This document shows positions 1 to 64,000 of a stretch of DNA of 64,000 bases, piece after piece (position 1 is the first letter of the stretch; each line of letters starts with the position of its first letter). The translations under genes and the position numbers were made by a program. Under the pieces are notes generated by a model. It ran no database searches. It worked only from the letters and a program-made list of their open reading frames with translations, and was not told the DNA's origin. The stretch comes from Streptantibioticus cattleyicolor NRRL 8057 = DSM 46488 (lineage in GTDB: Bacteria > Actinomycetota > Actinomycetes > Streptomycetales > Streptomycetaceae), in assembly GCF_000240165.1 (NCBI RefSeq), contig NC_017586.1:682001-746000 (forward strand), in the 5' to 3' direction.

Positions 1-1418
1 AGATCACGAGCCGGGACAGGTTCGGGGTGGGCGTAGGCCGCCAGCCGCGGGGTGAGACGCGGCAGCACGGTACGGGTGCGGCGGGTGCGGATCACGCGGT
101 ATGCCCACTCAGGTGAGAGGGCTTCCCGCTCTTGGGCCTCCCGCTGGGCGTGGGTTTCACCGTCCAGCGGCGGGTGGCCGACGCGCTCCCACGTCTGTCC
201 GTTGTCGGCGCTGACCTCGAGGACGTACGTGTCCTTGCGGTAGATCTCCTCTTCGGTTGGTTCTGCTGGTGTGCGCTCGGGAGCAGGGGGTGGCGGGGAA
301 GTGACGAGTGCCACACGGCTGGCAGGCCAGGTGACGCCGTTGACGACAGCTCGCGGGTAAGGGCCGACCATGCGGAGGTGTACCGTGCCGAGGTCTCCGC
401 GCGGGGTGCGGACGGTGGCGCCGCTGTCGATGACGGCCGGTGTATCGGTCGTGGTGGTTCGCCGGGCGGTGAGGTACGTCGAGCCGGTGTTGGCCACGGA
501 CCACCCCCATCGCTCCAAGTGCGCCCCGACGATGTCGAGTTGGGAATCCCAAGACTTTCGCTCGGGTGTGAGGTGCTGGCCGCCTTCGAGCCAGTAGACA
601 CGCACTGCGCCGTCTTCCTCGGGGATGACCACGACCCCCCGGGTGTCGGGAGCGTCGTACTCGTCGTAGTAGTCGCCGGTCAGTTCAGCGTGAGCGAGAC
701 CGACGAGGGCGGTGAGTGCCGCGCGGACATCGGGGTGGTCTGCGTGCTTGGGCAGGCTCCCGACAGCAAAGCCAGCATGAGTGACGATGACGCCTTCCAT
801 CGGCTGGCCCCCGCTCGTGGGGGCTGCCTCAGTTGGCACGCTCGGAGTGCCCGCCTGCGTCTGGGCGTACGGGGAGTCATCGTCGTGGTAGTCGCAGCGT
901 CCGGCTGCCAGTTGGATGACGCTGGTGTTCTGGAGCCTCGCCGTCACGTCATCCTTGATCTGCTGGATGCCAGCTCGTTTGGTTCCGAACTCGGCGTCGG
1001 CGGCCCGCTCGCCGGGCCAGGTCAGCATCCAGCGCGGACCCGAGGGAAAGCCAGCGCGTACCGCGTCGGGGTCGGCTGGACAGTTGTCGAGACTGTAGGT
1101 GCCGTAAGGGGTGTGGACCCGGTAGCAGCCGGAGGCCACGGGCCGGATGTCCAGCAGGTCGGTGACATCTGAGGCTTCCCCTGCGGCAGCGGACTGCAAC
1201 GCGGCGTGGACTTGCTCGCCTTTGCTGGTCAAGACCCACCCGTCCCCGAGGCGCAGCATGCCGCGCTCGAACAGAGCGCGCAGGGTGCCGCTGTCACCGC
1301 GGACTTCTCGGCCTTCCCCTCCGGTGGAGATCGCGCGGCCCATGCGCTCGCTGATGCAGTACCGCGTCATGAGGTTCTTGCGAATGAGCGTGCTGATCGG
1401 ACCTGCGTCGACTTCCAT
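1..1418 (-). CDS. Large hypothetical protein, N-terminal 472 codons; runs off the left edge
   Basis: An uninterrupted reading frame starts at ATG 1418 and is still open at base 1, so the protein exceeds 470 residues. GGGAG lies 7 nt before the ATG. Residues about 45-75 (LFERGMLRLGDGWVLTSKG) look like a small winged-helix segment. The rest is hydrophilic, with no membrane segment and no motif I recognise; the stretch around LERWGWSV resembles short domains common in Streptomyces plasmid proteins. The gene lies directly behind a paired operator promoter (1456-1492), so it is probably repressed with the other members of that regulon. Function unknown. Confidence 0.8.
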   Translation of the reverse strand, partial: MEVDAGPISTLIRKNLMTRYCISERMGRAISTGGEGREVRGDSGTLRALFERGMLRLGDGWVLTSKGEQVHAALQSAAAGEASDVTDLLDIRPVASGCYRVHTPYGTYSLDNCPADPDAVRAGFPSGPRWMLTWPGERAADAEFGTKRAGIQQIKDDVTARLQNTSVIQLAAGRCDYHDDDSPYAQTQAGTPSVPTEAAPTSGGQPMEGVIVTHAGFAVGSLPKHADHPDVRAALTALVGLAHAELTGDYYDEYDAPDTRGVVVIPEEDGAVRVYWLEGGQHLTPERKSWDSQLDIVGAHLERWGWSVANTGSTYLTARRTTTTDTPAVIDSGATVRTPRGDLGTVHLRMVGPYPRAVVNGVTWPASRVALVTSPPPPAPERTPAEPTEEEIYRKDTYVLEVSADNGQTWERVGHPPLDGETHAQREAQEREALSPEWAYRVIRTRRTRTVLPRLTPRLAAYAHPEPVPARD

Positions 1419-1455
1419 GATGGCTCCCTTCGGTGGCGGTGAACGATCCCATCGT

Positions 1456-1492
1456 ATTGCCTGCCGACTCTAATTACAAGCCGGTACCGGCT
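1456..1492 (-). promoter_or_regulatory. Paired-palindrome operator and promoter for the gene at 1418
   Basis: A perfect 14-bp palindrome AGCCGGTACCGGCT (1479-1492) is followed, 23 bp centre to centre, by a half-conserved copy (1456-1469, right half GCCGACT). On the minus strand a -35 TTGTAA and -10 TACGAT are separated by 17 bp. The second copy fills the spacer and the first lies just upstream of -35. Confidence 0.75.
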
Positions 1493-1595
1493 ACATGTGA
1501 AATCTGATTCAAAGTCAAACGAATCTCCGCTCGATCATGAAATGGGAGGTACCGTCGCCCATGAAGTCTCGGCACTCGTGCCGGATTTCCCCTCC

Positions 1596-1658
1596 GGCGG
1601 TGGTCGCTACAACCACCGCCCGCCCCCGCCTCACGAGCGAGGAACCCGTGAGGCGGGG
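1596..1658 (-). terminator. Double stem-loop, probable terminator
   Basis: Two hairpins lie side by side: GGCGGTGGT/ACCACCGCC (1596-1620) and a perfect 12-bp stem CCCCGCCTCACG/CGTGAGGCGGGG (1624-1658). They follow the stop of the leftward gene ending at 1703 and precede the next leftward promoter, as expected for a transcription terminator. There is no clear U-tract, which is usual in Streptomyces. Confidence 0.6.
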
Positions 1659-1702
1659 CGCCTACGCCCCGGGCTGGTCGCGCGACCCCGGGACTGCGGC
1701 GG

Positions 1703-2116
1703 TCAGCTGCGGGCGTCGAGGGTCACCCAAGCCCGTTGGGTGCCGACGCTCAGCCGGTAGCGCACCCGGTCACCGGTGACGGGAACCCGCTCAACGCACA
1801 CGGTGAAGGCAGCCGTCCAGGTGCGCACCTCAGGCGAGATACAGTCCCCGCTGTAGTGAGCGGATTCCCAGTGCCGGGCGTAGTCGACGATGGTGCCGCA
1901 GGCCAGGTTCCCATCAACGAGGAACACGAACTGGGTCAGCTCGTCAGGGGTGTTGTCCGGCTGCCAGTCCCCGGCCGGCAAACGCCATACGGCGGTCATG
2001 TGCGATGCGTCTGCTGCGAGTTCGACGGCCACTTCGCGGCTGGTGACGGGAAGGAAGTGAGTGACAGTGGCCAGCACTGCCCATTCCCGCGGGTCTTGTT
2101 CAGGTGTTTCAGTCAT
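1703..2116 (-). CDS. Hypothetical protein, 137 aa
   Basis: Soluble, slightly acidic protein (starts MTETPEQDPREWAVLATVTH) with no recognised domain; the alternating hydrophobic pattern suggests a mainly beta fold. It is a single-gene unit: an operator-containing promoter lies upstream (2228-2241) and a double hairpin terminator downstream. The leader of about 110 nt holds a 10-bp stem CCTGCCCCCG/CGGGGGCAGG. AGGCGC near the ATG is a weak ribosome site. Function unknown. Confidence 0.7.
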   Translation of the reverse strand: MTETPEQDPREWAVLATVTHFLPVTSREVAVELAADASHMTAVWRLPAGDWQPDNTPDELTQFVFLVDGNLACGTIVDYARHWESAHYSGDCISPEVRTWTAAFTVCVERVPVTGDRVRYRLSVGTQRAWVTLDARS

Positions 2117-2227
2117 GGAGCGCCTTTCCGGGCCGACGTCCCCCTGCCCCCGAGATACGCCGGAACGACGGAGCCGGGGGCAGGCGGCGACAGGGGTCGC
2201 CTTGTGCGATCACCACCCTTCCAGGAT

Positions 2228-2241
2228 ATTCGGTGCCGACT
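2228..2241 (-). promoter_or_regulatory. Single clear operator copy upstream of the gene at 2116
   Basis: ATTCGGTGCCGACT matches the right half of the shared operator perfectly and the left half in 5 of 7 positions. It lies over a possible minus-strand -10 TATCCT. The partner expected 23 bp away (2251-2264) is very degenerate. The promoter call is weaker than for the other loci. Confidence 0.55.
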
Positions 2242-2255
2242 TAGATAGCACGTTG

Positions 2256-3125
2256 CTAACGCTCTCGATGGTGCTTGGCCCTCTTCAGGGCCCGCAAGGC
2301 AGCCCGGGTACGGGCCAGCTCCTCAACGGGCGGCGGCGCTCCCTTCCCGGCGGGTTCTACAGCACGCACCCGCCCGGCGGACCGGCGGCCGGCCGGAGCG
2401 TCCGGCAACTCCCCCGGGGCGAGCCTGTACTGGTACACCGCCAGCAACGACTCGGCCCCGGCGGTTTCCCTCGTAAGCTGCGCCCGCAACTCCGCGTCGG
2501 TCCAGCCCGCAGCGAACGCATCTGTTACACGGCCCACCAGGTGCAGACGAGCCGTGCGGCCGGGCCTGCGTCCCCGAAACGGCAGCGAGTCCACGAAGTC
2601 CGCAGCCCGCTTGTCCTCACAGCCGGGCGCCGTCTCATCCTCACTCGCGCCCTGCTCGCGGCCAACACCCGCGCAGTCGACGGACTCAGCCGTCCGGGAG
2701 GGGGAAGGGGGTGTCCTTCTTCTGGTCTTCTTGGATTTGATCTTCTTATGGTGACGGTCGTCCGCTGGCGGGTCAGCCGCCGGTGGATTTTCCACCGGCG
2801 GTTGTGAACTGGGCATATCCGTGATGCTGTAGGTCATCGGCCCGTGCGTGCCATCCGGCCGACGCTCCTGGTCGCGCACCAGGTAGCCGTACCTCTCCAG
2901 CTCGCGCAAGCCGGTCTTCACTGCGGTGACACCGTCGGTTGAAGATGCGGCTATCCACTCCGGCGTGACGCCGTACCCGGTCCGGTGTGTGCTGATCAGA
3001 CCGAAGATCCCCTTCGCTTTGAAGCTGATGCGGGGGTCACGGAACAGGCGGTTGCTGATCTGAGTGAAGTGTCGCTGGATCACGTCAGCGGCCATGTCGC
3101 CGCGGCGTACCCGGGCGTAGGTCAC
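2256..3125 (-). CDS. Replication-initiator-like winged-helix protein, 289 aa
   Basis: Residues about 18-90 (FTQISNRLFRDPRISFKAKG, then an HTH ending in LRELERYGYL) match the winged-helix N-terminus of many actinobacterial plasmid and phage replication proteins, in the style of RepA/DnaD-like initiators. The middle is basic and disordered (KKIKSKKTRRR), and the C-terminus (about 200-289) forms a second helical region. The start is GTG 3125, which overlaps the stop of a 30-codon upstream ORF (GTGA), implying translational coupling. No ATPase or relaxase motif is present. Best guess is the initiator or an accessory replication protein of the element; a phage-type transcription factor is the alternative. 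Confidence 0.65.
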   Translation of the reverse strand: MTYARVRRGDMAADVIQRHFTQISNRLFRDPRISFKAKGIFGLISTHRTGYGVTPEWIAASSTDGVTAVKTGLRELERYGYLVRDQERRPDGTHGPMTYSITDMPSSQPPVENPPAADPPADDRHHKKIKSKKTRRRTPPSPSRTAESVDCAGVGREQGASEDETAPGCEDKRAADFVDSLPFRGRRPGRTARLHLVGRVTDAFAAGWTDAELRAQLTRETAGAESLLAVYQYRLAPGELPDAPAGRRSAGRVRAVEPAGKGAPPPVEELARTRAALRALKRAKHHRER

Positions 3126-3214
3126 CGCAGCACCCCCGCCGCAGCCGGGACCGGGCGCAGAGCATGGTCGTGGAGCAGTGTTTCGCAGGGGAGCCCTGCA
3201 ACCAGTACAGTCAT
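3122..3214 (-). CDS. Possible 30-aa leader peptide coupled to the Rep-like gene
   Basis: The frame from ATG 3214 encodes MTVLVAGLPCETLLHDHALR and ten more residues. Its stop overlaps the GTG start of the winged-helix gene (GTGA). The ribosome site (GAGAG) is weak. Leader ORFs coupled to rep genes are a known form of plasmid copy control, but I infer function only from position. It may be just the upstream part of a longer non-coding leader. Confidence 0.35.
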   Translation of the reverse strand: MTVLVAGLPCETLLHDHALRPVPAAAGVLR

Positions 3215-3253
3215 GGACGTCTCTCGTTGCACACGGTGGGACACACGCTCAGC

Positions 3254-3306
3254 GGGGTGCCACCCGCTGGGCACTTCGTCCGAAACGGCCGTCGGGGTGC
3301 CACCCG
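3254..3306. repeat. Duplicated GGGGTGCCACCCG motif near the rep gene
   Basis: The 13-mer GGGGTGCCACCCG occurs at about 3255 and again at about 3293, 38 bp apart. Each contains a small dyad (GGGTG/CACCC). They lie between the rep-like gene and the HTH gene, an appropriate place for an origin or control site, but two copies are too few to call iterons. Confidence 0.35.
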
Positions 3307-3329
3307 GCGGCCGGTTCGCGTTAGGTCGC

Positions 3330-3635
3330 CTACTCGGCAGACGGCTCCCCCTTCTTCGGGGGCCGCTTGGTCCCGCGCAGGCCCACGCTGATCTGCTGGG
3401 CGCGCGCCGGGGTCTTGCCGCCGAGGATCGAGCCGATCTCCGCCCAGGTCCTGCCCGCATCCCTCAAGGCGTTCACACGTTCCTGCCGGATCTGCCGCAG
3501 GCGACCATGCAGGTCGGGCCACTTGTCCAGCACCACGGTCACGGCAGCGGCGCACGCCGCGTCGTCCTCCACTGCCGCGAACGCCTCGATGGCCTCAACC
3601 AACCGCTTCACCTCCTCGGGCTCCTTCGCCGCCAC
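3330..3635 (-). CDS. Small HTH regulator, 101 aa
   Basis: The C-terminal half carries a helix-turn-helix (RVNALRDAGRTWAEIGSILG, then PARAQQISV) like those of resolvase-type and sigma-like short DNA-binding proteins; it ends in a basic tail (KRPPKKGE). I place the start at GTG 3635, which has GGGAG 8 nt upstream; an in-frame GTG at 3665 is the alternative. The promoter region carries its own palindrome pair (AAACCCTAGGGTTT), so it is probably an autoregulator that also controls the divergent genes starting near 3841. Confidence 0.65.
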   Translation of the reverse strand: MAAKEPEEVKRLVEAIEAFAAVEDDAACAAAVTVVLDKWPDLHGRLRQIRQERVNALRDAGRTWAEIGSILGGKTPARAQQISVGLRGTKRPPKKGEPSAE

Positions 3636-3674
3636 TGCCGCTCTCCCTTCTGAGAGGGCAACCACACAGCCATT

Positions 3675-3713
3675 AAACCCTAGGGTTGCGTTCGATCGAA
3701 ACCCTAGGGTTTA
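3675..3713. promoter_or_regulatory. Divergent promoter with two AACCCTAGGGTT palindromes
   Basis: AACCCTAGGGTT (3676-3687) and AAACCCTAGGGTTT (3699-3712) lie 24 bp apart, flanking TTCGATCGAA. Each strand has a plausible promoter: rightward -35 TTGCGT (3686-3691), 18-bp spacer, -10 TTTAAT; leftward -35 TTTCGA, 18-bp spacer, -10 TTTAAT. One regulator bound here would control both the HTH gene (left) and the gene at 3841 (right). Confidence 0.7.
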
Positions 3714-3761
3714 ATGCTGTTGCGAGGCCGCCTCTCGGACTCGTGATCCATCAACACAACG

Positions 3762-3801
3762 GCCCCGACCCAATGGCGTTGCCGCGCCGGGTCGGGGCCA
3801 G
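3762..3801 (+). other. Leader hairpin before the gene at 3841
   Basis: GGCCCCGACCC pairs perfectly with GGGTCGGGGCC over 11 bp across a 17-nt loop. It lies in the leader of the rightward transcript, about 40 nt before the ATG. Confidence 0.5.
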
Positions 3802-3840
3802 ATCCACCGTCCGCCCGCGAAGACCAGACGGAGATCCGCC

Positions 3841-4008
3841 ATGGATGGTAACCGCACCAGCCCTGCCCCGCCCACGGACCGCGCCCCGAGACCGAACCCG
3901 ATCCTCAGCGAACCAGCCACCGTCGAACGCTGCCGCGTCGACTACGGCACGGGAGCCCTTGACCGCGCAGCCCTCGACCGCGCCGCGCGCAAGGCGTACC
4001 GCGGCTGA
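3841..4008 (+). CDS. Small hypothetical protein, 55 aa
   Basis: Begins MDGNRTSPAPPTDRAPRPNP and ends ALDRAALDRAARKAYRG. The N-terminal half is Pro-rich and the C-terminal half an amphipathic basic helix. CGGAG lies about 7 nt upstream of the ATG. It is the first gene to the right of the AACCCTAGGGTT promoter and is followed by a strong hairpin. Function unknown. Confidence 0.5.
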   Translation: MDGNRTSPAPPTDRAPRPNPILSEPATVERCRVDYGTGALDRAALDRAARKAYRG

Positions 4009-4020
4009 CCGCCGCCGCTC

Positions 4021-4049
4021 GGGGCCTGCCGCTACCACGGGCAGGCCCC
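4021..4049 (+). terminator. Hairpin after the 55-aa gene
   Basis: Perfect 10-bp stem GGGGCCTGCC/GGCAGGCCCC with a 9-nt loop, 12 nt after the stop and 70 nt before the next start. It could be a partial terminator or an intercistronic processing site. Confidence 0.5.
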
Positions 4050-4119
4050 GTTCCTCTTCCCTTCCAGGGCGCACCCGCTGGGTTCCCCTTCGGACTGCGC
4101 CGGCACAGAACGGACCCCG

Positions 4120-5121
4120 ATGAGGACGCGCACGATCACCCGAACTCGCATGGTGCGTCACACGATCGACGGTGTGACACGCCTGGTCGAGGAGCCCTAC
4201 ACCACGCAAGCACCAGCGCCCCCACTCGACTGGGACCACGCCCTCCTCGCCGCCGTCACCGTCGCAGCCGCGACCCTGCTGCTGACCGCTCTCGTCTTCG
4301 GTGCCGCGTCCGGTGGCGCTCTGCTGTCCGAGGCCGTCCCCGCGCCCATCGCCTACACCATGGCCAGCGCGGTGGACTCCGGCTGGATCATCTGTATCGG
4401 CATCGAATACCTCGACCGCTGGCACGACGAACGCGCCGCCCTGCCTCGCTGGGCCGGATGGTGCTTCCTGATCGTCGCCATGGCCGAGGACGCTCTCAAC
4501 GGCTGGCTGCACGGCAGTTGGCCCACCGGCCTGACGGCCGCCGCGGTGTCGGGCGTCGCCAAGGTCGTCTGGACCGTAGTGATGCGACACCACGCGGTAC
4601 CCCTGACTCCCCGAACCCGAGCGTGGCTGGCCGCAGAGAAGGCCGACCTCGGCGCGCAGGCAGCCCTCTTGGCGTGGCGCCGGCAGGCCGAACGAACCAA
4701 GGCCGTACTCGCTGCCCAACGCGCCGTCTACGGCGACGTGGTCGACGTCCAGGACGACAGCCCGAGCCCGCTGGTGGTGACTCGTGAAGCCCGCGATGCC
4801 GTGCAGGCCGCGATCAGTCACATGCCCGGCGCCAGCGCGGCGAAGGTCGCCGCTCAACTCGCCCACGCAGGGATCGAGATCGACGAACGTGTGGTGCAAG
4901 CGGTCGTCAACGACACCGCGAGCGACGACGACACGCAGAACGTCCACGCCCTCCGTCCAGCCGCCAACACCCAGATCGCCGAGACCGTGCGAACGCTCCT
5001 CCGCTCCGGGATGCAGGACAAGGCCGAGCTGCGTAAGGCGGTGCTGCTGGCACACCCGCACGCCAGCCCCGAGACCATCCGCCGCACGATCAACAAGCTG
5101 ACGGCGGCGAGCACACGATGA
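4120..5121 (+). CDS. DUF2637-like / SpdB-type integral membrane protein, 333 aa
   Basis: Four hydrophobic segments lie in residues about 40-165 (one contains DSGWIICIGIEYLDR). A long soluble C-terminal region with helical, HTH-like repeats follows (residues 210-333, for example ASAAKVAAQLAHAGI and ASPETIRRTINKL). This layout matches the DUF2637/spread-protein group found beside transfer genes in Streptomyces plasmids and AICEs. Its stop overlaps the next start (ATGA). The ribosome site is weak (GGACCCCG). Likely a membrane component of element transfer or spread; no direct evidence of function. Confidence 0.65.
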   Translation: MRTRTITRTRMVRHTIDGVTRLVEEPYTTQAPAPPLDWDHALLAAVTVAAATLLLTALVFGAASGGALLSEAVPAPIAYTMASAVDSGWIICIGIEYLDRWHDERAALPRWAGWCFLIVAMAEDALNGWLHGSWPTGLTAAAVSGVAKVVWTVVMRHHAVPLTPRTRAWLAAEKADLGAQAALLAWRRQAERTKAVLAAQRAVYGDVVDVQDDSPSPLVVTREARDAVQAAISHMPGASAAKVAAQLAHAGIEIDERVVQAVVNDTASDDDTQNVHALRPAANTQIAETVRTLLRSGMQDKAELRKAVLLAHPHASPETIRRTINKLTAASTR

Positions 5122-5291
5122 CCACCCTCGCCCTGCTGATCTGGTCGTTGATCGCCCTCATCGGGCTCATCGGGCTGCACGCTTCCACCCGGCTACCCGG
5201 TTACGTCCCGAACCCCTACGTCCTCCCCGCCGCTAGCGTCACCGTCGTGCTGCTCGGCACCGGCGTCTACGCTCTCGCGCTCTCGCAGTGA
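5118..5291 (+). CDS. Small two-helix membrane protein, 57 aa
   Basis: Starts at ATG 5118 overlapping the stop of the previous gene. Two hydrophobic stretches (LALLIWSLIALIGLIGLHA and SVTVVLLGTGVYALAL) are separated by a short Pro-rich turn, giving a helical hairpin in the membrane. Small Spd-like proteins of this size are usual in Streptomyces transfer operons. The coupling to its neighbours supports a real gene. Confidence 0.65.
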   Translation: MTTLALLIWSLIALIGLIGLHASTRLPGYVPNPYVLPAASVTVVLLGTGVYALALSQ

Positions 5292-5297
5292 GTTCCC

Positions 5298-6377
5298 ATG
5301 ACCGACCGCGACACCACGAAGCCCACGGACTGGTGGACTCGGCTGTACAACCCCCTCTTCCCAGACACGGCCGAGCATGCCGGCAACCAGCGCCCGGACG
5401 GGACCGGCCAGGACGAATCCGGGACCGAGCGGGAGCGTCCGGGACTGGTCCCGGACCAGGCCCGGACCAGTGAACTGGCCCGAGGGACCGACGATCGCTC
5501 GATCCCGCCCACGTCCCGCCACACCGGCGGCGCAGGACGGCTGCCCGACTGGCGCAAGGGCGAGACCGCCGACCTCAGCCCAAGTACGCCCGACCCAGCG
5601 GGATCGTCCGGCACCGAGCCCAACGAGGTCCAGGACGAGACCGACCATGACGGGACCGGTCCGGACCGCCAGCGGGTTTCCCCTCCCAGCCAGCAGGACG
5701 ACGTTCCGGAAGACGGCCAGGAGGAAGAGCGCACCGACGCTGACGAACACGGCGGACCACCGCAGGTCGAAGACCGCGACCCGCCCGGGCCGGGGGCACC
5801 CGCCAGCAGGATTACCCCTGGCCAGCCAGTCACGCGCCGCCGTTGGCATCCAGCCCCCGATGCCTGGCCCGGCTCAGGTACACATCACAACGGGCTGACC
5901 CCCCGGGTGATCCTCTTCAACGGCACGGCGGCAGCCGCTGGACACGTGACCGGAATCGAGCCCTTCCTCGGCCAAGTCCTCCCCATGGCCGGACGCAACG
6001 CCACCGCGGTGGTCGGCCTGGCTCTCGCCATGGCCGGTGCGACCGCGGCCTGGAAGATCGCAGGCCGTCCCAGCGTCGCCGCTGTCCTACCAGCGCCGCG
6101 AGCGTCCCGCGTACTGCTCACCGCCGGCGCCGCCTGGCTAGCCCGCACCTGCGCGCCGTACCCCGTGGCCTGGCTCGCGCAGCACGGCGCCAGCTGGGGT
6201 TTCGGCCCGGCACCGACCTCCCTGCTCCTCACCGCGACGGGCCTGTGCGGCGGCCTGTGGTGGCTGACCGTGCCCCGCACCCGCCGCTGGTGGTGGCCGC
6301 TGCGCTGGGTCGCCCGCATCCCGCTCGCCTCCGCGCTGCTCGCCACCGCCCTGTACGCCCCCGGCACCCACCTGTGA
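5298..6377 (+). CDS. Membrane protein with a long disordered N-terminus, 359 aa (Spd-like)
   Basis: Residues 1-185 are hydrophilic and low-complexity, rich in GTG/ERP/DPD tripeptides that arise from DNA repeats of GGGACCGG type. Residues about 195-355 contain four or five hydrophobic segments. It starts 6 nt after the previous stop and belongs to the same operon. The layout fits plasmid-spread SpdB-type proteins. The DNA repeats inside the 5' half may have a second role as protein-binding sites. Confidence 0.6.
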   Translation: MTDRDTTKPTDWWTRLYNPLFPDTAEHAGNQRPDGTGQDESGTERERPGLVPDQARTSELARGTDDRSIPPTSRHTGGAGRLPDWRKGETADLSPSTPDPAGSSGTEPNEVQDETDHDGTGPDRQRVSPPSQQDDVPEDGQEEERTDADEHGGPPQVEDRDPPGPGAPASRITPGQPVTRRRWHPAPDAWPGSGTHHNGLTPRVILFNGTAAAAGHVTGIEPFLGQVLPMAGRNATAVVGLALAMAGATAAWKIAGRPSVAAVLPAPRASRVLLTAGAAWLARTCAPYPVAWLAQHGASWGFGPAPTSLLLTATGLCGGLWWLTVPRTRRWWWPLRWVARIPLASALLATALYAPGTHL

Positions 6378-6390
6378 AAGGCACCCTGTC

Positions 6391-6843
6391 GTGATCACCC
6401 TGGCCGCCGACGGTCTCGGCTCGCAGATCCTCGGCTCCATCACCCTGTCCGGCCTCGCCATGGCCAGCGCGGTCGCCCTGCTGATCGGCGTACGAGGCTC
6501 CGACCGCATCAAGCTCAACACCAAGGAGCGGGCTGGGGGGTTCGGGATCCTGTCCGGCACGCTGATGGTCGCGGCCGGGGGAACCTGGGCCTCGGTCGCT
6601 CACGGCCTGGGCAGCATCCCGACCTCCGTGCTCGGCAACGGCAGCAGCCTCGGCGACCCGGGCCAGGGCGGCATCGCCCTGGTGCTGACGATCGCGACCC
6701 TCGCGCCCCGCTGGCGACGGATGTGGATCCCCGCGGTGCTGGGCATCTCCGCAGCCGTGGTGTACGGCGCCGCCGGGGGCGTATGGAGCATCGCCAGCAC
6801 CGCAGTACGCATGGGCATCGGACACCTCACCGGGTCGGCATGA
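6391..6843 (+). CDS. Polytopic membrane protein, 150 aa
   Basis: GTG start at 6391 with GAAAGG upstream. Four hydrophobic segments fill the protein: ITLSGLAMASAVALLIGV, then around residues 48-70, 88-105 and 113-140. A short basic loop (RGSDRIKLNTKER) follows the first helix. Its stop overlaps the next ATG. It is part of the same membrane-protein operon; no enzyme motif. Confidence 0.65.
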   Translation: MITLAADGLGSQILGSITLSGLAMASAVALLIGVRGSDRIKLNTKERAGGFGILSGTLMVAAGGTWASVAHGLGSIPTSVLGNGSSLGDPGQGGIALVLTIATLAPRWRRMWIPAVLGISAAVVYGAAGGVWSIASTAVRMGIGHLTGSA

Positions 6844-7709
6844 TGGGCAGGTTGCGCGACGAACTGCTGATCCCGTTCCGGGGCGCGGGTGAGGCCGGCC
6901 GGGACCTGTGGGCGGGGACGCGGGTCCTGGTCAGTCTCGGCGGCCGGGGTCTGCGGCGCCTGGCCGTGCTGGCCCTGGGCGTGCTCCGGCCCCGCACCGG
7001 CGGCAAGGCGCTGGAGATGGCGGGGGCTGTGGTGTTGGCCGGTGTGGCTGTCGTCCCGCCGGTGTGGGCGGCCGGGGCCGTCGTGTGGCGGGTGGTGGCC
7101 CGCTACGGCTCGTGGATCGCGGGCGCGGGCGTGGTCGGCTGGGTGCTCGCGGCCTGGACAGTCTCTCCCCCGCGAGCAGAGCAGACCACCCTAAACGATC
7201 ATGAAATGTCAGCGGGGGAGTACGACACCGAGCCGGACCCCGCAGAGGATGACGAGCCGGCGGTGGACCCGGACGACGTCGCCGAGCGCATGGTGCACCT
7301 GGTCGTCGAGGCGATCGCCGACGCCGCAGCCGCCGGGCGTGCGGGCGTCCACCTCGCGACGCTGCGCACGATGCTCACCGAGGCGGGCCTGCCCGCGCTG
7401 GAGGACGTCGAGGCCCTGCACACCTGGCTGAGGGGGCGCGGGATCCCCGTCGCCCGGAACCTCAAGGTGCGTGGGGAGAACAAACTGGGGGTGCGCGCGG
7501 ACGCGTTGACGGCCTCCCTCGGGGTCCCGCTGCGGGAGGCCCTGGCCGCCCCCGGCTGGCGGGTGCAGGAGGGGGCTTCGGGCCGGGCCCCGGGGGCCGC
7601 CGTTGAGGGCCCGCCCGGGGCCGGCGGCGGGGCGGGGCGGGGCCGCGCCGTCGCCCCGCGTCCGGCCACTCCCCCGACACGGCCGCATGACCCCACTGGG
7701 GGCCGGTAG
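6840..7709 (+). CDS. Membrane-anchored protein with C-terminal winged-helix-like domain, 289 aa
   Basis: Starts at ATG 6840 (or 6843) inside the previous stop. Two hydrophobic segments lie in residues about 57-77 and 84-104. An acidic linker (residues 120-145) follows, then a soluble domain (about 150-240) with AGVHLATLRTMLTEAGLPAL and WLRGRGIPVARNLKV, which reads like a winged helix and recurs in Streptomyces plasmid and phage proteins. The tail is Pro/Gly-rich. Probably the soluble partner of the membrane operon. Confidence 0.6.
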   Translation: MMGRLRDELLIPFRGAGEAGRDLWAGTRVLVSLGGRGLRRLAVLALGVLRPRTGGKALEMAGAVVLAGVAVVPPVWAAGAVVWRVVARYGSWIAGAGVVGWVLAAWTVSPPRAEQTTLNDHEMSAGEYDTEPDPAEDDEPAVDPDDVAERMVHLVVEAIADAAAAGRAGVHLATLRTMLTEAGLPALEDVEALHTWLRGRGIPVARNLKVRGENKLGVRADALTASLGVPLREALAAPGWRVQEGASGRAPGAAVEGPPGAGGGAGRGRAVAPRPATPPTRPHDPTGGR

Positions 7710-7792
7710 ATCCGCAGGTCACGCGGCATCTACCGGCCCCATCTACTGCGCCTTCTACCCGCTCGTCTACCGGTCGTCTACCGGAGGTTGCT

Positions 7793-8029
7793 GTGCCCTA
7801 CGCCTACGTCTGCCCCGTGTGCGGCATCACGTCCCGGCCGTACCTCACCCATCTCGGCGCAGAGCGCCACGGCTGGCGGCACCGCGGATTTGCGCACTGG
7901 GGCGACTATCCCGACGGCGAACACGTACGCCGCGTGTCGTGGATCGGACCGCAGCGCCGCGACGCCGCCGTGGTGACTGCTGTCGTCGCCGGCCTCCTCA
8001 TCGCCGCATTCCTCAGCAGGTGGAGATGA
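7793..8029 (+). CDS. Zinc-finger protein with a C-terminal membrane anchor, 78 aa
   Basis: GTG start at 7793 with GGAGG 5 nt upstream. The N-terminus has CPVCG followed by H27 and H31, a C2H2-like zinc knuckle. Residues about 58-75 (AAVVTAVVAGLLIAAFL) form one membrane helix. A spacing of only 4 nt to the next ORF suggests co-transcription. Confidence 0.6.
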   Translation: MPYAYVCPVCGITSRPYLTHLGAERHGWRHRGFAHWGDYPDGEHVRRVSWIGPQRRDAAVVTAVVAGLLIAAFLSRWR

Positions 8030-8033
8030 CCAG

Positions 8034-8399
8034 TTGGAGATGACTGGGAGGCACCCCGCCGCAGAGGAGCAGCGCACCGTCCGTGCGGAACTCCGGGACC
8101 AACGCGTCAGGGTCTCATGGCTGTTCCGCAGCTGGCTGGACGAACGGGCCGCGCAGTGGGACAGCGCTGGGCCCGCACCGGGGGGTGATCCGGACAACGG
8201 GCCAGCACGGTTCGGCGACACTCCCGGTTTGCCGTACCTCTGCACCGTTCTCAGGAGTCCGGGACTCTGTCCCGGGGCCGGTCCAGGATCAGTCCGGGAC
8301 CGGGACCGGGACCGGCATCGGCCCAGTCCCGGCCCAGTCCCGGCGATCGCTGCCTCTCCACCAGCGCGGGACAGCTGTGCCCGGGAAGGCAAGACGTAG
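8034..8399 (+). CDS. Small hypothetical protein with repeat-derived tail, about 120 aa
   Basis: Starts at TTG 8034 or ATG 8040. The first 60 residues (AEEQRTVRAELRDQRVRVSW) are helical and charged. The C-terminal half (VRDRDRDRHRPSPGPVP) is produced by tandem GGGACC units and CCCAGTCCCGG units in the DNA and may not be conserved. It ends at a bidirectional hairpin terminator. Function unknown. Confidence 0.45.
   Translation: MEMTGRHPAAEEQRTVRAELRDQRVRVSWLFRSWLDERAAQWDSAGPAPGGDPDNGPARFGDTPGLPYLCTVLRSPGLCPGAGPGSVRDRDRDRHRPSPGPVPAIAASPPARDSCAREGKT
8239..8345 (+). repeat. GGGAC/GTCCC-rich repeat tract
   Basis: GGGACC occurs three times in tandem near 8300 and CCCAGTCCCGG twice near 8325-8345, with related GTCCGGGACT and GTCCCGGGGCC blocks before them. 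The same word set occurs in the 5' half of the gene at 5298 (about 5398-5490 and 5650). A clustered 6-8 bp word is what FtsK-like TraB translocases recognise in Streptomyces plasmids, but no traB lies in this window. Confidence 0.45.
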
Positions 8400-8426
8400 G
8401 CCCCGCACCGTGCAGGTACGGGGCCT
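8398..8426. terminator. Bidirectional terminator between convergent genes
   Basis: AGGCCCCG/CGGGGCCT forms an 8-bp stem over a 13-nt loop. It lies between the end of the rightward operon (8399) and the end of the leftward gene (8462). Confidence 0.6.
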
Positions 8427-8461
8427 GGCTCGCTGTGACGGGGCCGCGATCGGCACGATGC

Positions 8462-8962
8462 TCACCCAGCTGACGCCTCGGACGCCGCTTCCAGTTCCTC
8501 GAGGCGCTTGGTCCACTTGGCGACCTGGTCCAGGTAGTTCTGGCGGGCCTTCGGCGCGTTGGGGCTGGCTTCGTCAGCAAGGGTCTGATACTTGGCGATC
8601 TTGTTCTTGGCCGCCACGAGCTTGGCCTCGGTAGGGTCGGCCTTGGGCCGGCCGTCCTTGCCCCCGCTGTGTCCACGCGCGATGCCGGAGACGCGCTGCA
8701 CCTGCACGTCCAGGGCGCGGGCGATGTCCAAGTTCGGGATGCCGCGGCTCTGCGCTTCCAAGACCGCGAGTTGCCGGTACCGCTTGGCGAACTTTTGGAG
8801 TTCCGGGATGTCCCGGATGAAGTCGGACAGGGTCCTGGCGCGTTCGAGGGGTTCGGCATCGGCGAGGTCCTGGAAGAACCCTTCCAGAGGCCCTTTGTAG
8901 ATATCGGGCAGTTCGGTTTCAGGCATACGGCCAGCGGCGCCAGCCGTGGAGTCGGCAGTCAT
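8462..8962 (-). CDS. HTH DNA-binding protein with C-terminal coiled coil, 166 aa; candidate regulon repressor
   Basis: Residues about 60-100 form a helix-turn-helix (RQLAVLEAQSRGIPNLDIAR then ALDVQVQRVSGIARG) of the resolvase/Xre-like short type. Residues about 120-166 are a charged coiled coil (EAKLVAAKNKIAKYQTL, KWTKRLEELEAA) suited to dimerisation. The gene sits directly behind a copy of the shared operator (8976-8989) and has almost no leader, as expected for a repressor that controls its own gene. It is the best candidate in this window for the protein binding the AGTCGGTACCGACT sites; this is inference from position and fold only. Confidence 0.6.
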   Translation of the reverse strand: MTADSTAGAAGRMPETELPDIYKGPLEGFFQDLADAEPLERARTLSDFIRDIPELQKFAKRYRQLAVLEAQSRGIPNLDIARALDVQVQRVSGIARGHSGGKDGRPKADPTEAKLVAAKNKIAKYQTLADEASPNAPKARQNYLDQVAKWTKRLEELEAASEASAG

Positions 8963-8975
8963 AAGCCCACAAGGT

Positions 8976-9012
8976 ATCCGGTACCGACTACATATTCAAG
9001 CTGCCGCCGACC
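8976..9012 (-). promoter_or_regulatory. Operator-promoter of the 166-aa HTH gene
   Basis: ATCCGGTACCGACT (8976-8989) fills the spacer between -35 TTGAAT and -10 TACCTT on the minus strand (17 bp). Exactly 23 bp away (8999-9012) is a half-conserved copy ending GCCGACC. The predicted transcript starts close to the ATG at 8962. Confidence 0.7.
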
Positions 9013-9090
9013 GCAGGTCGCGTACATCCAACCCATCACCCTAGCGCCCCCACGGACACACCTCTCGCGGCCCGCGAAAAATCCCCAATC

Positions 9091-9132
9091 GTTCGATACC
9101 GGCTTTTACTTTAAGTCGGTACCGGGTATCCT
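9091..9132 (+). promoter_or_regulatory. Paired operator and promoter of the gene at 9169
   Basis: GTTCGATACCGGCT (9091-9104) and AGTCGGTACCGGGT (9114-9127) are 23 bp centre to centre. The rightward -35 is TTTTAC (9104-9109), and -10 TATCCT (9127-9132) follows after 17 bp, with the second operator in the spacer. Confidence 0.7.
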
Positions 9133-9168
9133 GGAACAAAGCAACCCGCTCACCTGGAAGGACAGGAC

Positions 9169-9615
9169 ATGCCCAAAGCCCCTTGGTTCCCCCGGGTCAC
9201 ACGACTCGCTGTCAACTGGACCTGCGCCGACACCCACACCAGGGACTACTTCAAGGGCCCCGACGCACCGTTTTCCCGCATGGTCACCTGGACCACTGAC
9301 CTCGCAGGCCGCGAGCTGATCACCGTGATGACCCCCAACGAGGCGCGGGCCATCGCTTACCACCTCGCCCGGCAGGCCGACGCGGCGGACCAGGCGAACA
9401 CCACACAGGGCGACGGGAACTGCTACCCCGACGAGGCCAAGTGGGCCAGGTACCGCGGCGTCGTCATACCGCTGACCACCGTGGCAGCCTCCATGCTGCT
9501 CGATGACATCAACGCCGCCGCCCTGGCCGAGTGCACCGCCTCAGCGCCCGCAGCTCGGTTGTCCACCGCTGTCCGGTCGCAGCTGAGCAGCCTGCACGCA
9601 CTCACCCGCCGCTGA
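9169..9615 (+). CDS. Hypothetical protein, 148 aa
   Basis: Soluble protein beginning MPKAPWFPRVTRLAVNWTCA. GGAAGGACA precedes the ATG. The central segment (MTPNEARAIAYHLARQADAA) is helical. No catalytic or metal motif is clear. It is the first gene of a two-gene rightward operon behind a paired operator and is followed 12 nt later by a CACGACC-loop hairpin. Function unknown. Confidence 0.65.
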   Translation: MPKAPWFPRVTRLAVNWTCADTHTRDYFKGPDAPFSRMVTWTTDLAGRELITVMTPNEARAIAYHLARQADAADQANTTQGDGNCYPDEAKWARYRGVVIPLTTVAASMLLDDINAAALAECTASAPAARLSTAVRSQLSSLHALTRR

Positions 9616-9626
9616 TCGACGCCTCA

Positions 9627-9655
9627 GCCCCGGGATCGCACGACCAGCCCGGGGC
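9627..9655 (+). other. Intercistronic hairpin, CACGACC loop (copy 1)
   Basis: 8-bp stem GCCCCGGG/CCCGGGGC with loop ATCGCACGACCAG, 12 nt after a stop and 36 nt before the next ATG. Confidence 0.75.
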
Positions 9656-9690
9656 CACTCCATCTGCATGCCCGAACCGAACGGAACCAT

Positions 9691-10290
9691 ATGGCTGCCA
9701 CCGTGTACTGCCCGTACTGCTACCAGCCTGTGCGGACTACCGAGAACGGTCTCACCTCCACTCACGACTACCCCTACGACCGGGCCTACTTCGGCCAGTG
9801 CAAGGGGTCCGGGCAACGCCCGCTGACCGGGCCCGGAACACCGCCGGCAGCATGGGGTGCCAGCTCCGGGAAGACCTGGGTGGACCTTGGTGTGCTGCCC
9901 TCCCCGTTCCCCCACGCGGAGCGCGACGGCTGGACCGTCACGATCACCGGACTCCGCTTCACCCACAGCGCTGCTTGCTGGTCATGCCGCCAGCCTGTCT
10001 ACGTCGCGACGGACGGCGGGACGATCCGTCTCGGGTTCGACCACAAAGGGAGATCGTTCGAGGAGGAACGCCCCGGCCGCCGTGCCGCCTACAAGGGGCC
10101 ATGCCCCAACGGGTGCGGCGAGCAGGTGACCATCGGCGCCGACAACCGTTGGCCCCAACGACAACTGCCGGTCGCGGACGCCCGGATAGCTCAGTACATC
10201 CAGTGGTACCGGTTGCGTCGGGACTTGGGCGTCACCACCGTGGACATGACGCCGGCGGACATGGCGCGGCTACGGTCTCGCATCAGCTGA
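9691..10290 (+). CDS. Zinc-ribbon protein, 199 aa
   Basis: Three cysteine pairs are visible: CPYC (residues 7-10), CWSC near residue 97 and CPNGC near residue 142, with nearby cysteines and histidines, giving two zinc-ribbon-like knuckles. The body has short beta-like stretches. It is second in an operator-controlled operon and is separated from the first gene by hairpin copy 1. No recognised family; nucleic-acid binding is plausible from the ribbons. Confidence 0.65.
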   Translation: MAATVYCPYCYQPVRTTENGLTSTHDYPYDRAYFGQCKGSGQRPLTGPGTPPAAWGASSGKTWVDLGVLPSPFPHAERDGWTVTITGLRFTHSAACWSCRQPVYVATDGGTIRLGFDHKGRSFEEERPGRRAAYKGPCPNGCGEQVTIGADNRWPQRQLPVADARIAQYIQWYRLRRDLGVTTVDMTPADMARLRSRIS

Positions 10291-10360
10291 GATTCCCAGC
10301 ACCGCCCGCCCCGCAGACGCAGCCGGGGGCGTCCCACTCAAGCTCATCGCCGACCGCACG

Positions 10361-10394
10361 GAAGCCCCCGCCCCTGATCGGGTCCGGGGGCTTC
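10361..10394. terminator. Terminator between convergent genes
   Basis: Perfect 10-bp stem GAAGCCCCCG/CGGGGGCTTC with a 14-nt loop between the rightward gene ending at 10290 and the leftward gene ending at 10410. Confidence 0.65.
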
Positions 10395-10409
10395 ACCGGT
10401 CCGGGCCTG

Positions 10410-10655
10410 CTACTGGACCGCGAGTTCGTAGACCGGTTCGGTGTACGCCTGCTCTCGCTCCCAGGCCGCCACGGCCGTCTTCAGCACGAGGTCGGCAGCC
10501 TCAGGCCCGAACATCAGCAGGACGTCCGTTATCAGGTCGGCGGCTTGGAGCTCCACAGCGCGAGTCGCGGCATGCGGGTCGGCCATGCGGGAGTACTTCC
10601 GCATGGCTGCCGCAGCTGCCCGGCGCAGCCGCGGATTCGGGACGTTGCACGGCAT
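10410..10655 (-). CDS. Small helical hypothetical protein, 81 aa
   Basis: Start chosen at ATG 10655 because AAGGAA lies 7 nt upstream; an in-frame ATG at 10685 has no ribosome site. Mostly helical (RRAAAAAMRKYSRMADPHAA, LITDVLLMFGPEAADLVLKT). It is the last gene of an operon whose cistrons are separated by CACGACC hairpins. Function unknown. Confidence 0.55.
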   Translation of the reverse strand: MPCNVPNPRLRRAAAAAMRKYSRMADPHAATRAVELQAADLITDVLLMFGPEAADLVLKTAVAAWEREQAYTEPVYELAVQ

Positions 10656-10741
10656 GAAGGGTTCCTTGTCTTCCGGGACCGGCATCGCCGGGGCCCATCG
10701 GTAGGTAGAGAGGCTGGTGCAATGCGAACTTCGAGGTGGGC

Positions 10742-10776
10742 GGCGCCCCGGGGTGGTCGTGCGAGCCCGGGGCGCC
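10742..10776 (-). other. Intercistronic hairpin, CACGACC loop (copy 2)
   Basis: 11-bp stem GGCGCCCCGGG/CCCGGGGCGCC. The transcript loop contains CGCACGACCAC. It lies 11 nt after the stop of the 95-aa gene. Confidence 0.75.
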
Positions 10777-10786
10777 CCGTCGTTGG

Positions 10787-11074
10787 CTAGCTGGCGGCGA
10801 TCCACGCCTTGGTGGAGGGGCCGCCGACGATCACGATGCGCCCATCGGCCAGTTCGATGATGCGGGTGTACCTCTCGACCCACGTCCGGACCATTCGGAG
10901 GGGTTCCCCATCGGCCCGGTTCCGGTCGCCGGCAGCGTACAGACGACCGTCCCCGGTAGTGCCGCACCAGATCCAGCACGGGGTGGTGACGCCTCTGAAC
11001 GTCCGCCATTCGGGTGCCGCCTGCGGTTCGGGCGCACTGTGCTGCTGGTCGTTGTTCACCTGTTCCTCCTTCAC
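10787..11074 (-). CDS. Hypothetical protein, 95 aa, paralogue of the 92-aa neighbour
   Basis: A single domain of about 75 residues follows a short variable N-terminus. It shares EWRTF-GVT-PCWIWC, G-LYA-GDR, GEP-R-VRTW and a closing TKAWIA-S with the gene at 11180-11458 and with the C-terminus of the 224-aa protein at 11573. The fold looks all-beta. GGAGG lies close to the ATG. It arose by tandem duplication together with the adjacent hairpin. Function unknown. Confidence 0.7.
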   Translation of the reverse strand: MKEEQVNNDQQHSAPEPQAAPEWRTFRGVTTPCWIWCGTTGDGRLYAAGDRNRADGEPLRMVRTWVERYTRIIELADGRIVIVGGPSTKAWIAAS

Positions 11075-11133
11075 TCCGAGGGGTCGGGTTCCCGACTCCG
11101 GCTGTCCGTTCCGTCGTGGTCGTTCAGCTGGGA

Positions 11134-11170
11134 CGGCGCCCCGGGGTGGTCGTGCGAGCCCGAGGCGCCG
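11134..11170 (-). other. Intercistronic hairpin, CACGACC loop (copy 3)
   Basis: 12-bp stem with one mismatch (CGGCGCCCCGGG/CCCGAGGCGCCG). The loop contains CGCACGACCAC. It lies 10 nt after the upstream stop and is very like copy 2, so it was probably duplicated with its gene. Confidence 0.75.
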
Positions 11171-11179
11171 CGCAGTTGG

Positions 11180-11458
11180 CTAGCTGGTTGCGATCCACGC
11201 CCTGGTGGCGACTCCGCCGACCCGCAGGTGGTGACCGTCATCCAACTCCGCGTAGCGCACGGAGTGTTTGATCCATGTGCGGACTACGCGACGCGGCTCA
11301 CCGGCCGCCCAAGTACTCCTGTCGCCAGAGGCGTACAGATGACCGCCCGAGGTGAGGCTGCACCAAATCCAGCACGGGGCGGTGACGCCCTTGAATGTCC
11401 TCCACTCCGGCGGCGTCTGCGGTTTGACCGCCGACTGTTCGCGTTCGTTCACCTGCAA
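11180..11458 (-). CDS. Hypothetical protein, 92 aa, paralogue of the 95-aa neighbour
   Basis: Same single domain as the gene at 10787: EWRTFKGVTAPCWIWC, LYASGDR, GEPRRVVRTW, TRAWIATS. It is first in a leftward operon with a paired operator promoter at 11502-11538. Its two invariant Cys/Trp positions (PCWIWC) are kept in the 95-aa copy, while the third copy has PFWVYC. No known function. Confidence 0.7.
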   Translation of the reverse strand: MQVNEREQSAVKPQTPPEWRTFKGVTAPCWIWCSLTSGGHLYASGDRSTWAAGEPRRVVRTWIKHSVRYAELDDGHHLRVGGVATRAWIATS

Positions 11459-11501
11459 CTCCTTCGCTGCGAGGGGTGAGTGTCCCGACTGCTACAATGA
11501 T

Positions 11502-11538
11502 AAGTGGTGCCGACTTAGTTGACAAGTCGGCACCGACT
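11502..11538 (-). promoter_or_regulatory. Paired operator and promoter of the 92/95-aa gene operon
   Basis: Operator copies at 11502-11515 (AAGTGGTGCCGACT) and 11525-11538 (AGTCGGCACCGACT, perfect) are 23 bp apart. The minus-strand -35 is TTGTCA, the spacer 17 bp and the -10 TATCAT. Confidence 0.75.
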
Positions 11539-11572
11539 CCACTTACCGACCCTCAGTCACACCGGGCGGCCA

Positions 11573-12247
11573 TCAACGCAGCGCGATCCAGAACTGACGG
11601 CCGGGGTGGCCAAGAGCTATCGACCGCCCATCCCGAGTGCGCCCGACGCGGTAACCGCGCCCCACCTCCGGGTCCACCTCCATACCCACCACACGGTACG
11701 GCTCACCGGTGGCCTTCTTCGGGTCAGAGGACGCGATGAGGAATCCGTTCGCCTCCTCGCAGTACACCCAGAACGGTGCAGACACCCCCGTCAGGCGTCG
11801 CCGCTCCGGGAGCGCCAACGGAACGCTCACGACATCGACACCCTCGCCCTGCACCGTACTGGCGTCCAGGTCGCCATACATCTTGGTCTGACGCAGGAAG
11901 TGCCGGACGCCCTCGCGCCCGATTCGGGCCACCGCGCCGTCCAGGTCGTCGGCGAAGTCCTCGCCGGACTCCACGAGTGCTTCCCTCAGGGCGTGCCGCG
12001 CGGCGCGAACCGCCCTGAGGACATCGGCGCCAGCATTCAGCTGCCCCAGCACGAGATGCCAGGGGGTCGCCTCGGCTTCGGCGACCAACAGGCTCTTCCA
12101 CAGGCGAGTGTTCGCCGGCTTGCCAGCGGCGAGCTGTCCAGCGAGTTCCCTGCGGGCGTCTTCCTCCTTGGCGATCGCGCTCGCGGCCCACTCGCGGGCA
12201 ATTCCCTCCAACTCGCCGGGCTGCATGACGGCATTGACGACAGTCAC
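11573..12247 (-). CDS. Two-domain hypothetical protein, 224 aa
   Basis: GTG start at 12247. Residues about 25-125 are helical and resemble the 136-aa protein at 14624 (A-PW--V-AE-Q-G shared in spirit: ATPWHLVLGQLNAG against ALPWRQVRAEIQSG, then a HFLRQT / DFLRLT end). Residues about 150-224 match the 92/95-aa family (GVSAPFWVYC, FLIASSD, GEPYRVVG, RQFWIALR). It is therefore a fusion of two domains that also occur separately in this element. The promoter carries a paired operator. Confidence 0.65.
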   Translation of the reverse strand: MTVVNAVMQPGELEGIAREWAASAIAKEEDARRELAGQLAAGKPANTRLWKSLLVAEAEATPWHLVLGQLNAGADVLRAVRAARHALREALVESGEDFADDLDGAVARIGREGVRHFLRQTKMYGDLDASTVQGEGVDVVSVPLALPERRRLTGVSAPFWVYCEEANGFLIASSDPKKATGEPYRVVGMEVDPEVGRGYRVGRTRDGRSIALGHPGRQFWIALR

Positions 12248-12292
12248 CAGGACTCCCTTCTCGGGGGCGCTTCCCCCTCACAACTTCATGTT

Positions 12293-12329
12293 AACCCATG
12301 CCGACTCGAATTCCTAGTTGGTACCGACT
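12293..12329 (-). promoter_or_regulatory. Paired operator upstream of the 224-aa gene
   Basis: AGTTGGTACCGACT (12316-12329) and a half-site copy ending GCCGACT (12293-12306), 23 bp apart. The minus-strand -10 is TAACAT with a poor -35 TAGGAA at 17 bp. The leader has a GGGGG/CCCCC mini-hairpin. Confidence 0.65.
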
Positions 12330-12491
12330 TTGCGATTGAAGGGATGTGTCAGCCCCAACCAGGCCAACGAGAGCACGTCAATACCCGGGGCACCGGCGCA
12401 GCCTGCGCCCGCCGACAGTCGGAAGACGGCCCCAGGCAGTGACGTCACGCGGCTTCTCCTTGCCGCCGACGCTCCTCCCTATCGGACAGAA

Positions 12492-12526
12492 CCGCGCCCC
12501 GCCTGATCCTCCGCAACGGGGCGCGG
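12492..12526 (-). terminator. Terminator after the 242-aa gene
   Basis: 10-bp stem CCGCGCCCCG/CGGGGCGCGG with a 15-nt loop, just beyond the leftward stop at 12540. Confidence 0.6.
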
Positions 12527-12539
12527 CTTCGTGTCACTG

Positions 12540-13268
12540 TTAGGTGAGTCGCTTCAAGGCCGCAGACGCCATCTCGCGCCGATGCTCCCGAGCAACCCGC
12601 CGCGCGACCTCACGGTCTTCCGTCCACTGCGACCATCCGCACGTGCAACTCGCCACGCTGGAGCCGTCGTACACCCGGCCGGAACGGCGCCCCGGCTTGC
12701 ACAAGCCGACCGTGCCGCTCATGCCGATGTCCGCCGGGTACACATAGCCGCGGGGTTCCCCTGTGCTGGTTCGGTGATCAGCAGCCAGCATGGCCAGCCG
12801 AGCCGCGAGCACCACCCGCACCGGGGTGCGTATCTCCTTCAACCGTCCGTGGGACGTGTCCTCGTACGGCAGACCAAGGACCACCATGCCGCGCTCGACG
12901 AGCCGCCGGGCTGCGGCCGGCGGCACCGAGTAGAAACCCAGCATGATCCGCCCGACGCGATCGCGGAACGGCATCTCCGCCTTGTCCACCCGATACGCCC
13001 TGTCCGAGTCGGCGATCGCCTCCAGGTCCTGGCGCATGGTCGGCGTCATGACACCAAGGGGCTTGGCCGGCTCCAGGCTCACAGTCCGCCGCGACGGCGT
13101 CGAGCTGCCCGTCGACCAGACGTCGCGGGTGATGACCAATCCCCCGGTGCGGGTGGCCTCCAGCGGGAACCTTCGGTCCACCGCTCGCCGCAGCATCACG
13201 ATGGCGTGGTCCTCGCTGCACAACCCGGTGGTGGTGCCGTCCCCCGCCTGGATCTTCTGTATGAACAC
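12540..13268 (-). CDS. Hypothetical protein, 242 aa
   Basis: Soluble, basic protein beginning MFIQKIQAGDGTTTGLCSED. The C-terminal third contains CTCGWSQWTEDREVARRVAREH, a short segment frequent in actinobacterial mobile-element proteins, with a Cys pair that could bind zinc. It is the last gene of the long leftward operon that starts at the promoter near 15700. Function unknown. Confidence 0.6.
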   Translation of the reverse strand: MFIQKIQAGDGTTTGLCSEDHAIVMLRRAVDRRFPLEATRTGGLVITRDVWSTGSSTPSRRTVSLEPAKPLGVMTPTMRQDLEAIADSDRAYRVDKAEMPFRDRVGRIMLGFYSVPPAAARRLVERGMVVLGLPYEDTSHGRLKEIRTPVRVVLAARLAMLAADHRTSTGEPRGYVYPADIGMSGTVGLCKPGRRSGRVYDGSSVASCTCGWSQWTEDREVARRVAREHRREMASAALKRLT

Positions 13269-13292
13269 TGCAACTCCTGCATGATGTTGTGG

Positions 13293-13331
13293 CGCTGCGC
13301 CCGGCCTGGTCGTGCGTGGCCGGGCGCAGCG
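13293..13331 (-). other. Intercistronic hairpin, CACGACC loop (copy 4)
   Basis: Perfect 14-bp stem CGCTGCGCCCGGCC/GGCCGGGCGCAGCG with an 11-nt loop (sense ACGCACGACCA), 11 nt after a stop and 25 nt before the next start. Confidence 0.8.
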
Positions 13332-13341
13332 AAGGTGCGAG

Positions 13342-14538
13342 CTATTCGGCTGCCTTGTCCCGGGCTGCGTCGAGTTGCTGCTGCATCTCCTCAGCCGACT
13401 TGCGCCCCGTCACCCCGTCATACGGCGCGGTCCACGTCCAATCGAGGTGTCCGTCCCCCTTCCGGACAACCGCGCGACCGATGCCGTTGTGAATGTGCGG
13501 GATCGTTACCGACCTGGCATTCACTCGCAGCACCTCGTACCAGGTGCCTCGGTATTCCACGAAGTCGCCCTTGGCGAAGTCAGCCTTTCCCCAGACCTTG
13601 AAGCCGTCCGCCTCCGCCTCGGCGATCACCTGCCGCCAATAGGCGATCTCCTCTTCCAGCTCCGCCTTGCGCCGGTTCAGCTCAGCTACCCATGCGGACG
13701 CCTTCTCCGAGCCGTCGCCATGCTGAGTTTCAGCAGCGATCTGGCGGTGCACCCGCCGCAGGTCCGCCTCCAGCTTCGCGATACGGCGCAGCGTGACCCC
13801 CGGGTTCTTCCGGAACTCCTCGTACGACGCGGACGCCGCCGCCCGCCGGGCGAGGTACTCGGCCTTGTCGGCCTCCTTCACGCCCTTCTCGGTGTTGCTC
13901 CAGATGCGGTCCCGGTCGCGTTCCGCCCGCCGCTGCGAGTGGTGCCCTAGGAGGATCGGCTGCCCGAGCGGTATCCCGTCGGCGATCCGGCGCGCGGTGG
14001 CGTGGGCCGCCGCGGACCGGTCCGCGGCGTTGCCGGCGTACCCCTGGAACCGCTCGGCGCGTGCCGCAGAACGCGCCACGCGGTCGGCCTCGGCCTCGGC
14101 GAACGAGCGGCGGGTGTCCTCGTCCACGCGGATCTCGACGGTCCAACCAGCCGCGCGCAGCGCCTCGGCGGCGCGGCGGATGGACCAGTGGTCGGCCCGC
14201 TTGTCCCGGGAATGCCGGATGAACAGCACGCCCGGCAGGGAGCGGCCCCAGGTGAACTGGTGGGGGCGGACGATTTCCCACACGCCGTCACCCTTGCGGG
14301 AACCCTCCAGCAGGGTGCCGTCGGCACGGGTGTGGGTGATGGTAATGGTTCCCCGGTGCGTGCCCTGCTCCGCCAGTTGGGCCAGCAGCTCCTCGGACGG
14401 CTGGAGGTGGGCGTTCCAGCACGCCGGAGCGGTGCAGGCATACCAGGTGCCGGTGAACCCCTGCTCGGACGTCTCGGCCATGCGCAGCGCCATGGGGCCG
14501 TGCTGGGCGCAGGCGGGGGCGCTGTCCGTGTCGGCCAC
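13342..14538 (-). CDS. DUF3560 family protein, 398 aa
   Basis: Residues about 60-330 carry the DUF3560 signatures: ITITHTRADGTLLEGSRKGD, WSIRRAAEALRAAGWTVEI, FAEAEADRVARSAARAERF, DGIPLGQPILLGHHSQRRAE and TLRRIAKLEADLRRVHRQI. The N-terminus has Cys/His residues that may form a zinc knuckle, and the C-terminus a short beta domain (KGDFVEYRGTWYEVLRVN). The family is common on Streptomyces plasmids and conjugative elements; its biochemical role is not known. It lies in an operon with three small genes behind an operator promoter. Confidence 0.85.
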   Translation of the reverse strand: MADTDSAPACAQHGPMALRMAETSEQGFTGTWYACTAPACWNAHLQPSEELLAQLAEQGTHRGTITITHTRADGTLLEGSRKGDGVWEIVRPHQFTWGRSLPGVLFIRHSRDKRADHWSIRRAAEALRAAGWTVEIRVDEDTRRSFAEAEADRVARSAARAERFQGYAGNAADRSAAAHATARRIADGIPLGQPILLGHHSQRRAERDRDRIWSNTEKGVKEADKAEYLARRAAASASYEEFRKNPGVTLRRIAKLEADLRRVHRQIAAETQHGDGSEKASAWVAELNRRKAELEEEIAYWRQVIAEAEADGFKVWGKADFAKGDFVEYRGTWYEVLRVNARSVTIPHIHNGIGRAVVRKGDGHLDWTWTAPYDGVTGRKSAEEMQQQLDAARDKAAE

Positions 14539-14571
14539 GGGTGTTCCCTTTCTCGTCGGTGGGTCGGGGGT

Positions 14572-14617
14572 GCCGGTCCGTCCCTGCCCGGTTGAGTGGC
14601 AGGGACAGACCGGCGGT
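14572..14617 (-). other. Intercistronic hairpin with a divergent loop
   Basis: GTCCCTGCC pairs with GGCAGGGAC around CGGTTGAGT, extended outward by CCGGTC/GACCGG with a bulge. It occupies the same stop-to-start position as the CACGACC family but the loop differs. Confidence 0.5.
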
Positions 14618-14623
14618 TGGGGT

Positions 14624-15034
14624 TCAGGCGGACGGCTGCTTGTGCTTGGCGAAGCGGGCGGTGAGGCGGAGGAAGTCGCGGGACGCCTCCCGCTCCATGC
14701 GCTCGAACTCGTTGAGCAGACCGTCCGCCTGAACCCCCTCGCTCATGGAGAGCAGTCGCCGGGTCAGCTCGGCGCGGACGTCGAGCAGAGCCGCGACGGG
14801 GGCCAGGCCGGACTGGATCTCCGCGCGAACCTGGCGCCACGGGAGGGCGGCGGCCTGCGCGCGCAGGACCGGCCCCAGACTGAGGGGGTCGATGTGGAAG
14901 GAGCCGGCGGCCATGTCGGTGGCCAGCTCCTGCCGCTTCTTGTCGGCGCGAGCGATGGTGGATTCGGCGACGGAGAGGATCTCGGCGGTGGCGGATGCTT
15001 CCGGTGTTGGCATGCTGGGCATCGGTTCCTCCAC
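14624..15034 (-). CDS. Helical hypothetical protein, 136 aa
   Basis: Almost entirely helical (ATAEILSVAESTIARADKKR, LLNEFERMEREASRDFLRLT). It resembles the N-terminal domain of the 224-aa protein at 11573. The start may be ATG 15034 or 15022. Hairpin copy 5 ends 17 nt before the first ATG. Function unknown. Confidence 0.6.
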   Translation of the reverse strand: MEEPMPSMPTPEASATAEILSVAESTIARADKKRQELATDMAAGSFHIDPLSLGPVLRAQAAALPWRQVRAEIQSGLAPVAALLDVRAELTRRLLSMSEGVQADGLLNEFERMEREASRDFLRLTARFAKHKQPSA

Positions 15035-15050
15035 GGATGGTGGTGGCTGG

Positions 15051-15084
15051 GCCGCGCTCGGCCGGTCGTGCGGCCGAGCGCGGC
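15051..15084 (-). other. Intercistronic hairpin, CACGACC loop (copy 5)
   Basis: Perfect 13-bp stem GCCGCGCTCGGCC/GGCCGAGCGCGGC. The loop is only 8 nt (sense GCACGACC), which defines the minimal conserved core. It lies 16 nt after the upstream stop. Confidence 0.8.
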
Positions 15085-15099
15085 GTGGGACAGGGGCTT

Positions 15100-15387
15100 C
15101 TACCGCTGGTGGCGCGGCTGGAGGAGGGTGGTCAGCCCTACCCGCCAGGCGTACTCCTGGGCGGTCCGGAGGTTAGGGAACTGCTGGCCGTGGTGGGTGG
15201 GGTGGTGGGTGACGGCGTGCGTGCCGGGGGCAATCTGCGTTACGTCTACGTGCGTGACGTGGAGAACGGCACCCCGGATGTCTCGGCCGGTCTCATAGCT
15301 GACGCCCCAGTGGGAGGCGGTGGTGTATCGAGCCTCGGGGTCGAAGGGCCCCGTGTTGACGATGTTCTGATCGGTCGTGGTGGTCAT
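15100..15387 (-). CDS. Hypothetical protein, 95 aa
   Basis: Start placed at ATG 15387 (MTTTTDQNIVNTGPFDPEAR), with GAAGGC upstream. It is His-rich in the middle (THVDVTQIAPGTHAVTHHPTHH), possibly metal-binding but unproven. The leader to the previous gene holds hairpin copy 6 and a second hairpin at about 15410-15440. Function unknown. Confidence 0.6.
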   Translation of the reverse strand: MTTTTDQNIVNTGPFDPEARYTTASHWGVSYETGRDIRGAVLHVTHVDVTQIAPGTHAVTHHPTHHGQQFPNLRTAQEYAWRVGLTTLLQPRHQR

Positions 15388-15495
15388 GGGTTTGCCTTCT
15401 CGGTCGTGGGAGCGCCGCGCCCGCTGGGGGTCGGGCGCGGCGCGGTGAGGGAGCACCCGCTGATGGGGCGCGGCGTCTGGAGGGTGCGCCCAGGG

Positions 15496-15532
15496 GGCCG
15501 TCCCGGGCTGGTCGTGCGATCCCGGGACGGCC
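15496..15532 (-). other. Intercistronic hairpin, CACGACC loop (copy 6)
   Basis: 12-bp stem GGCCGTCCCGGG/CCCGGGACGGCC. The sense loop is ATCGCACGACCAG, identical to copy 1 although the stems differ. It lies 6 nt after the stop of the 30-aa gene. Confidence 0.8.
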
Positions 15533-15537
15533 GGGGC

Positions 15538-15630
15538 TCAGTGGCCGAAGGCCACGGCGGTGATGATCGCCGAGCCGATGACCGCGATGATCACGGCGGC
15601 GATCAGGTCGCCGACCCCCAGACGCCTCAC
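15538..15630 (-). CDS. Single-helix membrane peptide, 30 aa
   Basis: GTG 15630 is preceded by an excellent ribosome site (AAGGAGG, 6 nt). The product starts MRRLGVGDLIAAVIIAVIGS: two arginines followed by about 18 hydrophobic residues, then AFGH. It is the first gene of a long operon behind a paired operator, so it is clearly meant to be expressed. Single-helix proteins of this size often modulate a membrane partner or act as phage or plasmid toxins or holin-like peptides; which applies here is unknown. Confidence 0.65.
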   Translation of the reverse strand: MRRLGVGDLIAAVIIAVIGSAIITAVAFGH

Positions 15631-15649
15631 GGTGCCTCCTTCCGTTGTT

Positions 15650-15671
15650 CCGGGGCGGGTCGGTCCCGCCC
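15650..15671 (-). other. 5' leader hairpin GGCGGG-CCCGCC before the 30-aa gene
   Basis: In the minus-strand leader GGGCGGGACCGACCCGCCC folds into a tight stem, followed by CGGAACAAC and the ribosome site. The same hairpin type, with CGGAACAAC after it, is found in the leader of the gene at 16602. Confidence 0.6.
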
Positions 15672-15685
15672 ACATCCACAAATTT

Positions 15686-15722
15686 AGTTGGTACCGACGC
15701 GGTTTTCAAGTCGATACCGGCT
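15686..15722 (-). promoter_or_regulatory. Paired operator and promoter of the 15630-12540 operon
   Basis: AGTTGGTACCGACG (15686-15699) and AGTCGATACCGGCT (15709-15722), 23 bp apart. The minus-strand -35 is TTGAAA, the spacer 17 bp and the -10 TAAATT. The transcript begins with a GGCGGG/CCCGCC hairpin. Confidence 0.75.
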
Positions 15723-15817
15723 ACTTGCGGCAAAGGGTTGTGCAACTCCGGCGAGCCCGAGCGCCAGCGCCGGAGCCCAGCCGCCCGCGGCGCCCCGGGC
15801 CCCGACGCCGCCGTGCA

Positions 15818-15946
15818 TCACAGATACCGGTAGTCGGCCTCGTAGTCGTCGACACGATCGCGGCCCTCGGCCTCGACGGGCTGACGGGCGGAACATCCGG
15901 GCTCGCAGTGTTCGTCGCAGCAGCAGCCCTGGTCGTGTATGCGCAT
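15818..15946 (-). CDS. Cys-rich small protein, 42 aa
   Basis: ATG 15946 with GAGGGGGA upstream. The N-terminal half (MRIHDQGCCCDEHCEPGCSA) holds five cysteines and two histidines, suited to a metal site. The C-terminal half is acidic with three tyrosines. The leader from the divergent operator promoter contains a GGGCGG/CCGCCC hairpin. Function unknown; a metal-binding or redox peptide is plausible. Confidence 0.6.
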   Translation of the reverse strand: MRIHDQGCCCDEHCEPGCSARQPVEAEGRDRVDDYEADYRYL

Positions 15947-16005
15947 CGGGTCCCCCTCGGATCCGGCGGGCGGTTCCGTTCCGCCCCCCTCATGTTCGTA
16001 ATCCT

Positions 16006-16071
16006 AGTCGGCACCGACTTCATTCTCACGCCCGTGGACGAGTTGTTTTTTAAGTCGGCGCCGACTACTAT
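16006..16071. promoter_or_regulatory. Divergent promoters with operators 47 bp apart
   Basis: AGTCGGCACCGACT (16006-16019) and the perfect palindrome AGTCGGCGCCGACT (16053-16066). A degenerate third site lies midway (about 16030-16043), giving roughly 23-bp phasing. Rightward: -35 TTGTTT (16043-16048), 17 bp, -10 TACTAT. Leftward: -10 TAGGAT with a weak -35. Each strong site lies in one spacer. Confidence 0.7.
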
Positions 16072-16081
16072 AGTAAGCGTG

Positions 16082-16101
16082 AGGGCGGGAGGTGCCCGCC
16101 C
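16082..16101 (+). other. 5' leader hairpin GGGCGGG-CCCGCCC before the gene at 16119
   Basis: A 7-bp stem with a 5-nt loop begins about 10 nt after the predicted start of transcription. It is followed by AGGATCGGGAGG and the ATG. Confidence 0.6.
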
Positions 16102-16118
16102 AGGATCGGGAGGATCCG

Positions 16119-16502
16119 ATGACCGTCAAGCCCGTCAACCACCGAACGGTGCTGAATCTCCTCCACCCGCTCCAGCGGGTGATCTCCATAGCGACCGTCA
16201 ACGGCCGTCACGAGACAGTCCGGATCGGCGAGCTGGTCGTCACCTGCTCCTTGAGCAAGACCTTCCGGTACGACGCCTACGACGGGGTGACCATCACGGT
16301 CATCAACCCCGCCGTCGGCATCCTGGACGTGAACGCGTTCCGGTTCGCCGACTACGGAGTGACCACCGGCACCAGCGAGAAGCACTCCCTGACGCTGATC
16401 ACTCCCGCCACCGCCGCATCCCTGGCGGATGGGGTGGGGATGACCGAGATGGAGCAGGCCATCCGCCGGTACCTGTCCGACTTCACCGGCATCGACCTCT
16501 AG
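16119..16502 (+). CDS. Hypothetical protein, 127 aa
   Basis: ATG 16119 with GGGAGG 6 nt upstream. Begins MTVKPVNHRTVLNLLHPLQR. The middle is beta-rich (ETVRIGELVVTCSLSKTFRY) and the C-terminus helical (EMEQAIRRYLSDF). It is a monocistronic unit between two operator promoters. Function unknown. Confidence 0.65.
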   Translation: MTVKPVNHRTVLNLLHPLQRVISIATVNGRHETVRIGELVVTCSLSKTFRYDAYDGVTITVINPAVGILDVNAFRFADYGVTTGTSEKHSLTLITPATAASLADGVGMTEMEQAIRRYLSDFTGIDL

Positions 16503-16510
16503 CAACTTTT

Positions 16511-16552
16511 AGTCGGTACCGACTTGTTTTTGCGGTCGGTACCGACTAATAT
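16511..16552 (+). promoter_or_regulatory. Best example of the paired operator promoter (gene at 16602)
   Basis: AGTCGGTACCGACT (16511-16524, perfect palindrome) and GGTCGGTACCGACT (16534-16547), 23 bp apart. The -35 TTGTTT (16524-16529) lies between them and the -10 TAATAT (16547-16552) directly after the second. The spacer is 17 bp. Confidence 0.85.
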
Positions 16553-16562
16553 TAAGGGTGTG

Positions 16563-16582
16563 AGGGCGGGAGAGTCCCGCCG
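16563..16582 (+). other. 5' leader hairpin GGCGGGA-TCCCGCC before the gene at 16602
   Basis: A 7-bp stem with a 3-nt loop starts about 11 nt after the -10. It is followed by GGAACAACCGGGAGG, which includes the ribosome site. Confidence 0.65.
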
Positions 16583-16601
16583 GAACAACCGGGAGGTTGA
16601 G

Positions 16602-17132
16602 TTGGAAACCGATCACAAGCACGGGGCGGATTGCCTAAGACTGTCCGCCACCCTCGCCGAGCTGGCACCCGGCATGCTGGTCCTCCACAACGGCAAGTGG
16701 CACACGGTCCAGCACACCTGGACCGCCGCCTTCACCGGCGCGTCCACCTTGCACCTGGCCGGCAGGACCCCGATCCCTTGCCTCGCTCGGGATCCGTGGA
16801 CCGTCCACGCGCCGGATGCCACGGTGCGAGTGCCAGCCCACGACGGCGAGCTGGTCTTCGTGGAGCACCTGCTGGCCGTGATGCAGCTGTCCACGATCGG
16901 CCTGTCACCCGACGAGCGTTACGCGGTGGCCAGGTGGATCGCCGAAGCCGCCCCGCTGTGCTCCCCCGCCGGGACGTACGCCGCGTCCCCGGAGTACAGC
17001 GTCGCCCAGGCGACGGCGAAGTTACTGGCGCTCAGCACCCGGGAGCTGCTGACGACGTACCAGCGGCTGCGCAGTGACACCGAGCGGCTGGCACGGCTGA
17101 TGGAGCGGGTCCGCCGGGAGCTGTCCTGCTAG
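16602..17132 (+). CDS. Hypothetical protein, 176 aa (TTG start)
   Basis: Start chosen at TTG 16602, 5 nt after GGGAGG; no nearer ATG or GTG fits. Residues about 12-80 form a beta-rich region (LAPGMLVLHNGKWHTVQHTW, DATVRVPAHDGELVFVEH). Residues about 85-176 are helical and end with a coiled-coil-like segment (TYQRLRSDTERLARLMERV). Monocistronic, operator-controlled. Function unknown. Confidence 0.6.
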   Translation: METDHKHGADCLRLSATLAELAPGMLVLHNGKWHTVQHTWTAAFTGASTLHLAGRTPIPCLARDPWTVHAPDATVRVPAHDGELVFVEHLLAVMQLSTIGLSPDERYAVARWIAEAAPLCSPAGTYAASPEYSVAQATAKLLALSTRELLTTYQRLRSDTERLARLMERVRRELSC

Positions 17133-17142
17133 CTCCACTCTA

Positions 17143-17184
17143 AGTCGGTGCCGACTTGTAAAACAGGTCGGCACCGACTACACT
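17143..17184 (+). promoter_or_regulatory. Paired operator and promoter of the gene at 17230
   Basis: AGTCGGTGCCGACT (17143-17156) and GGTCGGCACCGACT (17166-17179), 23 bp apart. The -35 is TTGTAA (17156-17161), the spacer 17 bp and the -10 TACACT (17179-17184). Confidence 0.8.
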
Positions 17185-17192
17185 AAGAACAT

Positions 17193-17210
17193 CGGCGGGA
17201 ACATCCCGCC
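17193..17210 (+). other. 5' leader hairpin GGCGGGA-TCCCGCC before the gene at 17230
   Basis: Same stem as in the 16602 leader with a different loop (ACA), placed about 9 nt after the -10 and followed by CCAACCCGGAGGG. Confidence 0.65.
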
Positions 17211-17229
17211 CCAACCCGGAGGGAACGCA

Positions 17230-17883
17230 ATGACCACCTTCACCGCGGCCGAGCGCAAGACGGCGACGGGCACCAAGGTCTACCTGCACTGGAACTGCAC
17301 CTGCCACCGCATCGGCGGCAGGACCCTCAAGGACATCACCTCCCCCGCCGACGCCATGGCTTACGCCACGGAGCGCGGATACACCACCGGCTACTGCAAG
17401 ACGTCACCGGAAGCCCCCGACGCCGCGCCCGCCCTCGACCAGCCCCAGACCCCGGCGACCGACACCACCGAGGAAGAGCCGGCCCCAGTGCCCGAGGGGA
17501 GCCCCGTCGAGAGCAGCAGCGAGTGGACTGTCGAGGTGAACAACCTCGACCAGGCGGGCAAGCAACGCCGCGACGGAATCACAGCCATCGTCTCAGCACT
17601 CGGCGGCGGGCAGATCACCTACACGTCGATCAAGACGAAGAGCAAGCGCGGCAACGCTGCGTTCGTCGTCACCGTGACCGGCAACCCCGCGGCCGAGCAG
17701 CCGGTCCGGGCATGGCTGACGGCCATGGAAGCGGAGCTGCCCACCACCGTGGAGCGGGCCAAGGCCGAAGCCAAGGCAATGGAGGGCGCCAGCAGCAACG
17801 ACCGCATGAAGGCGTGGAAGGGTGCCGTGCGCCGCTGGATCGCGCAATCCGGCGCCGACTTCGCTGCGGAGTTGCGCGCCTGA
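17230..17883 (+). CDS. Hypothetical protein, 217 aa
   Basis: The N-terminal domain (residues 1-62) has WNCTCHRIGG and a later Cys, a possible zinc site. A Pro/Glu-rich linker (65-98) follows, then a C-terminal domain (100-217) beginning EWTVEVNNLDQAGKQRRDGI with a beta-alpha pattern and ending in a long helix. Strong GGAGGG ribosome site. Operator-controlled single gene. No family recognised. Confidence 0.65.
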   Translation: MTTFTAAERKTATGTKVYLHWNCTCHRIGGRTLKDITSPADAMAYATERGYTTGYCKTSPEAPDAAPALDQPQTPATDTTEEEPAPVPEGSPVESSSEWTVEVNNLDQAGKQRRDGITAIVSALGGGQITYTSIKTKSKRGNAAFVVTVTGNPAAEQPVRAWLTAMEAELPTTVERAKAEAKAMEGASSNDRMKAWKGAVRRWIAQSGADFAAELRA

Positions 17884-17895
17884 CCGACCATAGAT

Positions 17896-17937
17896 ATCCG
17901 GTGCCGACTTAAGTACCTTGTCGGCACCGGGTACAGG
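17896..17937 (+). promoter_or_regulatory. Paired operator and promoter of the 18068 operon
   Basis: ATCCGGTGCCGACT (17896-17909) and TGTCGGCACCGGGT (17919-17932), 23 bp apart. The -35 is TTAAGT (17909-17914), the spacer 17 bp and the -10 TACAGG. A GGGGGCCG/CGGCCCCC hairpin begins the transcript. Confidence 0.7.
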
Positions 17938-18011
17938 CGGGGCGACGGGGGCCGGTCAGCACGGCCCCCGGCCGACAGAAACAGAGACCTCAGCAGCGAA
18001 CCGCCCGCCAC

Positions 18012-18036
18012 CCCCGGCGCGCACGACCGGCCGGGG
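18012..18036 (+). other. Leader hairpin, CACGACC loop (copy 7)
   Basis: 7-bp stem CCCCGGC/GCCGGGG with loop GCGCACGACCG, 32 nt before the GTG start. This copy precedes a first gene rather than lying between two genes. Confidence 0.7.
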
Positions 18037-18067
18037 ACGGACCCATAAACCGCCAGGAGCGCCACTC

Positions 18068-18568
18068 GTGAACCCCGAACCCGTCGAACTGTTCCTCGCC
18101 GTCGCCTACGACCGTCCCACCGACCCTCAGACGGTCCGCCCCCTCCCGGCCGGCTACAGCCTGAGCCACCTGACCATCAAGCGAGCCGACCACGTCACCG
18201 CTGGCGACCTGGTCGTCGGTGACGTCGACGCACCCGTCAGCCGCCCCTACCGCATCATGCGCTACGCCACCTACGTCGCGGCGCCCTACGACGCCCGCCC
18301 CGTCCCGGTGGACGCCCACTGCGAACGCTGCCGACTCTGGCGCAGGAACGCCTCGACCGACGGCTGGGTGTGCCTACGACCGCACTTCCAAGTGCGCGCC
18401 GACGAGCTGATCGCCGTGATCACGCCTGCCAGCCCCGTGCACATCCCGGACCAGCACTGCGTGTACACCTGCTCCATCGGCGTAAGCGGCCCGTACTCCC
18501 CCGGCTGCCCGGACTGCCACGGCCGCCCCTGCTCCCCCTGCCTCACCGCAGGAGCCAACACCCACTAA
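18068..18568 (+). CDS. Cys-rich hypothetical protein, 166 aa
   Basis: GTG 18068 with CAGGAG upstream. The N-terminus (NPEPVELFLAVAYDRPTDPQ) leads into a beta-rich body. Two cysteine clusters follow: CERCRLW with a later GWVC, and CPDCHGRPCSPC at the end, together a plausible pair of zinc ribbons. First gene of an operator-controlled operon with hairpins on both sides. Function unknown. Confidence 0.65.
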   Translation: MNPEPVELFLAVAYDRPTDPQTVRPLPAGYSLSHLTIKRADHVTAGDLVVGDVDAPVSRPYRIMRYATYVAAPYDARPVPVDAHCERCRLWRRNASTDGWVCLRPHFQVRADELIAVITPASPVHIPDQHCVYTCSIGVSGPYSPGCPDCHGRPCSPCLTAGANTH

Positions 18569-18573
18569 CCCCC

Positions 18574-18610
18574 GGGCTGCTCCGGCACGCACGACCAGCC
18601 GGAGCAGCCC
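18574..18610 (+). other. Intercistronic hairpin, CACGACC loop (copy 8)
   Basis: Perfect 13-bp stem GGGCTGCTCCGGC/GCCGGAGCAGCCC. The loop ACGCACGACCA is shared with copy 4, whose stem is different. It lies 6 nt after the stop. Confidence 0.8.
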
Positions 18611-18611
18611 C

Positions 18612-18803
18612 TCCACGAGGAACGCACTCGCCCTCGACCGGCACCTGTGCGACCCGAGCAGATGGAACCCGGTCGACCTGAGCTACGAGGAGTTCAACAC
18701 CGCTGCCCGGTATCTCGCCCGCGGCAACGAGGAGAAGCTGCGCCGGTATCAGACCTCCACGACCTACGACCTGGCAGGCGAATACGCGGCCCGTCGCTGC
18801 TGA
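18612..18803 (+). pseudogene. Short coding remnant without a usable start codon
   Basis: An open frame of about 60 codons ends at TGA 18801-18803 and reads like a real protein (RWNPVDLSYEEFNTAARYLA, LRRYQTSTTYDLAGEYAARR). It is flanked by hairpin copies 8 and 9 just as intact genes are. GAGGAA at 18617 is a ribosome site, but no ATG, GTG or TTG follows in frame. Either the start was mutated or a rare start is used. Confidence 0.45.
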
Positions 18804-18869
18804 GATGCAGCGTTCCGGTGCATCGCCGCCCTCGCCGCCGACTCCGTCAGCCGCGCCTGACCGATCCCA

Positions 18870-18906
18870 GGGCCACCCCGGCACGCACGACCACCCGGGG
18901 TGACCC
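18870..18906 (+). other. Intercistronic hairpin, CACGACC loop (copy 9)
   Basis: 11 of 13 stem positions pair (GGGCCACCCCGGC against CCCGGGGTGACCC). The loop includes ACGCACGACCA. It lies 25 nt before the next ATG. Confidence 0.7.
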
Positions 18907-18931
18907 ACCGGCACCGAAGGGAATCCGCGCC

Positions 18932-18976
18932 ATGCTGGACGCCAACGGACGCACCCCGCCCGGCTCGTGCCGTTGA
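18932..18976 (+). pseudogene. 14-codon ORF, probably a truncated gene
   Basis: ATG 18932 has GAAGGG upstream and a CACGACC hairpin before it, the normal arrangement for a gene in this element. The frame stops after MLDANGRTPPGSCR. The sequence beyond differs in character, so the gene was probably cut here by a rearrangement. Confidence 0.35.
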
Positions 18977-19245
18977 CTCGGCGGCACAGCACGGCCCCGG
19001 GCTGCGCAGTCCGTTGCCAGGGCCGGGTTGGCTGCGCGTGCGAGGGTCATGACCTGCCGGTCAACTGGCGGGTGTCATGACCTGGCGGGTGTGACGGGGG
19101 TCTTCTCTCGGCCACAGTCCCGAGCGGACGGTGCGCGCGGGTGTTACGCGTTCCGATCGAGATATCCGGATCAGCCCGGCCGAGGCTCGCTGCCCTCGAC
19201 GCCATGTCGCCGCCGTGCCGAGGGCTGCCAGCCGCCTTCAGCGGA
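18977..19245. other. Non-coding stretch at a probable junction
   Basis: No supported ORF. The segment GTCATGACCTG-CGG occurs twice near 19050-19090. It separates the last hairpin-bearing cistron from a lipoprotein gene of more chromosomal character. I see no att-like core. Confidence 0.4.
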
Positions 19246-19782
19246 TCAGCTGATCTTGTCGGCGGCCGTCTTGTACGCCGCGGCCTGTGCGGGGGTCAGG
19301 AAGTGGCTGACGCGGATCAGGATGGTGCCGTGCTGGTAGTCGTACTCAGCGAGTGCCGGCATGGACTTGGTGACGGCCTGGACGTACTTGGCGCGGGCTT
19401 CGGCGTCAGCGGGTGTGGCGAACGCCTCGATGGCGCCGCCCTTGCCGATGTCGGTGGCATCGAGGTGGCTGGTGTCGCCGGCGGGGACCCGGGAGTCCGA
19501 GAACGTGACCTTGGATGTGTACTGGTTCGGCCGCCCCAGGAGATGATTCGGGTCGTTCTCGGCGGTCACGGTTCCGGTGAGGTGCGCCGTGGGCACTGCG
19601 GTGGCGACAGTCTTGAACGCTGCGGAGGCGTTGGCGGCCGAACCGGCCGCCGATGACGGGGCCGTGGGGGTGCTGGATTTGCCTAACGCTTCGTTCGAGT
19701 GCGGGTCACTCGCACTGCTGGAGCAAGCGGCAGTGAGCAGGAGTGCTGCGGTCATGGTGACAGTGGCGGTGCTGCGGCGCAC
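19246..19782 (-). CDS. Putative lipoprotein, 178 aa
   Basis: GTG 19782 gives MRRSTATVTMTAALLLTAAC: a basic N-terminus, a hydrophobic core and a lipobox with the acceptor cysteine at residue 20, then a Ser/Ala-rich linker. The exported domain (residues about 55-178) is alpha/beta (TGTVTAENDPNHLLGRPNQY, YDYQHGTILIRVSHFLTPAQ). Similar small exported proteins occur in Streptomyces chromosomes. It has no operator or CACGACC hairpin and may not belong to the element core. Confidence 0.7.
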   Translation of the reverse strand: MRRSTATVTMTAALLLTAACSSSASDPHSNEALGKSSTPTAPSSAAGSAANASAAFKTVATAVPTAHLTGTVTAENDPNHLLGRPNQYTSKVTFSDSRVPAGDTSHLDATDIGKGGAIEAFATPADAEARAKYVQAVTKSMPALAEYDYQHGTILIRVSHFLTPAQAAAYKTAADKIS

Positions 19783-20060
19783 GGGAGTTCCCCCCAGGGA
19801 AGCTGTGTCGGTAGGTACGGGGAACTCTGCCAGAATCCGACGCATTCGAGCGGGCTTTTGACGGTACCGTGATGTTGACTGGATATTGCCGCTGAACGCT
19901 GTCCCTCCTCCACGGACCGGGACGTCCGCCGCGACCAGGACACCGCCGGTAGCCAGTACGGGCTAACCGCAGCCGACTCCCGCCGAGTACCTTTCGGCGA
20001 TCCCTGGCTTCCCGTCAGGGCTGTTTTCGGGGCCAGGGAAGATACGGAGGAGCGGATGCG

Positions 20061-20531
20061 TCACGTGATCGTGTAGGGCCTGGCGTATCCGGTCCTCTCG
20101 AACTCCGCTATCGCATGGTCGAGTAGCTCCACGGCAGTGGTGCGGCCGAGTGCATCCAGCATCATGACCACAGTGCATATCGTGATGGCGTGGACACGGC
20201 CCAGCGGCGCCAGGCTCTCCACCGCTCGGCCGAGCCCCATCTCCCCTGCGGCGACCCTACGCATGGCCATTGTCGTCGCAAGCTCGATCTCTGGCGGGGC
20301 CAGTGCGGCCACCGCGTCGATCTCGCGCACCTCCATGGATGGCTCGCCCAGGTTGTCGAAGATGTTGTCGTGATCGAGGATCAGCCAGACCAGGATCCGC
20401 TCCAGTCGTTCGGTGTCCAGGTCCGCGACGCAGGCGGTGACCGAGGTACGGTCCTGCGCGAGATAGGCTCTTGTTAGGTCAGTCGCCCGCCACATCACTT
20501 CGATGAGCTGCGGGTCGTCCGGGTTTGTCAT
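20061..20531 (-). CDS. Helical hypothetical protein, 156 aa
   Basis: ATG 20531 with GGAGGG upstream. Predominantly helical (EVMWRATDLTRAYLAQDRTS, LERILVWLILDHDNIFDNLG). The pattern of short helical blocks suggests a repeat-like or four-helix fold. No motif recognised. The flanking 19783-20060 and 20532-20730 show nothing further. Confidence 0.6.
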   Translation of the reverse strand: MTNPDDPQLIEVMWRATDLTRAYLAQDRTSVTACVADLDTERLERILVWLILDHDNIFDNLGEPSMEVREIDAVAALAPPEIELATTMAMRRVAAGEMGLGRAVESLAPLGRVHAITICTVVMMLDALGRTTAVELLDHAIAEFERTGYARPYTIT

Positions 20532-20730
20532 GGCCCTCCTTCTAGCGGAATTGCGGAAGAGGCGTGGGTGGTTCTCACCCGGTTCACCATTACGGGATGG
20601 CACTCGCCGTCGCGGTGAGGTGTTGATCGCTTGTGTCGCCGCGCTCACTGCGACGAGCCGAGGGATCGGGCGAGAGCTGGGGTCCAGGTCCGGTTACCGG
20701 TCGCTCACCTGCGGCCCCCCGGGGTGCGGG

Positions 20731-21150
20731 TCAGTGGCGTTGATGGCGTCCTGGAATCGGCTCAGGTAGGTCTCCTGGTGGAGATTCGTTATTGGTGAGT
20801 GCGGCGAGGACGGCGGCGCCGGCGGCGCGCTTGGCAGGTATGTGGAGCCAGTGGTACCCGAGTTCGGTTGCGCGTCGCACCGCTGCGTCGGTGTCCTTGC
20901 CAGGATTGGTGGGCATGGTGGGACGGCCGGGGGGGCGCCGGGGCGCGGCCTTGCGGCGCAGGCGGGTGCGTAGTCGCCCGTTGGCATTGCGCAGTTCCGC
21001 TACGGTGGCGACAGCGGCGGCTTGCTCGGAGGCCAGGTCGCGCAGGCCGGCGCGGAGGCGAGCGGCCTCGGCTGCGGTCAGTCCTCGGCGTTCAGCTCGG
21101 TCGGCGAGGTTCAGAAGCTGGGCGACGGTAGGCGGATGGCGAATGGTCAT
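20731..21150 (-). CDS. Hypothetical protein with coiled coil, 139 aa
   Basis: Residues about 8-65 form a coiled coil (AQLLNLADRAERRGLTAAEA, AAAVATVAELRNANGRLRTR). A basic Pro-rich hinge follows, and the C-terminal part (TDAAVRRATELGYHWLHIPA) is a small helical domain. It is the most distal gene of the leftward operon that includes the HNH-like and Mini-A genes. Function unknown. Confidence 0.55.
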   Translation of the reverse strand: MTIRHPPTVAQLLNLADRAERRGLTAAEAARLRAGLRDLASEQAAAVATVAELRNANGRLRTRLRRKAAPRRPPGRPTMPTNPGKDTDAAVRRATELGYHWLHIPAKRAAGAAVLAALTNNESPPGDLPEPIPGRHQRH

Positions 21151-21187
21151 CGTCCTCTGAGGCTGCTCTGGACGCGGAAGCGCCCGG

Positions 21188-21225
21188 CGCCGCCTCGGTA
21201 GTGACGGCTGGGCCGGGCGCTCGTC
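21188..21225 (-). other. Hairpin after the HNH-like gene
   Basis: AGCGCCCGG pairs with CCGGGCGCT over a 25-nt loop that can form an inner stem. It takes the same stop-to-start position as the CACGACC family but has an unrelated loop. Confidence 0.4.
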
Positions 21226-21231
21226 CGCTAG

Positions 21232-21777
21232 CTAGGGTTGGTCGTTCGGCCGTTGTCGGCAGATCGCACAGTAGGCGCGGCCATCGGCATACAACCGGCC
21301 GTGCAGGGTTTGGTCATGGCCACTGCGGCACTGCGACGGGCGTGACCGCCCGCCCCCGAGGTACCGGAGCTGTTCTCGCAGGCGCGTGCGGCCGGGGGTG
21401 TCTTCGATGTGCGCCGGTTCGACGCAGTGGTCCATGTCGCACTCTGGCTGTGCGTATCCCTGGGGTTCGCGTCCGGTGCGGAGGCGGAAGGCAATCCGGG
21501 ACGCGGTGTACATCTTGCCGCGGTGCCGGAACACTGGGGTGCCATTGGCTTGCCGAGGCCCAGTCCACTCCAGGTGGCCGCCCGCGACCGGCCGCGTGCG
21601 TGCACGGAACGCTGCCTCTACCGAGGGGTAGGGCACCGGGTACGTCGGTGGCCGCACAGCTGGGATCCCTAGATCACGTTGAATCGCCGGAACGGTGGCG
21701 GGCGGCCGACTGTCGGTCCAGCGGACCGTCCCGTCCCGCACTTGTGTTGCCAAGTCAGTACTGGTCCGGGTGGTCAC
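21232..21777 (-). CDS. HNH-endonuclease-like protein, 181 aa
   Basis: GTG 21777, with GGAG upstream, lies inside the end of the previous gene. Residues about 60-140 have the order of a phage-type HNH fold: LEWTGPR, a K-Y-ASRIAF helix, ECDMDHCVEPAHIEDTPGRT (Cys-His-Cys then N/E-x-x-H), then a Cys pair (CRSGH ... CAICR). The canonical second Asn of HNH is replaced by Glu, so activity is uncertain. It could be a homing-type or restriction-like nuclease, or only a DNA-binding zinc protein. Confidence 0.65.
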   Translation of the reverse strand: MTTRTSTDLATQVRDGTVRWTDSRPPATVPAIQRDLGIPAVRPPTYPVPYPSVEAAFRARTRPVAGGHLEWTGPRQANGTPVFRHRGKMYTASRIAFRLRTGREPQGYAQPECDMDHCVEPAHIEDTPGRTRLREQLRYLGGGRSRPSQCRSGHDQTLHGRLYADGRAYCAICRQRPNDQP

Positions 21778-22657
21778 CGTGATGCTCCTGCGGATCTTCG
21801 GTTTGGTAGACGCGGGCGCTGTCGATGTCCCCTGAGCGCCAGGTGACGCCGCGGAGTGTGCCGGGAGGTGCTTGGTGCTCATCGTGTGGCCCGCGGACGG
21901 TGCAGCGGGTATAGCCGAGGCCGCCGAACTCTGCTGCGCACGGCGGTGCTTCGGGCGGTGCTGGCACTGGCTGCGCCGCCGGGATCTCGGCGTCCAGCAC
22001 TGCACGGATGGCTCGGTGGTGTGCGGGGATGCGCATCAGGTGTGTGTCGACCTGGCGCCCGGCTTCCGTACAGGAATCACCTGACGGTGCAGCGCAGACG
22101 GGACAGGGGGCGACGATGGGGTCGGAGTCCATCAAGCGCTTGGCTCGGTCCAGCTCCGCCCAAGCGGCGTCCCGCGCTGCGGCGATCACGTCGGCGGCCT
22201 GGTGCGCGAGCGTGGCGAACGCCCGCAGCTCGCGGTTGTCGCGCAGGAGACGGAACAACAGGATCTCGCGTTCATGAGATGTGCGCTTGGAGCCTCTTGC
22301 GCGAGCGGAGTACCAGGCTGTGCGGTACCGGTCGCGCTCCTCGGCCCTCTCCAGGGCATTGCGAACCTCGCCCGGGGTGTAGCAGGCGCGGTCCGCGAAC
22401 TCGGGGAAGCTCACGGAATCGGTGACGTCATACCAGGTCGTGGTGTCGTACTGTTCCTCGTCCTGGAAGTGGCCGAACCAGCGGCTCTCGGACACCGGGT
22501 GCTTGGCCCAGCCGACCGCCCGCAGATGTCCGCGGGCCGGATGGCGGGTGACGTGCTCCACGTAGAACAGGACGGAGAGCTCCGGTGCCCGGTACCCGCC
22601 GCCAATGTCGAGGTAGGTGCGGCCCGGTTGGAAGAACTCAGGGATGGGGTTGGTCAT
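21755..22657 (-). CDS. Hypothetical protein with zinc knuckle, 300 aa
   Basis: The N-terminal domain (1-90) is beta-rich (LSVLFYVEHVTRHPARGHLR). A central helical region (100-190) and a cysteine cluster (CPVCAAPSGDSC, residues about 187-198) follow. The Pro-rich tail overlaps the HNH gene by 23 nt. Hairpin copy 10 ends 22 nt before the ATG. The cluster resembles zinc knuckles in Streptomyces phage proteins; function unknown. Confidence 0.6.
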   Translation of the reverse strand: MTNPIPEFFQPGRTYLDIGGGYRAPELSVLFYVEHVTRHPARGHLRAVGWAKHPVSESRWFGHFQDEEQYDTTTWYDVTDSVSFPEFADRACYTPGEVRNALERAEERDRYRTAWYSARARGSKRTSHEREILLFRLLRDNRELRAFATLAHQAADVIAAARDAAWAELDRAKRLMDSDPIVAPCPVCAAPSGDSCTEAGRQVDTHLMRIPAHHRAIRAVLDAEIPAAQPVPAPPEAPPCAAEFGGLGYTRCTVRGPHDEHQAPPGTLRGVTWRSGDIDSARVYQTEDPQEHHGDHPDQY

Positions 22658-22678
22658 GGTTGTCCGTTCAGGTTGGAG

Positions 22679-22713
22679 GCGGCTCCGGGCTGGTCGTGCG
22701 GGCCCGGAGCCGC
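22679..22713 (-). other. Intercistronic hairpin, CACGACC loop (copy 10)
   Basis: Perfect 12-bp stem GCGGCTCCGGGC/GCCCGGAGCCGC. The sense loop is CCGCACGACCA. 22 nt to the next start. Confidence 0.8.
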
Positions 22714-22757
22714 CGGGTGGTACGGGGATCAGGGGACGTCCACGCCGAGTTGGCTCG

Positions 22758-23021
22758 TCAGTCGTCTCCGTCTTCCACGGGCAGTGCTCGGAGTTCCGCG
22801 AGCGCGAGCCCGTAGGCGGCGCACCAGCCTTCGCAGTAGGTACGGGCCGGCTCTCTGGAGCCGTCCACGTGGACGCGACACATGCCGACCGGGGTCGTCG
22901 TGCCCGTAGCCTCCCTGCCGCACCCTTCGACCGGGCACTTGCCGGGCCCCACCAGGGTGCGCCCCGGCGCGGTCCCCCCGGTCTTGCCTCGGTTCCAGCT
23001 CTGCTGAGCGTGGCTGGCCAC
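22758..23021 (-). CDS. Small zinc-finger-like protein, 87 aa
   Basis: GTG 23021 overlaps the stop of the Mini-A-like gene (TAGTG), so the two are coupled. CPVEGCG, then CRVH, then CEGWC give four or more metal ligands. Such small Cys/His proteins often accompany phage nucleases and topoisomerases. Partnering with the upstream protein is inference. Confidence 0.6.
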   Translation of the reverse strand: MASHAQQSWNRGKTGGTAPGRTLVGPGKCPVEGCGREATGTTTPVGMCRVHVDGSREPARTYCEGWCAAYGLALAELRALPVEDGDD

Positions 23022-23932
23022 TAACGGTCACCGCCCTCAGCGACCAGCGCGGCAACCTCATGCCAGCGCCCGGATACGGCCTTCAGCAGGCGGCGTTCGC
23101 GTTCCATCCGCTGGGTGGCCGCGTCCCACAGTTCGGCGTCCCGCCAAGCCCGGATCTCGCTTTCGATGATTCGATCCAGCGTGGTGGGGTCGAGAGCGTC
23201 CAGCTCCCAGCTGCTGCGCCCGTACTGCCGGACGTAGCTGCTCGCACGGCTGTCGGTCAACTTCGCGGGGTTCGGCGGCGGCTGGTGCGTCTCCACCTGG
23301 TCCATGTTCAGTGCGATCCGCCGGACATCGACGTCCGCGCCGAACAACCGCAGTCGCTCTGCGATGTCCCGAGTCATGTCGATCCCAGACGGGTCGTGAT
23401 CACCGAGGTGGATGACAACCGGCTTCTGCCCGGACCGCTCGTACCGGGCCAGCCGCTGCGCCGCCCCCCACAGCTCGGACTGGGATGTGTAGCCACGGCA
23501 CGAGAAGTAGTCGACGTCGTTGCGCTGGCAGACGCCGCTGATGACACCGACCAAGGCGTCCTTCTCGATCCAGACCTCGACGCGATGTGGCTGGTTGGCC
23601 CATCGTTCGGTGCGGTAGCCGGCGGCAGCGGATCGGATGATGGACTCCGGCGCGTCCCAGTGGGACAGGCCGCGCAGGTTCCGGGTGCGGTCCACGATGT
23701 AGTCCCAGTCCAGCAACCCGGCCAGCCGTGCATCGTTGATGATGCTGCCCAGCCGCTTGTACTCGGTCTGCGCGTTGGCCAGGAAATCTCTGGCGACGAA
23801 CTGGTAGTACAGCTGGCGCAGCGTCAGGTCGAACCCTTGTCGCATGTACTCGCCGCAGATCGCCTCGGCCTTGGCGATGATGTCGAGGCTGGCGGCACTG
23901 AACCGCCTCTCAACGTACGCGATACGAGGCAT
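23021..23932 (-). CDS. Stand-alone Topo VI A / Spo11-like protein (Mini-A type), 303 aa
   Basis: The N-terminal part has the winged-helix signature with candidate catalytic tyrosines (LTLRQLYYQFVARDFLAN, residues about 35-52). The Toprim half follows: VWIEKDALVGVISGVC supplies the conserved glutamate and VIHLGDHDPSGIDMTRDI the DxD motif that binds magnesium. The order 5Y-CAP winged helix then Toprim, at about 300 residues with no B subunit nearby, fits the Mini-A group of Topo VIA-like proteins known from mobile elements. It may cut or nick DNA for replication or recombination. The start overlaps the previous stop (TGATG), placing it in an operon with the 234-aa gene and the small zinc protein. 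Confidence 0.8.
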   Translation of the reverse strand: MPRIAYVERRFSAASLDIIAKAEAICGEYMRQGFDLTLRQLYYQFVARDFLANAQTEYKRLGSIINDARLAGLLDWDYIVDRTRNLRGLSHWDAPESIIRSAAAGYRTERWANQPHRVEVWIEKDALVGVISGVCQRNDVDYFSCRGYTSQSELWGAAQRLARYERSGQKPVVIHLGDHDPSGIDMTRDIAERLRLFGADVDVRRIALNMDQVETHQPPPNPAKLTDSRASSYVRQYGRSSWELDALDPTTLDRIIESEIRAWRDAELWDAATQRMERERRLLKAVSGRWHEVAALVAEGGDR

Positions 23933-24636
23933 CAGTGCCCGCTCCCCGGCGTTATGCGCAGGCACGGGCAGTCAGCCCTACCCTCCGCAGTCCCGGATGG
24001 GAGAGCGTGCCCCGTGTGCGTGGCAGTCGGTCGGGTGAACTCGCCCGCGGACTTCGGCTGGCTGCCGTCGCGGGTGTCCTTCCCAAGCGCGCCACTCGCC
24101 TGCGCGGGAGTCTCAGACGTCGGGCCAGCGTTGGGCACGCTGTTCTGCCCGTCCTGGTCTGCCTCACCGTTCGGGTCAAGGAGTGCCGCCCCCAGGGCCT
24201 CGCGGAGATCGTCGTCGAGGAACAGCGCGGCGGGGCGGCCGTCATCGGTCATGCAGCACACGATGGTGTCCTCGTCTGAGGCCGGGCCGGGGTAGATCAC
24301 ATGGCGGGCCCAGTGAATGCTGAGCGGAACGGCGCAGGTTGTAGCCCGGTGGGATCTGGCGCGTGCGGACAGCCATGCTGCTCTGTAGCGCTCGGCCAGG
24401 GCCTCGGCGTTGAGCAGGCGGCGCAGCAGATGGCCGGTGCGCTCGCCCATGTAGCACGTCAGGTTGATGCTGAACCAGTCCACGGACTGCGAGGCGTGGT
24501 CGTGGTGGGCCAGGTCGTGGATGATCCGGGCGCACATGACCAACTGCTCGACGCCAGCGGGCTGGGCGGTGCCGATGTACTCGGATATCAGCTGGCGCTG
24601 CTCGGCGGTCAGCTTGTCCCATCCGATGTCGGGCAT
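23932..24636 (-). CDS. Hypothetical protein, 234 aa
   Basis: The N-terminal 100 residues are helical (MPDIGWDKLTAEQRQLISEY, CARIIHDLAHHDHASQSVDW). A short beta region and a disordered tail of about 80 residues follow, which may tether the next protein. The arrangement AERYRAAWLSARAR is also found in the 300-aa neighbour (RDRYRTAWYSARARG), indicating a shared domain. Hairpin copy 11 precedes it by 21 nt. Function unknown. Confidence 0.6.
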   Translation of the reverse strand: MPDIGWDKLTAEQRQLISEYIGTAQPAGVEQLVMCARIIHDLAHHDHASQSVDWFSINLTCYMGERTGHLLRRLLNAEALAERYRAAWLSARARSHRATTCAVPLSIHWARHVIYPGPASDEDTIVCCMTDDGRPAALFLDDDLREALGAALLDPNGEADQDGQNSVPNAGPTSETPAQASGALGKDTRDGSQPKSAGEFTRPTATHTGHALPSGTAEGRADCPCLRITPGSGH

Positions 24637-24656
24637 GGGGTTCCTTCCGGTTGGGG

Positions 24657-24687
24657 CGTCCCGGGCTGGTCGTGCGGGCCCGGGACG
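24657..24687 (-). other. Intercistronic hairpin, CACGACC loop (copy 11)
   Basis: 10-bp stem CGTCCCGGGC/GCCCGGGACG. The sense loop CCGCACGACCA is identical to copy 10. 21 nt to the next ATG. Confidence 0.8.
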
Positions 24688-24705
24688 TCACCGCATGCGT
24701 CAGGG

Positions 24706-24939
24706 TTAGGAGGCGTTGGTCGGAGCGGTGCTCCACCAGGGGATGGGGTCGGGTACCGGTTCGAGGAATGCGAGCTGCGACCGGTCGATCTGTCCGAAGG
24801 ACGTCGGGCCGTATCCGGGGTCCTTGTCGAGCTGGACGAAGAAGTACTGGTAGGTGATGCCGGCACTGGGCATCCCGAGGTAGACGACGGGCATGGCGGT
24901 CGCCGACTTACCGCCGTAAAGAGCGCGATAGCTCTTCAT
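24706..24939 (-). CDS. Small hypothetical protein, 77 aa
   Basis: ATG 24939 with GGAG 6 nt upstream (MKSYRALYGGKSATAMPVVY). Compact alpha/beta pattern with aromatic residues (ITYQYFFVQLD). Flanked by hairpin copies 11 and 12. Function unknown. Confidence 0.6.
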   Translation of the reverse strand: MKSYRALYGGKSATAMPVVYLGMPSAGITYQYFFVQLDKDPGYGPTSFGQIDRSQLAFLEPVPDPIPWWSTAPTNAS

Positions 24940-24960
24940 GGGGCTCCTCTGAGGACTGCA

Positions 24961-24992
24961 CCTGCGCCCGAGGCTGGTCGTGCGGGCGCAGG
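24961..24992 (-). other. Intercistronic hairpin, CACGACC loop (copy 12)
   Basis: Perfect 10-bp stem CCTGCGCCCG/CGGGCGCAGG. The sense loop is CACGACCAGCCT, with the core shifted to the 5' end of the loop. 22 nt to the next ATG. Confidence 0.7.
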
Positions 24993-25012
24993 AGCAGAGG
25001 CTGTAAGGGACG

Positions 25013-25582
25013 TCAGGATGTGTTGGCCATTCGCGCGATGGCGTCGGCGAAGTGGAGGACGGCGGCACGCAGCAGATTGACCTGCGTAGCGATCGGGTCC
25101 GCGGGGGCGTTGGTGATGGGTAGGTCGCTGATCGCGAGCTCGCGCAGGCTCAGTGGGCGCGGTGGGCGTCCTCCGGGCGGGCCCATGCGGCGGGCGCGCG
25201 GGATGTCGGGCAGCTCTTCCAGGTCTCCGTAAGGGAGCACCCCGTTGAACCGATACTCGGTGCTTTCGTAGTCACTGACCAGGAGGCGTATGCCTGTGGT
25301 CGCTCGCGTCCAGTCCGCGTGGACGCCGTACAACTCAGCCTCCGGGTCCGCGGGCACCAGCACGGCCGGCACCACACCGGTAGGCGTACCGTATGCGGGC
25401 TTCGCGGGGGTGATGCCGAGCGCCGCGAGGCGGGCGTTGATGCGGTCGGCGGTCATTTTGGACTGGATCAGCTTTGAGTTGCGTTCCGCAGCTTGTGTCT
25501 CTTCGTAGGCCGCTTCGGCTTCTTCCAACCAGGAAGGCAGTTCTGCGGCCGGAGTGTTCTGTTGCGGGGGTTCAGTCGTCAC
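25013..25582 (-). CDS. Hypothetical protein, 189 aa
   Basis: GTG 25582 with AAGGG upstream. The N-terminus contains a helical stretch (LPSWLEEAEAAYEETQAAER). The middle (VLVPADPEAELYGVHADWTR) is alpha/beta and the C-terminus helical. It is the first gene of the leftward operon that runs through the Mini-A-like gene, behind a long leader of about 160 nt and the dyad promoter at 25746-25783. Function unknown. Confidence 0.6.
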   Translation of the reverse strand: MTTEPPQQNTPAAELPSWLEEAEAAYEETQAAERNSKLIQSKMTADRINARLAALGITPAKPAYGTPTGVVPAVLVPADPEAELYGVHADWTRATTGIRLLVSDYESTEYRFNGVLPYGDLEELPDIPRARRMGPPGGRPPRPLSLRELAISDLPITNAPADPIATQVNLLRAAVLHFADAIARMANTS

Positions 25583-25745
25583 TGGGGTGCCCTTCTGCTC
25601 GGCGCTGATTCGTGACGGGTAGGAGCGGCATTCCGCGCGTGCAAGAATTCGTTCAGGGATTACAGCGCGGGGGTCATCTGGATTCGACAATCCGAGCGCG
25701 CAACACTTTTCGTGGCCCTCCTTTCACGGGGGGGACGTTGCCTTC

Positions 25746-25783
25746 AATCTACGCCGTTCCTCTTGCGTTTGCAATAGGAACTG
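25746..25783 (-). promoter_or_regulatory. Promoter with the CCGTTCCT dyad (copy 1)
   Basis: A 30-bp imperfect inverted repeat (25754-25783; arms CCGTTCCTCTTGCGT and TTGCAATAGGAACTG, 11 of 15 paired) covers the minus-strand -35 TTGCAA. The spacer is 17 bp and the -10 TAGATT. Nearly the same dyad controls the operon starting at 30834. The stretch 25586-25927 otherwise holds only the operon leader. Confidence 0.75.
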
Positions 25784-25927
25784 GTGTGCTTCCCAGGACA
25801 ACAACGCCGAGCAATCGGGGGTGATCAACGGCGGGTCTTGGCGGCCGGGTCCGGAGCCGTCCCCGGACCCGGCACTGCGCTGCTCGTGGTTGACGGCACT
25901 CAGGTGCGACGGGTACGGCGGCAGCCG

Positions 25928-26560
25928 TCAGTACGGCGGCGCGGCGTCAGCGCGATTGGCGGGCTGGCTGGTCCACGGGTCGTCGGCCGGCGGACTGCCC
26001 CAGGTGCTTGCCGCTTCCGTCGAAGCCGCGGAGGACGAGCTGTTGCCCCACCCCTCGACACGGCGCTGCACCTTGGTGACCTTGGCCGTGGCATTGCGGA
26101 GCGAGGCGCCGACCTCGTCGACGTCGAGTTCGTAGACCGTCCGCTTGACGCCCTCACGGTCTTCGTAGGTGCGCTGCTTCAGCCGGCCCTGCACGATGAC
26201 GCGCATGCCGCGCTGGAGTGACTCGGCCACGTTCTCAGCTGCCTGGCGCCAGATCGAGCAGGTCAGGAACAGACTCTCGCTGTCCTTCCACTCCTGGGTG
26301 TCCCGGTCGTAGGTGCGGGGAGTGGAGGCGATGCGGAACTTAGTGACCGCGGCACCGGATGGCGTGAAGCGCAACTCGGGGTCGTCCACGAGGTTGCCTA
26401 CGACAGTGATGATCGTCTCTCCTGGCATGGCAAGAGCCTGCCTTTCCGTCGGATTGGCGATTGCGTTGAGGGGTGGTGAGCCGGCACACCTGTAGCTGGC
26501 GTGCCCTGGCTCGTTGCCGAGGTGGTAGGCCGGGCAGAACCGGCATTCGTAGATCACCAA
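25928..26560 (-). CDS. ssb: Single-stranded DNA-binding protein with Cys-rich N-terminal extension, 210 aa
   Basis: From residue 45 ([20 protein letters not shown]) the sequence is a typical bacterial SSB OB-fold ([58 protein letters not shown]) with a disordered tail ending DAAPPY; the usual acidic tip DDEPPF is degenerate. The frame extends upstream to GTG 26560, which overlaps the previous stop, adding [12 protein letters not shown] and a third Cys, a possible zinc finger. The ribosome site at residue 45 is weak, so a fused protein is likely; two nested starts are also possible. Confidence 0.85.
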
Positions 26561-27558
26561 GTGCTGGCGTCCGGCCCGGCGGCGCAGGGGCTTCCGCGCG
26601 AGCTTGGCCTGGTGGTACGTCGGATACGAGCCGGTCTTGGTGCGGCAGGCGCCGTTTGGAGATCGGCCGGGTGCGGCCCGGGCATGTCAGCGAGGTCGAC
26701 GGTGCGGTGTGCGTCGTTGTCGCGGTCCAGGGCCCACGTCGGATCGTAGGGCCAGGTCTCGCCGCGAGCTTTCGCCGCAGCCTTGATGCGTTCCCATGAC
26801 CTGCCGACCGACTGGGGCTTCATGCCTAGGGCGAGCGCGATGGCGGAGCGGTCCATGCGACGCCGACGGGTGCCGTACTCGATGGCTGCCGCCCGGTCCC
26901 AGAGGTGCAGCGGGACGCGTTCGCCTTCCAGAGCCCGGATGACGGCGGCGTGATCGACGATTCGCGACTCGCCGCCCTGCCACCCGTGTTGAGCTCTGGC
27001 CCGGGGGTCCTCGATACGGTCGTCGTCCCACGCCAGCGGGCTGGCGTAGCCGCGCTCCACGGCTGTGCGCCGGGTTGCGTGCGCCACGTTGCCGGGCACG
27101 CCGTGATCCTCGGGACAGGCGTTCCACCAGTGGTCGTACAGGGTCGCCGCCTTCAGACGGTCGAAGACGGTGATGGGGCGGGTGGTCGACTCTCCTTCGA
27201 GTACCCAGTCGATGTATGCCGACTGCCAGCCGAGCGCGTCAGCCATGGCAGAGGGGGGCCATCCCTTCCACATGAGCGCAGCCAGCCGCCGGCGGGTGCC
27301 GAGGGACCGCGTCGGGGCGGTGAGCCGGCCGCACGGCAGGATGGGTATGGCCAGCAGGCGTCGCTCGACGTCCCAGCCGATGGGACGGATCGCGGCGGCC
27401 CGCCGCACGGCGTCGGGCGTGGTGCGTACGTGGGTCGCAGTGACGGGGTCAGGGATGCCGATCAGCCGGAGTGCGCGGACGTGTACGGCGGCGGGCAGGC
27501 TGCGCACGGTGCGGCGTATCAGCAGCCGGTCGGTGCGTAGATGACATGCGGTGGTCAC
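26554..27558 (-). CDS. Protein with two helix-turn-helix segments, 334 aa
   Basis: GTG 27558 overlaps the RusA stop (GTGA). HTH-like segments lie around residues 98-130 ([20 protein letters not shown]) and 255-285 ([20 protein letters not shown]). The stretch between contains [13 protein letters not shown]. Proteins with repeated HTHs of this kind occur next to replication genes in actinobacteriophages. It may be a regulator or a DNA-binding recombination partner; the family is not identified. Confidence 0.6.
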
Positions 27559-28043
27559 GGCTGGACGGTCCAGACGGTGAGGAGGGCCCCGGGCCGCGGC
27601 AGGGCATACGGCCCGAGGTGTGGATACGTCTTGCTGAGGCCCCGGTACGCGACGATCAGGCCGTCGTCCTTCCACACCACGCCGGTCAGGGCGTCCTCAG
27701 TGCTGCGCACCAGCTTCGACAGGTCCGGATACACGCTCGGGTAGACACGCCCTTGAGGCATACGCTGCGGCGCCGGCATGGTGAAGTGCATCCCCACCGC
27801 CAGGGCCTCGGTCAGCAGCGTCCACCGTGGCAGCGAGCGCAGCCGGACGCGGGCAGCTGCTGCTACGGCCTCACGCCAGGGCTTCACCTTCGCGGACGAC
27901 TCGACCAGGACGGGGACGCGCTTACCGTTACGGCTGATGCGGTATCCCTTTGGGGTCTTGCTGCCCTGCGGCCCCGGGATACCCCACACCACCATCTCGA
28001 ACACCGGGTCCGGGCCGCACAGTGGCTGAGCTTGGGTGCTCAC
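27555..28043 (-). CDS. rusA: RusA-family Holliday-junction resolvase, 162 aa
   Basis: The family signature is clear: VWGIPGPQGSKTPKG at the N-terminus, VKPWREAVAAAARVR, and DLSKLVRSTEDALTGVVWKDDGL, where the Asp residues (PDLSK, the later ED and DD) form the magnesium-binding site. RusA cuts four-way junctions during recombination or replication. GTG 28043 overlaps the stop of the methyltransferase gene, giving strict coupling. Length is slightly above the E. coli protein because of N- and C-terminal additions. Confidence 0.85.
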   Translation of the reverse strand: MSTQAQPLCGPDPVFEMVVWGIPGPQGSKTPKGYRISRNGKRVPVLVESSAKVKPWREAVAAAARVRLRSLPRWTLLTEALAVGMHFTMPAPQRMPQGRVYPSVYPDLSKLVRSTEDALTGVVWKDDGLIVAYRGLSKTYPHLGPYALPRPGALLTVWTVQP

Positions 28044-28531
28044 CGTGCCACCGCCTTGGCGTGGCGGTCGTACAGGGTGATGGAGCCAGCGACGGCCACG
28101 TTCAGCGATATCGGGAGCATGGTGGGGACGGTCAGAAGGGTGTGGCAGCGGTCCAGGACTGGTGCAGGCAGACCGGTGTCCTCAGCGCCGAGGAGATAGG
28201 CGGCCCGCGCTGGGTGAACGAAGCGCGTCAGCGGTACCGCGTTCTCGGACATCTCGACTCCTACGAGCTGGCACGCGTGCGGCAGGTGCTCGACCAGGTC
28301 CTCGAGGTCGCAGAAGTGCAGCAGCGGCGTGTGCAGGGGCGTCTTGCAGGTGTCGGTGGCCTGGTGGCGGTAGCGGGCGCCCACGGTGAAGACGAACGCT
28401 GCGCCGTACAAGGCTGCAGCCCGCCAGAGCATGCCGACGTTACGGCTGGTCTTGGTGGCGTAGATCCCGATGGCGAAGTAGCCGCGTCGGGGTTCGCCGG
28501 TGGTGGGGAGCGCCAACGTGGTGGTGGTCAC
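28040..28531 (-). CDS. SpoU/TrmH-type RNA 2'-O-methyltransferase, 163 aa
   Basis: All three SPOUT motifs are present: SRNVGMLWRAAALYGAAFVF (motif 1), GVEM followed by AYLLGAEDTGLPAPVLDRC (motif 2) and PISLNVAVAGSITLYDRHA (motif 3). Together they form the knotted SAM site. Size and lack of an N-terminal RNA domain resemble TrmL, which methylates the tRNA wobble ribose, but the substrate cannot be read from sequence. GTG 28531 overlaps the previous stop. Its place between DNA-recombination genes in a mobile element is unusual. Confidence 0.8.
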   Translation of the reverse strand: MTTTTLALPTTGEPRRGYFAIGIYATKTSRNVGMLWRAAALYGAAFVFTVGARYRHQATDTCKTPLHTPLLHFCDLEDLVEHLPHACQLVGVEMSENAVPLTRFVHPARAAYLLGAEDTGLPAPVLDRCHTLLTVPTMLPISLNVAVAGSITLYDRHAKAVAR

Positions 28532-28965
28532 TGGTTGTCCTTGGTGTGCAGAGGGGTTACGACGATGGGGTCTTGCTCGACGCCGAGGTTCGTGGGCTCC
28601 GGTGCTGCCGGACGGTTGGGAGGGACACGGGGAACGAACCAGCCCGCGGACGGTGGAGGGTGTTCTTCCGTACTGGTGCTGCACGCCTCGGCTTCCTGAA
28701 GGGCAGTCTTGAGTTCGTGGGGCCATCGCAGCCGGGTGGTGTGAGTGGTGTGCCTGGCACACGGAGCCGCGAGCTCGAACGGGATGCCGCGTGGGTGGTG
28801 GGTCAGGGTGGTGCCGTCGCCATAGGTGCCCGTCGTCGCGGTGCCGTCCTCACGCCCGGCCCAGTCCTCCAGCGGAATGTAGAAGCCGGCACTGGCCGCT
28901 GCGAGGTAGGCGTGGGCCCGTGCTACCTCCTCGGCCGACGGTGCGGAGGTGGGAGCGTCGCTCAT
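28528..28965 (-). CDS. Hypothetical protein, 145 aa
   Basis: ATG 28965 with GGAGAC upstream. The N-terminal helix (APSAEEVARAHAYLAAASAG) leads to a compact region (YGDGTTLTHHPRGIPFELAA) with a His-rich strip (CARHTTHTTRL) that may bind metal, and a Pro-rich tail. It is coupled to the methyltransferase gene by a GTGA overlap. Function unknown. Confidence 0.55.
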   Translation of the reverse strand: MSDAPTSAPSAEEVARAHAYLAAASAGFYIPLEDWAGREDGTATTGTYGDGTTLTHHPRGIPFELAAPCARHTTHTTRLRWPHELKTALQEAEACSTSTEEHPPPSAGWFVPRVPPNRPAAPEPTNLGVEQDPIVVTPLHTKDNQ

Positions 28966-28979
28966 GGAAGTCTCCAGGT

Positions 28980-29005
28980 TGGGGCCCGCGCCGTGACGCG
29001 GGCCG
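28980..29005 (-). other. Hairpin before the 145-aa gene
   Basis: GGCCCGCG/CGCGGGCC with a short CCGTGA loop, in the stop-to-start position used by the CACGACC family but with a different loop. Confidence 0.45.
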
Positions 29006-29030
29006 TTGCACGGCGAGTGCTGGAGGGGAG

Positions 29031-29867
29031 TTAGAGGGGTTCGGGAATGTCGCGGTTGGCCGAGTGACGGATCAGTGCGACGTCCCGCGTGGGATCCTCC
29101 CGAAGGTGGTTCCACGCGCGGATGACGTAGGCGACCTGCGTCGCCGTGGTCACCACGCGGTTGACGTCTCTGTCGGACTGGGCACGGCGTCGCAGCGCGT
29201 ACACCGGGTGGCCGACGGGCAGTTCAGCGCCATCGGCGAGTCTGGCGAAGAACCAGGTGGCATCACCGGCGGATGTTCGACTGCACAGGGCGTGGGCCGT
29301 GCCGACGGCGCTGGGCGACAGAGCGCGGAAGGAGCGGTACGTCGTCGCGGCGACTTCCGCTGAGCGCCTCAGCTGCGGCTGTCGGGCGAGGAGGGCATTC
29401 ATCTCTGTGACGGTGGGCGTGGTGTTGCCGTTGAACTTGCGGTCCCCGGCGTCCCACATCCACACCAGTCGCAGGATCGGCGCCAGGTAGGAGGTGTGCT
29501 TCTCGCCCTCGATACCCAGGACGTCTGCCATGCTGCGGCGAGCCCCTACGTCCATCGACCTTTGCACTTCTTGTGGGAGGCCGGTGATGATGAACGTCGT
29601 GAACGGCCTACCGGCCTCGACGCATGCGGTCAGCCGGTGCTGCCCGTCGAGGATCGTTCCGTCGACGGCAATCTTGATCGTCTCGCCGTTGAGGTCCCAG
29701 GAGCCGTTGGCGATGTCCCGGACCATCTGTCGGTAGTGCTTGGGCTTCGTCTTGCGATTGTGCGTGTTGTGGCGCAGGTACTCCGTTGCCATCTCGGGGG
29801 TGATGATTGCGATGCGGGCGGCCGGCCCGGTCGTGCCGTCGGCGGCGCCGGAGGATTTGCCGTTCAT
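29031..29867 (-). CDS. DGQHR/ParB-like protein, 278 aa
   Basis: ATG 29867 with AAAGGAG upstream. Residues about 14-90 have the ParB/sulfiredoxin-fold signature: ITPEMATEYLRHNTHNRKTK, DIANGSWDLNGETIKIAVDG and TILDGQHRLTACVEAGRPF. The C-terminal two thirds are helical. Such proteins are frequent in phages and plasmids and may bind nucleotides or DNA; a partition role is not implied because no ParA lies nearby. Confidence 0.7.
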   Translation of the reverse strand: MNGKSSGAADGTTGPAARIAIITPEMATEYLRHNTHNRKTKPKHYRQMVRDIANGSWDLNGETIKIAVDGTILDGQHRLTACVEAGRPFTTFIITGLPQEVQRSMDVGARRSMADVLGIEGEKHTSYLAPILRLVWMWDAGDRKFNGNTTPTVTEMNALLARQPQLRRSAEVAATTYRSFRALSPSAVGTAHALCSRTSAGDATWFFARLADGAELPVGHPVYALRRRAQSDRDVNRVVTTATQVAYVIRAWNHLREDPTRDVALIRHSANRDIPEPL

Positions 29868-29887
29868 GTCGGCTCCTTTCGTTGAGG

Positions 29888-30328
29888 TTAGGCCGCAGCG
29901 GATGGGCTGCCGGTGTCCGTGAGGGTCTGAGCCAGGGCACGCAGTGCGGTGGTGACCACCTCCTGCGTGACGCCGGGCTGGTCGGGCCATGCGGCCAGCG
30001 CGTCGATGGGGTCGGCTTCGATCGCCGCGGCGGCTGCACCGACCGCATCGGAGTTGAGGTGGGCCGAGAGCGTCCTGATGGTGTCCATGGCCACCGGGTT
30101 GGTGATGATGCGGGACTTGCAGCGCTCGATCGCCTCGATGCTGGGCAGAGCGAACTCACTCGGCAGCACGCCGTCGTTGGCGGCCTGGTAGATGGCCGCG
30201 GGTACGTCCAGGGCGTTGCCGGTGGACGCGGCGAACGCTTCGTCGCCGGTGTACAGGCCGTACAAGTCGATGTACACGGCGGCCCACCGAAGGGTGATGG
30301 CTTGCTCGGTGGGAGGCGTTTCGGGCAT
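29888..30328 (-). CDS. Hypothetical protein, 146 aa
   Basis: Acidic and helical (TEQAITLRWAAVYIDLYGLY, ALPSIEAIERCKSRIITNPV). It lies 20 nt before the DGQHR gene and is probably its partner in the same transcript. No motif recognised. Confidence 0.6.
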   Translation of the reverse strand: MPETPPTEQAITLRWAAVYIDLYGLYTGDEAFAASTGNALDVPAAIYQAANDGVLPSEFALPSIEAIERCKSRIITNPVAMDTIRTLSAHLNSDAVGAAAAAIEADPIDALAAWPDQPGVTQEVVTTALRALAQTLTDTGSPSAAA

Positions 30329-30366
30329 GGGTGTTCCGTCTCTGTGGTCTGTTGGTTGGGGTGGTG

Positions 30367-30422
30367 CGCCGGGCAGGCGGGAGCGGCGGGGAGGGGTAGG
30401 TCGCTCGACCGCCTGCCCGGCG
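30367..30422 (-). other. Strong hairpin between two genes of the operon
   Basis: Perfect 14-bp stem CGCCGGGCAGGCGG/CCGCCTGCCCGGCG with a 28-nt loop. It could weaken transcription from the upstream gene into the operon. Confidence 0.55.
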
Positions 30423-30483
30423 GTCGGTTGGGGACCGGTCCAGGGGATGTGGATTCACCCCCGGGGACGGTCCGGGTTGTGGG

Positions 30484-30834
30484 TCAGTCCCAGAGGTGCG
30501 GGTTGCTGGTCAGGTAGTCGTCCCAGCAGTCCGGGCAGCGCCAGACGGTCTCGTGCAAAGTGGCGTCGGTGTCGGCGAGGAAGCCCCGGCAGTCGCGGCA
30601 ACGGGTGACGACCTGTCCGGTGGTCAGCGGAAGCCCGACCACGGCCGCGGCGGTGCGGTTGAGGATGTTGAGGACGGCCCGACGGGCGGTGATGGGGTGT
30701 TCGTCGTAGCCGTCAGCGCCCAGGGCTGAGGCAGCAGCAGCGGCGTACCTCACTCGCCAGCGGGCCAGGGAGTCGGGCGAGATGACGCGCACGGAAGCCT
30801 GCGCAAGCCCTAACGGGCGATTCGTGAGGGTCAT
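30484..30834 (-). CDS. Zinc-ribbon protein, 116 aa
   Basis: The C-terminal CRDCRGFLADTDATLHETVW followed by RCPDCWDDY forms a four-cysteine ribbon. The N-terminal part is helical (SLARWRVRYAAAAASALGAD). First gene of the operon behind the dyad promoter at 30899-30936, with a leader of about 58 nt. A small DNA- or RNA-binding regulator is possible. Confidence 0.65.
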   Translation of the reverse strand: MTLTNRPLGLAQASVRVISPDSLARWRVRYAAAAASALGADGYDEHPITARRAVLNILNRTAAAVVGLPLTTGQVVTRCRDCRGFLADTDATLHETVWRCPDCWDDYLTSNPHLWD

Positions 30835-30898
30835 ATCGGGTTCCTCGCAGGGGGGTTGGTCGGCAACGGTCGGATCCGTTGCCCCGTCGGCGATCCCG

Positions 30899-30936
30899 AT
30901 ATTACGCCGTTCCTATTGCAACTGCAAGAGGAACGG
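30899..30936 (-). promoter_or_regulatory. Promoter with the CCGTTCCT dyad (copy 2)
   Basis: A 30-bp inverted repeat (30907-30936; arms CCGTTCCTATTGCAA and CTGCAAGAGGAACGG, 13 of 15 paired) covers the minus-strand -35 TTGCAG. The spacer is 17 bp and the -10 TAATAT. Same geometry as copy 1 at 25746. Confidence 0.8.
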
Positions 30937-30958
30937 GGGGAGGTGGGACGAGCAGCAA

Positions 30959-30990
30959 AGAGCCCTGGCCGACGGATCGACCAGGGCTCT
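30959..30990 (-). terminator. Terminator after the 101-aa gene
   Basis: Perfect 10-bp stem AGAGCCCTGG/CCAGGGCTCT with a 12-nt loop, between the stop at 31013 and the dyad promoter. Confidence 0.65.
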
Positions 30991-31012
30991 GCTACGCCTA
31001 CTGACTGCAGCG

Positions 31013-31318
31013 TTACGCACTGTTGGCGGCGTCGGAGCAGCAATGCACTGTTCGTGGCTTGATGCGCAGCCAGCCGTTCCAGTAGTCGCGGTGCCATTCG
31101 TATATGGCGCTTCGGCTGACGAGTTCGCCGCGCACTCCTGGGAGCCGGTACGTGCGACCCCCGGACGCACGGAATTTCCGACGCAGGTCCCGTTCGCTCA
31201 TGGGGTGCGGCGTGCGTTCCAGTGCCGCTACTGCCTGAGGCCAAGAGATGAGGTCCTCCGGCGTGCCGGTGAAGAAGGCTCGGGTGAAGCACACAGGTTC
31301 AGGAGGGACGCAGGGCAT
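31013..31318 (-). CDS. Small hypothetical protein, 101 aa
   Basis: The central part (ISWPQAVAALERTPHPMSER then DLRRKFRASGG) looks like a small winged or HTH domain; the C-terminus WHRDYWNGWLRIK is aromatic and basic. The start could be GTG/ATG 31318 or the internal Met of SERDLRRK. Single gene with its own terminator. Possibly a DNA-binding regulator; uncertain. Confidence 0.5.
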   Translation of the reverse strand: MPCVPPEPVCFTRAFFTGTPEDLISWPQAVAALERTPHPMSERDLRRKFRASGGRTYRLPGVRGELVSRSAIYEWHRDYWNGWLRIKPRTVHCCSDAANSA

Positions 31319-31387
31319 GTGTCTTCCGGTGGCAGGGCAGGCCGACGGTGGGGGCGACAGGCCGGCGTGTGGGTCGGGTAGGACGGG

Positions 31388-32002
31388 TTAGGCCGCGTGA
31401 CGACGGCGAACGTGATGCCGCGCGATGGCATACAGGCTCCAGGTACGAGGACCGCTCCGTCCGGGACCTTGAGCATCATCGTCTGAGTAGCGGGGGTCCG
31501 AATCGTAAGCGCACCGCACGTTCTGACAGGCCGCTCGCCACCGACCGCCACACCGCACCGGCAGCAGCGACCAGCACAGGCACTTGGGACAAGCGATCCG
31601 CCCGAGGATCCCGTCAGCCTCGCCGATCAGCATCGCAGCCCGCAGTGCACCGACAAGCTCTTCGACATCCAGATCGTCAGCCGCCTTGCGGTCGCGTGCC
31701 GCGAGGTCCGCAGCGTAGACGGCGAGCGCGGTGCGATCGGTGGGAACGTTTTCAGTACCACCATGCCGACGCACCACATCGGCCAGCGCGGCGTCGAAGT
31801 CCTGAGCCAGCGCGTAGACGTCGAGGTTCAGCGGGGTGCTCGGCGAGGTCGCGGTGGGCTGGCGGTCCGGAACCGCCATGGAGCCAGCCACTCGGGTGGA
31901 ACCGGCTCGGAGCCAGTGGTCGTCAGCTGCCACCTGGTACGGCATGTAGGAAGTCGCGTCGCGCGTACGGGCCTTTCTGGCGCTCGCGGGAGGTCGGTCC
32001 AT
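31388..32002 (-). CDS. Zinc-ribbon hypothetical protein, 204 aa
   Basis: ATG 32002. The middle is helical (LAQDFDAALADVVRRHGGTE). The C-terminal part carries CPKCLCWSLLPVRCGGRWRA followed by a further CQNVRC, a four-cysteine ribbon like those of short phage proteins that bind nucleic acid. The leader (32003-32200) is unusually AT-rich. Function unknown. Confidence 0.6.
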   Translation of the reverse strand: MDRPPASARKARTRDATSYMPYQVAADDHWLRAGSTRVAGSMAVPDRQPTATSPSTPLNLDVYALAQDFDAALADVVRRHGGTENVPTDRTALAVYAADLAARDRKAADDLDVEELVGALRAAMLIGEADGILGRIACPKCLCWSLLPVRCGGRWRAACQNVRCAYDSDPRYSDDDAQGPGRSGPRTWSLYAIARHHVRRRHAA

Positions 32003-32359
32003 ATTCGTCCCCCAACGGGAAGCGTGTCCCGGCCGCACGCATGCCAGCGGCATATGCACGGCCGGGTGAGATCAGAGGGGTTATCCGGCCGAGGGCCGGG
32101 CGTCATCCTTGCACGATCACTTATGAGAGCAAATGCAAGCCATGGGCCATCTGTCCGAGAATCCTACGTTTTTACTATTTCTTGGGGTATTCGAGAGACT
32201 GCGCCGATACCCCCGCTGCACAGTGACCCTCTGTGTTCACTCCTTCACCAGAACTCCACAGGTGTAACGGGCACCATACGCCTCTGTCAACCGGCTTCCG
32301 CCGCAAGCCCGTTGGGGGCCTGATCAGCAAAAAGCGGCCCGTCGGCCCGTTTATGCGAA

Positions 32360-32396
32360 CGGCCCGCCAAGATGCCAACGGCACCCCGGCGGGCCG
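32360..32396 (-). terminator. Terminator after the 140-aa gene
   Basis: 9-bp stem CGGCCCGCC/GGCGGGCCG with a 19-nt loop just past the leftward stop at 32418. Between 32003 and 32359 I see only AT-rich, promoter-like sequence and no gene. Confidence 0.55.
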
Positions 32397-32417
32397 ACGC
32401 TGAGTAAGGCCTCTCCT

Positions 32418-32840
32418 CTACGGCTGGCGCTGGCTTCGCAGTGCCGTGTCTGCGGCTGCGGCCATACCCCGCAAGATGCTGACCCAGTGCCGGGCACTGT
32501 CCACGTCCATGCCAGCCGTGGGGTTCGGTGGCAGCTCGTGGGGACCGCCACCGTGACGGACATACAGCAATCCACCCACTACGCGCTCAAGGCCGTCCGC
32601 AATGGCCATCATCACCTCCGCCGGCGGACGAGGCGTGGTGAAGTCAAGGCCAGCCCCCGCCAGCGCCTTCCGCCAGTGCTCCATCGTCGCCCGCACATCT
32701 GCGGGTACCTCCTCAACGGCCTCCGTCTTGCCTGCCGGGTCCTGGAGCCGAGCGGTCAAGCTGACTACCGGGGCAAGGCGCTCAGGAGGGTGCACCGGCT
32801 GCGGAGTGTCGTCACTGTCGAAAGCGCTCGCTTGCGCCAT
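32418..32840 (-). CDS. Hypothetical protein, 140 aa
   Basis: ATG 32840 with GAGGAG upstream. The N-terminus is Pro-rich. Residues 45-140 are helical with an aromatic patch (EHWRKALAGAGLDFTTPRPP, RHWVSILRGMAAAADTALRS). It is the right-most clear gene of the element. Function unknown. Confidence 0.6.
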   Translation of the reverse strand: MAQASAFDSDDTPQPVHPPERLAPVVSLTARLQDPAGKTEAVEEVPADVRATMEHWRKALAGAGLDFTTPRPPAEVMMAIADGLERVVGGLLYVRHGGGPHELPPNPTAGMDVDSARHWVSILRGMAAAADTALRSQRQP

Positions 32841-33399
32841 GGGGCTCCTCGCGGGATGGATGGTCGGACTGGAGGCTGCCGTGGTCGGGGGCTGCACAGG
32901 CCGCAAATGAAGCGTGCGACAGGTAGTCGTGCGCTGCTCTACCCAAGGGACCGTCTCCGTCGCGCTTCCCCTACGTTGCCGACGCGGACCAGACGCGACA
33001 GGAGACGGTGAGCCCCATACCTCTGATGGAGGTTGGAAGCGCCGGGGTGTACCCCCGGCTTGAGGGCGATTGTAGACACGACTCTCGGCAAAACAACAGC
33101 CCCAAGCGCCTCAGCCGTTAACGATCAACGTCATCCGTACTGTACCCCGCAGTTTGATGGGCCTTTGGGCGCGTGCCACCCGTCAGCCGGTCTCCGGACC
33201 CGTCACCACGTCATCTCACATGCGGCCCGGCGACCAGCACGCGCGTTCGACAGATCTGTGCAGACCGGGGCACCGTCACCCATGGGCCAGCTTGTCGAAA
33301 GATGGCTGGAACTGATCCATGGCCCGGCCGGGCCCATTGACAGCACGGCGCGATCTGCCGGTCGCTCGGGCTGAAACATGGGGGGTGTCTTCCCTGTCC

Positions 33400-33449
33400 T
33401 GGTGTCCCGGAGGCCCGTCTGACCTGGGGCGGGACACCAGGACATCAAG
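33400..33449. repeat. Perfect 15-bp inverted repeat
   Basis: TGTCCTGGTGTCCCG and CGGGACACCAGGACA are separated by 20 nt and followed by a related half (GACACCGGGACA). No gene ends close by, so a protein-binding or recombination site is as likely as a terminator. Confidence 0.6.
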
Positions 33450-33655
33450 ACACCGGGACAACAACGCTCCCCCAGCATGCCTCCTCACGGCTTCCCTTGG
33501 GGTACCCCGTCGCCCGGAGCTGGTCGAGCTGCCTCATCACCACCAGCAATGCGCGGCCGGGGTCTAAACGCGGTAGGACTTCATGCGCCACCGATTTGGT
33601 TGCCGCTCCCGGCAGCATCGCCCGTGAATGAGTCAGTCCGCCCTTGCTGTGGAGC

Positions 33656-34190
33656 GCGGGCAATACGCGGGCAAGCCTGAACGCCTCGGACGCCGCAGTG
33701 ATCAGTACAGCGTCACTGACCTGCAATTCAATCCGCCAGAATGGAAGCCGAATGGGGGACGGCGGGTTATACGTGGGACCCGTGGCGCCGGTCGAAGACG
33801 GGGTGAGGTCGCCGCCGGTGGAAAGGGTTCGGCCTGGTCAGCGCGGCAGCGCACGGCCGGACGCCCCGCCGGGGGCGAGTCCGGCCAGTGGCGGCTGCCA
33901 CCGGGTAGTTTCGGCTGCCCGCCGGCAATACGCGGGCAAGTTCTGATTACCCGTCAGCGAGCATCAGTTTCGGGGTGGACGCGGGCAAGTTCTGACCGCC
34001 CGTGGGCGTGCGGGACCCTCGCGGCGGGCGCGGGCAATACGCGGGCAAGCCTCGACGCTTCAGTCACCGCAGTCACCAACACCCCCTCCCTGACCTGCGC
34101 TTTCCTCCGCAACGACGGAGCCCGCACTACAGGCGGTCGGGTACACCTACGACCCGTGGCGCCGGTCGAAGACGGGGTGACGTTGTCGGG
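33656..34190. repeat. Diverged direct repeats with a GGCAATACGCGGGCAAG core
   Basis: GGCAATACGCGGGCAAG occurs at 33659, 33924 and 34033, with a partial copy at 33981. The first and last copies begin blocks of about 150 bp that also share the end word GTGGCGCCGGTCGAAGACGG (near 33783 and 34157). Similarity between the blocks holds in all frames, so this is a DNA-level duplication. Confidence 0.6.
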
Positions 34191-34477
34191 CTACCGCAGG
34201 CCCGGCCCGAGCAGGAAGAACAGGGCGACCCCGGACCCGATGATGATCGCGGTCAACACCGCTGCGGTCAGCGGTAGTTGGCACAGCGTGTAGAACGAGG
34301 CGTAGAAGCGGGGCGGGGCGAAGGCAGCAGGGTCTCCGGCCGGATCACCGCGATCACGCAGAAGACGGCGGAGACCACCGACACCACGGCGTTGGCCGAC
34401 GACAGCACATCGCGCACGCCGGTCTCCAGGGGGTCGGTGAGGGCCGCTCGGCACCGCCCGGGGAGCGGCGACGCCAT
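34191..34477 (-). pseudogene. Frameshifted two-helix membrane protein gene
   Basis: ATG 34477 opens MASPLPGRCRAALTDPLETG and one membrane helix (AVVSVVSAVFCVIAVI). The frame is then lost near 34310-34330. A second frame continues with PPRFYASFYTLCQLPLTAAV and a second helix (LTAAVLTAIIIGSGVALFFL), ending at 34191. Joined, they give a natural protein of about 95 residues. The gene ends exactly where the repeat block ends. Confidence 0.5.
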
Positions 34478-34500
34478 CGTCCCACGGCGTTCGGGCGCCG

Positions 34501-35379
34501 TCACACCCTCCCGGGTCGAGCGGGTTGGGGCACCACGGCCACCGGGCACGGTGCGTGGTGGAGCAAGGCGTGGACGACGGGGCCGAGTTGGGGGCCGGGG
34601 CCGGGGTGGGGGTGGCGGAGGGTGCCGATCACGAGCAGGTCGGAGGCGGCGGAGACCTCCAGCAGTGCCTTGCGGGCGGGGCCCTCCACCGCGCCGCGGC
34701 GGACCTGGATCCCGGGGTGGCGGGCGGCCGGGCCGGCCAGGGCGTCGTCCAGCACGCGTTCGGCGTGGGCGATCCGTTCCGCGGCGGTGTCGGGGCCGGG
34801 CGCGGTGACCAGTTCGGGGCCCTGCGGCCAGCGCCAGGCGTGCACCGCGTCGATGCCGCAGCCGCGTACCGACGCCTCCCGGAAGGCGAACTCCACGGCG
34901 GCGTCGGAGCCTCCGCCGGCGGCCACCGCCAGCGCGATCCAGCAGTGGGCGCCGGTACGGGCGCGGGGTGTGCCGCGCACCACGATCACCGGGCAGCGGG
35001 CGTGCGCGGCCGTCCGCAGGCTCACCGAGCCCAGCAGCAGCGCGGCGAGTTCCCCGCGTCCGCGCTGTCCGACCACCACCGCCAGCGCCTCGTCACTCTC
35101 GGCGACCAGCACCCGGCCCGGCTCGTCGGGCACCACGGCCGCGGTGACCGGCAGCCCGGCGTGGCGGCCCCGGGCGCGTTCGGCGGCGTCCGCGGCGACG
35201 CGTTCGCCGGGCGCGGGCGCCGGGGGTGCCTCGTACCGTTCCCACAGCGAGGCGTACACGATCCGCAGCGGGCAGCGGTGGCGGGCGGCCTCGTCGGCGG
35301 CCCAGTCGACCGCCTCGGTGCCGAGCGCGGAGCCGTCGGTGCCCACGACGACGGGGCGGGTCTCCATCGGTGCCGCCAC
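34501..35379 (-). CDS. Universal stress protein with two UspA domains, 292 aa
   Basis: Domain 1 (residues 5-132) starts RPVVVGTDGSALGTEAVDWA and ends with the ATP-binding pattern GQRGRGELAALLLGSVSLRT. Domain 2 (145-285) is less conserved (LLVIGTLRHPHPGPGPQ), so nucleotide binding there is doubtful. Tandem USPs are common in Streptomyces chromosomes. The gene is upstream of the small membrane gene and downstream of DUF1876 in the same direction; together they look like a stress-related set. Confidence 0.85.
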   Translation of the reverse strand: MAAPMETRPVVVGTDGSALGTEAVDWAADEAARHRCPLRIVYASLWERYEAPPAPAPGERVAADAAERARGRHAGLPVTAAVVPDEPGRVLVAESDEALAVVVGQRGRGELAALLLGSVSLRTAAHARCPVIVVRGTPRARTGAHCWIALAVAAGGGSDAAVEFAFREASVRGCGIDAVHAWRWPQGPELVTAPGPDTAAERIAHAERVLDDALAGPAARHPGIQVRRGAVEGPARKALLEVSAASDLLVIGTLRHPHPGPGPQLGPVVHALLHHAPCPVAVVPQPARPGRV

Positions 35380-35392
35380 CCTCGGTCACAGG

Positions 35393-35662
35393 TCACCGGG
35401 GCGGGGCGGAGCGGCGCAGTTCCTCGTTGTCGTCGATGTCCTCCTGTGCGGTGCCGATCAGTTGCCGGGCCAGGTCGGCGAAGGCGCGTCCGGTGGCCAG
35501 TTCGTCGCCGATCCGCGGGACCTGGGGGTCGAGCGGGTTGCGGTGGGCGACGCCGTGCCCGGTCAGTGCGGTGTTGAGGGTGTGGAGGGTCACCTTGGCC
35601 TCGGTGACGTCGTCGTCCTCCACCAGGAAGACATCGGCGTTCCACTCGCTGGTGTGGGTCAT
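35393..35662 (-). CDS. DUF1876 family protein, 89 aa
   Basis: ATG 35662 (MTHTSEWNADVFLVEDDDVT) with GGAGATG upstream. The order WNADVFLVEDDDVTEAKVTL, GHGVAHRNPLDPQVPRIGDE and ALADLARQLIG-type end matches DUF1876, a small double-stranded-RNA-binding-like fold found only in actinobacteria. It is 14 nt upstream of the USP gene. Confidence 0.8.
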   Translation of the reverse strand: MTHTSEWNADVFLVEDDDVTEAKVTLHTLNTALTGHGVAHRNPLDPQVPRIGDELATGRAFADLARQLIGTAQEDIDDNEELRRSAPPR

Positions 35663-35933
35663 CTCCGGCTCCCGGTCGCTCGGGCGACTGCCCGCCGACA
35701 GCCGCTTCGTGCGTGTATGTCCCTTCCAGCACATCACCTGGCGGGCCGTTCGGCCAGAGGCGGGCGCGGTTTCCCGTCCCAACCGGGTTTGGTCCATACC
35801 AATACTTGACGCGGTCACATCACGGTGCCTCAATGGACGTACCCCGAAGGGCGCCCGGGTGCGGCACACCGGCGCGCACCGGGTGTCTTCCGCTCGACGG
35901 CTCCCGCCTTCCTTCCCCCCACAGGAGTGTGCA

Positions 35934-36389
35934 ATGAGCTTCGTCGTCCCCGGGCGCTGGCGCGCTCCGGTCCTCGGGCTGTACCGCTTGGTGACCGGGG
36001 TGCTCTTCGCCTGCCACGGCGCGGCCGGGCTCTTCGGTGCCTTCCCCGGCGCGCAGGCCGGCCAGGCCGCCTTCCCGCAGTGGCCCGGCTGGTGGGCCGC
36101 GCTGATCGAACTGGCCGGCGGCGCCCTGGTGGCCGTCGGGCTGTTCACCCGGCCCGCGGCGCTGGTCTCCTCGGGCGCCATGGCGTACGCCTACTTCTCC
36201 GTCCACCAGCCGCACGCGCTGTGGCCCATCGAGAACCACGGGGAGCCCGCCGTGCTGTTCTGCTGGGCGTTCCTGCTCATCGCGGTCACCGGACCCGGCC
36301 ACTACTCGCTGGACCGGCTGCTCGGTCACGCCCGCATCGGCCGCACCGCGGGCACCCGTCCGCCCCGCGCGACCGCCGGCGCCGGCTGA
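35934..36389 (+). CDS. DoxX family membrane protein, 151 aa
   Basis: ATG 35934 with AGGAG upstream. Four hydrophobic helices (LYRLVTGVLFACHGAAGLFG, WWAALIELAGGALVAVGLF, AALVSSGAMAYAYFSVHQPH, AVLFCWAFLLIAVTGPG) in the DoxX/DoxD pattern. Members take part in thiol and quinone redox balance at the membrane. It stands alone, divergent from DUF1876/USP. Confidence 0.8.
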   Translation: MSFVVPGRWRAPVLGLYRLVTGVLFACHGAAGLFGAFPGAQAGQAAFPQWPGWWAALIELAGGALVAVGLFTRPAALVSSGAMAYAYFSVHQPHALWPIENHGEPAVLFCWAFLLIAVTGPGHYSLDRLLGHARIGRTAGTRPPRATAGAG

Positions 36390-36815
36390 GCCGCAGCCCG
36401 CCCGGCAGACTCCCCCGTCCCGGCGGCCACCGCGCCCCGCCGCCGAACGCGCCAACGTCCGCCCGGCCGGAACCGGCGACCATGACCGGCCGGCGGGCGG
36501 GAGACCGGGGCGGCCGGGGCGCTGAACGGCCGCGGCGCCCGGCCCGGCAAGCCCGCCGCCTTCCCGGCGACGGCACTTCGCGCCAATTCCCGCTGGCCAT
36601 TTCCGCGCGCATACCCGTTCCGGTCCGCAAAGGGCGGCGCTACGGTGATGCGGCGCCCCCGGCGGGCCCCGGCGACGCCGCGTCGACCGCGGCTCCCCCG
36701 CCGCCTGGCACGGTGCCGTACCGCGCGACGGTCCCCCGCACTCCGCACGGCCCTTCACCCGCACGACCCGGGACACCGGCCGAAGACAGATCACCCGCGA
36801 TCCGAGGAGGAGCAG
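36390..36815. other. Intergenic region of 425 bp
   Basis: Very GC-rich; open frames exist on both strands but none has a ribosome site and typical codon use. No repeat or operator stands out. Confidence 0.4.
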
Positions 36816-36911
36816 ATGTCCGGTGGTGTGATGGCAGCGCGACGACCCGGTCCCGCACACGGCGCGGTGCCCGGGGTCCGGCCGGACGGTGAGTCCCCCG
36901 GCGCGGCATGA
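36816..36911 (+). CDS. Possible 31-aa upstream ORF coupled to the carboxylate-amine ligase gene
   Basis: ATG 36816 follows a very strong ribosome site (GAGGAGGAGCAG). The frame (MSGGVMAARRPGPAHGAVPG...) stops at 36911, overlapping the ligase start (ATGA), whereas the ligase itself has no good ribosome site. This suggests translation of the ligase depends on this short ORF. It may have no function as a peptide. Confidence 0.45.
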   Translation: MSGGVMAARRPGPAHGAVPGVRPDGESPGAA

Positions 36912-37999
36912 CCACCGTCGGCGTCGAGGAGGAGTACCTGCTGCTGGACGCGGACAGCGGTGCCGCCCTGCCGAAGTCCGCGCAGGTACGCGCGCTCGCC
37001 CGCGACCACTACGGGGTCCCCGCCGACGAGGTCGCCCCCGAGATGCTGCGGGCCCAGGTCGAGGTGATGACCCCGGTCTGCCGTGACCTGGAGGAGGTGG
37101 ACGCCCATCTGACCCGGCTGCGCCGGGACGTGGGGGCCGCCGCGCACGGGGCGGGGTGCGGGCTCGCGGCCAGCGGTACGGCGCCGTTCGCCGGTGCCTG
37201 GTCGATCCCGGTCACCGACGAGGCGTACTACCGGGCGTTGTCCGGCTACACGCCCCGGATCGTCCACGGCCAGCTGATCAACGGCATGCACGTGCACGTC
37301 GCGGTGCCCGACCGGGGCCGCGGGGTGGCCGCCCTCAACCGGGTGCGCCCGTGGCTGCCGGTGCTGGTGGCCATGGGGGCCAACTCGCCGCTGTGGGACG
37401 GACGGGACACCGGTTTCGCCAGTTGGCGCACGGTCGCCTTCGCCCGCTGGCCGGTCAGCGGGCCGCCGCCGGCCTTCACCGACGCCGACGACTACCGGGA
37501 ACGCACCCGGACCCTGCTGGAGGCCGGGCTGATCCGGGGCCGGGCCCAGCTGTACTGGCAGGCCCGGCTCTCCGACCGCCACCCCACGCTGGAGATCCGG
37601 GCGATGGACGTGCAGTTGCGGGTCGACGAGGCGGTGATGTTCGCCGGCATCGCCCGGGGCCTGGTCACCACCGCGCTGCGGGAGGAGGCGGAGACCCGGC
37701 CGCCGCCCAGGGTGCCGCACGAACTGCTGCGTGCCGCCGGCTGGCACGCCGCCCGCCACGGCCTGGAGGGCGAGCTGGTCGACCCGCTGCGTGGCCGGGA
37801 GGTCCCCGCCGCGGACGCGGTGGCCGCGCTGCTCGACCACATCGCCGCCGCCCTGGAACGCCACCGCGACCTGGCCCGGGTCACCGCCGCCGCGCACCGG
37901 CTGCTCGGTGAGGGCAGCGCCGCCCGGCGGCAGCGTCAGGCGTTGCGCGACGGGGGCGCCAAGGCGCTGGTGGACCTGGTCACCGGGAAGACGTCCTGA
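36908..37999 (+). CDS. ybdK: Carboxylate-amine ligase, YbdK/GCS2 family, 363 aa
   Basis: GVEEEYLLLDADSGAALP at the N-terminus, RAQVEVMTPVCRDLEEVDAH, LINGMHVHVAVPDR and LYWQARLSDRHPTLEIRAMD are the GCS2 signatures (glutamate/ATP site and metal ligands). Family members form a gamma-glutamyl amide bond; YbdK has weak glutamate-cysteine ligase activity and the natural substrate in actinomycetes is often unknown. Length is normal. The gene is translationally coupled to a short upstream ORF. Confidence 0.8.
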   Translation: MTTVGVEEEYLLLDADSGAALPKSAQVRALARDHYGVPADEVAPEMLRAQVEVMTPVCRDLEEVDAHLTRLRRDVGAAAHGAGCGLAASGTAPFAGAWSIPVTDEAYYRALSGYTPRIVHGQLINGMHVHVAVPDRGRGVAALNRVRPWLPVLVAMGANSPLWDGRDTGFASWRTVAFARWPVSGPPPAFTDADDYRERTRTLLEAGLIRGRAQLYWQARLSDRHPTLEIRAMDVQLRVDEAVMFAGIARGLVTTALREEAETRPPPRVPHELLRAAGWHAARHGLEGELVDPLRGREVPAADAVAALLDHIAAALERHRDLARVTAAAHRLLGEGSAARRQRQALRDGGAKALVDLVTGKTS

Positions 38000-38573
38000 C
38001 CGGGCCGGCCGGATACCGCACCACCAGCACGGCTTCCACGTCACCGTGGGGCGCGGCGTAGACGTGCGGCACGTCGGCGGGCCAGGCCGCGTGGCCGCCC
38101 GGGGCCACCACGGCCGGGCGGCCGGCCACGCCGACGTGCGCGGTGCCGGCGAGCACGATGAGGTGTTCCTCGGTGCCCGGGGCGTGCGCGGCCGACTCCT
38201 GGACGGTGCCGGAACGGATGCGGATCCGGTAGGTCTCGGTGACGGCGGCGGGGTCCTCGAAGCGTTCGGTGAGCACCGCGTCGACCGCGCTGCCGGAGAT
38301 GGCGGGGAGCCGCAGGGCGGTGCTGAGCGGGACGCCGAGCGCGGTGGTGAGCGCGTAGAGCGTCTCCAGGGTGGGGTTGCGGCGCCCGCTCTCCAGTTCC
38401 GAGAGGGTGCCCTTGCCGAGGCCGGAGCGCCGGGCCGCCGCGGAGAGCGTCAGCCCCCGTGCCTCGCGCAGTTCCCTCAGGCGGCGGCCCACCTGGGCGG
38501 CGAGTTCGCCACCCGGTCGCCCCTCGTCGCCGGTGTCGGTTGATCGGCCGCTGCCGTTGTGCCTATCGTTCAC
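37980..38573 (-). CDS. XRE-family regulator with cupin domain, 197 aa
   Basis: GTG 38573. Residues about 25-85 hold the HTH (LRELREARGLTLSAAARRSG, GKGTLSELESGRRNPTLETL) and residues about 110-190 a small beta-barrel cupin (HLIVLAGTAHVGVAGRPAVV, GGHAAWPADVPHVYAA). This architecture is typical of repressors sensing a small ligand. It is divergent from the YbaK-type gene, with a dyad between them, and overlaps the end of the ligase gene by 20 bp. Confidence 0.85.
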   Translation of the reverse strand: MNDRHNGSGRSTDTGDEGRPGGELAAQVGRRLRELREARGLTLSAAARRSGLGKGTLSELESGRRNPTLETLYALTTALGVPLSTALRLPAISGSAVDAVLTERFEDPAAVTETYRIRIRSGTVQESAAHAPGTEEHLIVLAGTAHVGVAGRPAVVAPGGHAAWPADVPHVYAAPHGDVEAVLVVRYPAGPVRTSSR

Positions 38574-38583
38574 ACACCGGATC

Positions 38584-38599
38584 GTTCCATATACAGAAC
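38584..38599. promoter_or_regulatory. Candidate operator between the XRE-cupin and YbaK genes
   Basis: GTTCCATATACAGAAC is a dyad with 6 of 8 base pairs matched, in the 49-bp gap between divergent starts; it probably binds the XRE-cupin protein. Confidence 0.5.
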
Positions 38600-38622
38600 G
38601 CCGCACGACGCCGAGGAGCGCC

Positions 38623-39114
38623 ATGGAATCCCCCGCCCACACCTCACTGCCCGCCCGCAGCCGCCAGGTGGCCGACGCCCTCGCGGCGGCCGGGGCCACC
38701 GGCGCGGTACGTGAACTCGCCGACTCCGCGCGCACCGCGGCCGAGGCGGCCCAGGCGCTCGGCTGCGAGGTGGGCGCCATCGCCAACAGCCTGGTGTTCA
38801 TCGCCGACGACGAGCCGGTGCTGGTGCTGACCAGTGGCCGGCACCGGGTGGACACCGCGGCCCTCGCCGCCCGGCTGGGCCACGACGTGCTGCGCCGGGC
38901 GACCGCGCAGGAGGTGCGGGACGCCACCGGCCAGGCGATCGGCGGGGTGGCCCCGGTCGGCCACCCCCAGCCGCTGCGCACCGTGGTCGACGAGGCGCTC
39001 GCCGACTACCCGCGCGTCTGGGCCGCGGCCGGCACCCCGCACACCGTCTTCCCCACCACGGCCGCCGAACTCGCCGCGATCACCGGGGGCACCGTGCTGC
39101 CGGTGGACAGCTGA
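38623..39114 (+). CDS. YbaK/EbsC-type aminoacyl-tRNA deacylase, 163 aa
   Basis: ATG 38623 with GAGGAG upstream. The YbaK pattern is visible: the N-terminal VRELADSARTAAEAAQALGC, EVGAIANSLVFIADDEPVLV, ATAQEVRDATGQAIGGVAPV and a late GTPHTVFPTTAAELAAI. These free-standing proteins hydrolyse mischarged Cys- or Ala-tRNAPro or related species. Likely regulated by the divergent XRE-cupin protein. Confidence 0.85.
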   Translation: MESPAHTSLPARSRQVADALAAAGATGAVRELADSARTAAEAAQALGCEVGAIANSLVFIADDEPVLVLTSGRHRVDTAALAARLGHDVLRRATAQEVRDATGQAIGGVAPVGHPQPLRTVVDEALADYPRVWAAAGTPHTVFPTTAAELAAITGGTVLPVDS

Positions 39115-39121
39115 CACAACG

Positions 39122-39508
39122 TCAATTGCCGGATCGCTCCGGTGACATGACCTCGTAGAGGTTGCCGCTGCGGTCCCGGAAGTACAGGCCGCGGGCGGCG
39201 AAGCGGTGGTCGGTGCGGCCGTTGTCGGGGTGGCCCGGGTCGCTGCCGTACGGGGTACGGGTCTCGCGCAGCCGGCCGAGGACGCGGTCGAAGGTGGCCG
39301 GGTCGACGTCGAAGGCGAGGTGGTGGCCCTCGGGGTGGGGCACGGTGAGGAAGTCCAGGGTGAGGGTGTCGTTGACCCGCACCGGGGCGAAGCGCCCGTC
39401 GGGGCCGGCCGGCGCGAGCAGTTCCAGGCCGAGTACCGAGGCGAGGAAGCGGGCCGCCTCGCGGTTGTCGGCGGCGGGCACGATGGTGTGGTTGAGGGTG
39501 ACGGTCAT
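39122..39508 (-). CDS. VOC family (glyoxalase-fold) protein, 128 aa
   Basis: Two beta-alpha-beta-beta-beta units: LNHTIVPAADNREAARFLAS and the C-terminal GLYFRDRSGNLYEVMSP with the usual metal-ligand Glu. HHLAFDV supplies a His in the middle. The enzyme or binding role is open (dioxygenase, lyase or resistance protein). The start overlaps the end of the TetR gene (ATGA), so the two form an operon. Confidence 0.8.
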   Translation of the reverse strand: MTVTLNHTIVPAADNREAARFLASVLGLELLAPAGPDGRFAPVRVNDTLTLDFLTVPHPEGHHLAFDVDPATFDRVLGRLRETRTPYGSDPGHPDNGRTDHRFAARGLYFRDRSGNLYEVMSPERSGN

Positions 39509-40214
39509 CGGGTGCCTCCGGATTCGGGCCGGGTGCCGGGTTCGGGCGGAGTGCCGGGGTCGGACCGGGCGCCGGGGTCGGACAGAGTGCCGGGGTCGGA
39601 CAGGGCGCCGGGGTCGGACAGGGCGCCGTGGAGGAGCACGTCGACCAGCTCGGCGGCGCTGATCTCGGCGCCGTCGCCGGCCGGGTGGCGGTGGACGAAG
39701 AGGGTGCCGACGAAGAGCGCGGCCAGCTTGCCGGGATCGCAGCGCAGCGCGGCGCGGTCCGGTTCGATCAGCTCGGCGACGCCGTCCCGCAGGGCGGCCA
39801 TGGCGGCTTCCCGGCGCCCCGGATCGGGCTTGCGCGCCCCCCGTTCCCGCCGCGGTGTCCGGAGGCGTGCAGGGTGCCGACGACGGCGCCGAGGCGTGCC
39901 AGGTGGGCCCACATCGCCTCGGCGGCCTGGACGAGCCGGTCGGCCAGGGGTTCGTCCAGCGGGATCGCGGCCAGCTCCCGCAGGACGTGGGCGGGGTCGG
40001 TGGCGGTGGCCAGGCAGGCGTCCAGCACGTCGTCCTTGTCCTTGAAGACCCGGAAGACGGTGGCCTCGCCGATGCCCGCGGCGCGGGCGATGCGGGCGGT
40101 GGTGACGGCGGCGCCGTACTCGGCGATCAGCGGCAGCGCCGCCGCGACGATCATCGCCCGGCGCTCCTCGGCGCTCATGCCCGGCGCGCGCCGCCGGGTC
40201 GGGGTGTCTGTCAT
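39505..40214 (-). pseudogene. TetR-family regulator split by a frameshift
   Basis: ATG 40214 opens a TetR N-terminus with HTH (MSAEERRAMIVAAALPLIAE, TARIARAAGIGEATVFRVFK). The frame continues to about 39850, where a C6 run lies (GCGCGCCCCCCGTTCC). After it the other frame gives the expected C-terminal domain (REAAMAALRDGVAELIEPDR, GKLAALFVGTLFVHRHPAGD) and a DPG-rich tail. Either a true frameshift or a one-base assembly error in the C run; operator and partner gene look intact. Confidence 0.75.
39533..39628. repeat. 18-bp tandem repeat in the 3' end of the TetR gene
   Basis: About five copies of GGGTCGGACAGGGCGCCG-like units encode SDPGA/T repeats in the last residues of the regulator. The copies differ at a few positions. 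Copy number probably varies between strains. Confidence 0.7.
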
Positions 40215-40227
40215 GTGTCCAGCATGC

Positions 40228-40245
40228 GGAGTGAGCACTCACTCC
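40228..40245. promoter_or_regulatory. TetR operator candidate
   Basis: GGAGTGAGCACTCACTCC has perfect 7-bp arms around GCAC and starts 13 bp upstream of the TetR ATG, the usual place for an autoregulatory TetR operator. Confidence 0.75.
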
Positions 40246-40251
40246 GTCAAA

Positions 40252-41148
40252 TCATCCGCCGGCCTCGGGCGGGAGCCGGCCACCGCCGCGGGGCGGGCGG
40301 GGCCCGCCGCCCGGCCGGTGGCGCTCATGGACGTGGTGGCCGAGCAGCGCGCCGCCGAAGACCACGTACCCCACACCGATCAGCCAGGACTGCACCACCA
40401 GGACGGCGCCCACCGAGCCGTAGGTGACCGCGTTGCTGACGATCAGCGGGGAGAAGACCAGCGCGGAGAAGCCACGCAGCCCGACCAGCCCGGCCATGGT
40501 CGCCACCGCCCCCGGCAGCAGCGCCCGCCACGGGATCCGCCCGCCGAGCAGGAAGCTCTGCCCCCACCAGAAGAAGGCGACGCCGAACACCACGGTGAGC
40601 GTGATCCGCACCGCCCCCTGCCACCAGCCGCCGCCGAGCACCGCCCCGCTCTGCACCTCGGCGTACAGGTACGCGGCGAGCGCGGCGAGCCACACCGCCT
40701 GCCGCCACACCTTGTGCCACGGGCCCGCCGCCAGGCCCCAGATGCGTTCGTAGCCGCTCTGCACGCTCGCCCCGAAGGCCAGGCCGAACAGCCCCAGGGC
40801 CAGCACGCTGAAGGCACTGGTGGCGCTGAGCACTTGACGGGGCGCGGAGAACAGCCGCTCCACCGCGTCGGCCGGGCGGCCGGAGAGCCCCATGCCGTCC
40901 ACCACCCACAGCGCGAACCCGCGCCGGTTGAGCGGATCGGCCGCCGCCACCACGATGAGCAGCGGCGCCAGGGTGACCAGGCCGAGGGCGGCGAACCCCA
41001 TCGCGCGGTGCAGCAGCTCCAGTTCGGTGCCGTGCTCCCAGAAGCGCCCCAGGCGTGAGCGGTGCCAGGCGCGGCGCAGCCGCCGCCACCACCGCACCGT
41101 CCAGGCTCTGGCCACCGCACCGCCGCCCTGCTCAGCGAGACAACGCAA
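40252..41148 (-). CDS. YihY/BrkB-family membrane protein, 298 aa
   Basis: Six hydrophobic segments span residues about 45-260: GFAALGLVTLAPLLIVVAAA, FSVLALGLFGLAFGASVQSG, a PWHKVWRQAVWLAALAAYLY region, GAVRITLTVVFGVAFFWWGQ, LPGAVATMAGLVGLRGFSAL and AVLVVQSWLIGVGYVVFGGA. This is the YihY pattern; the old name ribonuclease BN is wrong. Function in transport or lipid handling is unproven. The start may be TTG 41148 or GTG near 41115. Confidence 0.75.
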   Translation of the reverse strand: MRCLAEQGGGAVARAWTVRWWRRLRRAWHRSRLGRFWEHGTELELLHRAMGFAALGLVTLAPLLIVVAAADPLNRRGFALWVVDGMGLSGRPADAVERLFSAPRQVLSATSAFSVLALGLFGLAFGASVQSGYERIWGLAAGPWHKVWRQAVWLAALAAYLYAEVQSGAVLGGGWWQGAVRITLTVVFGVAFFWWGQSFLLGGRIPWRALLPGAVATMAGLVGLRGFSALVFSPLIVSNAVTYGSVGAVLVVQSWLIGVGYVVFGGALLGHHVHERHRPGGGPRPPRGGGRLPPEAGG

Positions 41149-41178
41149 CCGAAGACATCCGGCCGCCGGGGCCGCGTC

Positions 41179-41385
41179 TCACCCCCACACGTCGGGCCCG
41201 CCGCCACGCCACTCGATGAGCGAGGCGTCCTCCAGCGCCACGTCGTCCGGATCGAGCCCGGCGCGGCGCAGGAACTCCACCACGTCCACCGGCGAGGCGG
41301 CGACGCCCACCGGCTCGCCGTCGATCGTCACCCGGCGCCCGCCGCCGGAGTACGGGTGGACCACGACCCGCGGCTGTCCGGCCAT
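41179..41385 (-). CDS. Small hypothetical protein, 68 aa
   Basis: ATG 41385 (MAGQPRVVVHPYSGGGRRVT) ending in a helical and acidic segment (VVEFLRRAGLDPDDVALEDA). A compact alpha/beta protein found beside membrane or stress genes in many Streptomyces. Function unknown. Confidence 0.6.
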   Translation of the reverse strand: MAGQPRVVVHPYSGGGRRVTIDGEPVGVAASPVDVVEFLRRAGLDPDDVALEDASLIEWRGGGPDVWG

Positions 41386-41550
41386 GCCACCAGCGTGCGG
41401 CCACCGGCGGCGGGGCGCACGCCGGAGGCGTCCGGCGGCCCGGGGCCGTTTCGGCCGGGCGATGCGGGCTACCTGGTTCGACGTCGGCGGCCGGGCGCAC
41501 CGGTCCCGGCCGCCGACCCGGGTGTGACGAGGCGAGAGAGGCGTGGATCC

Positions 41551-42561
41551 ATGACCCAGACCGTGGTGATCACCGGGGCGAGTGCGGGGATCGGGCGGGC
41601 GACGGCCCGGCTGTTCGGCGCGCGGGGCGCCGCCGTGGGGCTGCTCGCCCGAGGGCGCGCCGGGCTGGACGCGGCGGCCCGGGAGGTCGAGGAGGCCGGG
41701 GGCACCGCGCTGCCGGTGGTGACCGACATGTCCGACCCCGCCCAGGTGGAGGCCGCGGCGGACGCCGTGGAGGAGGCGCTCGGCCCCATCGACGTGTGGG
41801 TCAACGTGGCCTTCACCTCCGTCTTCGCCCCGTTCACCGAGATCGCGCCGGAGGAGTTCGCGCGGGTGACGGAGGTGACGTACCTGGGGTTCGTCAACGG
41901 CACGCGGGCGGCGCTGACCCGGATGGTGCCGCGCGACCGGGGCACCGTGGTGCAGGTCGGTTCGGCGATGGCCTACCGGGCGATCCCGTTGCAGTCGGCG
42001 TACTGCGGCGCCAAGGCCGCGATCAACGGCTTCACCTCCTCGGTGCGCACCGAGTTGATGCATTCCGGCAGCCGGGTGCGGATCACGGTGGCGCAGATGC
42101 CGGCCGTCAACACCCCGCAGTTCTCCTGGGTGCTCTCCCGGCTGCCGAACGAACCGCAGCCGGTGCCGCCGATCTACCAGCCCGAGGTGGCCGCCCGCGG
42201 CGTACTGCTCGCCGCCGACCGGCCCGGCCGCCGCGAGCGCTGGGTGGGCGCCTCCGCGATGGCCACCATCCTGGGCAACAAGATCGCCCCCGCGCTGCTG
42301 GACCGCTATGTCGCCCGCACCGGCGTGGACTCCCAGCAGACCTCCCGCAAGGCCGATCCGCAGCGCCCGGACAACCTGTGGCAGCCGCTGGACGGCGAGG
42401 ACGGCACCGACCACGGCGCGCACGGTGTCTTCGACGACCGGTCGCACGGCCGCTCGTTCCAGCAGGCGCTGGCCCGCCGTCCGTGGGCCGTCCCGGCGCT
42501 CGCCGCGGGGCTGGCGGTCGCGGTGACCGCCGCCGTGCGCGGCAGGTGTCCGGGCCGCTGA
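41551..42561 (+). CDS. Short-chain dehydrogenase with C-terminal extension, 336 aa
   Basis: TGASAGIG (residues 8-15) binds NAD(P), NVAFTS replaces the NNAG motif, and Ser plus YCGAK (about residues 133-154) give the catalytic triad. Beyond the usual 250 residues there is an extra part of about 80 residues ending in a hydrophobic helix (WAVPALAAGLAVAVTAAV), suggesting a membrane anchor. Substrate unknown. Confidence 0.8.
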   Translation: MTQTVVITGASAGIGRATARLFGARGAAVGLLARGRAGLDAAAREVEEAGGTALPVVTDMSDPAQVEAAADAVEEALGPIDVWVNVAFTSVFAPFTEIAPEEFARVTEVTYLGFVNGTRAALTRMVPRDRGTVVQVGSAMAYRAIPLQSAYCGAKAAINGFTSSVRTELMHSGSRVRITVAQMPAVNTPQFSWVLSRLPNEPQPVPPIYQPEVAARGVLLAADRPGRRERWVGASAMATILGNKIAPALLDRYVARTGVDSQQTSRKADPQRPDNLWQPLDGEDGTDHGAHGVFDDRSHGRSFQQALARRPWAVPALAAGLAVAVTAAVRGRCPGR

Positions 42562-42685
42562 CCGGCGCCCGTGACGTGGGCCGGCCGTGATTAGGCCGGG
42601 TGAACCCCGGGCACCCGCGTCCGGGAACGAGGACGCCTACCGAGCGTGTCCCGGTCCGTCCGGGACACCGGAACGGAAAACGGAT

Positions 42686-45223
<2,538 letters not shown>

Positions 45224-45317
45224 TGACGGCGGCACGCGCGGCGCGCGCAGGTGTGCGCCGGGGCCGCGCGGGCAGGCGGTACGCAGGCCGAACGACCACC
45301 GTTGGGAGGCGGGTGTG

Positions 45318-45800
45318 ATGTCGGACGAGCTGATGGGCGACGAGGTGTACCAGCCGGACGACTCCGAGGTGCAGGACGACGCCGGACTGATGGATCCCGA
45401 GGACACCCTCGACGATCGCGGGATCGACCCCGCGCTGGACGAGGGCTACTCCCCGCCCGAACGTCCGCTCGCGGTGGAGAGGACCGGCACCACGGCCACC
45501 GAACAGCGCCACGGCGAGACCCTGGACCAGCGGCTGAGCGAGGAGGAGCCGGACGTCGCCGCGCCACTCGGCAACGGCATCGGCGACCTGGCCGACGGTG
45601 ACGGCGAACCGGTGGACCCGGAGGCCGGCGACCGGCGCGCGGGCCGTCTCCTCGGCGCCGACCGGGGCGTGCCCCGGCCGCAGTCCGAGGTGGACGACAC
45701 GGTCGCCTCGGACACCGGGATCGCCGGCGGCGCCGCCTCCGCGGAGGAGGCCGCGGTGCACGTCACGGACGACCCGGAACGCGGCGAGGACCGCGGCTGA
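45318..45800 (+). CDS. DUF5709 family protein, 160 aa
   Basis: Highly acidic (MSDELMGDEVYQPDDSEVQD). The pattern DPEDTLDDRGIDPALDEGYS followed by PPERPLAVERTGTT and TLDQRLSEEEPDV matches DUF5709, an actinobacteria-specific disordered protein of unknown role. GGGAGGCG precedes the start. It follows ClpC in the same direction. Confidence 0.8.
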   Translation: MSDELMGDEVYQPDDSEVQDDAGLMDPEDTLDDRGIDPALDEGYSPPERPLAVERTGTTATEQRHGETLDQRLSEEEPDVAAPLGNGIGDLADGDGEPVDPEAGDRRAGRLLGADRGVPRPQSEVDDTVASDTGIAGGAASAEEAAVHVTDDPERGEDRG

Positions 45801-45920
45801 CGCGTCGGAGCCCCACGCGCCGTGGCCCACCCGGTGCACACCGGCCCCGGCAGCGACCTCGGGCACGGCGCCGGGCAGCGCGGTGAGCGGTCCACCCCTC
45901 GACCCGAAAGGTTCCCCACG

Positions 45921-46718
45921 ATGAACACTCGCCGGCCGGTGGCGCTGGTGACCGGGTCCGACTCCGGTATCGGCCGGGCCACCGCGGTCCGCCTGGCGGC
46001 CGACGGGTTCGACGTCGGCGTCACGTACCACACCGACGAGGCCGGGGCGGAGCGGACGGCGGCGGAGGTACGGGAGAACGGCGGCACCGCCGCGGTGCGC
46101 CCGCTCGACCTGACCCGGCTGCCCGCCCAGGCCGCGGTCGTCGACGAACTGGCCGACGAACTCGGCGGCGTCGACGTCCTGGTCAACTGCGCGGGCACCG
46201 GCACCTCGACGCCCTTCCTCGAACTGGACCACGACACCTTCCGCTCGGTGCTCGACGTCGACCTGACCGGCCCGTTCCTGTGCGCACAGCGCGCTGCACG
46301 ACGGATGGCGGCGACCGGGCGGGGCGGACGGATCGTCAACGTCACCAGCGTCCACGAACACCAACCGCGAGTGGGCGCGGCCCCCTACTGCGCGGCCAAG
46401 GGCGGCCTCGGTCTGCTCACCCAGGTGATGGCGCTCGAACTGGCGGAACACGGCATCACCGTCAACGCGGTGGCGCCCGGCGAGATCTCCACGCCCATGA
46501 CCGGCCAGGAGGACGTCGACCCGCACGGGCAGCGGCGTCCAGGGATCCCGCTCGGCCGACCTGGCGACGCCAGGGAGGTCGCGGCGGTGATCGCCTTCCT
46601 GGCCGGCCCGGAGGCGGCGTACGTCACCGGTGCCTCCTGGGTGGTGGACGGCGGCATGCTGCGGATGGGGCCGATGGCCGGGTCGCACCTGCGCGAGGAC
46701 GACTGGCGCCGTCCGTAG
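45921..46718 (+). CDS. SDR-family oxidoreductase, 265 aa
   Basis: TGSDSGIG (residues 11-18), NCAG (about 90), Ser in VTSVHEHQ and YCAAKGG (about 155-161) give a complete classical SDR. The closing part ITVNAVAPGEISTPMTG and YVTGASWVVDGGMLRM matches glucose-1-dehydrogenase / 3-oxoacyl-ACP reductase types. Substrate unknown. It is downstream of ClpC and DUF5709 in one direction. Confidence 0.85.
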   Translation: MNTRRPVALVTGSDSGIGRATAVRLAADGFDVGVTYHTDEAGAERTAAEVRENGGTAAVRPLDLTRLPAQAAVVDELADELGGVDVLVNCAGTGTSTPFLELDHDTFRSVLDVDLTGPFLCAQRAARRMAATGRGGRIVNVTSVHEHQPRVGAAPYCAAKGGLGLLTQVMALELAEHGITVNAVAPGEISTPMTGQEDVDPHGQRRPGIPLGRPGDAREVAAVIAFLAGPEAAYVTGASWVVDGGMLRMGPMAGSHLREDDWRRP

Positions 46719-46900
46719 TCCGTGTCCGCCAGGAGCCGGTCTCGGGGCTGGCGCACCGGTCCCGGCTGGTGGTTGCAGCAGTCGCCGCCCCGCACCGTCC
46801 CAGCGGCCGTGTTGTCGGCTCGGAGGGCCGGCCGTGTCCGCGCCGTGAGTGCCGGTTTTTCAGAGCCCGACGTTGCGGCAGCCCTTCACACTGATCACGC

Positions 46901-46930
46901 GTCGTCCCCGCGCCCGCGGGGGTTGCTCCC
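46901..46930. CRISPR. Orphan type I-E-like CRISPR repeat (single copy)
   Basis: GTCGTCCCCGCGCCCGCGGG continues GGTTGCTCCC. The 30-nt unit has the CCCCGCG/CGCGGGG dyad and the GGTTGCTCC end of actinobacterial I-E repeats. No second copy lies within one repeat-spacer period on either side and there is no cas gene, so it is a solitary remnant at best. Confidence 0.45.
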
Positions 46931-46980
46931 CGGGGCGCTTGCACGCTCAGGCCGGTGGCGGGTCGTTCTGCTGATCACCG

Positions 46981-47466
46981 TCAGGGGCAGGTCGTCGACC
47001 GCAGCCGGTCCAGTTCGCTGCCGATAGCATCCCGCAGCACATCGTGCTGCGGGCCGAGTTCGAACCGCTCGTCATCCCACCGGTCGCGGGGATACAGCCA
47101 CACCGGCTTGCCTGCCAACTCGGCCGGCTCCCACTCGAACCGCGGCCAGACATGGGCATGCAAGAACGGGTCCTTGTTGCCGAGGATCTCCAGGTTGACC
47201 CTGCGGAAGCCGGGGTCCAGCCCTCGGCAGGCCCGCTCGACCGCTTCTGCGAGCTGGTCCATGCCGGACAGAAACGACAGCCGCTTGGCCCTGGGCAGGT
47301 CGGACAGCCGTTGAACACCCGGCTCGTCCGTGAGGAGAACTGAGTACCCGGGCAGAAACTGAACGTCGCCGATCACCGCGAAGCCAGACTCAAGCCGCCG
47401 CAACACGGTCGGGTTCTCGCCCCGCAGAGCAGCCCCGATCCTGTCCACCCGCCAGTCACCGGTCAC
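46981..47466 (-). CDS. HIT-like protein, 161 aa
   Basis: FLHAHVWPRFEWEP (residues about 107-120) has the His-x-His core of the HIT nucleotide-hydrolase fold, with a further Arg where the third His would lie. GFAVIGDVQFLPGYSVLLTD and MDQLAEAVERACRGL are also typical. Probably hydrolyses or transfers nucleotides; the altered triad makes activity uncertain. Confidence 0.75.
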   Translation of the reverse strand: MTGDWRVDRIGAALRGENPTVLRRLESGFAVIGDVQFLPGYSVLLTDEPGVQRLSDLPRAKRLSFLSGMDQLAEAVERACRGLDPGFRRVNLEILGNKDPFLHAHVWPRFEWEPAELAGKPVWLYPRDRWDDERFELGPQHDVLRDAIGSELDRLRSTTCP

Positions 47467-47503
47467 GGCCCGAGCCTACCCATGGGTGATCAAGACCTGC
47501 TCC

Positions 47504-47880
47504 TCACTCCCCACCCTTCCCGCCTACTTCAATTCTCCTCGGCGAACCGCCGGATGCGTGCGTTGGCGGCTTCGAGGCGTCACAACAAGGAAGCGTCGGA
47601 TGTGCGTTGAGTGTGGGAATCGCTGACCTGGGTTCCCGGAGGTGCGCTGCCCGCAGTCGCTCGATCGCCGCGCGCAGGTCCGGCTGGGTATGGAGCCACG
47701 ACCGGGACACTCCGACGCGTTTCGCGACGGTCTCGAACCTGACTCTGGCTCCCCGGCCGTGTCGAGGGTGCGGAGAGCCGGGACGGCTTCGGCGCGGGTC
47801 TACTCGCTGCGGCGGCGGGCGGCGTCGACGACGTGCCGGCTGTTGCCAACTCGCCCTGCCGCCGTTCTGCCGGTCATCGA
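47504..47880 (-). pseudogene. Decayed DUF6262-type transposon accessory gene
   Basis: Three pieces in different frames follow the order of DUF6262 proteins found beside tyrosine-recombinase transposons: NSRHVVDAARRRSE ending in TAG (near 47820-47860), ALRTLDTAGEP (near 47770), and SRSWLHTQPDLRAAIERLRA (near 47650-47710). At least one stop and one frameshift interrupt it. No recombinase gene remains. Confidence 0.65.
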
Positions 47881-47884
47881 CCCC

Positions 47885-48211
47885 GTCACCAGCGCATCAG
47901 GGGCCCATGCCAACCGCGAACGAACCTGCGGTGCCAAGAGCACCGACCCGTTCATCCCGACATCACGCGTCAAGGACGACTCGTGCGACGAGTACCCTTT
48001 CGCCCGCACCTACGAGGGCGGACGCAACGGGGCCCTGTGCGCCGACATCGTCCCGCTCCTCGAGCGGGGAGTCCGGCAGATCTACGAGGCCAACCCCCCA
48101 CAAGCCCGTCACCGGGCACGAGCACTGCGTCCGCGGCCACGTCCCGCTGCCGCGGAACAAGGCGAACGTGTCCTGGACACCGAAAAGTACACCGTGACGA
48201 ACACAAAGTGA
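47885..48211 (+). pseudogene. Truncated and frameshifted NucA/NucB-type deoxyribonuclease gene
   Basis: One frame reads RTCGAKSTDPFIPTSRVKDD, SCDEYPFARTYEGGRNGALC and IVPLLERGVRQIYEANPPQ, the NucA/NucB core with the conserved SCDEYPFA-TYEGG stretch. At a C6 run (near 48097) the frame shifts and the expected end GHEHCVRGHVPLPRNKANVS follows in another frame. The N-terminal signal part is missing. Confidence 0.65.
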
Positions 48212-48299
48212 CGTAGTGCTGCGGCGGGGCGGCCAGCGGAGATACTGACCTTGCTGGTCGCCCCGCCCGACACTCGGCCCATGCTGAGGAGTGGATTCC

Positions 48300-48944
48300 G
48301 TGACCGCAGAACACGACACGTGGGACTGGCTTCTCAACGACAACCACCCCTCCTTCTGCCTCACCTTCGTGGAGAGGTCCGCCATCGACACGGTCCTGCG
48401 CTGCTACGGCGCCGACCTGGCCGAGGCCCAGCTGCTCACCGAGGGGGAAGCCGTCCCGCCCGACGGCCATGACGGCTCCGTACTGCGGCTCGGGAGCCTG
48501 GGCCACTGGACGTTCTGCTTCGAGACCTTCGGCACCCGAGGCATCGAGGACGACGTCCTTCGCGCCCTTTCCCGCCACGGCGAAACACTCTGCGTTCTGT
48601 ATGGCAGCCCGAACTACTTCCATCACTGGCGCGATGGCCGACAGGCCGATGCCTTCGAACCGGGAAACCCGACCACGACGCCTCCTTCCGCCGACGTGAG
48701 CCCTTTCAGGGAGGATGTCGAGCGCCGCTTGGCAGCAGGACCCGACGGTCTCCGCCTTGTTGCCGTGCTCGACTCGATCAGCGTGCACACCCGCCACCGG
48801 CTGACGTCACAGGCCATCGAAGGGCCGCTCCTGACAGCCTTCCCGCCCGCTCGGCTTCCCGCTGCTCGCCCCGAGCCCCCGACGCCGGTCAGCCACCGAG
48901 GACTTGGCCGTTTCCTGGGCACCATCGCCCCGGACGAGACCTGA
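48300..48944 (+). CDS. DUF6461-type hypothetical protein, 214 aa
   Basis: GTG 48300 with GAGGAG 9 nt upstream. The opening DTWDWLLNDNHPSFCLTFVE and GHWTFCFETFGTRGIEDDVL are the pattern of DUF6461, an actinobacterial family of unknown role often near toxin or secretion genes and thought to be immunity-like. The C-terminal 60 residues are Pro-rich and variable. Confidence 0.7.
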   Translation: MTAEHDTWDWLLNDNHPSFCLTFVERSAIDTVLRCYGADLAEAQLLTEGEAVPPDGHDGSVLRLGSLGHWTFCFETFGTRGIEDDVLRALSRHGETLCVLYGSPNYFHHWRDGRQADAFEPGNPTTTPPSADVSPFREDVERRLAAGPDGLRLVAVLDSISVHTRHRLTSQAIEGPLLTAFPPARLPAARPEPPTPVSHRGLGRFLGTIAPDET

Positions 48945-49370
48945 CAGCCAGACGGCGATAGCCGCTCGGCAGCAGTGCCTCGAACCGCGCATTGCTCGAC
49001 CGCGCTGCTCGTTCCCCTACAGTGGCTTCCCACTGGCGGCAGGTGCCCGCCGCGAACGCCTCCACAGCCCGTCTCGACGCCGCACAGCGCCCTCGTGGCA
49101 AGGCCGCCGGGCCCACTCCAGCGCCTCCGCGGCGGCACGGTACCGTCGGTGTGCCGGGATCCACGGTGATCTCACCCGTGCCGTCCTCGATGTCTCGGTC
49201 GCCGTCGTGCCCGGAACGCCGGTCTGCGGGGAGGTCCGACGGAGCCCACCGGCTGCGCGCTCTCCTGTAGCGAAGTCCGCGTTGCGCCGGGCGTGAGGCT
49301 GCCCGGATCCGGATGCGTAGGATCTTCTGGTCGGCGTTTTCGGGATCGCAGTGTGTCCTTGGGGGAGTCC
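48945..49370. other. Intergenic region of 425 bp
   Basis: No ORF with a ribosome site and normal codon use. I saw no repeat. It should hold the promoter of the WXG-type genes that follow. Confidence 0.4.
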
Positions 49371-49760
49371 GTGGCGGCATCGTCGGAACATTTCTTCATA
49401 GAGCCGGGGCGGGTCACTGCCCTCGCAGACGACTTCAGCAGTTCCGGCCGGCAGTTGGGTGGGAAGGTTCAGGCGTTCGCGTCCGGGGCGGAGAACGTCG
49501 ACGATGCCTTCGGGGTGATGTCGCAGTCCACCGACGCCCTCGCCGCGTACGTGCGGATGACTCAGTCCACCGTCACCGCGCTGCGCAGCCTGGTTCACGC
49601 GCTCGACCAGTACGCCACCGGCCTGCGGCAGACCGTGACCGACTACCAGGCCGTCGACCAGGCCAACGCCCAGCGGCTCGGGGGGGTGCCTGATCGTGTC
49701 GACGCCTCCGGAGCAGCCTCCCATCCAAAAGAGCTGGAACCTGTTCAACCCCGGCGGTGA
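49371..49760 (+). CDS. WXG100/ESX-like helical protein, 129 aa
   Basis: GTG 49371 with GGGGGAG upstream. Residues 1-100 are a helix-turn-helix bundle (EPGRVTALADDFSSSGRQLG, VDDAFGVMSQSTDALAAYVR, SLVHALDQYATGLRQTVTDY) of ESAT-6 type without a clear WXG. The end overlaps the next gene by 65 nt. It likely pairs with the downstream WXG protein for type VII-like export. Confidence 0.65.
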   Translation: MAASSEHFFIEPGRVTALADDFSSSGRQLGGKVQAFASGAENVDDAFGVMSQSTDALAAYVRMTQSTVTALRSLVHALDQYATGLRQTVTDYQAVDQANAQRLGGVPDRVDASGAASHPKELEPVQPRR

Positions 49761-50796
49761 CCCGTCGGTGCTGCGCGCCTGTGCACAGGCGTGGCGGGAG
49801 ATGGCCCGGGATCTGAAGGGCATCGTCGAAGCGCAGGACGCGGAGGTCGCCCGGATGCGGGCGGCCTGGACCGGGGAGGCCGCTGATGCCTTCGACTCCC
49901 ACTGGTCGCACACCCGCAGGCAGGTCGAGGAGGTGCTGCCGCATTTCGAGACGGTCGCCGGGCAGCTGGACTCCGCGGCTGAGGCCATCGCCAAGGCGAA
50001 CGCCGCGGTGCACCACGTCGTGGAGGAGGTCGCCACTACCGCGCTCATCGGCATCGGCCTGTCGGTGCTGACGGCTGGTTTCTCCGACGCCGTCGCAGCC
50101 GGTGCCGCCGAGGCCGAGGTTGCCGAGGCGGCCGGTGAGGTGGCCCGGCTCGGCCAGCTGCTGATCAAGGTCGCGGAGGTCATGGAAAGGGTCAAGGACG
50201 CGATGGAAGGCAGCAGACTGCTCAAGTTCGCTTTCACCTTCGGCAAGAATCTTGATGCCAACTTCATCGGCAACGTCGGCGGGCAGTTGACGACCGGGCA
50301 GAAGGTAACCTGGGGGCAGGATCTGCAGGACGCCGCCGTCGCCGGGGTGGCCGGAACCGCCGGGCAGTCCGGTCTCGCCGCGGTGGGAGGCAAAGTTGCC
50401 GACTGGTCGGTCGACACCGGCGCGCACGCGGCGGACGAGGCGTGGGGGCCCGGCTCGAAGATCGTGTCGGTGCTCAGCGGTGAGGGCTGGCTGGGCAACG
50501 CCACCGTCGGCGCGACCACCAGCGCCGCCGGGCAGGGCGCCGCGACCGGCCTCGATGTCCTCACCGGCCAGGGCGGCAAGCAGGCCTCCGACATCCCCAA
50601 GGACATGGCGACCAGCTTCCTGACCGGCGGCGCCGCCGGCCTGGCGAACGAGAGCGGGGAGAGGCTCTACGAACCCGGCGAGGGCAGGCACCGCGCCGAC
50701 GCCCCCACCCCGACGTTCCACGCCGGCAAGGAGATCGGGATCGACGGAGCCCTCTACGCGGCGGGCAACGCCATCGAGTCCGAACTCGAGAACTGA
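49696..50796 (+). CDS. Large WXG-domain protein, T7SS substrate-like, 366 aa
   Basis: GTG 49696. The N-terminal bundle contains ARMRAAWTGEAADAFDSHWS (WTG in place of WXG) with a YxxxE-like helix after it. Residues about 100-170 hold a hydrophobic segment (VEEVATTALIGIGLSVLTAG), and the rest is Gly/Ala-rich (VAGVAGTAGQSGLAAVGG). Polymorphic toxins of this layout carry a toxin at the C-terminus, but here the protein ends without one. A toxin-less or degenerate delivery protein is the best reading. Confidence 0.65.
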   Translation: MSTPPEQPPIQKSWNLFNPGGDPSVLRACAQAWREMARDLKGIVEAQDAEVARMRAAWTGEAADAFDSHWSHTRRQVEEVLPHFETVAGQLDSAAEAIAKANAAVHHVVEEVATTALIGIGLSVLTAGFSDAVAAGAAEAEVAEAAGEVARLGQLLIKVAEVMERVKDAMEGSRLLKFAFTFGKNLDANFIGNVGGQLTTGQKVTWGQDLQDAAVAGVAGTAGQSGLAAVGGKVADWSVDTGAHAADEAWGPGSKIVSVLSGEGWLGNATVGATTSAAGQGAATGLDVLTGQGGKQASDIPKDMATSFLTGGAAGLANESGERLYEPGEGRHRADAPTPTFHAGKEIGIDGALYAAGNAIESELEN

Positions 50797-50821
50797 CCCC
50801 CATAGCAGGAGAAGCCCCGAG

Positions 50822-51427
50822 ATGTTCGAAGTCCGCAAAAGCATCAGACAGTTCCGCGACGATCCCGCCTGGACCTTTCAGCGCAAAGCACGGGACTACC
50901 TCGCGGAGTTCGACCGGGGCGGCTACCCGTTCAGCCTCGGGCCGAGGGGCAACTTCATACGCAACCTCGCCCGGGGCCGTCTCGCCAGCGGCCGACCCGT
51001 CAGCCTCTTCCACCTCGGTGCCTGGGTCCGTACCGGAGGTGCGCCATCCGGGGAGCATGCCCGCGTGTTCGGCGTGGCAGTACTGGAACTGGACCTGGTT
51101 CTGCCCGCCACGGCATTCACCCACAGCGGACTCGCCTACTTCACCAAGAACTGGTCCCGGCCCGCCCTGCCGTGCCCGGCGGGCACCGTAACAGTCCTGC
51201 CTCTGCAGGGCCCGAACGACCGCATACACCGGTGCAGCACCGACCCCGCCTTCGCCGACGCGGTGTACACCCTCCAGCTCCGGTCCCTGATGCGCACCCC
51301 TGCCTTCGGCTGGCGTACCGACAACAACCGCCTCATCGGCTGGCGCTTCGGCCGCCGGCCCCTCACCCAGATCCTGGCCCTCGCCGAGCGGCTGAACTCC
51401 ATCGCCGACCTCCTCAGCAACCCGTGA
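50822..51427 (+). CDS. Hypothetical protein downstream of the WXG gene, 201 aa
   Basis: ATG 50822 with AGAAG upstream. Mixed alpha/beta protein (MFEVRKSIRQFRDDPAWTFQ, SLFHLGAWVRTGGAPSGEHA, LTQILALAERLNSIADLL). Position directly after a T7SS-type protein suggests immunity or accessory role, but no family was recognised. Confidence 0.55.
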   Translation: MFEVRKSIRQFRDDPAWTFQRKARDYLAEFDRGGYPFSLGPRGNFIRNLARGRLASGRPVSLFHLGAWVRTGGAPSGEHARVFGVAVLELDLVLPATAFTHSGLAYFTKNWSRPALPCPAGTVTVLPLQGPNDRIHRCSTDPAFADAVYTLQLRSLMRTPAFGWRTDNNRLIGWRFGRRPLTQILALAERLNSIADLLSNP

Positions 51428-51551
51428 CCCCTCAGGGCTCGGCCTGCCAACAGCGCGAACGAGGAAGCGCACGGCGCGTCCCACTCCCGGCACAATCCGC
51501 AGTGACCGAAACCGCCCAGCACCAGCGCAGATCACCCGGCGTAACGAAGCA

Positions 51552-52250
51552 CTACCAGGAGTTCTGCTGTGCCTGGAAGACCATGAGTGCCAGCTGGACC
51601 CGGTTGTCCAAGCCGGTCTTCGTGAGGGCGCGGGAGATGTGCGTCTTGACTGTGCCTTCGCTCATGAAGAGTGCCTTCGCGATTGTCGCGTTGGAGGCAC
51701 CTTCGGCGACAGCCTCGGCGACGGCGCGTTCTCGATCGGTGAGCGCCGCCAATGTCTGCCGGGCTTTGGCGGTGGCGGAGTCGTTGGCTGTGCGCGTGTG
51801 GCGTGCCACGAGTTGGCGGGTGATCGTTGCTGAGAACGCGGATTCCCCAGAGGCGGCGAGATGAATCGCGTGGCAGAGCTCTTGCGGCGCGACATCTTTG
51901 AGTAGATATCCGCTCGCGCCGGCCCGCAATGCGTCGAGGACGTGTGTGTCCAGGTGGAAGGTGGTCAGCATCAAAACCGCGACCGACGGCACCGCCGCAC
52001 GGACACGGCGGGTGGCCTCGACACCGTTCATCTCCGGCATCTGCAGGTCCATCAGCACGACATCGGGGCGGTGCCGCGTCGCCGCGATGACGGCCTCGGC
52101 TCCGCCGGGTGCCTCGGCGACGACAGTGATGGTGGGGTCCACCGACAGGACCATCGACAACCCGGCGCGGACCATCGCGTCGTCGTCGACGACGAGCACC
52201 GACGTGGGTGCGCCGCCGGGGGTGCTGCTGGGAGGTGGAGAGCTGGTCAT
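51552..52250 (-). CDS. NarL/LuxR-family response regulator, 232 aa
   Basis: The receiver domain (residues 17-135) has VLVVDDDAMVRAGL, the phospho-acceptor Asp in DVVLMDLQMPEMNG, a conserved Thr (MLTTF) and Lys (LLKDV). The C-terminal LuxR HTH is LTDRERAVAEAVAEGASNAT then IAKALFMSEGTVKTHISRAL. The start overlaps the end of the kinase gene (ATGA). Confidence 0.9.
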   Translation of the reverse strand: MTSSPPPSSTPGGAPTSVLVVDDDAMVRAGLSMVLSVDPTITVVAEAPGGAEAVIAATRHRPDVVLMDLQMPEMNGVEATRRVRAAVPSVAVLMLTTFHLDTHVLDALRAGASGYLLKDVAPQELCHAIHLAASGESAFSATITRQLVARHTRTANDSATAKARQTLAALTDRERAVAEAVAEGASNATIAKALFMSEGTVKTHISRALTKTGLDNRVQLALMVFQAQQNSW

Positions 52251-53455
52251 CGCAGGGGCACTCGCGCGGACAGTCGGAACTCGTGGGTGTTCTCACCGCG
52301 GTCGACGACCTCGTGTTCAACGACCCCTCCCACGGTGGCGATCCGTTCGACGAGACCGCTCAGCCCGGCGCCGGTTCCGGGCAACGCCGACTCGGTTTCT
52401 TCGATCGGGTTGGTGATCGTGATGAGGGCATCACCGCCCTCGCGGCGAACGTTCACCGTTACCAGTGCGCCAGGGGCGTGCTTGCGCGCGTTGGTCAGCC
52501 CCTCTTGCACGACGCGGTAGATGTGCTCGGCGTTCGGAGGTTCCCGCAACGGGGCCGTGCTGCCGGTGTTGCCGCTGTTGTCGGGCGGATCAAGGCGCGC
52601 GACGATCAACTGACCGGCTTGTCTGGCTTCGTCGATCAATCCCGCGACGGTGTGCCCGTGCTCGGAGCTTTGCGGTGTCACGACGATGCCGTCGCGCAGC
52701 ATGCCGATCACAGTGCGCAGCTCGTCGAGTGCGCTGATCGCGGTCGTGCGGATCGTCGCGGCTGTTGTGCCGACGTTCTTGGCGTTGTCCCCGGCGACCG
52801 CGAGCCCGCCGGCGTAGAGCGCGATCAGCGAGATGTAGTGCGCGACCGAGTCGTGCATGTCCCGGGCGATTCTGGCGCGCTCGGCCATCTGGATCTGTTC
52901 CGCGCGCTGCTCTCGCTCGCGCTCGATACGGGCTGCTCTGTCCCGGTAGACCGCGACCAGGTCCTGCTGCTTCTGCCGCAGCGCGCCCCAGGCCACGACG
53001 GCGAGTGCGATCGCGGTGTTGACCACCACCGTGAGGCTCAGCGCGGAGTTGGCCGGATACAGCAGCCAGAAGACCAGGGCGCCGGCGATATCGGCCAGCG
53101 CTACGACGAACGCCTGCTCGATACGCCTGCTGCGTGCCACGGCGAACAGCGCCACGTAGTTGGCTACACCGGCGGTTGCGCAGAACGCCCCAGCGACCGC
53201 CAGCAGCAGACCGATCACGACCGGAGCACGGTAACGGAGCAGCAGCACGAGACTCGCGACGGCGCCCACGCAGATGTCGAGGACGCGCCACCCTCCTCCC
53301 GGGCGTTGCTCGAGGACCAGGAACAGCATGGCGAGTCCACCGGCGAACGAGGAGAGAACAAGCAACGCCGACCGGCCGCGCTCGATCCACGGCCCTCGAC
53401 GCACCGGTATCTCGTCGTTGCGGCCGCCGGCGACTGCGAGGGGAGGAGACGTCAC
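52247..53455 (-). CDS. Sensor histidine kinase, NarX/DesK-like, 402 aa
   Basis: GTG 53455. Residues about 28-165 hold about five membrane helices with almost no outer domain. The HisKA_3 box is ERARIARDMHDSVAHYISLI with the phospho-His in DMHDS. The ATPase domain has VVQEGLTNARKHAP (N box) and GTGAGLSGLVERI (G box). Typical of intramembrane-sensing kinases that respond to the cell envelope. Divergent from the membrane genes at 53587. Confidence 0.9.
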   Translation of the reverse strand: MTSPPLAVAGGRNDEIPVRRGPWIERGRSALLVLSSFAGGLAMLFLVLEQRPGGGWRVLDICVGAVASLVLLLRYRAPVVIGLLLAVAGAFCATAGVANYVALFAVARSRRIEQAFVVALADIAGALVFWLLYPANSALSLTVVVNTAIALAVVAWGALRQKQQDLVAVYRDRAARIEREREQRAEQIQMAERARIARDMHDSVAHYISLIALYAGGLAVAGDNAKNVGTTAATIRTTAISALDELRTVIGMLRDGIVVTPQSSEHGHTVAGLIDEARQAGQLIVARLDPPDNSGNTGSTAPLREPPNAEHIYRVVQEGLTNARKHAPGALVTVNVRREGGDALITITNPIEETESALPGTGAGLSGLVERIATVGGVVEHEVVDRGENTHEFRLSARVPLR

Positions 53456-53586
53456 CGGGCCACCCTAGACCGCCGGACCCGGCGAAGCAGTCAACGAAAG
53501 TCGTAGAAGCTGTCGGCCGTTCGTGGACTCGATCGGTCCCGATCGGCAGACGTCCGGCGCGTTGGCCGGCCGACATGGTTGAGGAC

Positions 53587-53916
53587 ATGAACACCACAGG
53601 TCCTCGCCGATACCTGATGACGCTGCTCGGGCTGGACCCGACCGATCAGCGCTCCACGACCCGGATCCGCTTCGCGGTCACCACGATGGCCGCCTTCGCG
53701 ACCGCCGTGCAGATCATCGTCTGGCTGCTGATGGGCATCTTCCGCACTCGTCTCGACGGTCCGTGGTGGCTGTGGACGCCCGGCAGCGCCCTCCTCGTCA
53801 ACGCTGCGCTGCTGTCCGTGGACCACGTCCGCGACCAGTGGCCACGCGCCGGTTCATCGCACAGTCTCCGGACCGGCAACCTCCGTACTCACGACGTCAC
53901 CCGGGAGACATTGTGA
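53587..53916 (+). CDS. Two-helix membrane protein, 109 aa
   Basis: ATG 53587 (or 53575). MNTTGPRRYLMTLLGLDPTD precedes two hydrophobic helices (AVTTMAAFATAVQIIVWLLM, WLWTPGSALLVNAALLSVDH). Its stop overlaps the next GTG. As the divergent target of the two-component system it may be a regulated membrane component. Confidence 0.65.
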   Translation: MNTTGPRRYLMTLLGLDPTDQRSTTRIRFAVTTMAAFATAVQIIVWLLMGIFRTRLDGPWWLWTPGSALLVNAALLSVDHVRDQWPRAGSSHSLRTGNLRTHDVTRETL

Positions 53917-54677
53917 CCACGCCATCGACCACGCAGAACCTGTCTGCCTCGTCTCGTCCCGCAGCCGGCGCATCGGACCTGCCCACCACCACGTTCGCCG
54001 GCCGGACGGGCATGGCAGTGGGTGCCCTCTCGGTGCCGATGGTGGCCTTGTACTTCGTCTACTCGGGACCACCCCCGCAGTGGAACGTCCTGACGCGTAG
54101 CCTGCTGACGCTGGTGATCATGGCTGTGCTGACGGCGTTCGGGGTGGCTCTGGCACGCCTGCTTCCCAGGGACGACACGGGTCGGCGCGCCATCGTCGGC
54201 CAGCTCACCATCGTGTCGCTGCTCACCTACGTCGCGGTGATCCTCTTCGCCGCCTCGCTCGAAGCCGGTACTCCCCTGGCCTTCCCGGACCGGGGGATGG
54301 ACCCGACCACGGACGGCCCTTTGGCGGCCGCCATGGCGTTGGCCCATGGTCCGATCGCACACCTGTGGATCGCGATGTTCTTCCTCGGGTTCGCCCGTGC
54401 CGCGCAGCATCGCGGGACAGCCGCGTCACCGATGGTGCCACGGTGGACCCTGCGCGGTGCCATCGTCGTCGGAGTCATCAACCTGCTGGCCATCCCGTCG
54501 CTCTACTTCGGCATGGACGCCACCCACTTCTACGCCATCAACGGGTGGGGTGCTGATGCCCTCGTCGGCCTGATCACTCTGGTCTGGGTCGGCTTCATCG
54601 GTCTGGGCATCCACCGGGCGTCACCTGGACGCCTGACCCCACGACGTCCGCCGGCTGAGACCCCCGCGCGCACTTGA
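53913..54677 (+). CDS. Polytopic membrane protein, 254 aa
   Basis: GTG 53913 overlaps the previous stop (GTGA). Five or six hydrophobic segments (GMAVGALSVPMVALYFVYSG, LLTLVIMAVLTAFGVALARL, IVSLLTYVAVILFAASLEAG, AHLWIAMFFLGFARAA, AIVVGVINLLAIPSLYFGMD, ALVGLITLVWVGFIGLGIHR). No transporter signature seen. Operon with the 109-aa protein, probably controlled by the divergent two-component system. Confidence 0.7.
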   Translation: MTTPSTTQNLSASSRPAAGASDLPTTTFAGRTGMAVGALSVPMVALYFVYSGPPPQWNVLTRSLLTLVIMAVLTAFGVALARLLPRDDTGRRAIVGQLTIVSLLTYVAVILFAASLEAGTPLAFPDRGMDPTTDGPLAAAMALAHGPIAHLWIAMFFLGFARAAQHRGTAASPMVPRWTLRGAIVVGVINLLAIPSLYFGMDATHFYAINGWGADALVGLITLVWVGFIGLGIHRASPGRLTPRRPPAETPART

Positions 54678-55034
54678 TCGAGGCCCAGGGGCGGCCCTGC
54701 CCGGGCCCCATCCGGCGCGGGCAGGACCACGCCTTCGCGACGCCGGCGTCGTGCAGCCCGGTGCCCGTCTTCAGCATCGGGCTGCGCTGCGCACCGTCGT
54801 TGTCCGGGGTGGCCAGGAGGCGTAAGACACGTTCTGGTACGTAGGGTTCAGCGAACGTGTCTTACTGATATCTCGGGGTTGTTCCGGGCACGTTCGGCAC
54901 GTGGGCCGCGCGGTCGGCCGCAGTGAGCGCTCGTAGGCGAAGGTCCTCCCCCCGGCCTGATGCCCCCTCCCCGCAGGCACGCGCGCTCCCGTCCGATAGC
55001 CTGCGCGGCGGCTGTGGGGCGCAGGAGGGGCGGG
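54678..55034. other. Intergenic region with a 13-bp inverted repeat
   Basis: No supported gene. GTAAGACACGTTC (54824-54836) and GAACGTGTCTTAC (54855-54867) are perfectly complementary across 18 nt. This could be a terminator of the upstream operon or one end of a lost insertion sequence. Confidence 0.5.
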
Positions 55035-55829
55035 ATGAATCGGCGGGTAGGCAGAGCTGTGCCGTGGATCGTGGTCGCCGTGGCCGGCGTCCTGCTCGTG
55101 TTGTCGTGGCCGTGGGGGAGCCGGGCGCAGGCGCCGTTGGGAGCGTGGGGCGGGCCGGACAGGCTCGCCCCGGGGCCGATGGGCACGGGTGTGCTGCGCG
55201 GTGTGCCGTTGCCGGGCGGTGGCATGTCGGACGGGAACCACTGCGGGGCCAAGGGGTACCACTTCTTCCCGGTTCCGCCCGGCGCGCACGCCGCGGCGGC
55301 CGCCGCGTTGAGCGGTCGTCAGGTGCCAGGTCCGCAGTTGGCACTGCTGTCGTACGGGGGCGGGGACGACCCCCTGGGCGAGAGCGGACCGTACCGGCAC
55401 CAGTGGACGTTCTCGATCTCGTTCGGGCTGAGCCCCGGCCCGTCACGGGCGCTCAGTCTGGCGCAGCCGATCGGGGCGCAGGGGGTGGCCGTGGAGATCG
55501 AGGGCCCGCACGGGCTGGTCGCCGGTGCGCACGGGCTCCCGGTGACCCTGCACGGCGCGACCACGGGCCCCGACCACCGGCTGGACGTCCGTTCCAGAGG
55601 CAAGGTGACCGCCGACCTGAACCTGCCGCTGGCGGCCGTGTGCCCCGGCACCGACGCCGGTCACGTCGTGGAGGGGCTCTCCGGACCGGTCGATGCCCAC
55701 AACACCCTCATCGGGCAACCGCCGTACCGGCTGTTCGTCTCGGTCAGCGACCCGTCCATCGGCGCGCTGCGCGCCGCCGTTCACGCGCCCGTCGCCGGGG
55801 ACACGCTGACCGGCGACAACCTGGAGTAG
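55035..55829 (+). CDS. Secreted or membrane-anchored hypothetical protein, 264 aa
   Basis: ATG 55035 with GGAGG upstream. The N-terminus MNRRVGRAVPWIVVAVAGVL is a signal anchor. The outer domain (residues 35-264) is Gly/Pro-rich with beta segments (HQWTFSISFGLSPGPSRALS, PYRLFVSVSDPSIGALRAAV) and one early Cys. No enzyme motif. Likely exported; role unknown. Confidence 0.65.
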   Translation: MNRRVGRAVPWIVVAVAGVLLVLSWPWGSRAQAPLGAWGGPDRLAPGPMGTGVLRGVPLPGGGMSDGNHCGAKGYHFFPVPPGAHAAAAAALSGRQVPGPQLALLSYGGGDDPLGESGPYRHQWTFSISFGLSPGPSRALSLAQPIGAQGVAVEIEGPHGLVAGAHGLPVTLHGATTGPDHRLDVRSRGKVTADLNLPLAAVCPGTDAGHVVEGLSGPVDAHNTLIGQPPYRLFVSVSDPSIGALRAAVHAPVAGDTLTGDNLE

Positions 55830-56358
55830 GCCGGACCATGGCCCGCGGTCCAGGCCGCGGGTGCCGTCCGCAGGGAGGACCGGGGTCCGTGGGAAGTCCG
55901 GGGACTGCTGCGCCGGGACGGGCAGCGGCCACCGCACCGTACCCGGGACCGGCCGGGCGGGCGTGAGTCGGCGGGGCTTGCGCTCCTTGGCGTCCCCTGG
56001 CTGTCCCCGCGCTGGTGTCGGTCCGCTTCCGCTGCCCAGGGCACGAACCAAGTCCATCGGGATCACCTCGGCGCGCGGGGATGTCGGCCTGGCGGACCGT
56101 CCGTGCGGGGCGGTGCGCGAGCAGCGGGTTCGGCCCCCAAGCACCGTTGTTCACCGAGGTCGGCCGCTCGGTGAACAACGGTGGTGAACGTTCAGCTCTG
56201 GATGGACAACCGCCTGGCTCCTATCACTGAGGTACTGCCCGCACCGGGCCGGCGCCGGCCCGGTGCGGGAGTGCCTGTGCACGCCCGTCCCCGGGTCCGC
56301 GGGCCCCGTTCGGGCGGCCGGGCTTCCTGCCGGCTCTCCGGGAAGAAGGAGTCCTGCT
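55830..56358. other. Intergenic region with a perfect 16-bp inverted repeat
   Basis: No supported gene. CACCGTTGTTCACCGA (56142-56157) and TCGGTGAACAACGGTG (56168-56183) are perfectly complementary with a 10-nt spacer. It has no U-tract and is not next to a stop, so a protein-binding site is possible. Confidence 0.55.
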
Positions 56359-56988
56359 GTGTCGAAACCGATCAGGTGGCTGCGGCGGTTGTCCTGGCGG
56401 ACGGTGACCGCTGTGGCGATCACCCTCGCCCTCGCCGTCACCGCCGTGACCTTGCGTACCACCGGCGCCTTGACCGTGGCCGCCCCCCAGCACCGGACCG
56501 CGGTCCGCACCGTCGCCTACACCCGCAACGCCGCCCCCGGCGACACCTCCGCCACGGCCGCGGAACAGGGCAGCGCCGGCACCGCGTCACCGGCCACGCC
56601 GACAACGGTCAACACCCTGGCCACCATCGAGGTGCCCGCCCCGGCCAACGCACCCAGGCACTGCCGCGCCGAGATCGCGCCGGCCCTGCTGATGAACGCC
56701 TTCATCCCCCAGGGCCTACGCCTCGGCCTCAACCCGTGCCTGCGCAACTGGCTGGCCGCAGGCGTGATCACCACCGGCGGCCTGGCGACCATCGTCAGCA
56801 ACTACCTGCCGCCACCGTGGAACACCATGGCCGGCGTCATCGGTGACGCGATCAACGGCAGCACCGACGCGATCTCCTACCTGGTCAACGACGCCTGCGG
56901 ATACTGGGCCTACCTGTACGTCACCTGGGCCCCGCCCCTCGCCTGGGCCTCGTGCAGCCCCGACGCCTGGGGAGGCTGGACCCACTGA
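56359..56988 (+). CDS. Exported hypothetical protein, 209 aa
   Basis: GTG 56359 with AAGGAG upstream. The signal sequence is KPIRWLRRLSWRTVTAVAIT and following hydrophobic residues. An Ala/Thr-rich linker (55-95) is followed by a domain with four or more cysteines (CRAEIAPALL, LNPCLRNWLAAGVITTGGLA, NDACGYWAYLYVTWAPPLAW, CSPDAW). The cysteines suggest disulphides. No family recognised. Confidence 0.65.
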   Translation: MSKPIRWLRRLSWRTVTAVAITLALAVTAVTLRTTGALTVAAPQHRTAVRTVAYTRNAAPGDTSATAAEQGSAGTASPATPTTVNTLATIEVPAPANAPRHCRAEIAPALLMNAFIPQGLRLGLNPCLRNWLAAGVITTGGLATIVSNYLPPPWNTMAGVIGDAINGSTDAISYLVNDACGYWAYLYVTWAPPLAWASCSPDAWGGWTH

Positions 56989-57119
56989 GACACCAAACCT
57001 CGCGGCGGACGCAGCCGGAACCGGCAGCGCCCGCCGCGAGGCGCTCTGCTGCGAGTACGCTGTCCGGCCACCTCGGCACAACGGCCGGAAGCGGACGCCG
57101 GTGCGTCCCTCGCGTACCG

Positions 57120-57455
57120 GGCGGCAGGCCGAGCGTGCCCTTCTTGATGAACCCGGTGTCGTCGATGATCAGCACACCGCCCGGTACAAGCCGTTCAGCC
57201 GCATAGTCACGGACGTCGTCACGCAGGGCGTCCGCGTCCCAGACACCGCTGTGCAGCAGCCGCTGAAAGCCGTCCGGGGTTCGATGCCCCGCCCGCTCCG
57301 CGAGCTGCCGGCCGTTCTTGCGTACCGCCTGCCCCAACAGGCCCCGGACTCAGTCCCGCATCCGCCACCGCAGATCCGCCCGAGCGAACCGGCCCGCCAC
57401 CCGCGCGAACATCGACTCCAACTCGCCTGCTCAGCGGGCGACTTCAGTCATCCCC
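57120..57455 (-). pseudogene. IS701-type transposase remnant
   Basis: The minus strand reads ESMFARVAGRFARADLRWRM, a stop, then VRGLLGQAVRKNGRQLAERA, GHRTPDGFQRLLHSGVWDAD and VLIIDDTGFIKKGTL. This is the N-terminal third of an IS701-family DDE transposase, with the first catalytic Asp in IDDTGF. It has an internal stop and then breaks off into unrelated sequence. No terminal repeats recognised. Confidence 0.7.
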
Positions 57456-57522
57456 GCCATACCAGGACAAGGACAACTGCCAGCTCAGGACACGAACCGC
57501 TGCTGGAGTCCCAGGTCTGTGT

Positions 57523-57954
57523 TCACGTCGCCCGCCAGCCGCTCCACCGGCGCACCGTCACCTCCACCACCGGCCCGGCCGGCGCCCGATTCGCGTACTG
57601 GTCGCGGTACTTGGCGGTCAGCAGCGCCACGTGGTGGCCGGAGCGTGCGCATTCGGCGGCGGGGAGCAGTACGCGGGCGTCGCCGTCGGCGCGGGCCCAC
57701 CACAGTCGGTCCCATTCCTCGTGGTAGCCGTCGGCGAGCAGGCAGACGGCGGGGTTGGCGGTGATGTTGGCGAGGCGTTTGAGGCGGATGGAGCGTTTGG
57801 GTTTGTGGTCGACGGCGAGGACGACGGTGTCGCCGGTGACCGCGAAGACCACGGGTACGAGATGGGGCCGGCCCGCCGGGTCGGCGGTGGCCAGCCGGGC
57901 GACCCGGGAGGCGGTGAACGCCTCCCGGGCCTGATGTGGTGTCAGTGAGGGCAC
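57523..57954 (-). CDS. PPOX-class F420-dependent enzyme, 143 aa
   Basis: The split-barrel fold is shown by FTASRVARLATADPAGRPHL, PVVFAVTGDTVVLAVDHKPK and a late RDQYANRAPAGPVVEVTVRR. LKRLANITANPAVCLLADGY is typical of the TIGR03668 group. These reduce substrates with F420H2. It starts 4 nt after the LLM gene ends, so both act with the same cofactor. Confidence 0.8.
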   Translation of the reverse strand: MPSLTPHQAREAFTASRVARLATADPAGRPHLVPVVFAVTGDTVVLAVDHKPKRSIRLKRLANITANPAVCLLADGYHEEWDRLWWARADGDARVLLPAAECARSGHHVALLTAKYRDQYANRAPAGPVVEVTVRRWSGWRAT

Positions 57955-57958
57955 CGGT

Positions 57959-58783
57959 TCACCGGAAGCGGGCGGCGGTCCGCGCCAGTTGGTCGAGCCG
58001 GGCCATGGTCGGCCCCTCGGGTTCGGTGGGCAGGTAGAACAGGACCCGTTCGACGCCGAGGCGCAGGTACCCCTCGACGGTCGTCGGGTCGTCGGGGATG
58101 GCGTAGACGGTCACCGGCACGTCGCGGTCGGCGCGTTGCCGCAACCGGTCGATGCGCTGGGAGAGTTGGTCCGGTGGCAGGCTGTTGGCGAGCCAGGCGT
58201 CGCCGAGTTCGGCGACGCGGTGGAAGGCCCCCTCGCCGCCGCCGACGTAGATCGGCGGATGGGGCCGCCGTACCGGCTTGGGCCACAGGTAGACGGGGTC
58301 GAAGTCGACGAACTCGCCGTGGAACTCGGCCTTCTCGGCGGTCCACAACTCCTTGATGGCACGCAGCCGTTCGTCGACCAGCCGACCGCGGGTGGCCGGG
58401 TCGGTGCCGTGGTTGGCCATCTCCTCGCGGTTCCAGCCGACGCCGATGCCGAAGACTGCCCGGCCGCCGGAGATCAGGTCGAGCGAGGCGACCTCCTTTG
58501 CCGTGACGATCGGGTCCCGCTGGGCCACCAGGGCGATCCCGGTGCCCAGCAGCAGCCGTTCGGTGACCGCGGCGACCGCGGCTAGGGTGACGAACGGGTC
58601 GAGGGTGCGGTAGTAGATGTCCGGCAGTTCGCCGCCACCCGGGTAGGGCGACCGGCGCTCGACGGGGATGTGGGTGTGCTCGGCGATGAAGAGCGAGTCG
58701 AACTCGCGCTCCTCCAGCGCCCGCCCCAGCTCGATGGGGCCGATGCCCTGGTCGGTGACGAAGGTCGAGATACCGAACTTCAC
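57959..58783 (-). CDS. LLM-class F420-dependent oxidoreductase, 274 aa
   Basis: Luciferase-like TIM barrel: MKFGISTFVTDQGIGPIELG, FDSLFIAEHTHIPVE, RLLLGTGIALVAQRDPIVTA, GGRAVFGIGVGWNREEMANH and HPPIYVGGG. GVGWNREE is the usual F420 clade motif. Substrate unknown. First gene of the two-gene F420 operon. Confidence 0.85.
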   Translation of the reverse strand: MKFGISTFVTDQGIGPIELGRALEEREFDSLFIAEHTHIPVERRSPYPGGGELPDIYYRTLDPFVTLAAVAAVTERLLLGTGIALVAQRDPIVTAKEVASLDLISGGRAVFGIGVGWNREEMANHGTDPATRGRLVDERLRAIKELWTAEKAEFHGEFVDFDPVYLWPKPVRRPHPPIYVGGGEGAFHRVAELGDAWLANSLPPDQLSQRIDRLRQRADRDVPVTVYAIPDDPTTVEGYLRLGVERVLFYLPTEPEGPTMARLDQLARTAARFR

Positions 58784-58870
58784 GGAAGCGCTCCTCGGGT
58801 CCTCGGTCGGTCATGACGGTACGCAGGGGTGGCTACCCGTAATCGCACTGTTTCAACGCGTGACGCGCGG

Positions 58871-60034
58871 TCATCCGGTGTGGTGGCCGGTGCCCTCGTG
58901 GTCCGTCGGGGCGCCGCCCATCATCCGCAGCATCGCCGGGCCGCCGGTACGCAGGAACCGGACCACCAGGGCGGCGGCGACCAGCAGGAACGCGATGTTC
59001 AGCCAGGTGGTGTAGTTCCACCGCACGCCCGACACGGGCACGGCCGCGCCGGTCCGGCCGGGGACGAGGCCCGCGGCGCCGAAGACCACCTCGACCACGT
59101 ACCCGGCGGCCACGGCGGCGGCGTAGAAGGAGGCGAGCAGGAACGCGGCCATCCGGGCGCCGTAGTACTTCCGGTAGATGGTGAGGATGGGCACGATGAG
59201 CAGGTCGGCGAAGATGAAGGCGACCACGCCGCCGAAGCTGATGCCGCCCCGCCACAGCACGACGGCCAGCGGCACGTTGCCGATCGAGCAGACGAAGGAG
59301 ACCACCGCGACCACCGGCCCGATCAGCGGGCCCCAGACCTTGGCGGCCAGCGGATGCCCGTCGAAGAAGAAGGCACGCCAGAACGCGTCGGGCACCCAGG
59401 CGGCGATCGCGCCGGCCACCAGCAGCCCGAGGACCAGGTCCTTGAGGATCGCCGCCCATTCCATGACGAAGACATGGGCCACCGAGGTGAACCCCTCGCC
59501 GGAGAACAGCCGCCGGGCGAAGGAGCCCTCCCGCCGCACCGACATGTCCATCGCCGCGTGGCCCTCCATCGACCCGGCCACCCCGCGCTCGGCCTGCTCC
59601 CGCGCCGCACGCAGCAGCCCGGGCCGCAGCAGCAGCCGGAAGACCACCGCCAGCACCGCGATCATCACCGGTCCACCGGTGAACTCGGCCAGCGTGAACT
59701 GCCACCCCATCAGCAGCGCCAGGATGACGCCGAGTTCCACCACCAGATTGGTGGAGGCGATCTCGAAGGCCATCGCCGCGGTGAAGTCGGCCCCCTTGCG
59801 GAAGAGCGAACGGGCCAGCGCCACCGCCGCGTAGGAGCACGACGAGGAGGCGGCGCCGAGCAGCGAGGCGAGCGCCAGCGTGCGAGGCCGGGCGTCGCCC
59901 AGCAGCCGTACGACGGTGCCCTTGCGCACCACCGCCTGCACGACCGCGGAGAGGGCGAAGCCGAGGACGAGCGCCCAGGCGATCTCCCAGGCCATCGACC
60001 CGGTGATGGACAGTGCGTGCACGATCGCGGACAT
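58871..60034 (-). CDS. Permease of the UPF0718/DUF318 family, 387 aa
   Basis: About eight hydrophobic helices. The family motif [20 protein letters not shown] followed by [16 protein letters not shown] and the second half [20 protein letters not shown] are present. Members are thought to export metal or metalloid ions, often beside ArsR or redox genes, though here the neighbours are formaldehyde detoxification genes. The Met/His-rich tail could bind metal. Confidence 0.75.
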
Positions 60035-60223
60035 GCCGGCCGCCTTCCCCGGTGCGAGAGGTGTGACACCACGACGTTATGCCCCGGGCGGGTATCGCGG
60101 GGCGCCCCTCGCCGACGCCGCGGCGCGGTGCGCGGTCTCGGCGGCGGGGCGCACGTTGCGTACTGTTTTCGCGTTGATCCACCCGTGACGTCCCGTCACG
60201 CCCATCGGTCCCAAGGAGCGTCC

Positions 60224-61309
60224 ATGAGTCATCAGGTCCGTGCCGTCGTCGCCCTGGAGAAGTCCGCACCGGTCACCGTCGAGACGATCGTGGTCCCCGA
60301 TCCCGGACCGGGCGAGGCGCTGGTCCGGGTGGAGGCGTGCGGGGTGTGCCACACCGACCTGCACTACCGGGAGGGCGGTATCACCGACGACTTCCCGTTC
60401 CTGCTCGGACACGAGGCGGCGGGCCGGGTGGAGGCGGTCGGGGCGGGCGTCACCGAGGTCTCCCCCGGCGACTTCGTCATCCTCAACTGGCGTGCGGTAT
60501 GCGGAAGTTGCCGCGCCTGCCGCAAGGGTGAGCCGTGGTACTGCTTCGCCACCCACAACGCCACGCAGAAGATGACGCTGACCGACGGCACCCCGCTCAC
60601 CCCGGCGCTGGGCATCGGTGCCTTCGCTGAGCTGACCCTGGTGGCCGCCGGGCAGTGCACCCCGGTGGACCCGGCGGCCCCGGCCACCGCCGCCGGACTC
60701 CTCGGCTGCGGGGTGATGGCCGGGTTCGGCGCCGCGGTGAACACCGGGGGCGTCGGCCGTGGCGACTCGGTGGCGGTGATCGGCTGCGGCGGGGTCGGCA
60801 CCGCGGCGATCGCCGGGGCGCGGCTGGCCGGGGCCACCACGGTGATCGCCGTCGACGTGGACCCCCGCAAGCTGGAACGGGCCGCGCGGATGGGCGCCAC
60901 CCACACCGTGGACGCCAACCGTGAGGACGTGGTGGCCCGGGTACGCGAGCTGACCGGCGGCTTCGGCGCCGACGTGACGGTGGACGCGGTCGGCCGGCCG
61001 GAGACCTTCCGGCAGGCGTTCTACGCCCGCGACCTGGCCGGCACCGCGGTGCTGGTGGGGGTACCCACCCCGGATATGACGCTGGAACTGCCGCTGATCG
61101 ATGTCTTCTCCCGTGGCGGTGCCGTCAAGTCCAGCTGGTACGGCGACTGCCTGCCCTCGCGTGACTTCCCGATGATCACCGATCTGTACCTCCAGGGCCG
61201 GTTCGACCTCGACGCCTTCGTCTCGGAGACCATCGCCCTGGACGACGTGGAGCGGGCCTTCGCCACCATGCGCGACGGCGACGTGCTGCGGTCGGTGGTG
61301 GTGTTGTGA
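60224..61309 (+). CDS. mscR: S-(hydroxymethyl)mycothiol dehydrogenase, 361 aa
   Basis: Zinc-type medium-chain dehydrogenase with the catalytic Cys in [19 protein letters not shown], the structural-zinc cluster [15 protein letters not shown] and the NAD site [12 protein letters not shown]. Length and the sequence [18 protein letters not shown] match mycothiol-dependent formaldehyde dehydrogenase, which oxidises the formaldehyde-mycothiol adduct. AAGGAG lies 8 nt before the ATG. The usual MBL-fold partner is replaced here by an FAD reductase gene. Confidence 0.9.
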
Positions 61310-61419
61310 CGGTGGCGGCGCCGGGCGGCCCGATACCGACTTGACGGCCGGCCGCCCGACTTGGGCGCCTTGACACCGCTTCGGGGCCGCCACAACACTG
61401 GCCGGGACCTGTCGCGCAC

Positions 61420-61437
61420 TGCGCAATACGTTGCGCA
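61420..61437. promoter_or_regulatory. Candidate IclR operator
   Basis: TGCGCAATACGTTGCGCA has perfect 7-bp arms around TACG and lies upstream of the FAD reductase gene. A related half (ACGTTGCGTACTG, about 60153) lies upstream of mscR. The IclR gene is 1.1 kb away. Confidence 0.6.
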
Positions 61438-61467
61438 AGACGAATTCGTCATACACATCGAGGTGTC

Positions 61468-61536
61468 ATGATGATTCCCGTGTGCCGCCTCGCGGTCCGT
61501 CCGCGCGGTGTTGTGGTTCCCGGTGGTGCGGCGTGA
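61468..61536 (+). CDS. Possible 22-aa leader ORF before the FAD reductase
   Basis: ATG 61468 with GAGGT upstream. The frame MMIPVCRLAVRPRGVVVPGG and two alanines stops at 61536, overlapping the GTG start of the reductase (GTGA). Its only evident role is translational coupling. Confidence 0.4.
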   Translation: MMIPVCRLAVRPRGVVVPGGAA

Positions 61537-62723
61537 GATGCGTGGCCGTGGTGGGTGCGTCGCTGGCCGGGCTGTCGGCCGCGCGCAGCCTGCGCCGGCG
61601 TGGGTACGACGGGCGGCTGGTGGTGATCGGCGCCGAGCCGCACCGTCCGTACGACCGCTCGCCGCTGTCCAAGGGGTTCCTGGCCGGCACCACCGAGGCG
61701 GCCGGGCTCGCGTTGGAGGCCGACGGTGAGGAGTTGGCGGCCGAGTGGCTGCTGGGCACCGCCGCCGTCGGCCTCGACCGCCGCGACCGGGCGGTGCGCC
61801 TGGCCGACGGCCGCCGCATCCGGGCCGACAAGGTGGTGATCGCCACCGGGGCCGAACCCCGTACCCTGCCCAGCCCGGAACCGCTGGCCGGGGTGCATGT
61901 GCTGCGTACCCTGGACGACGCGGTGACGTTGCGTCAGGCGATGCGGCGCGGCGGCCGGCTGGTGGTGATCGGTGGCGGGCTGATCGGGCTGGAGGTCGCC
62001 GCCACCGCCCGGGCGCTGGGGCTGACGGTGACCGTGGTGGAGGCGGCACCCGCCCCGCTGGCCGGGCCGCTGGGTCCGCGGATGGGTTCGGTGGTGGCCG
62101 CCCTCCACGCCGACCACGGGGTACGGCTGTTGTGCGGGGCGGGGGTGCGGGCGGTGCGCGGCGCCTCCCGGGTGGAGGCGGTGGTGCTCGACGACGGCCG
62201 GCTGCTGCCCGCCGACACCGTGGTGGTGGGGATCGGCGCCCGCCCCTGTGTGCAGTGGCTGGCCGGTTCCGGGGTGGCGCTGCGCGGCGGTGTCTGCTGT
62301 GACGCCGCCGGGCGCACCAGCGTGCCCGACGTGGTGGCGGTGGGCGACTGCGCCGCCTGGTACGACCCGGCGACCGGCCGTCGGCGGCGGGACGAGTACT
62401 GGTCGTGCGCCCGGGAGCGTTCCGCGGTGGCGGTGGCCGCGTTGCTGCCGTCCGGCCCGCCTCCGCCGCGCAGGCCGCCGTACTTCTGGTCCGACCAGTA
62501 CGGGGTGCGGATCCGGTTCGCCGGGGACGTGGCCGGGGCGGACGGGGTGTCGGTGGTGGAGGGCGACACCGGCAGCCGCAGTTTCGTCGCCGTCTACCGG
62601 CGGGGCGAGCGGCCGGTCGCGGTGCTGGCGATGGACCGGGCGCGGTCGTTCACCCGGTTCTGCGCGGAGCTGACGGCTGACCCGGCGGCGCGGACCCCGG
62701 AACCGGCCGGAAGCGGCGCGTAG
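61533..62723 (+). CDS. FAD-dependent ferredoxin/NAD reductase-like protein, 396 aa
   Basis: GTG 61533. FAD-binding VVGASLAGLSAARSL, PYDRSPLSKGFLAG, the ATG motif VIATGAEPRTLP, the NAD-binding VIGGGLIGLEVAATA and a late VPDVVAVGDCAAWYD. This is the reductase of Rieske oxygenases and P450 systems (rhodocoxin/BphA4 type). No oxygenase lies in the window. Together with mscR this suggests use of a demethylation product, for example from betaine-like substrates. Confidence 0.85.
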   Translation: MRCVAVVGASLAGLSAARSLRRRGYDGRLVVIGAEPHRPYDRSPLSKGFLAGTTEAAGLALEADGEELAAEWLLGTAAVGLDRRDRAVRLADGRRIRADKVVIATGAEPRTLPSPEPLAGVHVLRTLDDAVTLRQAMRRGGRLVVIGGGLIGLEVAATARALGLTVTVVEAAPAPLAGPLGPRMGSVVAALHADHGVRLLCGAGVRAVRGASRVEAVVLDDGRLLPADTVVVGIGARPCVQWLAGSGVALRGGVCCDAAGRTSVPDVVAVGDCAAWYDPATGRRRRDEYWSCARERSAVAVAALLPSGPPPPRRPPYFWSDQYGVRIRFAGDVAGADGVSVVEGDTGSRSFVAVYRRGERPVAVLAMDRARSFTRFCAELTADPAARTPEPAGSGA

Positions 62724-62731
62724 TCCGCGGC

Positions 62732-63529
62732 TCAGCCGGGGTGGCCGAGCCGGTGGCCGATCTCGTCGGCGCCGTCGACCAGCAGCGGTGCCAGCAGGTG
62801 CATGCGTTCCTCGGTGAACCGGTAGCCGGGTCCGGAGGCGCTGAGCGCGGCGACCACCTCTCCGTCCCGGGAACGGATCGGCGCGGCCAGGGCGTTGAGC
62901 CCGGGTTCGAGTTCGTCGCGGGTGACGGCGTAGCCGCGGGTGCGGACGAGGGAGAGTTCGCGTTCGAGCGCCGCCGGGGCGGTGGCGGTGTGCGGGGTGA
63001 GCCGGCGCGGTCCGGCGGCGGCGAGCAGCCGGGCCCGGTGGTCGGCGGTGAGCTGGGCGAGGAGCACCTTGCCGGCGGCCGTGGCGTGCGGCGGGGTGAG
63101 CCGGCCCACCCAGTTGTGCGCGGCCACGGTGCCGGGGCCGCGCACCTCGTAGAGGTTGATCACATGGTGGGAACGGAGCACCACGAGGTTGACGGTCTCG
63201 CCGAGTTGTCCGGCGAGGCGTTCGCAGACCGGGCGGCTCTGCTGGGCGATGTCGAGCCGGGCGGTGACGGCACCGGCCAGCCGCACCAGGCCGAACCCGA
63301 GGCGGTACTTGCCGCGTTCCCCCGCCTGTTCCACCAGACCACGGCTCTCCAACGCGCCGAGCAGCCGGAACGCGGTCGACTTGTGCACCGCCAGCTCCCC
63401 CGCGACCTCGCTGACCCCGGCCTCACCGCGGCGGGCGAGGATCTCCAGCACGCTGATGGCCCGGTCGACGGACTGCACGCCGCCCGCCGACCGGTCCCCG
63501 GTGTCCACGGGCGCCGTGTCGTTCCCCAT
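62732..63529 (-). CDS. IclR-family regulator, 265 aa
   Basis: ATG 63529. The winged HTH (SVDRAISVLEILARRGEAGV, SEVAGELAVHKSTAFRLLGA) is followed by the effector domain (NLVVLRSHHVINLYEVRGPG, PHATAAGKVLLAQL, YAVTRDELEPGLNALAAPI). Convergent with the FAD reductase. It probably controls the mscR/reductase genes through TGCGCAA-type sites. Confidence 0.85.
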   Translation of the reverse strand: MGNDTAPVDTGDRSAGGVQSVDRAISVLEILARRGEAGVSEVAGELAVHKSTAFRLLGALESRGLVEQAGERGKYRLGFGLVRLAGAVTARLDIAQQSRPVCERLAGQLGETVNLVVLRSHHVINLYEVRGPGTVAAHNWVGRLTPPHATAAGKVLLAQLTADHRARLLAAAGPRRLTPHTATAPAALERELSLVRTRGYAVTRDELEPGLNALAAPIRSRDGEVVAALSASGPGYRFTEERMHLLAPLLVDGADEIGHRLGHPG

Positions 63530-63616
63530 GGCGGCACTATAGGTGTGAACCACTCGCCCCCTTCACCGGTCCGCCCGGCCCAACCCGCCCTGATTCCAAG
63601 GGAGTTGATGCGCCAC

Positions 63617-63661
63617 AGGGCGCCGGCCGCCCCGTCGGGTGGACGGGGCGGCCGGCGCCCT
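63617..63661 (-). terminator. Very strong terminator hairpin
   Basis: A perfect 20-bp stem (left arm AGGGCGCCGGCCGCCCCGTC) with a 5-nt loop GGGTG, just past the end of the leftward transglycosylase gene. Confidence 0.75.
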
Positions 63662-63693
63662 GCGCGGAAAGATACCGGTGGTGAATTATCCGG

Positions 63694-64000
63694 TCAGTAC
63701 GCCGAATTGACGTTGTCGATCGAGCCGTAACGGTGGGCGGCGTAATTGCACGCGGCGGTGATGTTGGCCACCGGGTCGTAGATGTCCCACGAGGTGCCCG
63801 TGACGTGGTACGCGGTGAACGTCGGCTGGATCACCTGGAGCAGGCCCTTGGAGGGAATTCCCTTGGCCGCGTTGGAGTCGGTCAGGTTGATCGCGTGCGG
63901 ATTCCCGCTGGATTCCCGCATGACGTTGCGCTTGATCCCGTTGTAGCTGCCGGGAATTCCGCGCTGCGCCATGACCGCGAGGGACTGGCGGATCCAGCCG
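63694..64000 (-). CDS. Transglycosylase SLT-domain protein, C-terminal part; runs off the right edge
   Basis: The frame is open to base 64000. GIPGSYNGIKRNVMRESSGN contains the catalytic Glu (MRESSGNP), followed by AAKGIPSKGLLQVIQPTFTA and PVANITAACNYAAHRYGS, the lysozyme-like SLT fold. Streptomyces secrete several such proteins that act on peptidoglycan. The N-terminal signal lies outside the window. Confidence 0.85.
   Translation of the reverse strand, partial: GWIRQSLAVMAQRGIPGSYNGIKRNVMRESSGNPHAINLTDSNAAKGIPSKGLLQVIQPTFTAYHVTGTSWDIYDPVANITAACNYAAHRYGSIDNVNSAY

Follow-up and report, generated by a model that had tools for sequence, protein, structure and literature searches.

The closest described relatives of the gene analysed here are the Mini-A proteins, a family whose founding paper is reportedly that of Takahashi et al. 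in 2020. They are grouped with Topo VI and Topo VIII in type IIB (PMC8185306), and they have been described both as truncated Top6A homologues found in archaeoviruses and bacteriophages (PMC7614492) and, in a 2024 paper, as an ancient homologue of Topo VI-A/Spo11 in viruses (PMC11302465). A first-pass annotation of the present sequence had regarded such proteins as known from mobile elements but little explored in their activity. A 2021 review reports that neither Mini-A nor archaeal Topo VIII has been characterised (PMC8185306). In addition, we found no study of Mini-A activity among the open-licence papers listed by our searches, outside which such work may exist.

Among the better described relatives, the Topo VI-A subunit of M. 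mazei has a catalytic tyrosine, Y106, an arginine four residues earlier, R102, and an acidic tetrad of E202, E254, D256 and E342, and in the resting state of Topo VI the tyrosines of the A dimer are held out of reach of the metal site until an ATP-driven movement of the B subunit brings them in (PMC13040014). Topo VIII, like Mini-A, is a type IIB relative carried on mobile elements (PMC8185306), and the Wadjet nuclease JetD is described as having a CAP domain with no catalytic tyrosine (PMC10586767).

The Mini-A gene, its predicted fold and its predicted catalytic residues

Judged by its sequence, one gene in the window (the whole stretch of 64,000 nucleotides that was analysed) is a member of the published and already described Mini-A family, with homology far beyond chance. 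It lies on the minus strand, running from an ATG at 23932 to a stop codon that ends at 23021, and encodes an intact protein of 303 aa (P0002); an alternative in-frame GTG start is present at 23965. The first-pass annotation had placed the gene correctly at 23021-23932, to which we add the strand. The profile phrog_6247 (‘DNA topoisomerase’) matches residues 4-293 with an E-value of 2.4e-109, and a protein of Pseudomonas phage NP1 is 46.2% identical over 94% by tblastn and 48% identical (E 4.7e-82) in a second search. This NP1 protein is the Mini-A exemplar that is drawn in a review figure and named in its legend (PMC7614492). The window protein has in common with it an identity of 46-48% over approx. 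94% of the length, a single PHROG family, carriage by a mobile element and the lack of a B subunit, and we found no defining difference between the two, although the host lineage (here a Streptomyces prophage) and the neighbouring genes differ. The gene is a sound and correctly recognised Mini-A; the family was known already and what is new is this copy. Its predicted parts are as follows.

23021..23932, minus strand: Mini-A protein, 303 aa; phrog_6247 E 2.4e-109; identity with the protein of phage NP1, 46-48%
23684..23899, minus strand: winged-helix (Y-CAP-like) part, residues 12-83; AlphaFold2 model of residues 1-110, pLDDT 86.8
23804..23806, minus strand: Y43, predicted catalytic tyrosine; Y in 72/72 close and 18/18 divergent homologues
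23141..23608, minus strand: Toprim part, residues 109-264; AlphaFold2 pLDDT 89.9; VIA-align with 1d3y Z 10.0, rmsd 3.2, 139 aligned
23564..23566, minus strand: E123, predicted Toprim metal ligand; E in 72/72 close and 17/18 divergent homologues, D in the remaining one
23393..23401, minus strand: D178-H-D180, predicted Toprim DxD metal ligands; both D in 72/72 and 18/18

With Pfam, the window protein matched Toprim_2 at an E-value of 0.11, below the cut-off, and over 73 Mini-A members only weak matches to TP6A_N (two), DUF2399 (one) and DUF4177 (five) were returned. NCBIfam profiles gave no match and, in this respect different from Topo VI-A, Mini-A matched no PDB chain at the sequence level, whether by single-sequence or by profile search. 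We also modelled the whole protein with AlphaFold2, at a pLDDT of 89.9 and a pTM of 0.82. By Foldseek this model matched nothing in the PDB at E ≤ 0.001 and a single entry, without a name, in BFVD at the same threshold.

The two predicted parts, the winged-helix one taken from a separate model of residues 1-110, were compared with known structures by VIA-align. The Toprim part, beyond its match with Topo VI-A 1d3y, scored a Z of 9.9 with M. mazei Topo VI (9o0g), 7.9 with Spo11 (8uru) and 9.4 with each of two nuclease structures, JetD (7til) and that of C. glutamicum (8b7f). De novo designed Rossmann proteins reached Z values of up to 10.5 over approx. 105 residues, level with Topo VI-A, and Z alone is therefore not specific to Topo VI; what does point to it specifically is the length over which the structures align, together with the catalytic residues. 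For the winged-helix part the best match was with residues 72-143 of Topo VI-A 1d3y, with a Z of 7.6 (rmsd 2.4, 69 aligned), a value below 8 that by itself may reflect a common arrangement only; the runners-up were M. mazei Topo VI (Z 6.8) and other winged helices (≤6.5). In this alignment residues 12-83 lie on 72-143 at a constant offset of 60, which places Y43 at position 103 in 1d3y, taken by us as the catalytic tyrosine there. By the range of the alignment, Mini-A starts at the winged helix, approx. 60 residues later than 1d3y. Because both predicted parts match 1d3y, the winged-helix and Toprim arrangement, whose absence would have refuted the first-pass annotation, is present in the prediction as far as the two parts taken singly are concerned.

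The motifs named in that annotation were likewise found, as TLRQLYY (Y42 and Y43), WIEKDAL (E123) and GDHDPSG (D178 and D180, with codons at 23399-23401 and 23393-23395 of the minus strand respectively). Their conservation was assessed in an alignment of the window protein with 72 viral relatives, kept from 80 viral loci after omission of seven with an identical Mini-A and of the near-identical L043, and with 18 divergent homologues of at least 260 aa, nine of 27 divergent loci being shorter and omitted. R39, Y43, R69, G177, D178, D180 and G183 showed no variation in the 72 viral and 18 divergent homologues. Y42, in contrast, is Y, F, M or W among these 90, and so it is the second tyrosine of the YY pair that is fixed; with an invariant Y43 beside a variable Y42, a mutant of Y43 would be a clean one with which to assay cleavage. 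The R39-x3-Y43 spacing is that of R102-x3-Y106 in M. mazei Topo VI-A, and the D178/D180 pair stands where that enzyme has E254 and D256 (PMC13040014). E243 and D245 would be the candidates for the equivalent of its E342.

In common with Topo VI-A, Mini-A has a winged helix with a catalytic-type tyrosine, the Toprim E..DxD residues and the predicted fold. With Spo11 there is a similar predicted Toprim fold, alongside the invariant winged-helix tyrosine of Mini-A, but similarity is low and the meiotic partners of Spo11 do not apply to a phage. JetD/MksG also has the Toprim fold in common with Mini-A, but JetD is described as having no catalytic tyrosine (PMC10586767), whereas Y43 is invariant in 90/90 homologues. 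A search with PADLOC for the JetABC/MksBEF operon context gave no match among ten proteins of the region (Mini-A and nine others, some neighbours being unscanned), and a reading of the locus as a defence system was rejected on this result.

The claim that no B subunit accompanies the protein also held. The Topo VI-B transducer (Topo-VIb_trans) was found in 0/51 records, i.e. the window genome and 50 viral contigs with Mini-A, and the same search was positive in four of 14 control genomes, all of them archaea. As the viral contigs may be fragments, absence from them is not proof. These contigs, which also served for the ATPase, SSB, phrog_887, DnaB and AAA_24 counts, are the first 50 in list order of 57 de-duplicated contigs of at least 35 kb. 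HATPase_c_3 (GHKL ATPase family) matched the host genome, as expected, and one of the 50 viral contigs, where the match was below the curated cut-off. The B subunit with its GHKL ATPase and transducer, a feature of the Topo VI holoenzyme, was in this sense not found with Mini-A. Topo VIII carries an ATPase part; in contrast, we found none in the 303-aa Mini-A, which has no room for one. Taken together, these data support the first-pass annotation in its main claim, namely a stand-alone Topo VI-A/Spo11-like Mini-A protein on a mobile element with both catalytic centres intact.

Distribution and gene neighbourhood

By tblastn, Mini-A relatives are present in 76 named phage records, the match spanning 80% or more of the query in 70, and 588 of 589 pattern-matched IMG/VR stretches encode one, counting only those close enough for the patterns; Mini-A is frequent in phage sequence, yet hardly studied. 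A further 44 plasmid records contain relatives (35 are from Streptomyces), those listed being 27-31% identical. The window genome (8.1 Mb) has one match at E ≤ 0.01, the window gene itself, and a sample of 297 genomes from the same family yielded matches at E ≤ 1e-5 in 24, window genome included, some of these matches being partial. None of 18 terminase-sharing contigs of at least 20 kb carries Mini-A (18 of 33 loci tested; a positive record was lacking within this search, though the query finds its target in others), and we therefore reject the idea that phages of this type have Mini-A among their core genes. The presence of Mini-A is patchy.

A divergent Mini-A-like group, at approx. 30% identity, comprises loci L082-L108 from same-family genomes and the Streptomyces plasmid matches among H43-H70. 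Y43 and the DxD pair are kept in the 18 of its 27 loci that are long enough to align, and the plasmid copies are mostly annotated as hypothetical. In addition, the circular Paenibacillus durus plasmid NZ_CP009289 (L113), of 15,151 bases, has 29 genes, most of them unnamed, which include one for a Zot-domain protein and one for a Mini-A with 52.6% identity; an element this small might serve as a minimal system in which to study the function of Mini-A.

Genes for terminase, portal, head maturation protease and tape measure proteins lie to the left of the window on the same strand, and the carrier of Mini-A is most likely one prophage, of which the ends and the integrase were not located. The ‘element’ of the first-pass annotation was apt as regards mobile carriage, but in view of these genes is better termed a prophage, and Mini-A lies in its early region. 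A separate gene of this prophage, at 2256-3125 of the window, has similarity to a replication initiator.

Also to the left of the window, in the same prophage (L114:11773-16642), are genes for QueE, QueC and two proteins matching phrog_887 (‘queuine tRNA-ribosyltransferase’), which we take to be DpdA-like; with this set, the prophage DNA may carry a 7-deazaguanine modification. As phrog_887 was found in four of the 50 Mini-A viral contigs and in 0/14 control genomes, a general link between Mini-A and such modification is unsupported.

Within the prophage, Mini-A sits in a minus-strand run of genes that includes a single-strand binding protein, a RusA-like resolvase and an HNH gene.

21232..22005, minus strand: HNH endonuclease, overlapping a neighbour ORF, true start uncertain; phrog_826 on residues 103-252, E 5e-27
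21755..22657, minus strand: ORF matching a phage zinc-binding motif weakly; PF24623 at E 0.006, which is under the cut-off
22758..23021, minus strand: small Cys-rich ORF of 87 aa immediately downstream of Mini-A; its GTG start shares one base (23021)
23932..24636, minus strand: upstream ORF, 234 aa, no family; one base (23932) in common with Mini-A; PHROG match at 0.07 only
25928..26560, minus strand: single-strand binding protein (SSB); PF00436 E 1.2e-30; phrog_44
27555..28043, minus strand: RusA-like resolvase; PF05866 E 1.6e-7; phrog_140

The single-base overlaps at 23932 and 23021 indicate that the tight packing of these genes is real. The operon described in the first-pass annotation stands to this extent, with the small Cys-rich ORF coupled to Mini-A by a one-base overlap and the HNH gene, identified by phrog_826, in the same run. 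It had further been thought possible that Mini-A, the small zinc protein and the HNH gene product form a cleavage machine of several parts. The 87-aa ORF has no Pfam match and reaches phrog_6998 only at an E-value of 0.044; by tblastn it has a homologue in one of 80 viral loci (L004, approx. 1.5 kb from Mini-A and not adjacent), and the Streptomyces phages Chymera and Kromp, which also have homologues of it, lack Mini-A (0/2, with NP1 as positive record). The 234-aa upstream ORF has no tblastn homologue in the 80 loci. To look beyond sequence similarity, we compared same-strand genes of ≤130 aa, taking as adjacent those within 150 nt: zinc-like small genes made up 8/39 of those directly downstream of Mini-A compared with 98/755 elsewhere, a difference that was not significant (Fisher p 0.22). 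In L005 a small Cys-motif gene does overlap the Mini-A stop, but tblastn gives it no relation to the Cys-rich ORF of the window.

Homologues of the window HNH gene were present in five of the 80 viral loci, 5-7 kb from Mini-A, three of these loci (L024, L025 and L027) sharing one Mini-A. HNH genes are frequent in phages, and both Pam3 and Fizzles have them a few genes from Mini-A. Among 122 directly adjacent same-strand genes, no PHROG was represented by more than two genes; the HNH-type PHROGs among them form four families, of 2, 2, 1 and 1 genes and perhaps overlapping, which counts against rejecting the machine. The largest recurrent neighbour family within 12 genes was found in 5/73 distinct viral loci, with coarse gene calls from which one gene or more is missing (the AAA_24 gene in L003 is such a case), and is a DnaB-type helicase, of which the member shown, in L064, covers a DnaB_C match. 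The absence of a widely recurrent neighbour, together with the homologue counts of the zinc protein and the HNH gene, leads us to reject a conserved multi-part machine: the tblastn, neighbour-family and small-gene tests do not support these two genes as parts of one machine, and the small zinc protein is not conserved beside Mini-A. By the same neighbour counts no general conserved partner was found in this sample, and SSB, present in only 2/50 contigs, is rejected as a partner as well.

Possible action of Mini-A on DNA

Polymerase, helicase or recombination genes were found in the fetched flank of seven of 12 named Mini-A records, Phobos and PspYZU01 representing one genus; in the flanks of the remaining five no such gene was seen, the genes there being unnamed or encoding RNR, ThyX, photolyase, MazG or endolysin. 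In NP1 a Sak4-like gene lies directly downstream of Mini-A, with a ligase and a Cas4-domain exonuclease near, and in Microbacterium phage Fizzles a Cas4 exonuclease lies directly upstream, whereas Phobos and PspYZU01 have endolysin and terminase genes immediately beside Mini-A. Genes of the AAA_24 family, presumably Sak4-like, lie ≤0.6 kb downstream of Mini-A in two of the 50 viral contigs (L003 and L020). Clustering by distance with replication or recombination genes was not significant, either for the DnaB-type helicase (13 pairs, p 0.25) or for AAA_24 (six pairs, p 0.12, 6/6 on the same strand; matches over the cut-off only, 6/11), and the terminase gave p 0.94 (10 pairs). The genes in the seven flanks nevertheless suggest a role in phage DNA metabolism.

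We infer that Mini-A acts in phage DNA metabolism as a dimer that cleaves DNA by means of its tyrosine and without a B subunit, a reading that we hold to be fairly probable as a whole, with cleavage, dimer and role all part of the inference. By analogy with Topo VI and Spo11, it would form a homodimer via Toprim, in which Y43 of one protomer would attack DNA held at the E123/D178/D180 metal site of the other, and the attack would leave a 5'-phosphotyrosyl break, as made by Topo VI-A and Spo11. With no ATPase clamp there should be no gated strand passage, so the protein would act as an ATP-independent cleaver or nicker. Since the tyrosines of Topo VI need a B-driven movement, Mini-A without B would have to be gated otherwise, e.g. 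by DNA bending or an unrecognised partner, or might not be gated at all. Its target would most likely be phage DNA, whose replication and recombination may depend on the breaks or relief nicks that it makes, and this role is the least certain step of the mechanism. The control of a Topo VI-A-like cutter that lacks a B subunit is a question that bears on Spo11 as well, and a Mini-A in a culturable phage makes it testable.

Several other readings were weighed against this one. There is a small chance that Mini-A is a Spo11-like, B-free break-maker that starts phage recombination, Cas4-type exonucleases and Sak4-like annealing proteins, such as those encoded beside it in NP1, then processing the tyrosine-linked breaks; the AAA_24 genes close to Mini-A in L003 and L020 would fit this. 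An unlikely reading is that of an ATP-independent relaxing topoisomerase, which would cut phage DNA, let supercoils out and reseal it; the predicted Topo VI-A-like fold and the invariant tyrosine would suit such an enzyme, but it would have no B subunit for a gate, resealing has no support here, and bacterial hosts possess type II topoisomerases of their own. In its favour, weak and partly ATP-independent activity has been reported for the related Topo VIII enzymes (PMC7614492).

It is also doubtful, and to our mind distinctly unlikely, that Mini-A destroys or nicks the DNA of the host or of competitors, in takeover or inter-phage conflict, while the phage's own DNA is shielded, here perhaps by the predicted 7-deazaguanine. 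The QueE, QueC and two DpdA-like genes of this prophage fit such a use, as does the exemplar phage NP1, a member of Queuovirinae, a subfamily that we take to be linked to 7-deazaguanine, and the absence of Mini-A from all 18 terminase-sharing contigs is the patchiness that an accessory weapon would show. However, the occurrence of phrog_887 in so few Mini-A contigs argues that the pairing is not general, and PADLOC recognised none of the ten proteins. If Mini-A were an initiator that nicks DNA and so provides a 3'-OH to prime the replication of phages or plasmids, this would account for its presence on the 15-kb P. durus plasmid, where none of eight genes scanned (of 29) had a clear replication family, but we regard this as very improbable: the Zot-domain protein of that plasmid also weakly matches a DnaA-like family (E 2.4e-4) and 21 genes were unscanned, the window prophage has its separate replication-initiator-like gene, and Mini-A is patchy in its presence.

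Other features of the window

The palindrome AGTCGGYRCCGACT occurs, with ≤2 mismatches, at 16 sites in window 1479-17909, most densely at 15686-17909, compared with an expected 1.64, and none of 100 shuffles reached 16. There are five exact matches in the 8.1-Mb genome, all within window 11525-17156. With ≤1 mismatch, nine of 19 genome sites are inside the window, the genome total being not above that of the reversed-pattern control (20). Of the 16 sites, 14 lie outside called genes and 13 precede a called start by 6-119 nt, with coarse gene calls and with starts on either strand, and three pairs of sites are spaced 23 nt. The set looks like the operators to which a prophage regulator would bind; no site with ≤2 mismatches lies in the gene run of Mini-A. 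In addition, a direct repeat of 161 nt, with 74% identity, is present at window 33654-33814 and 34028-34188.
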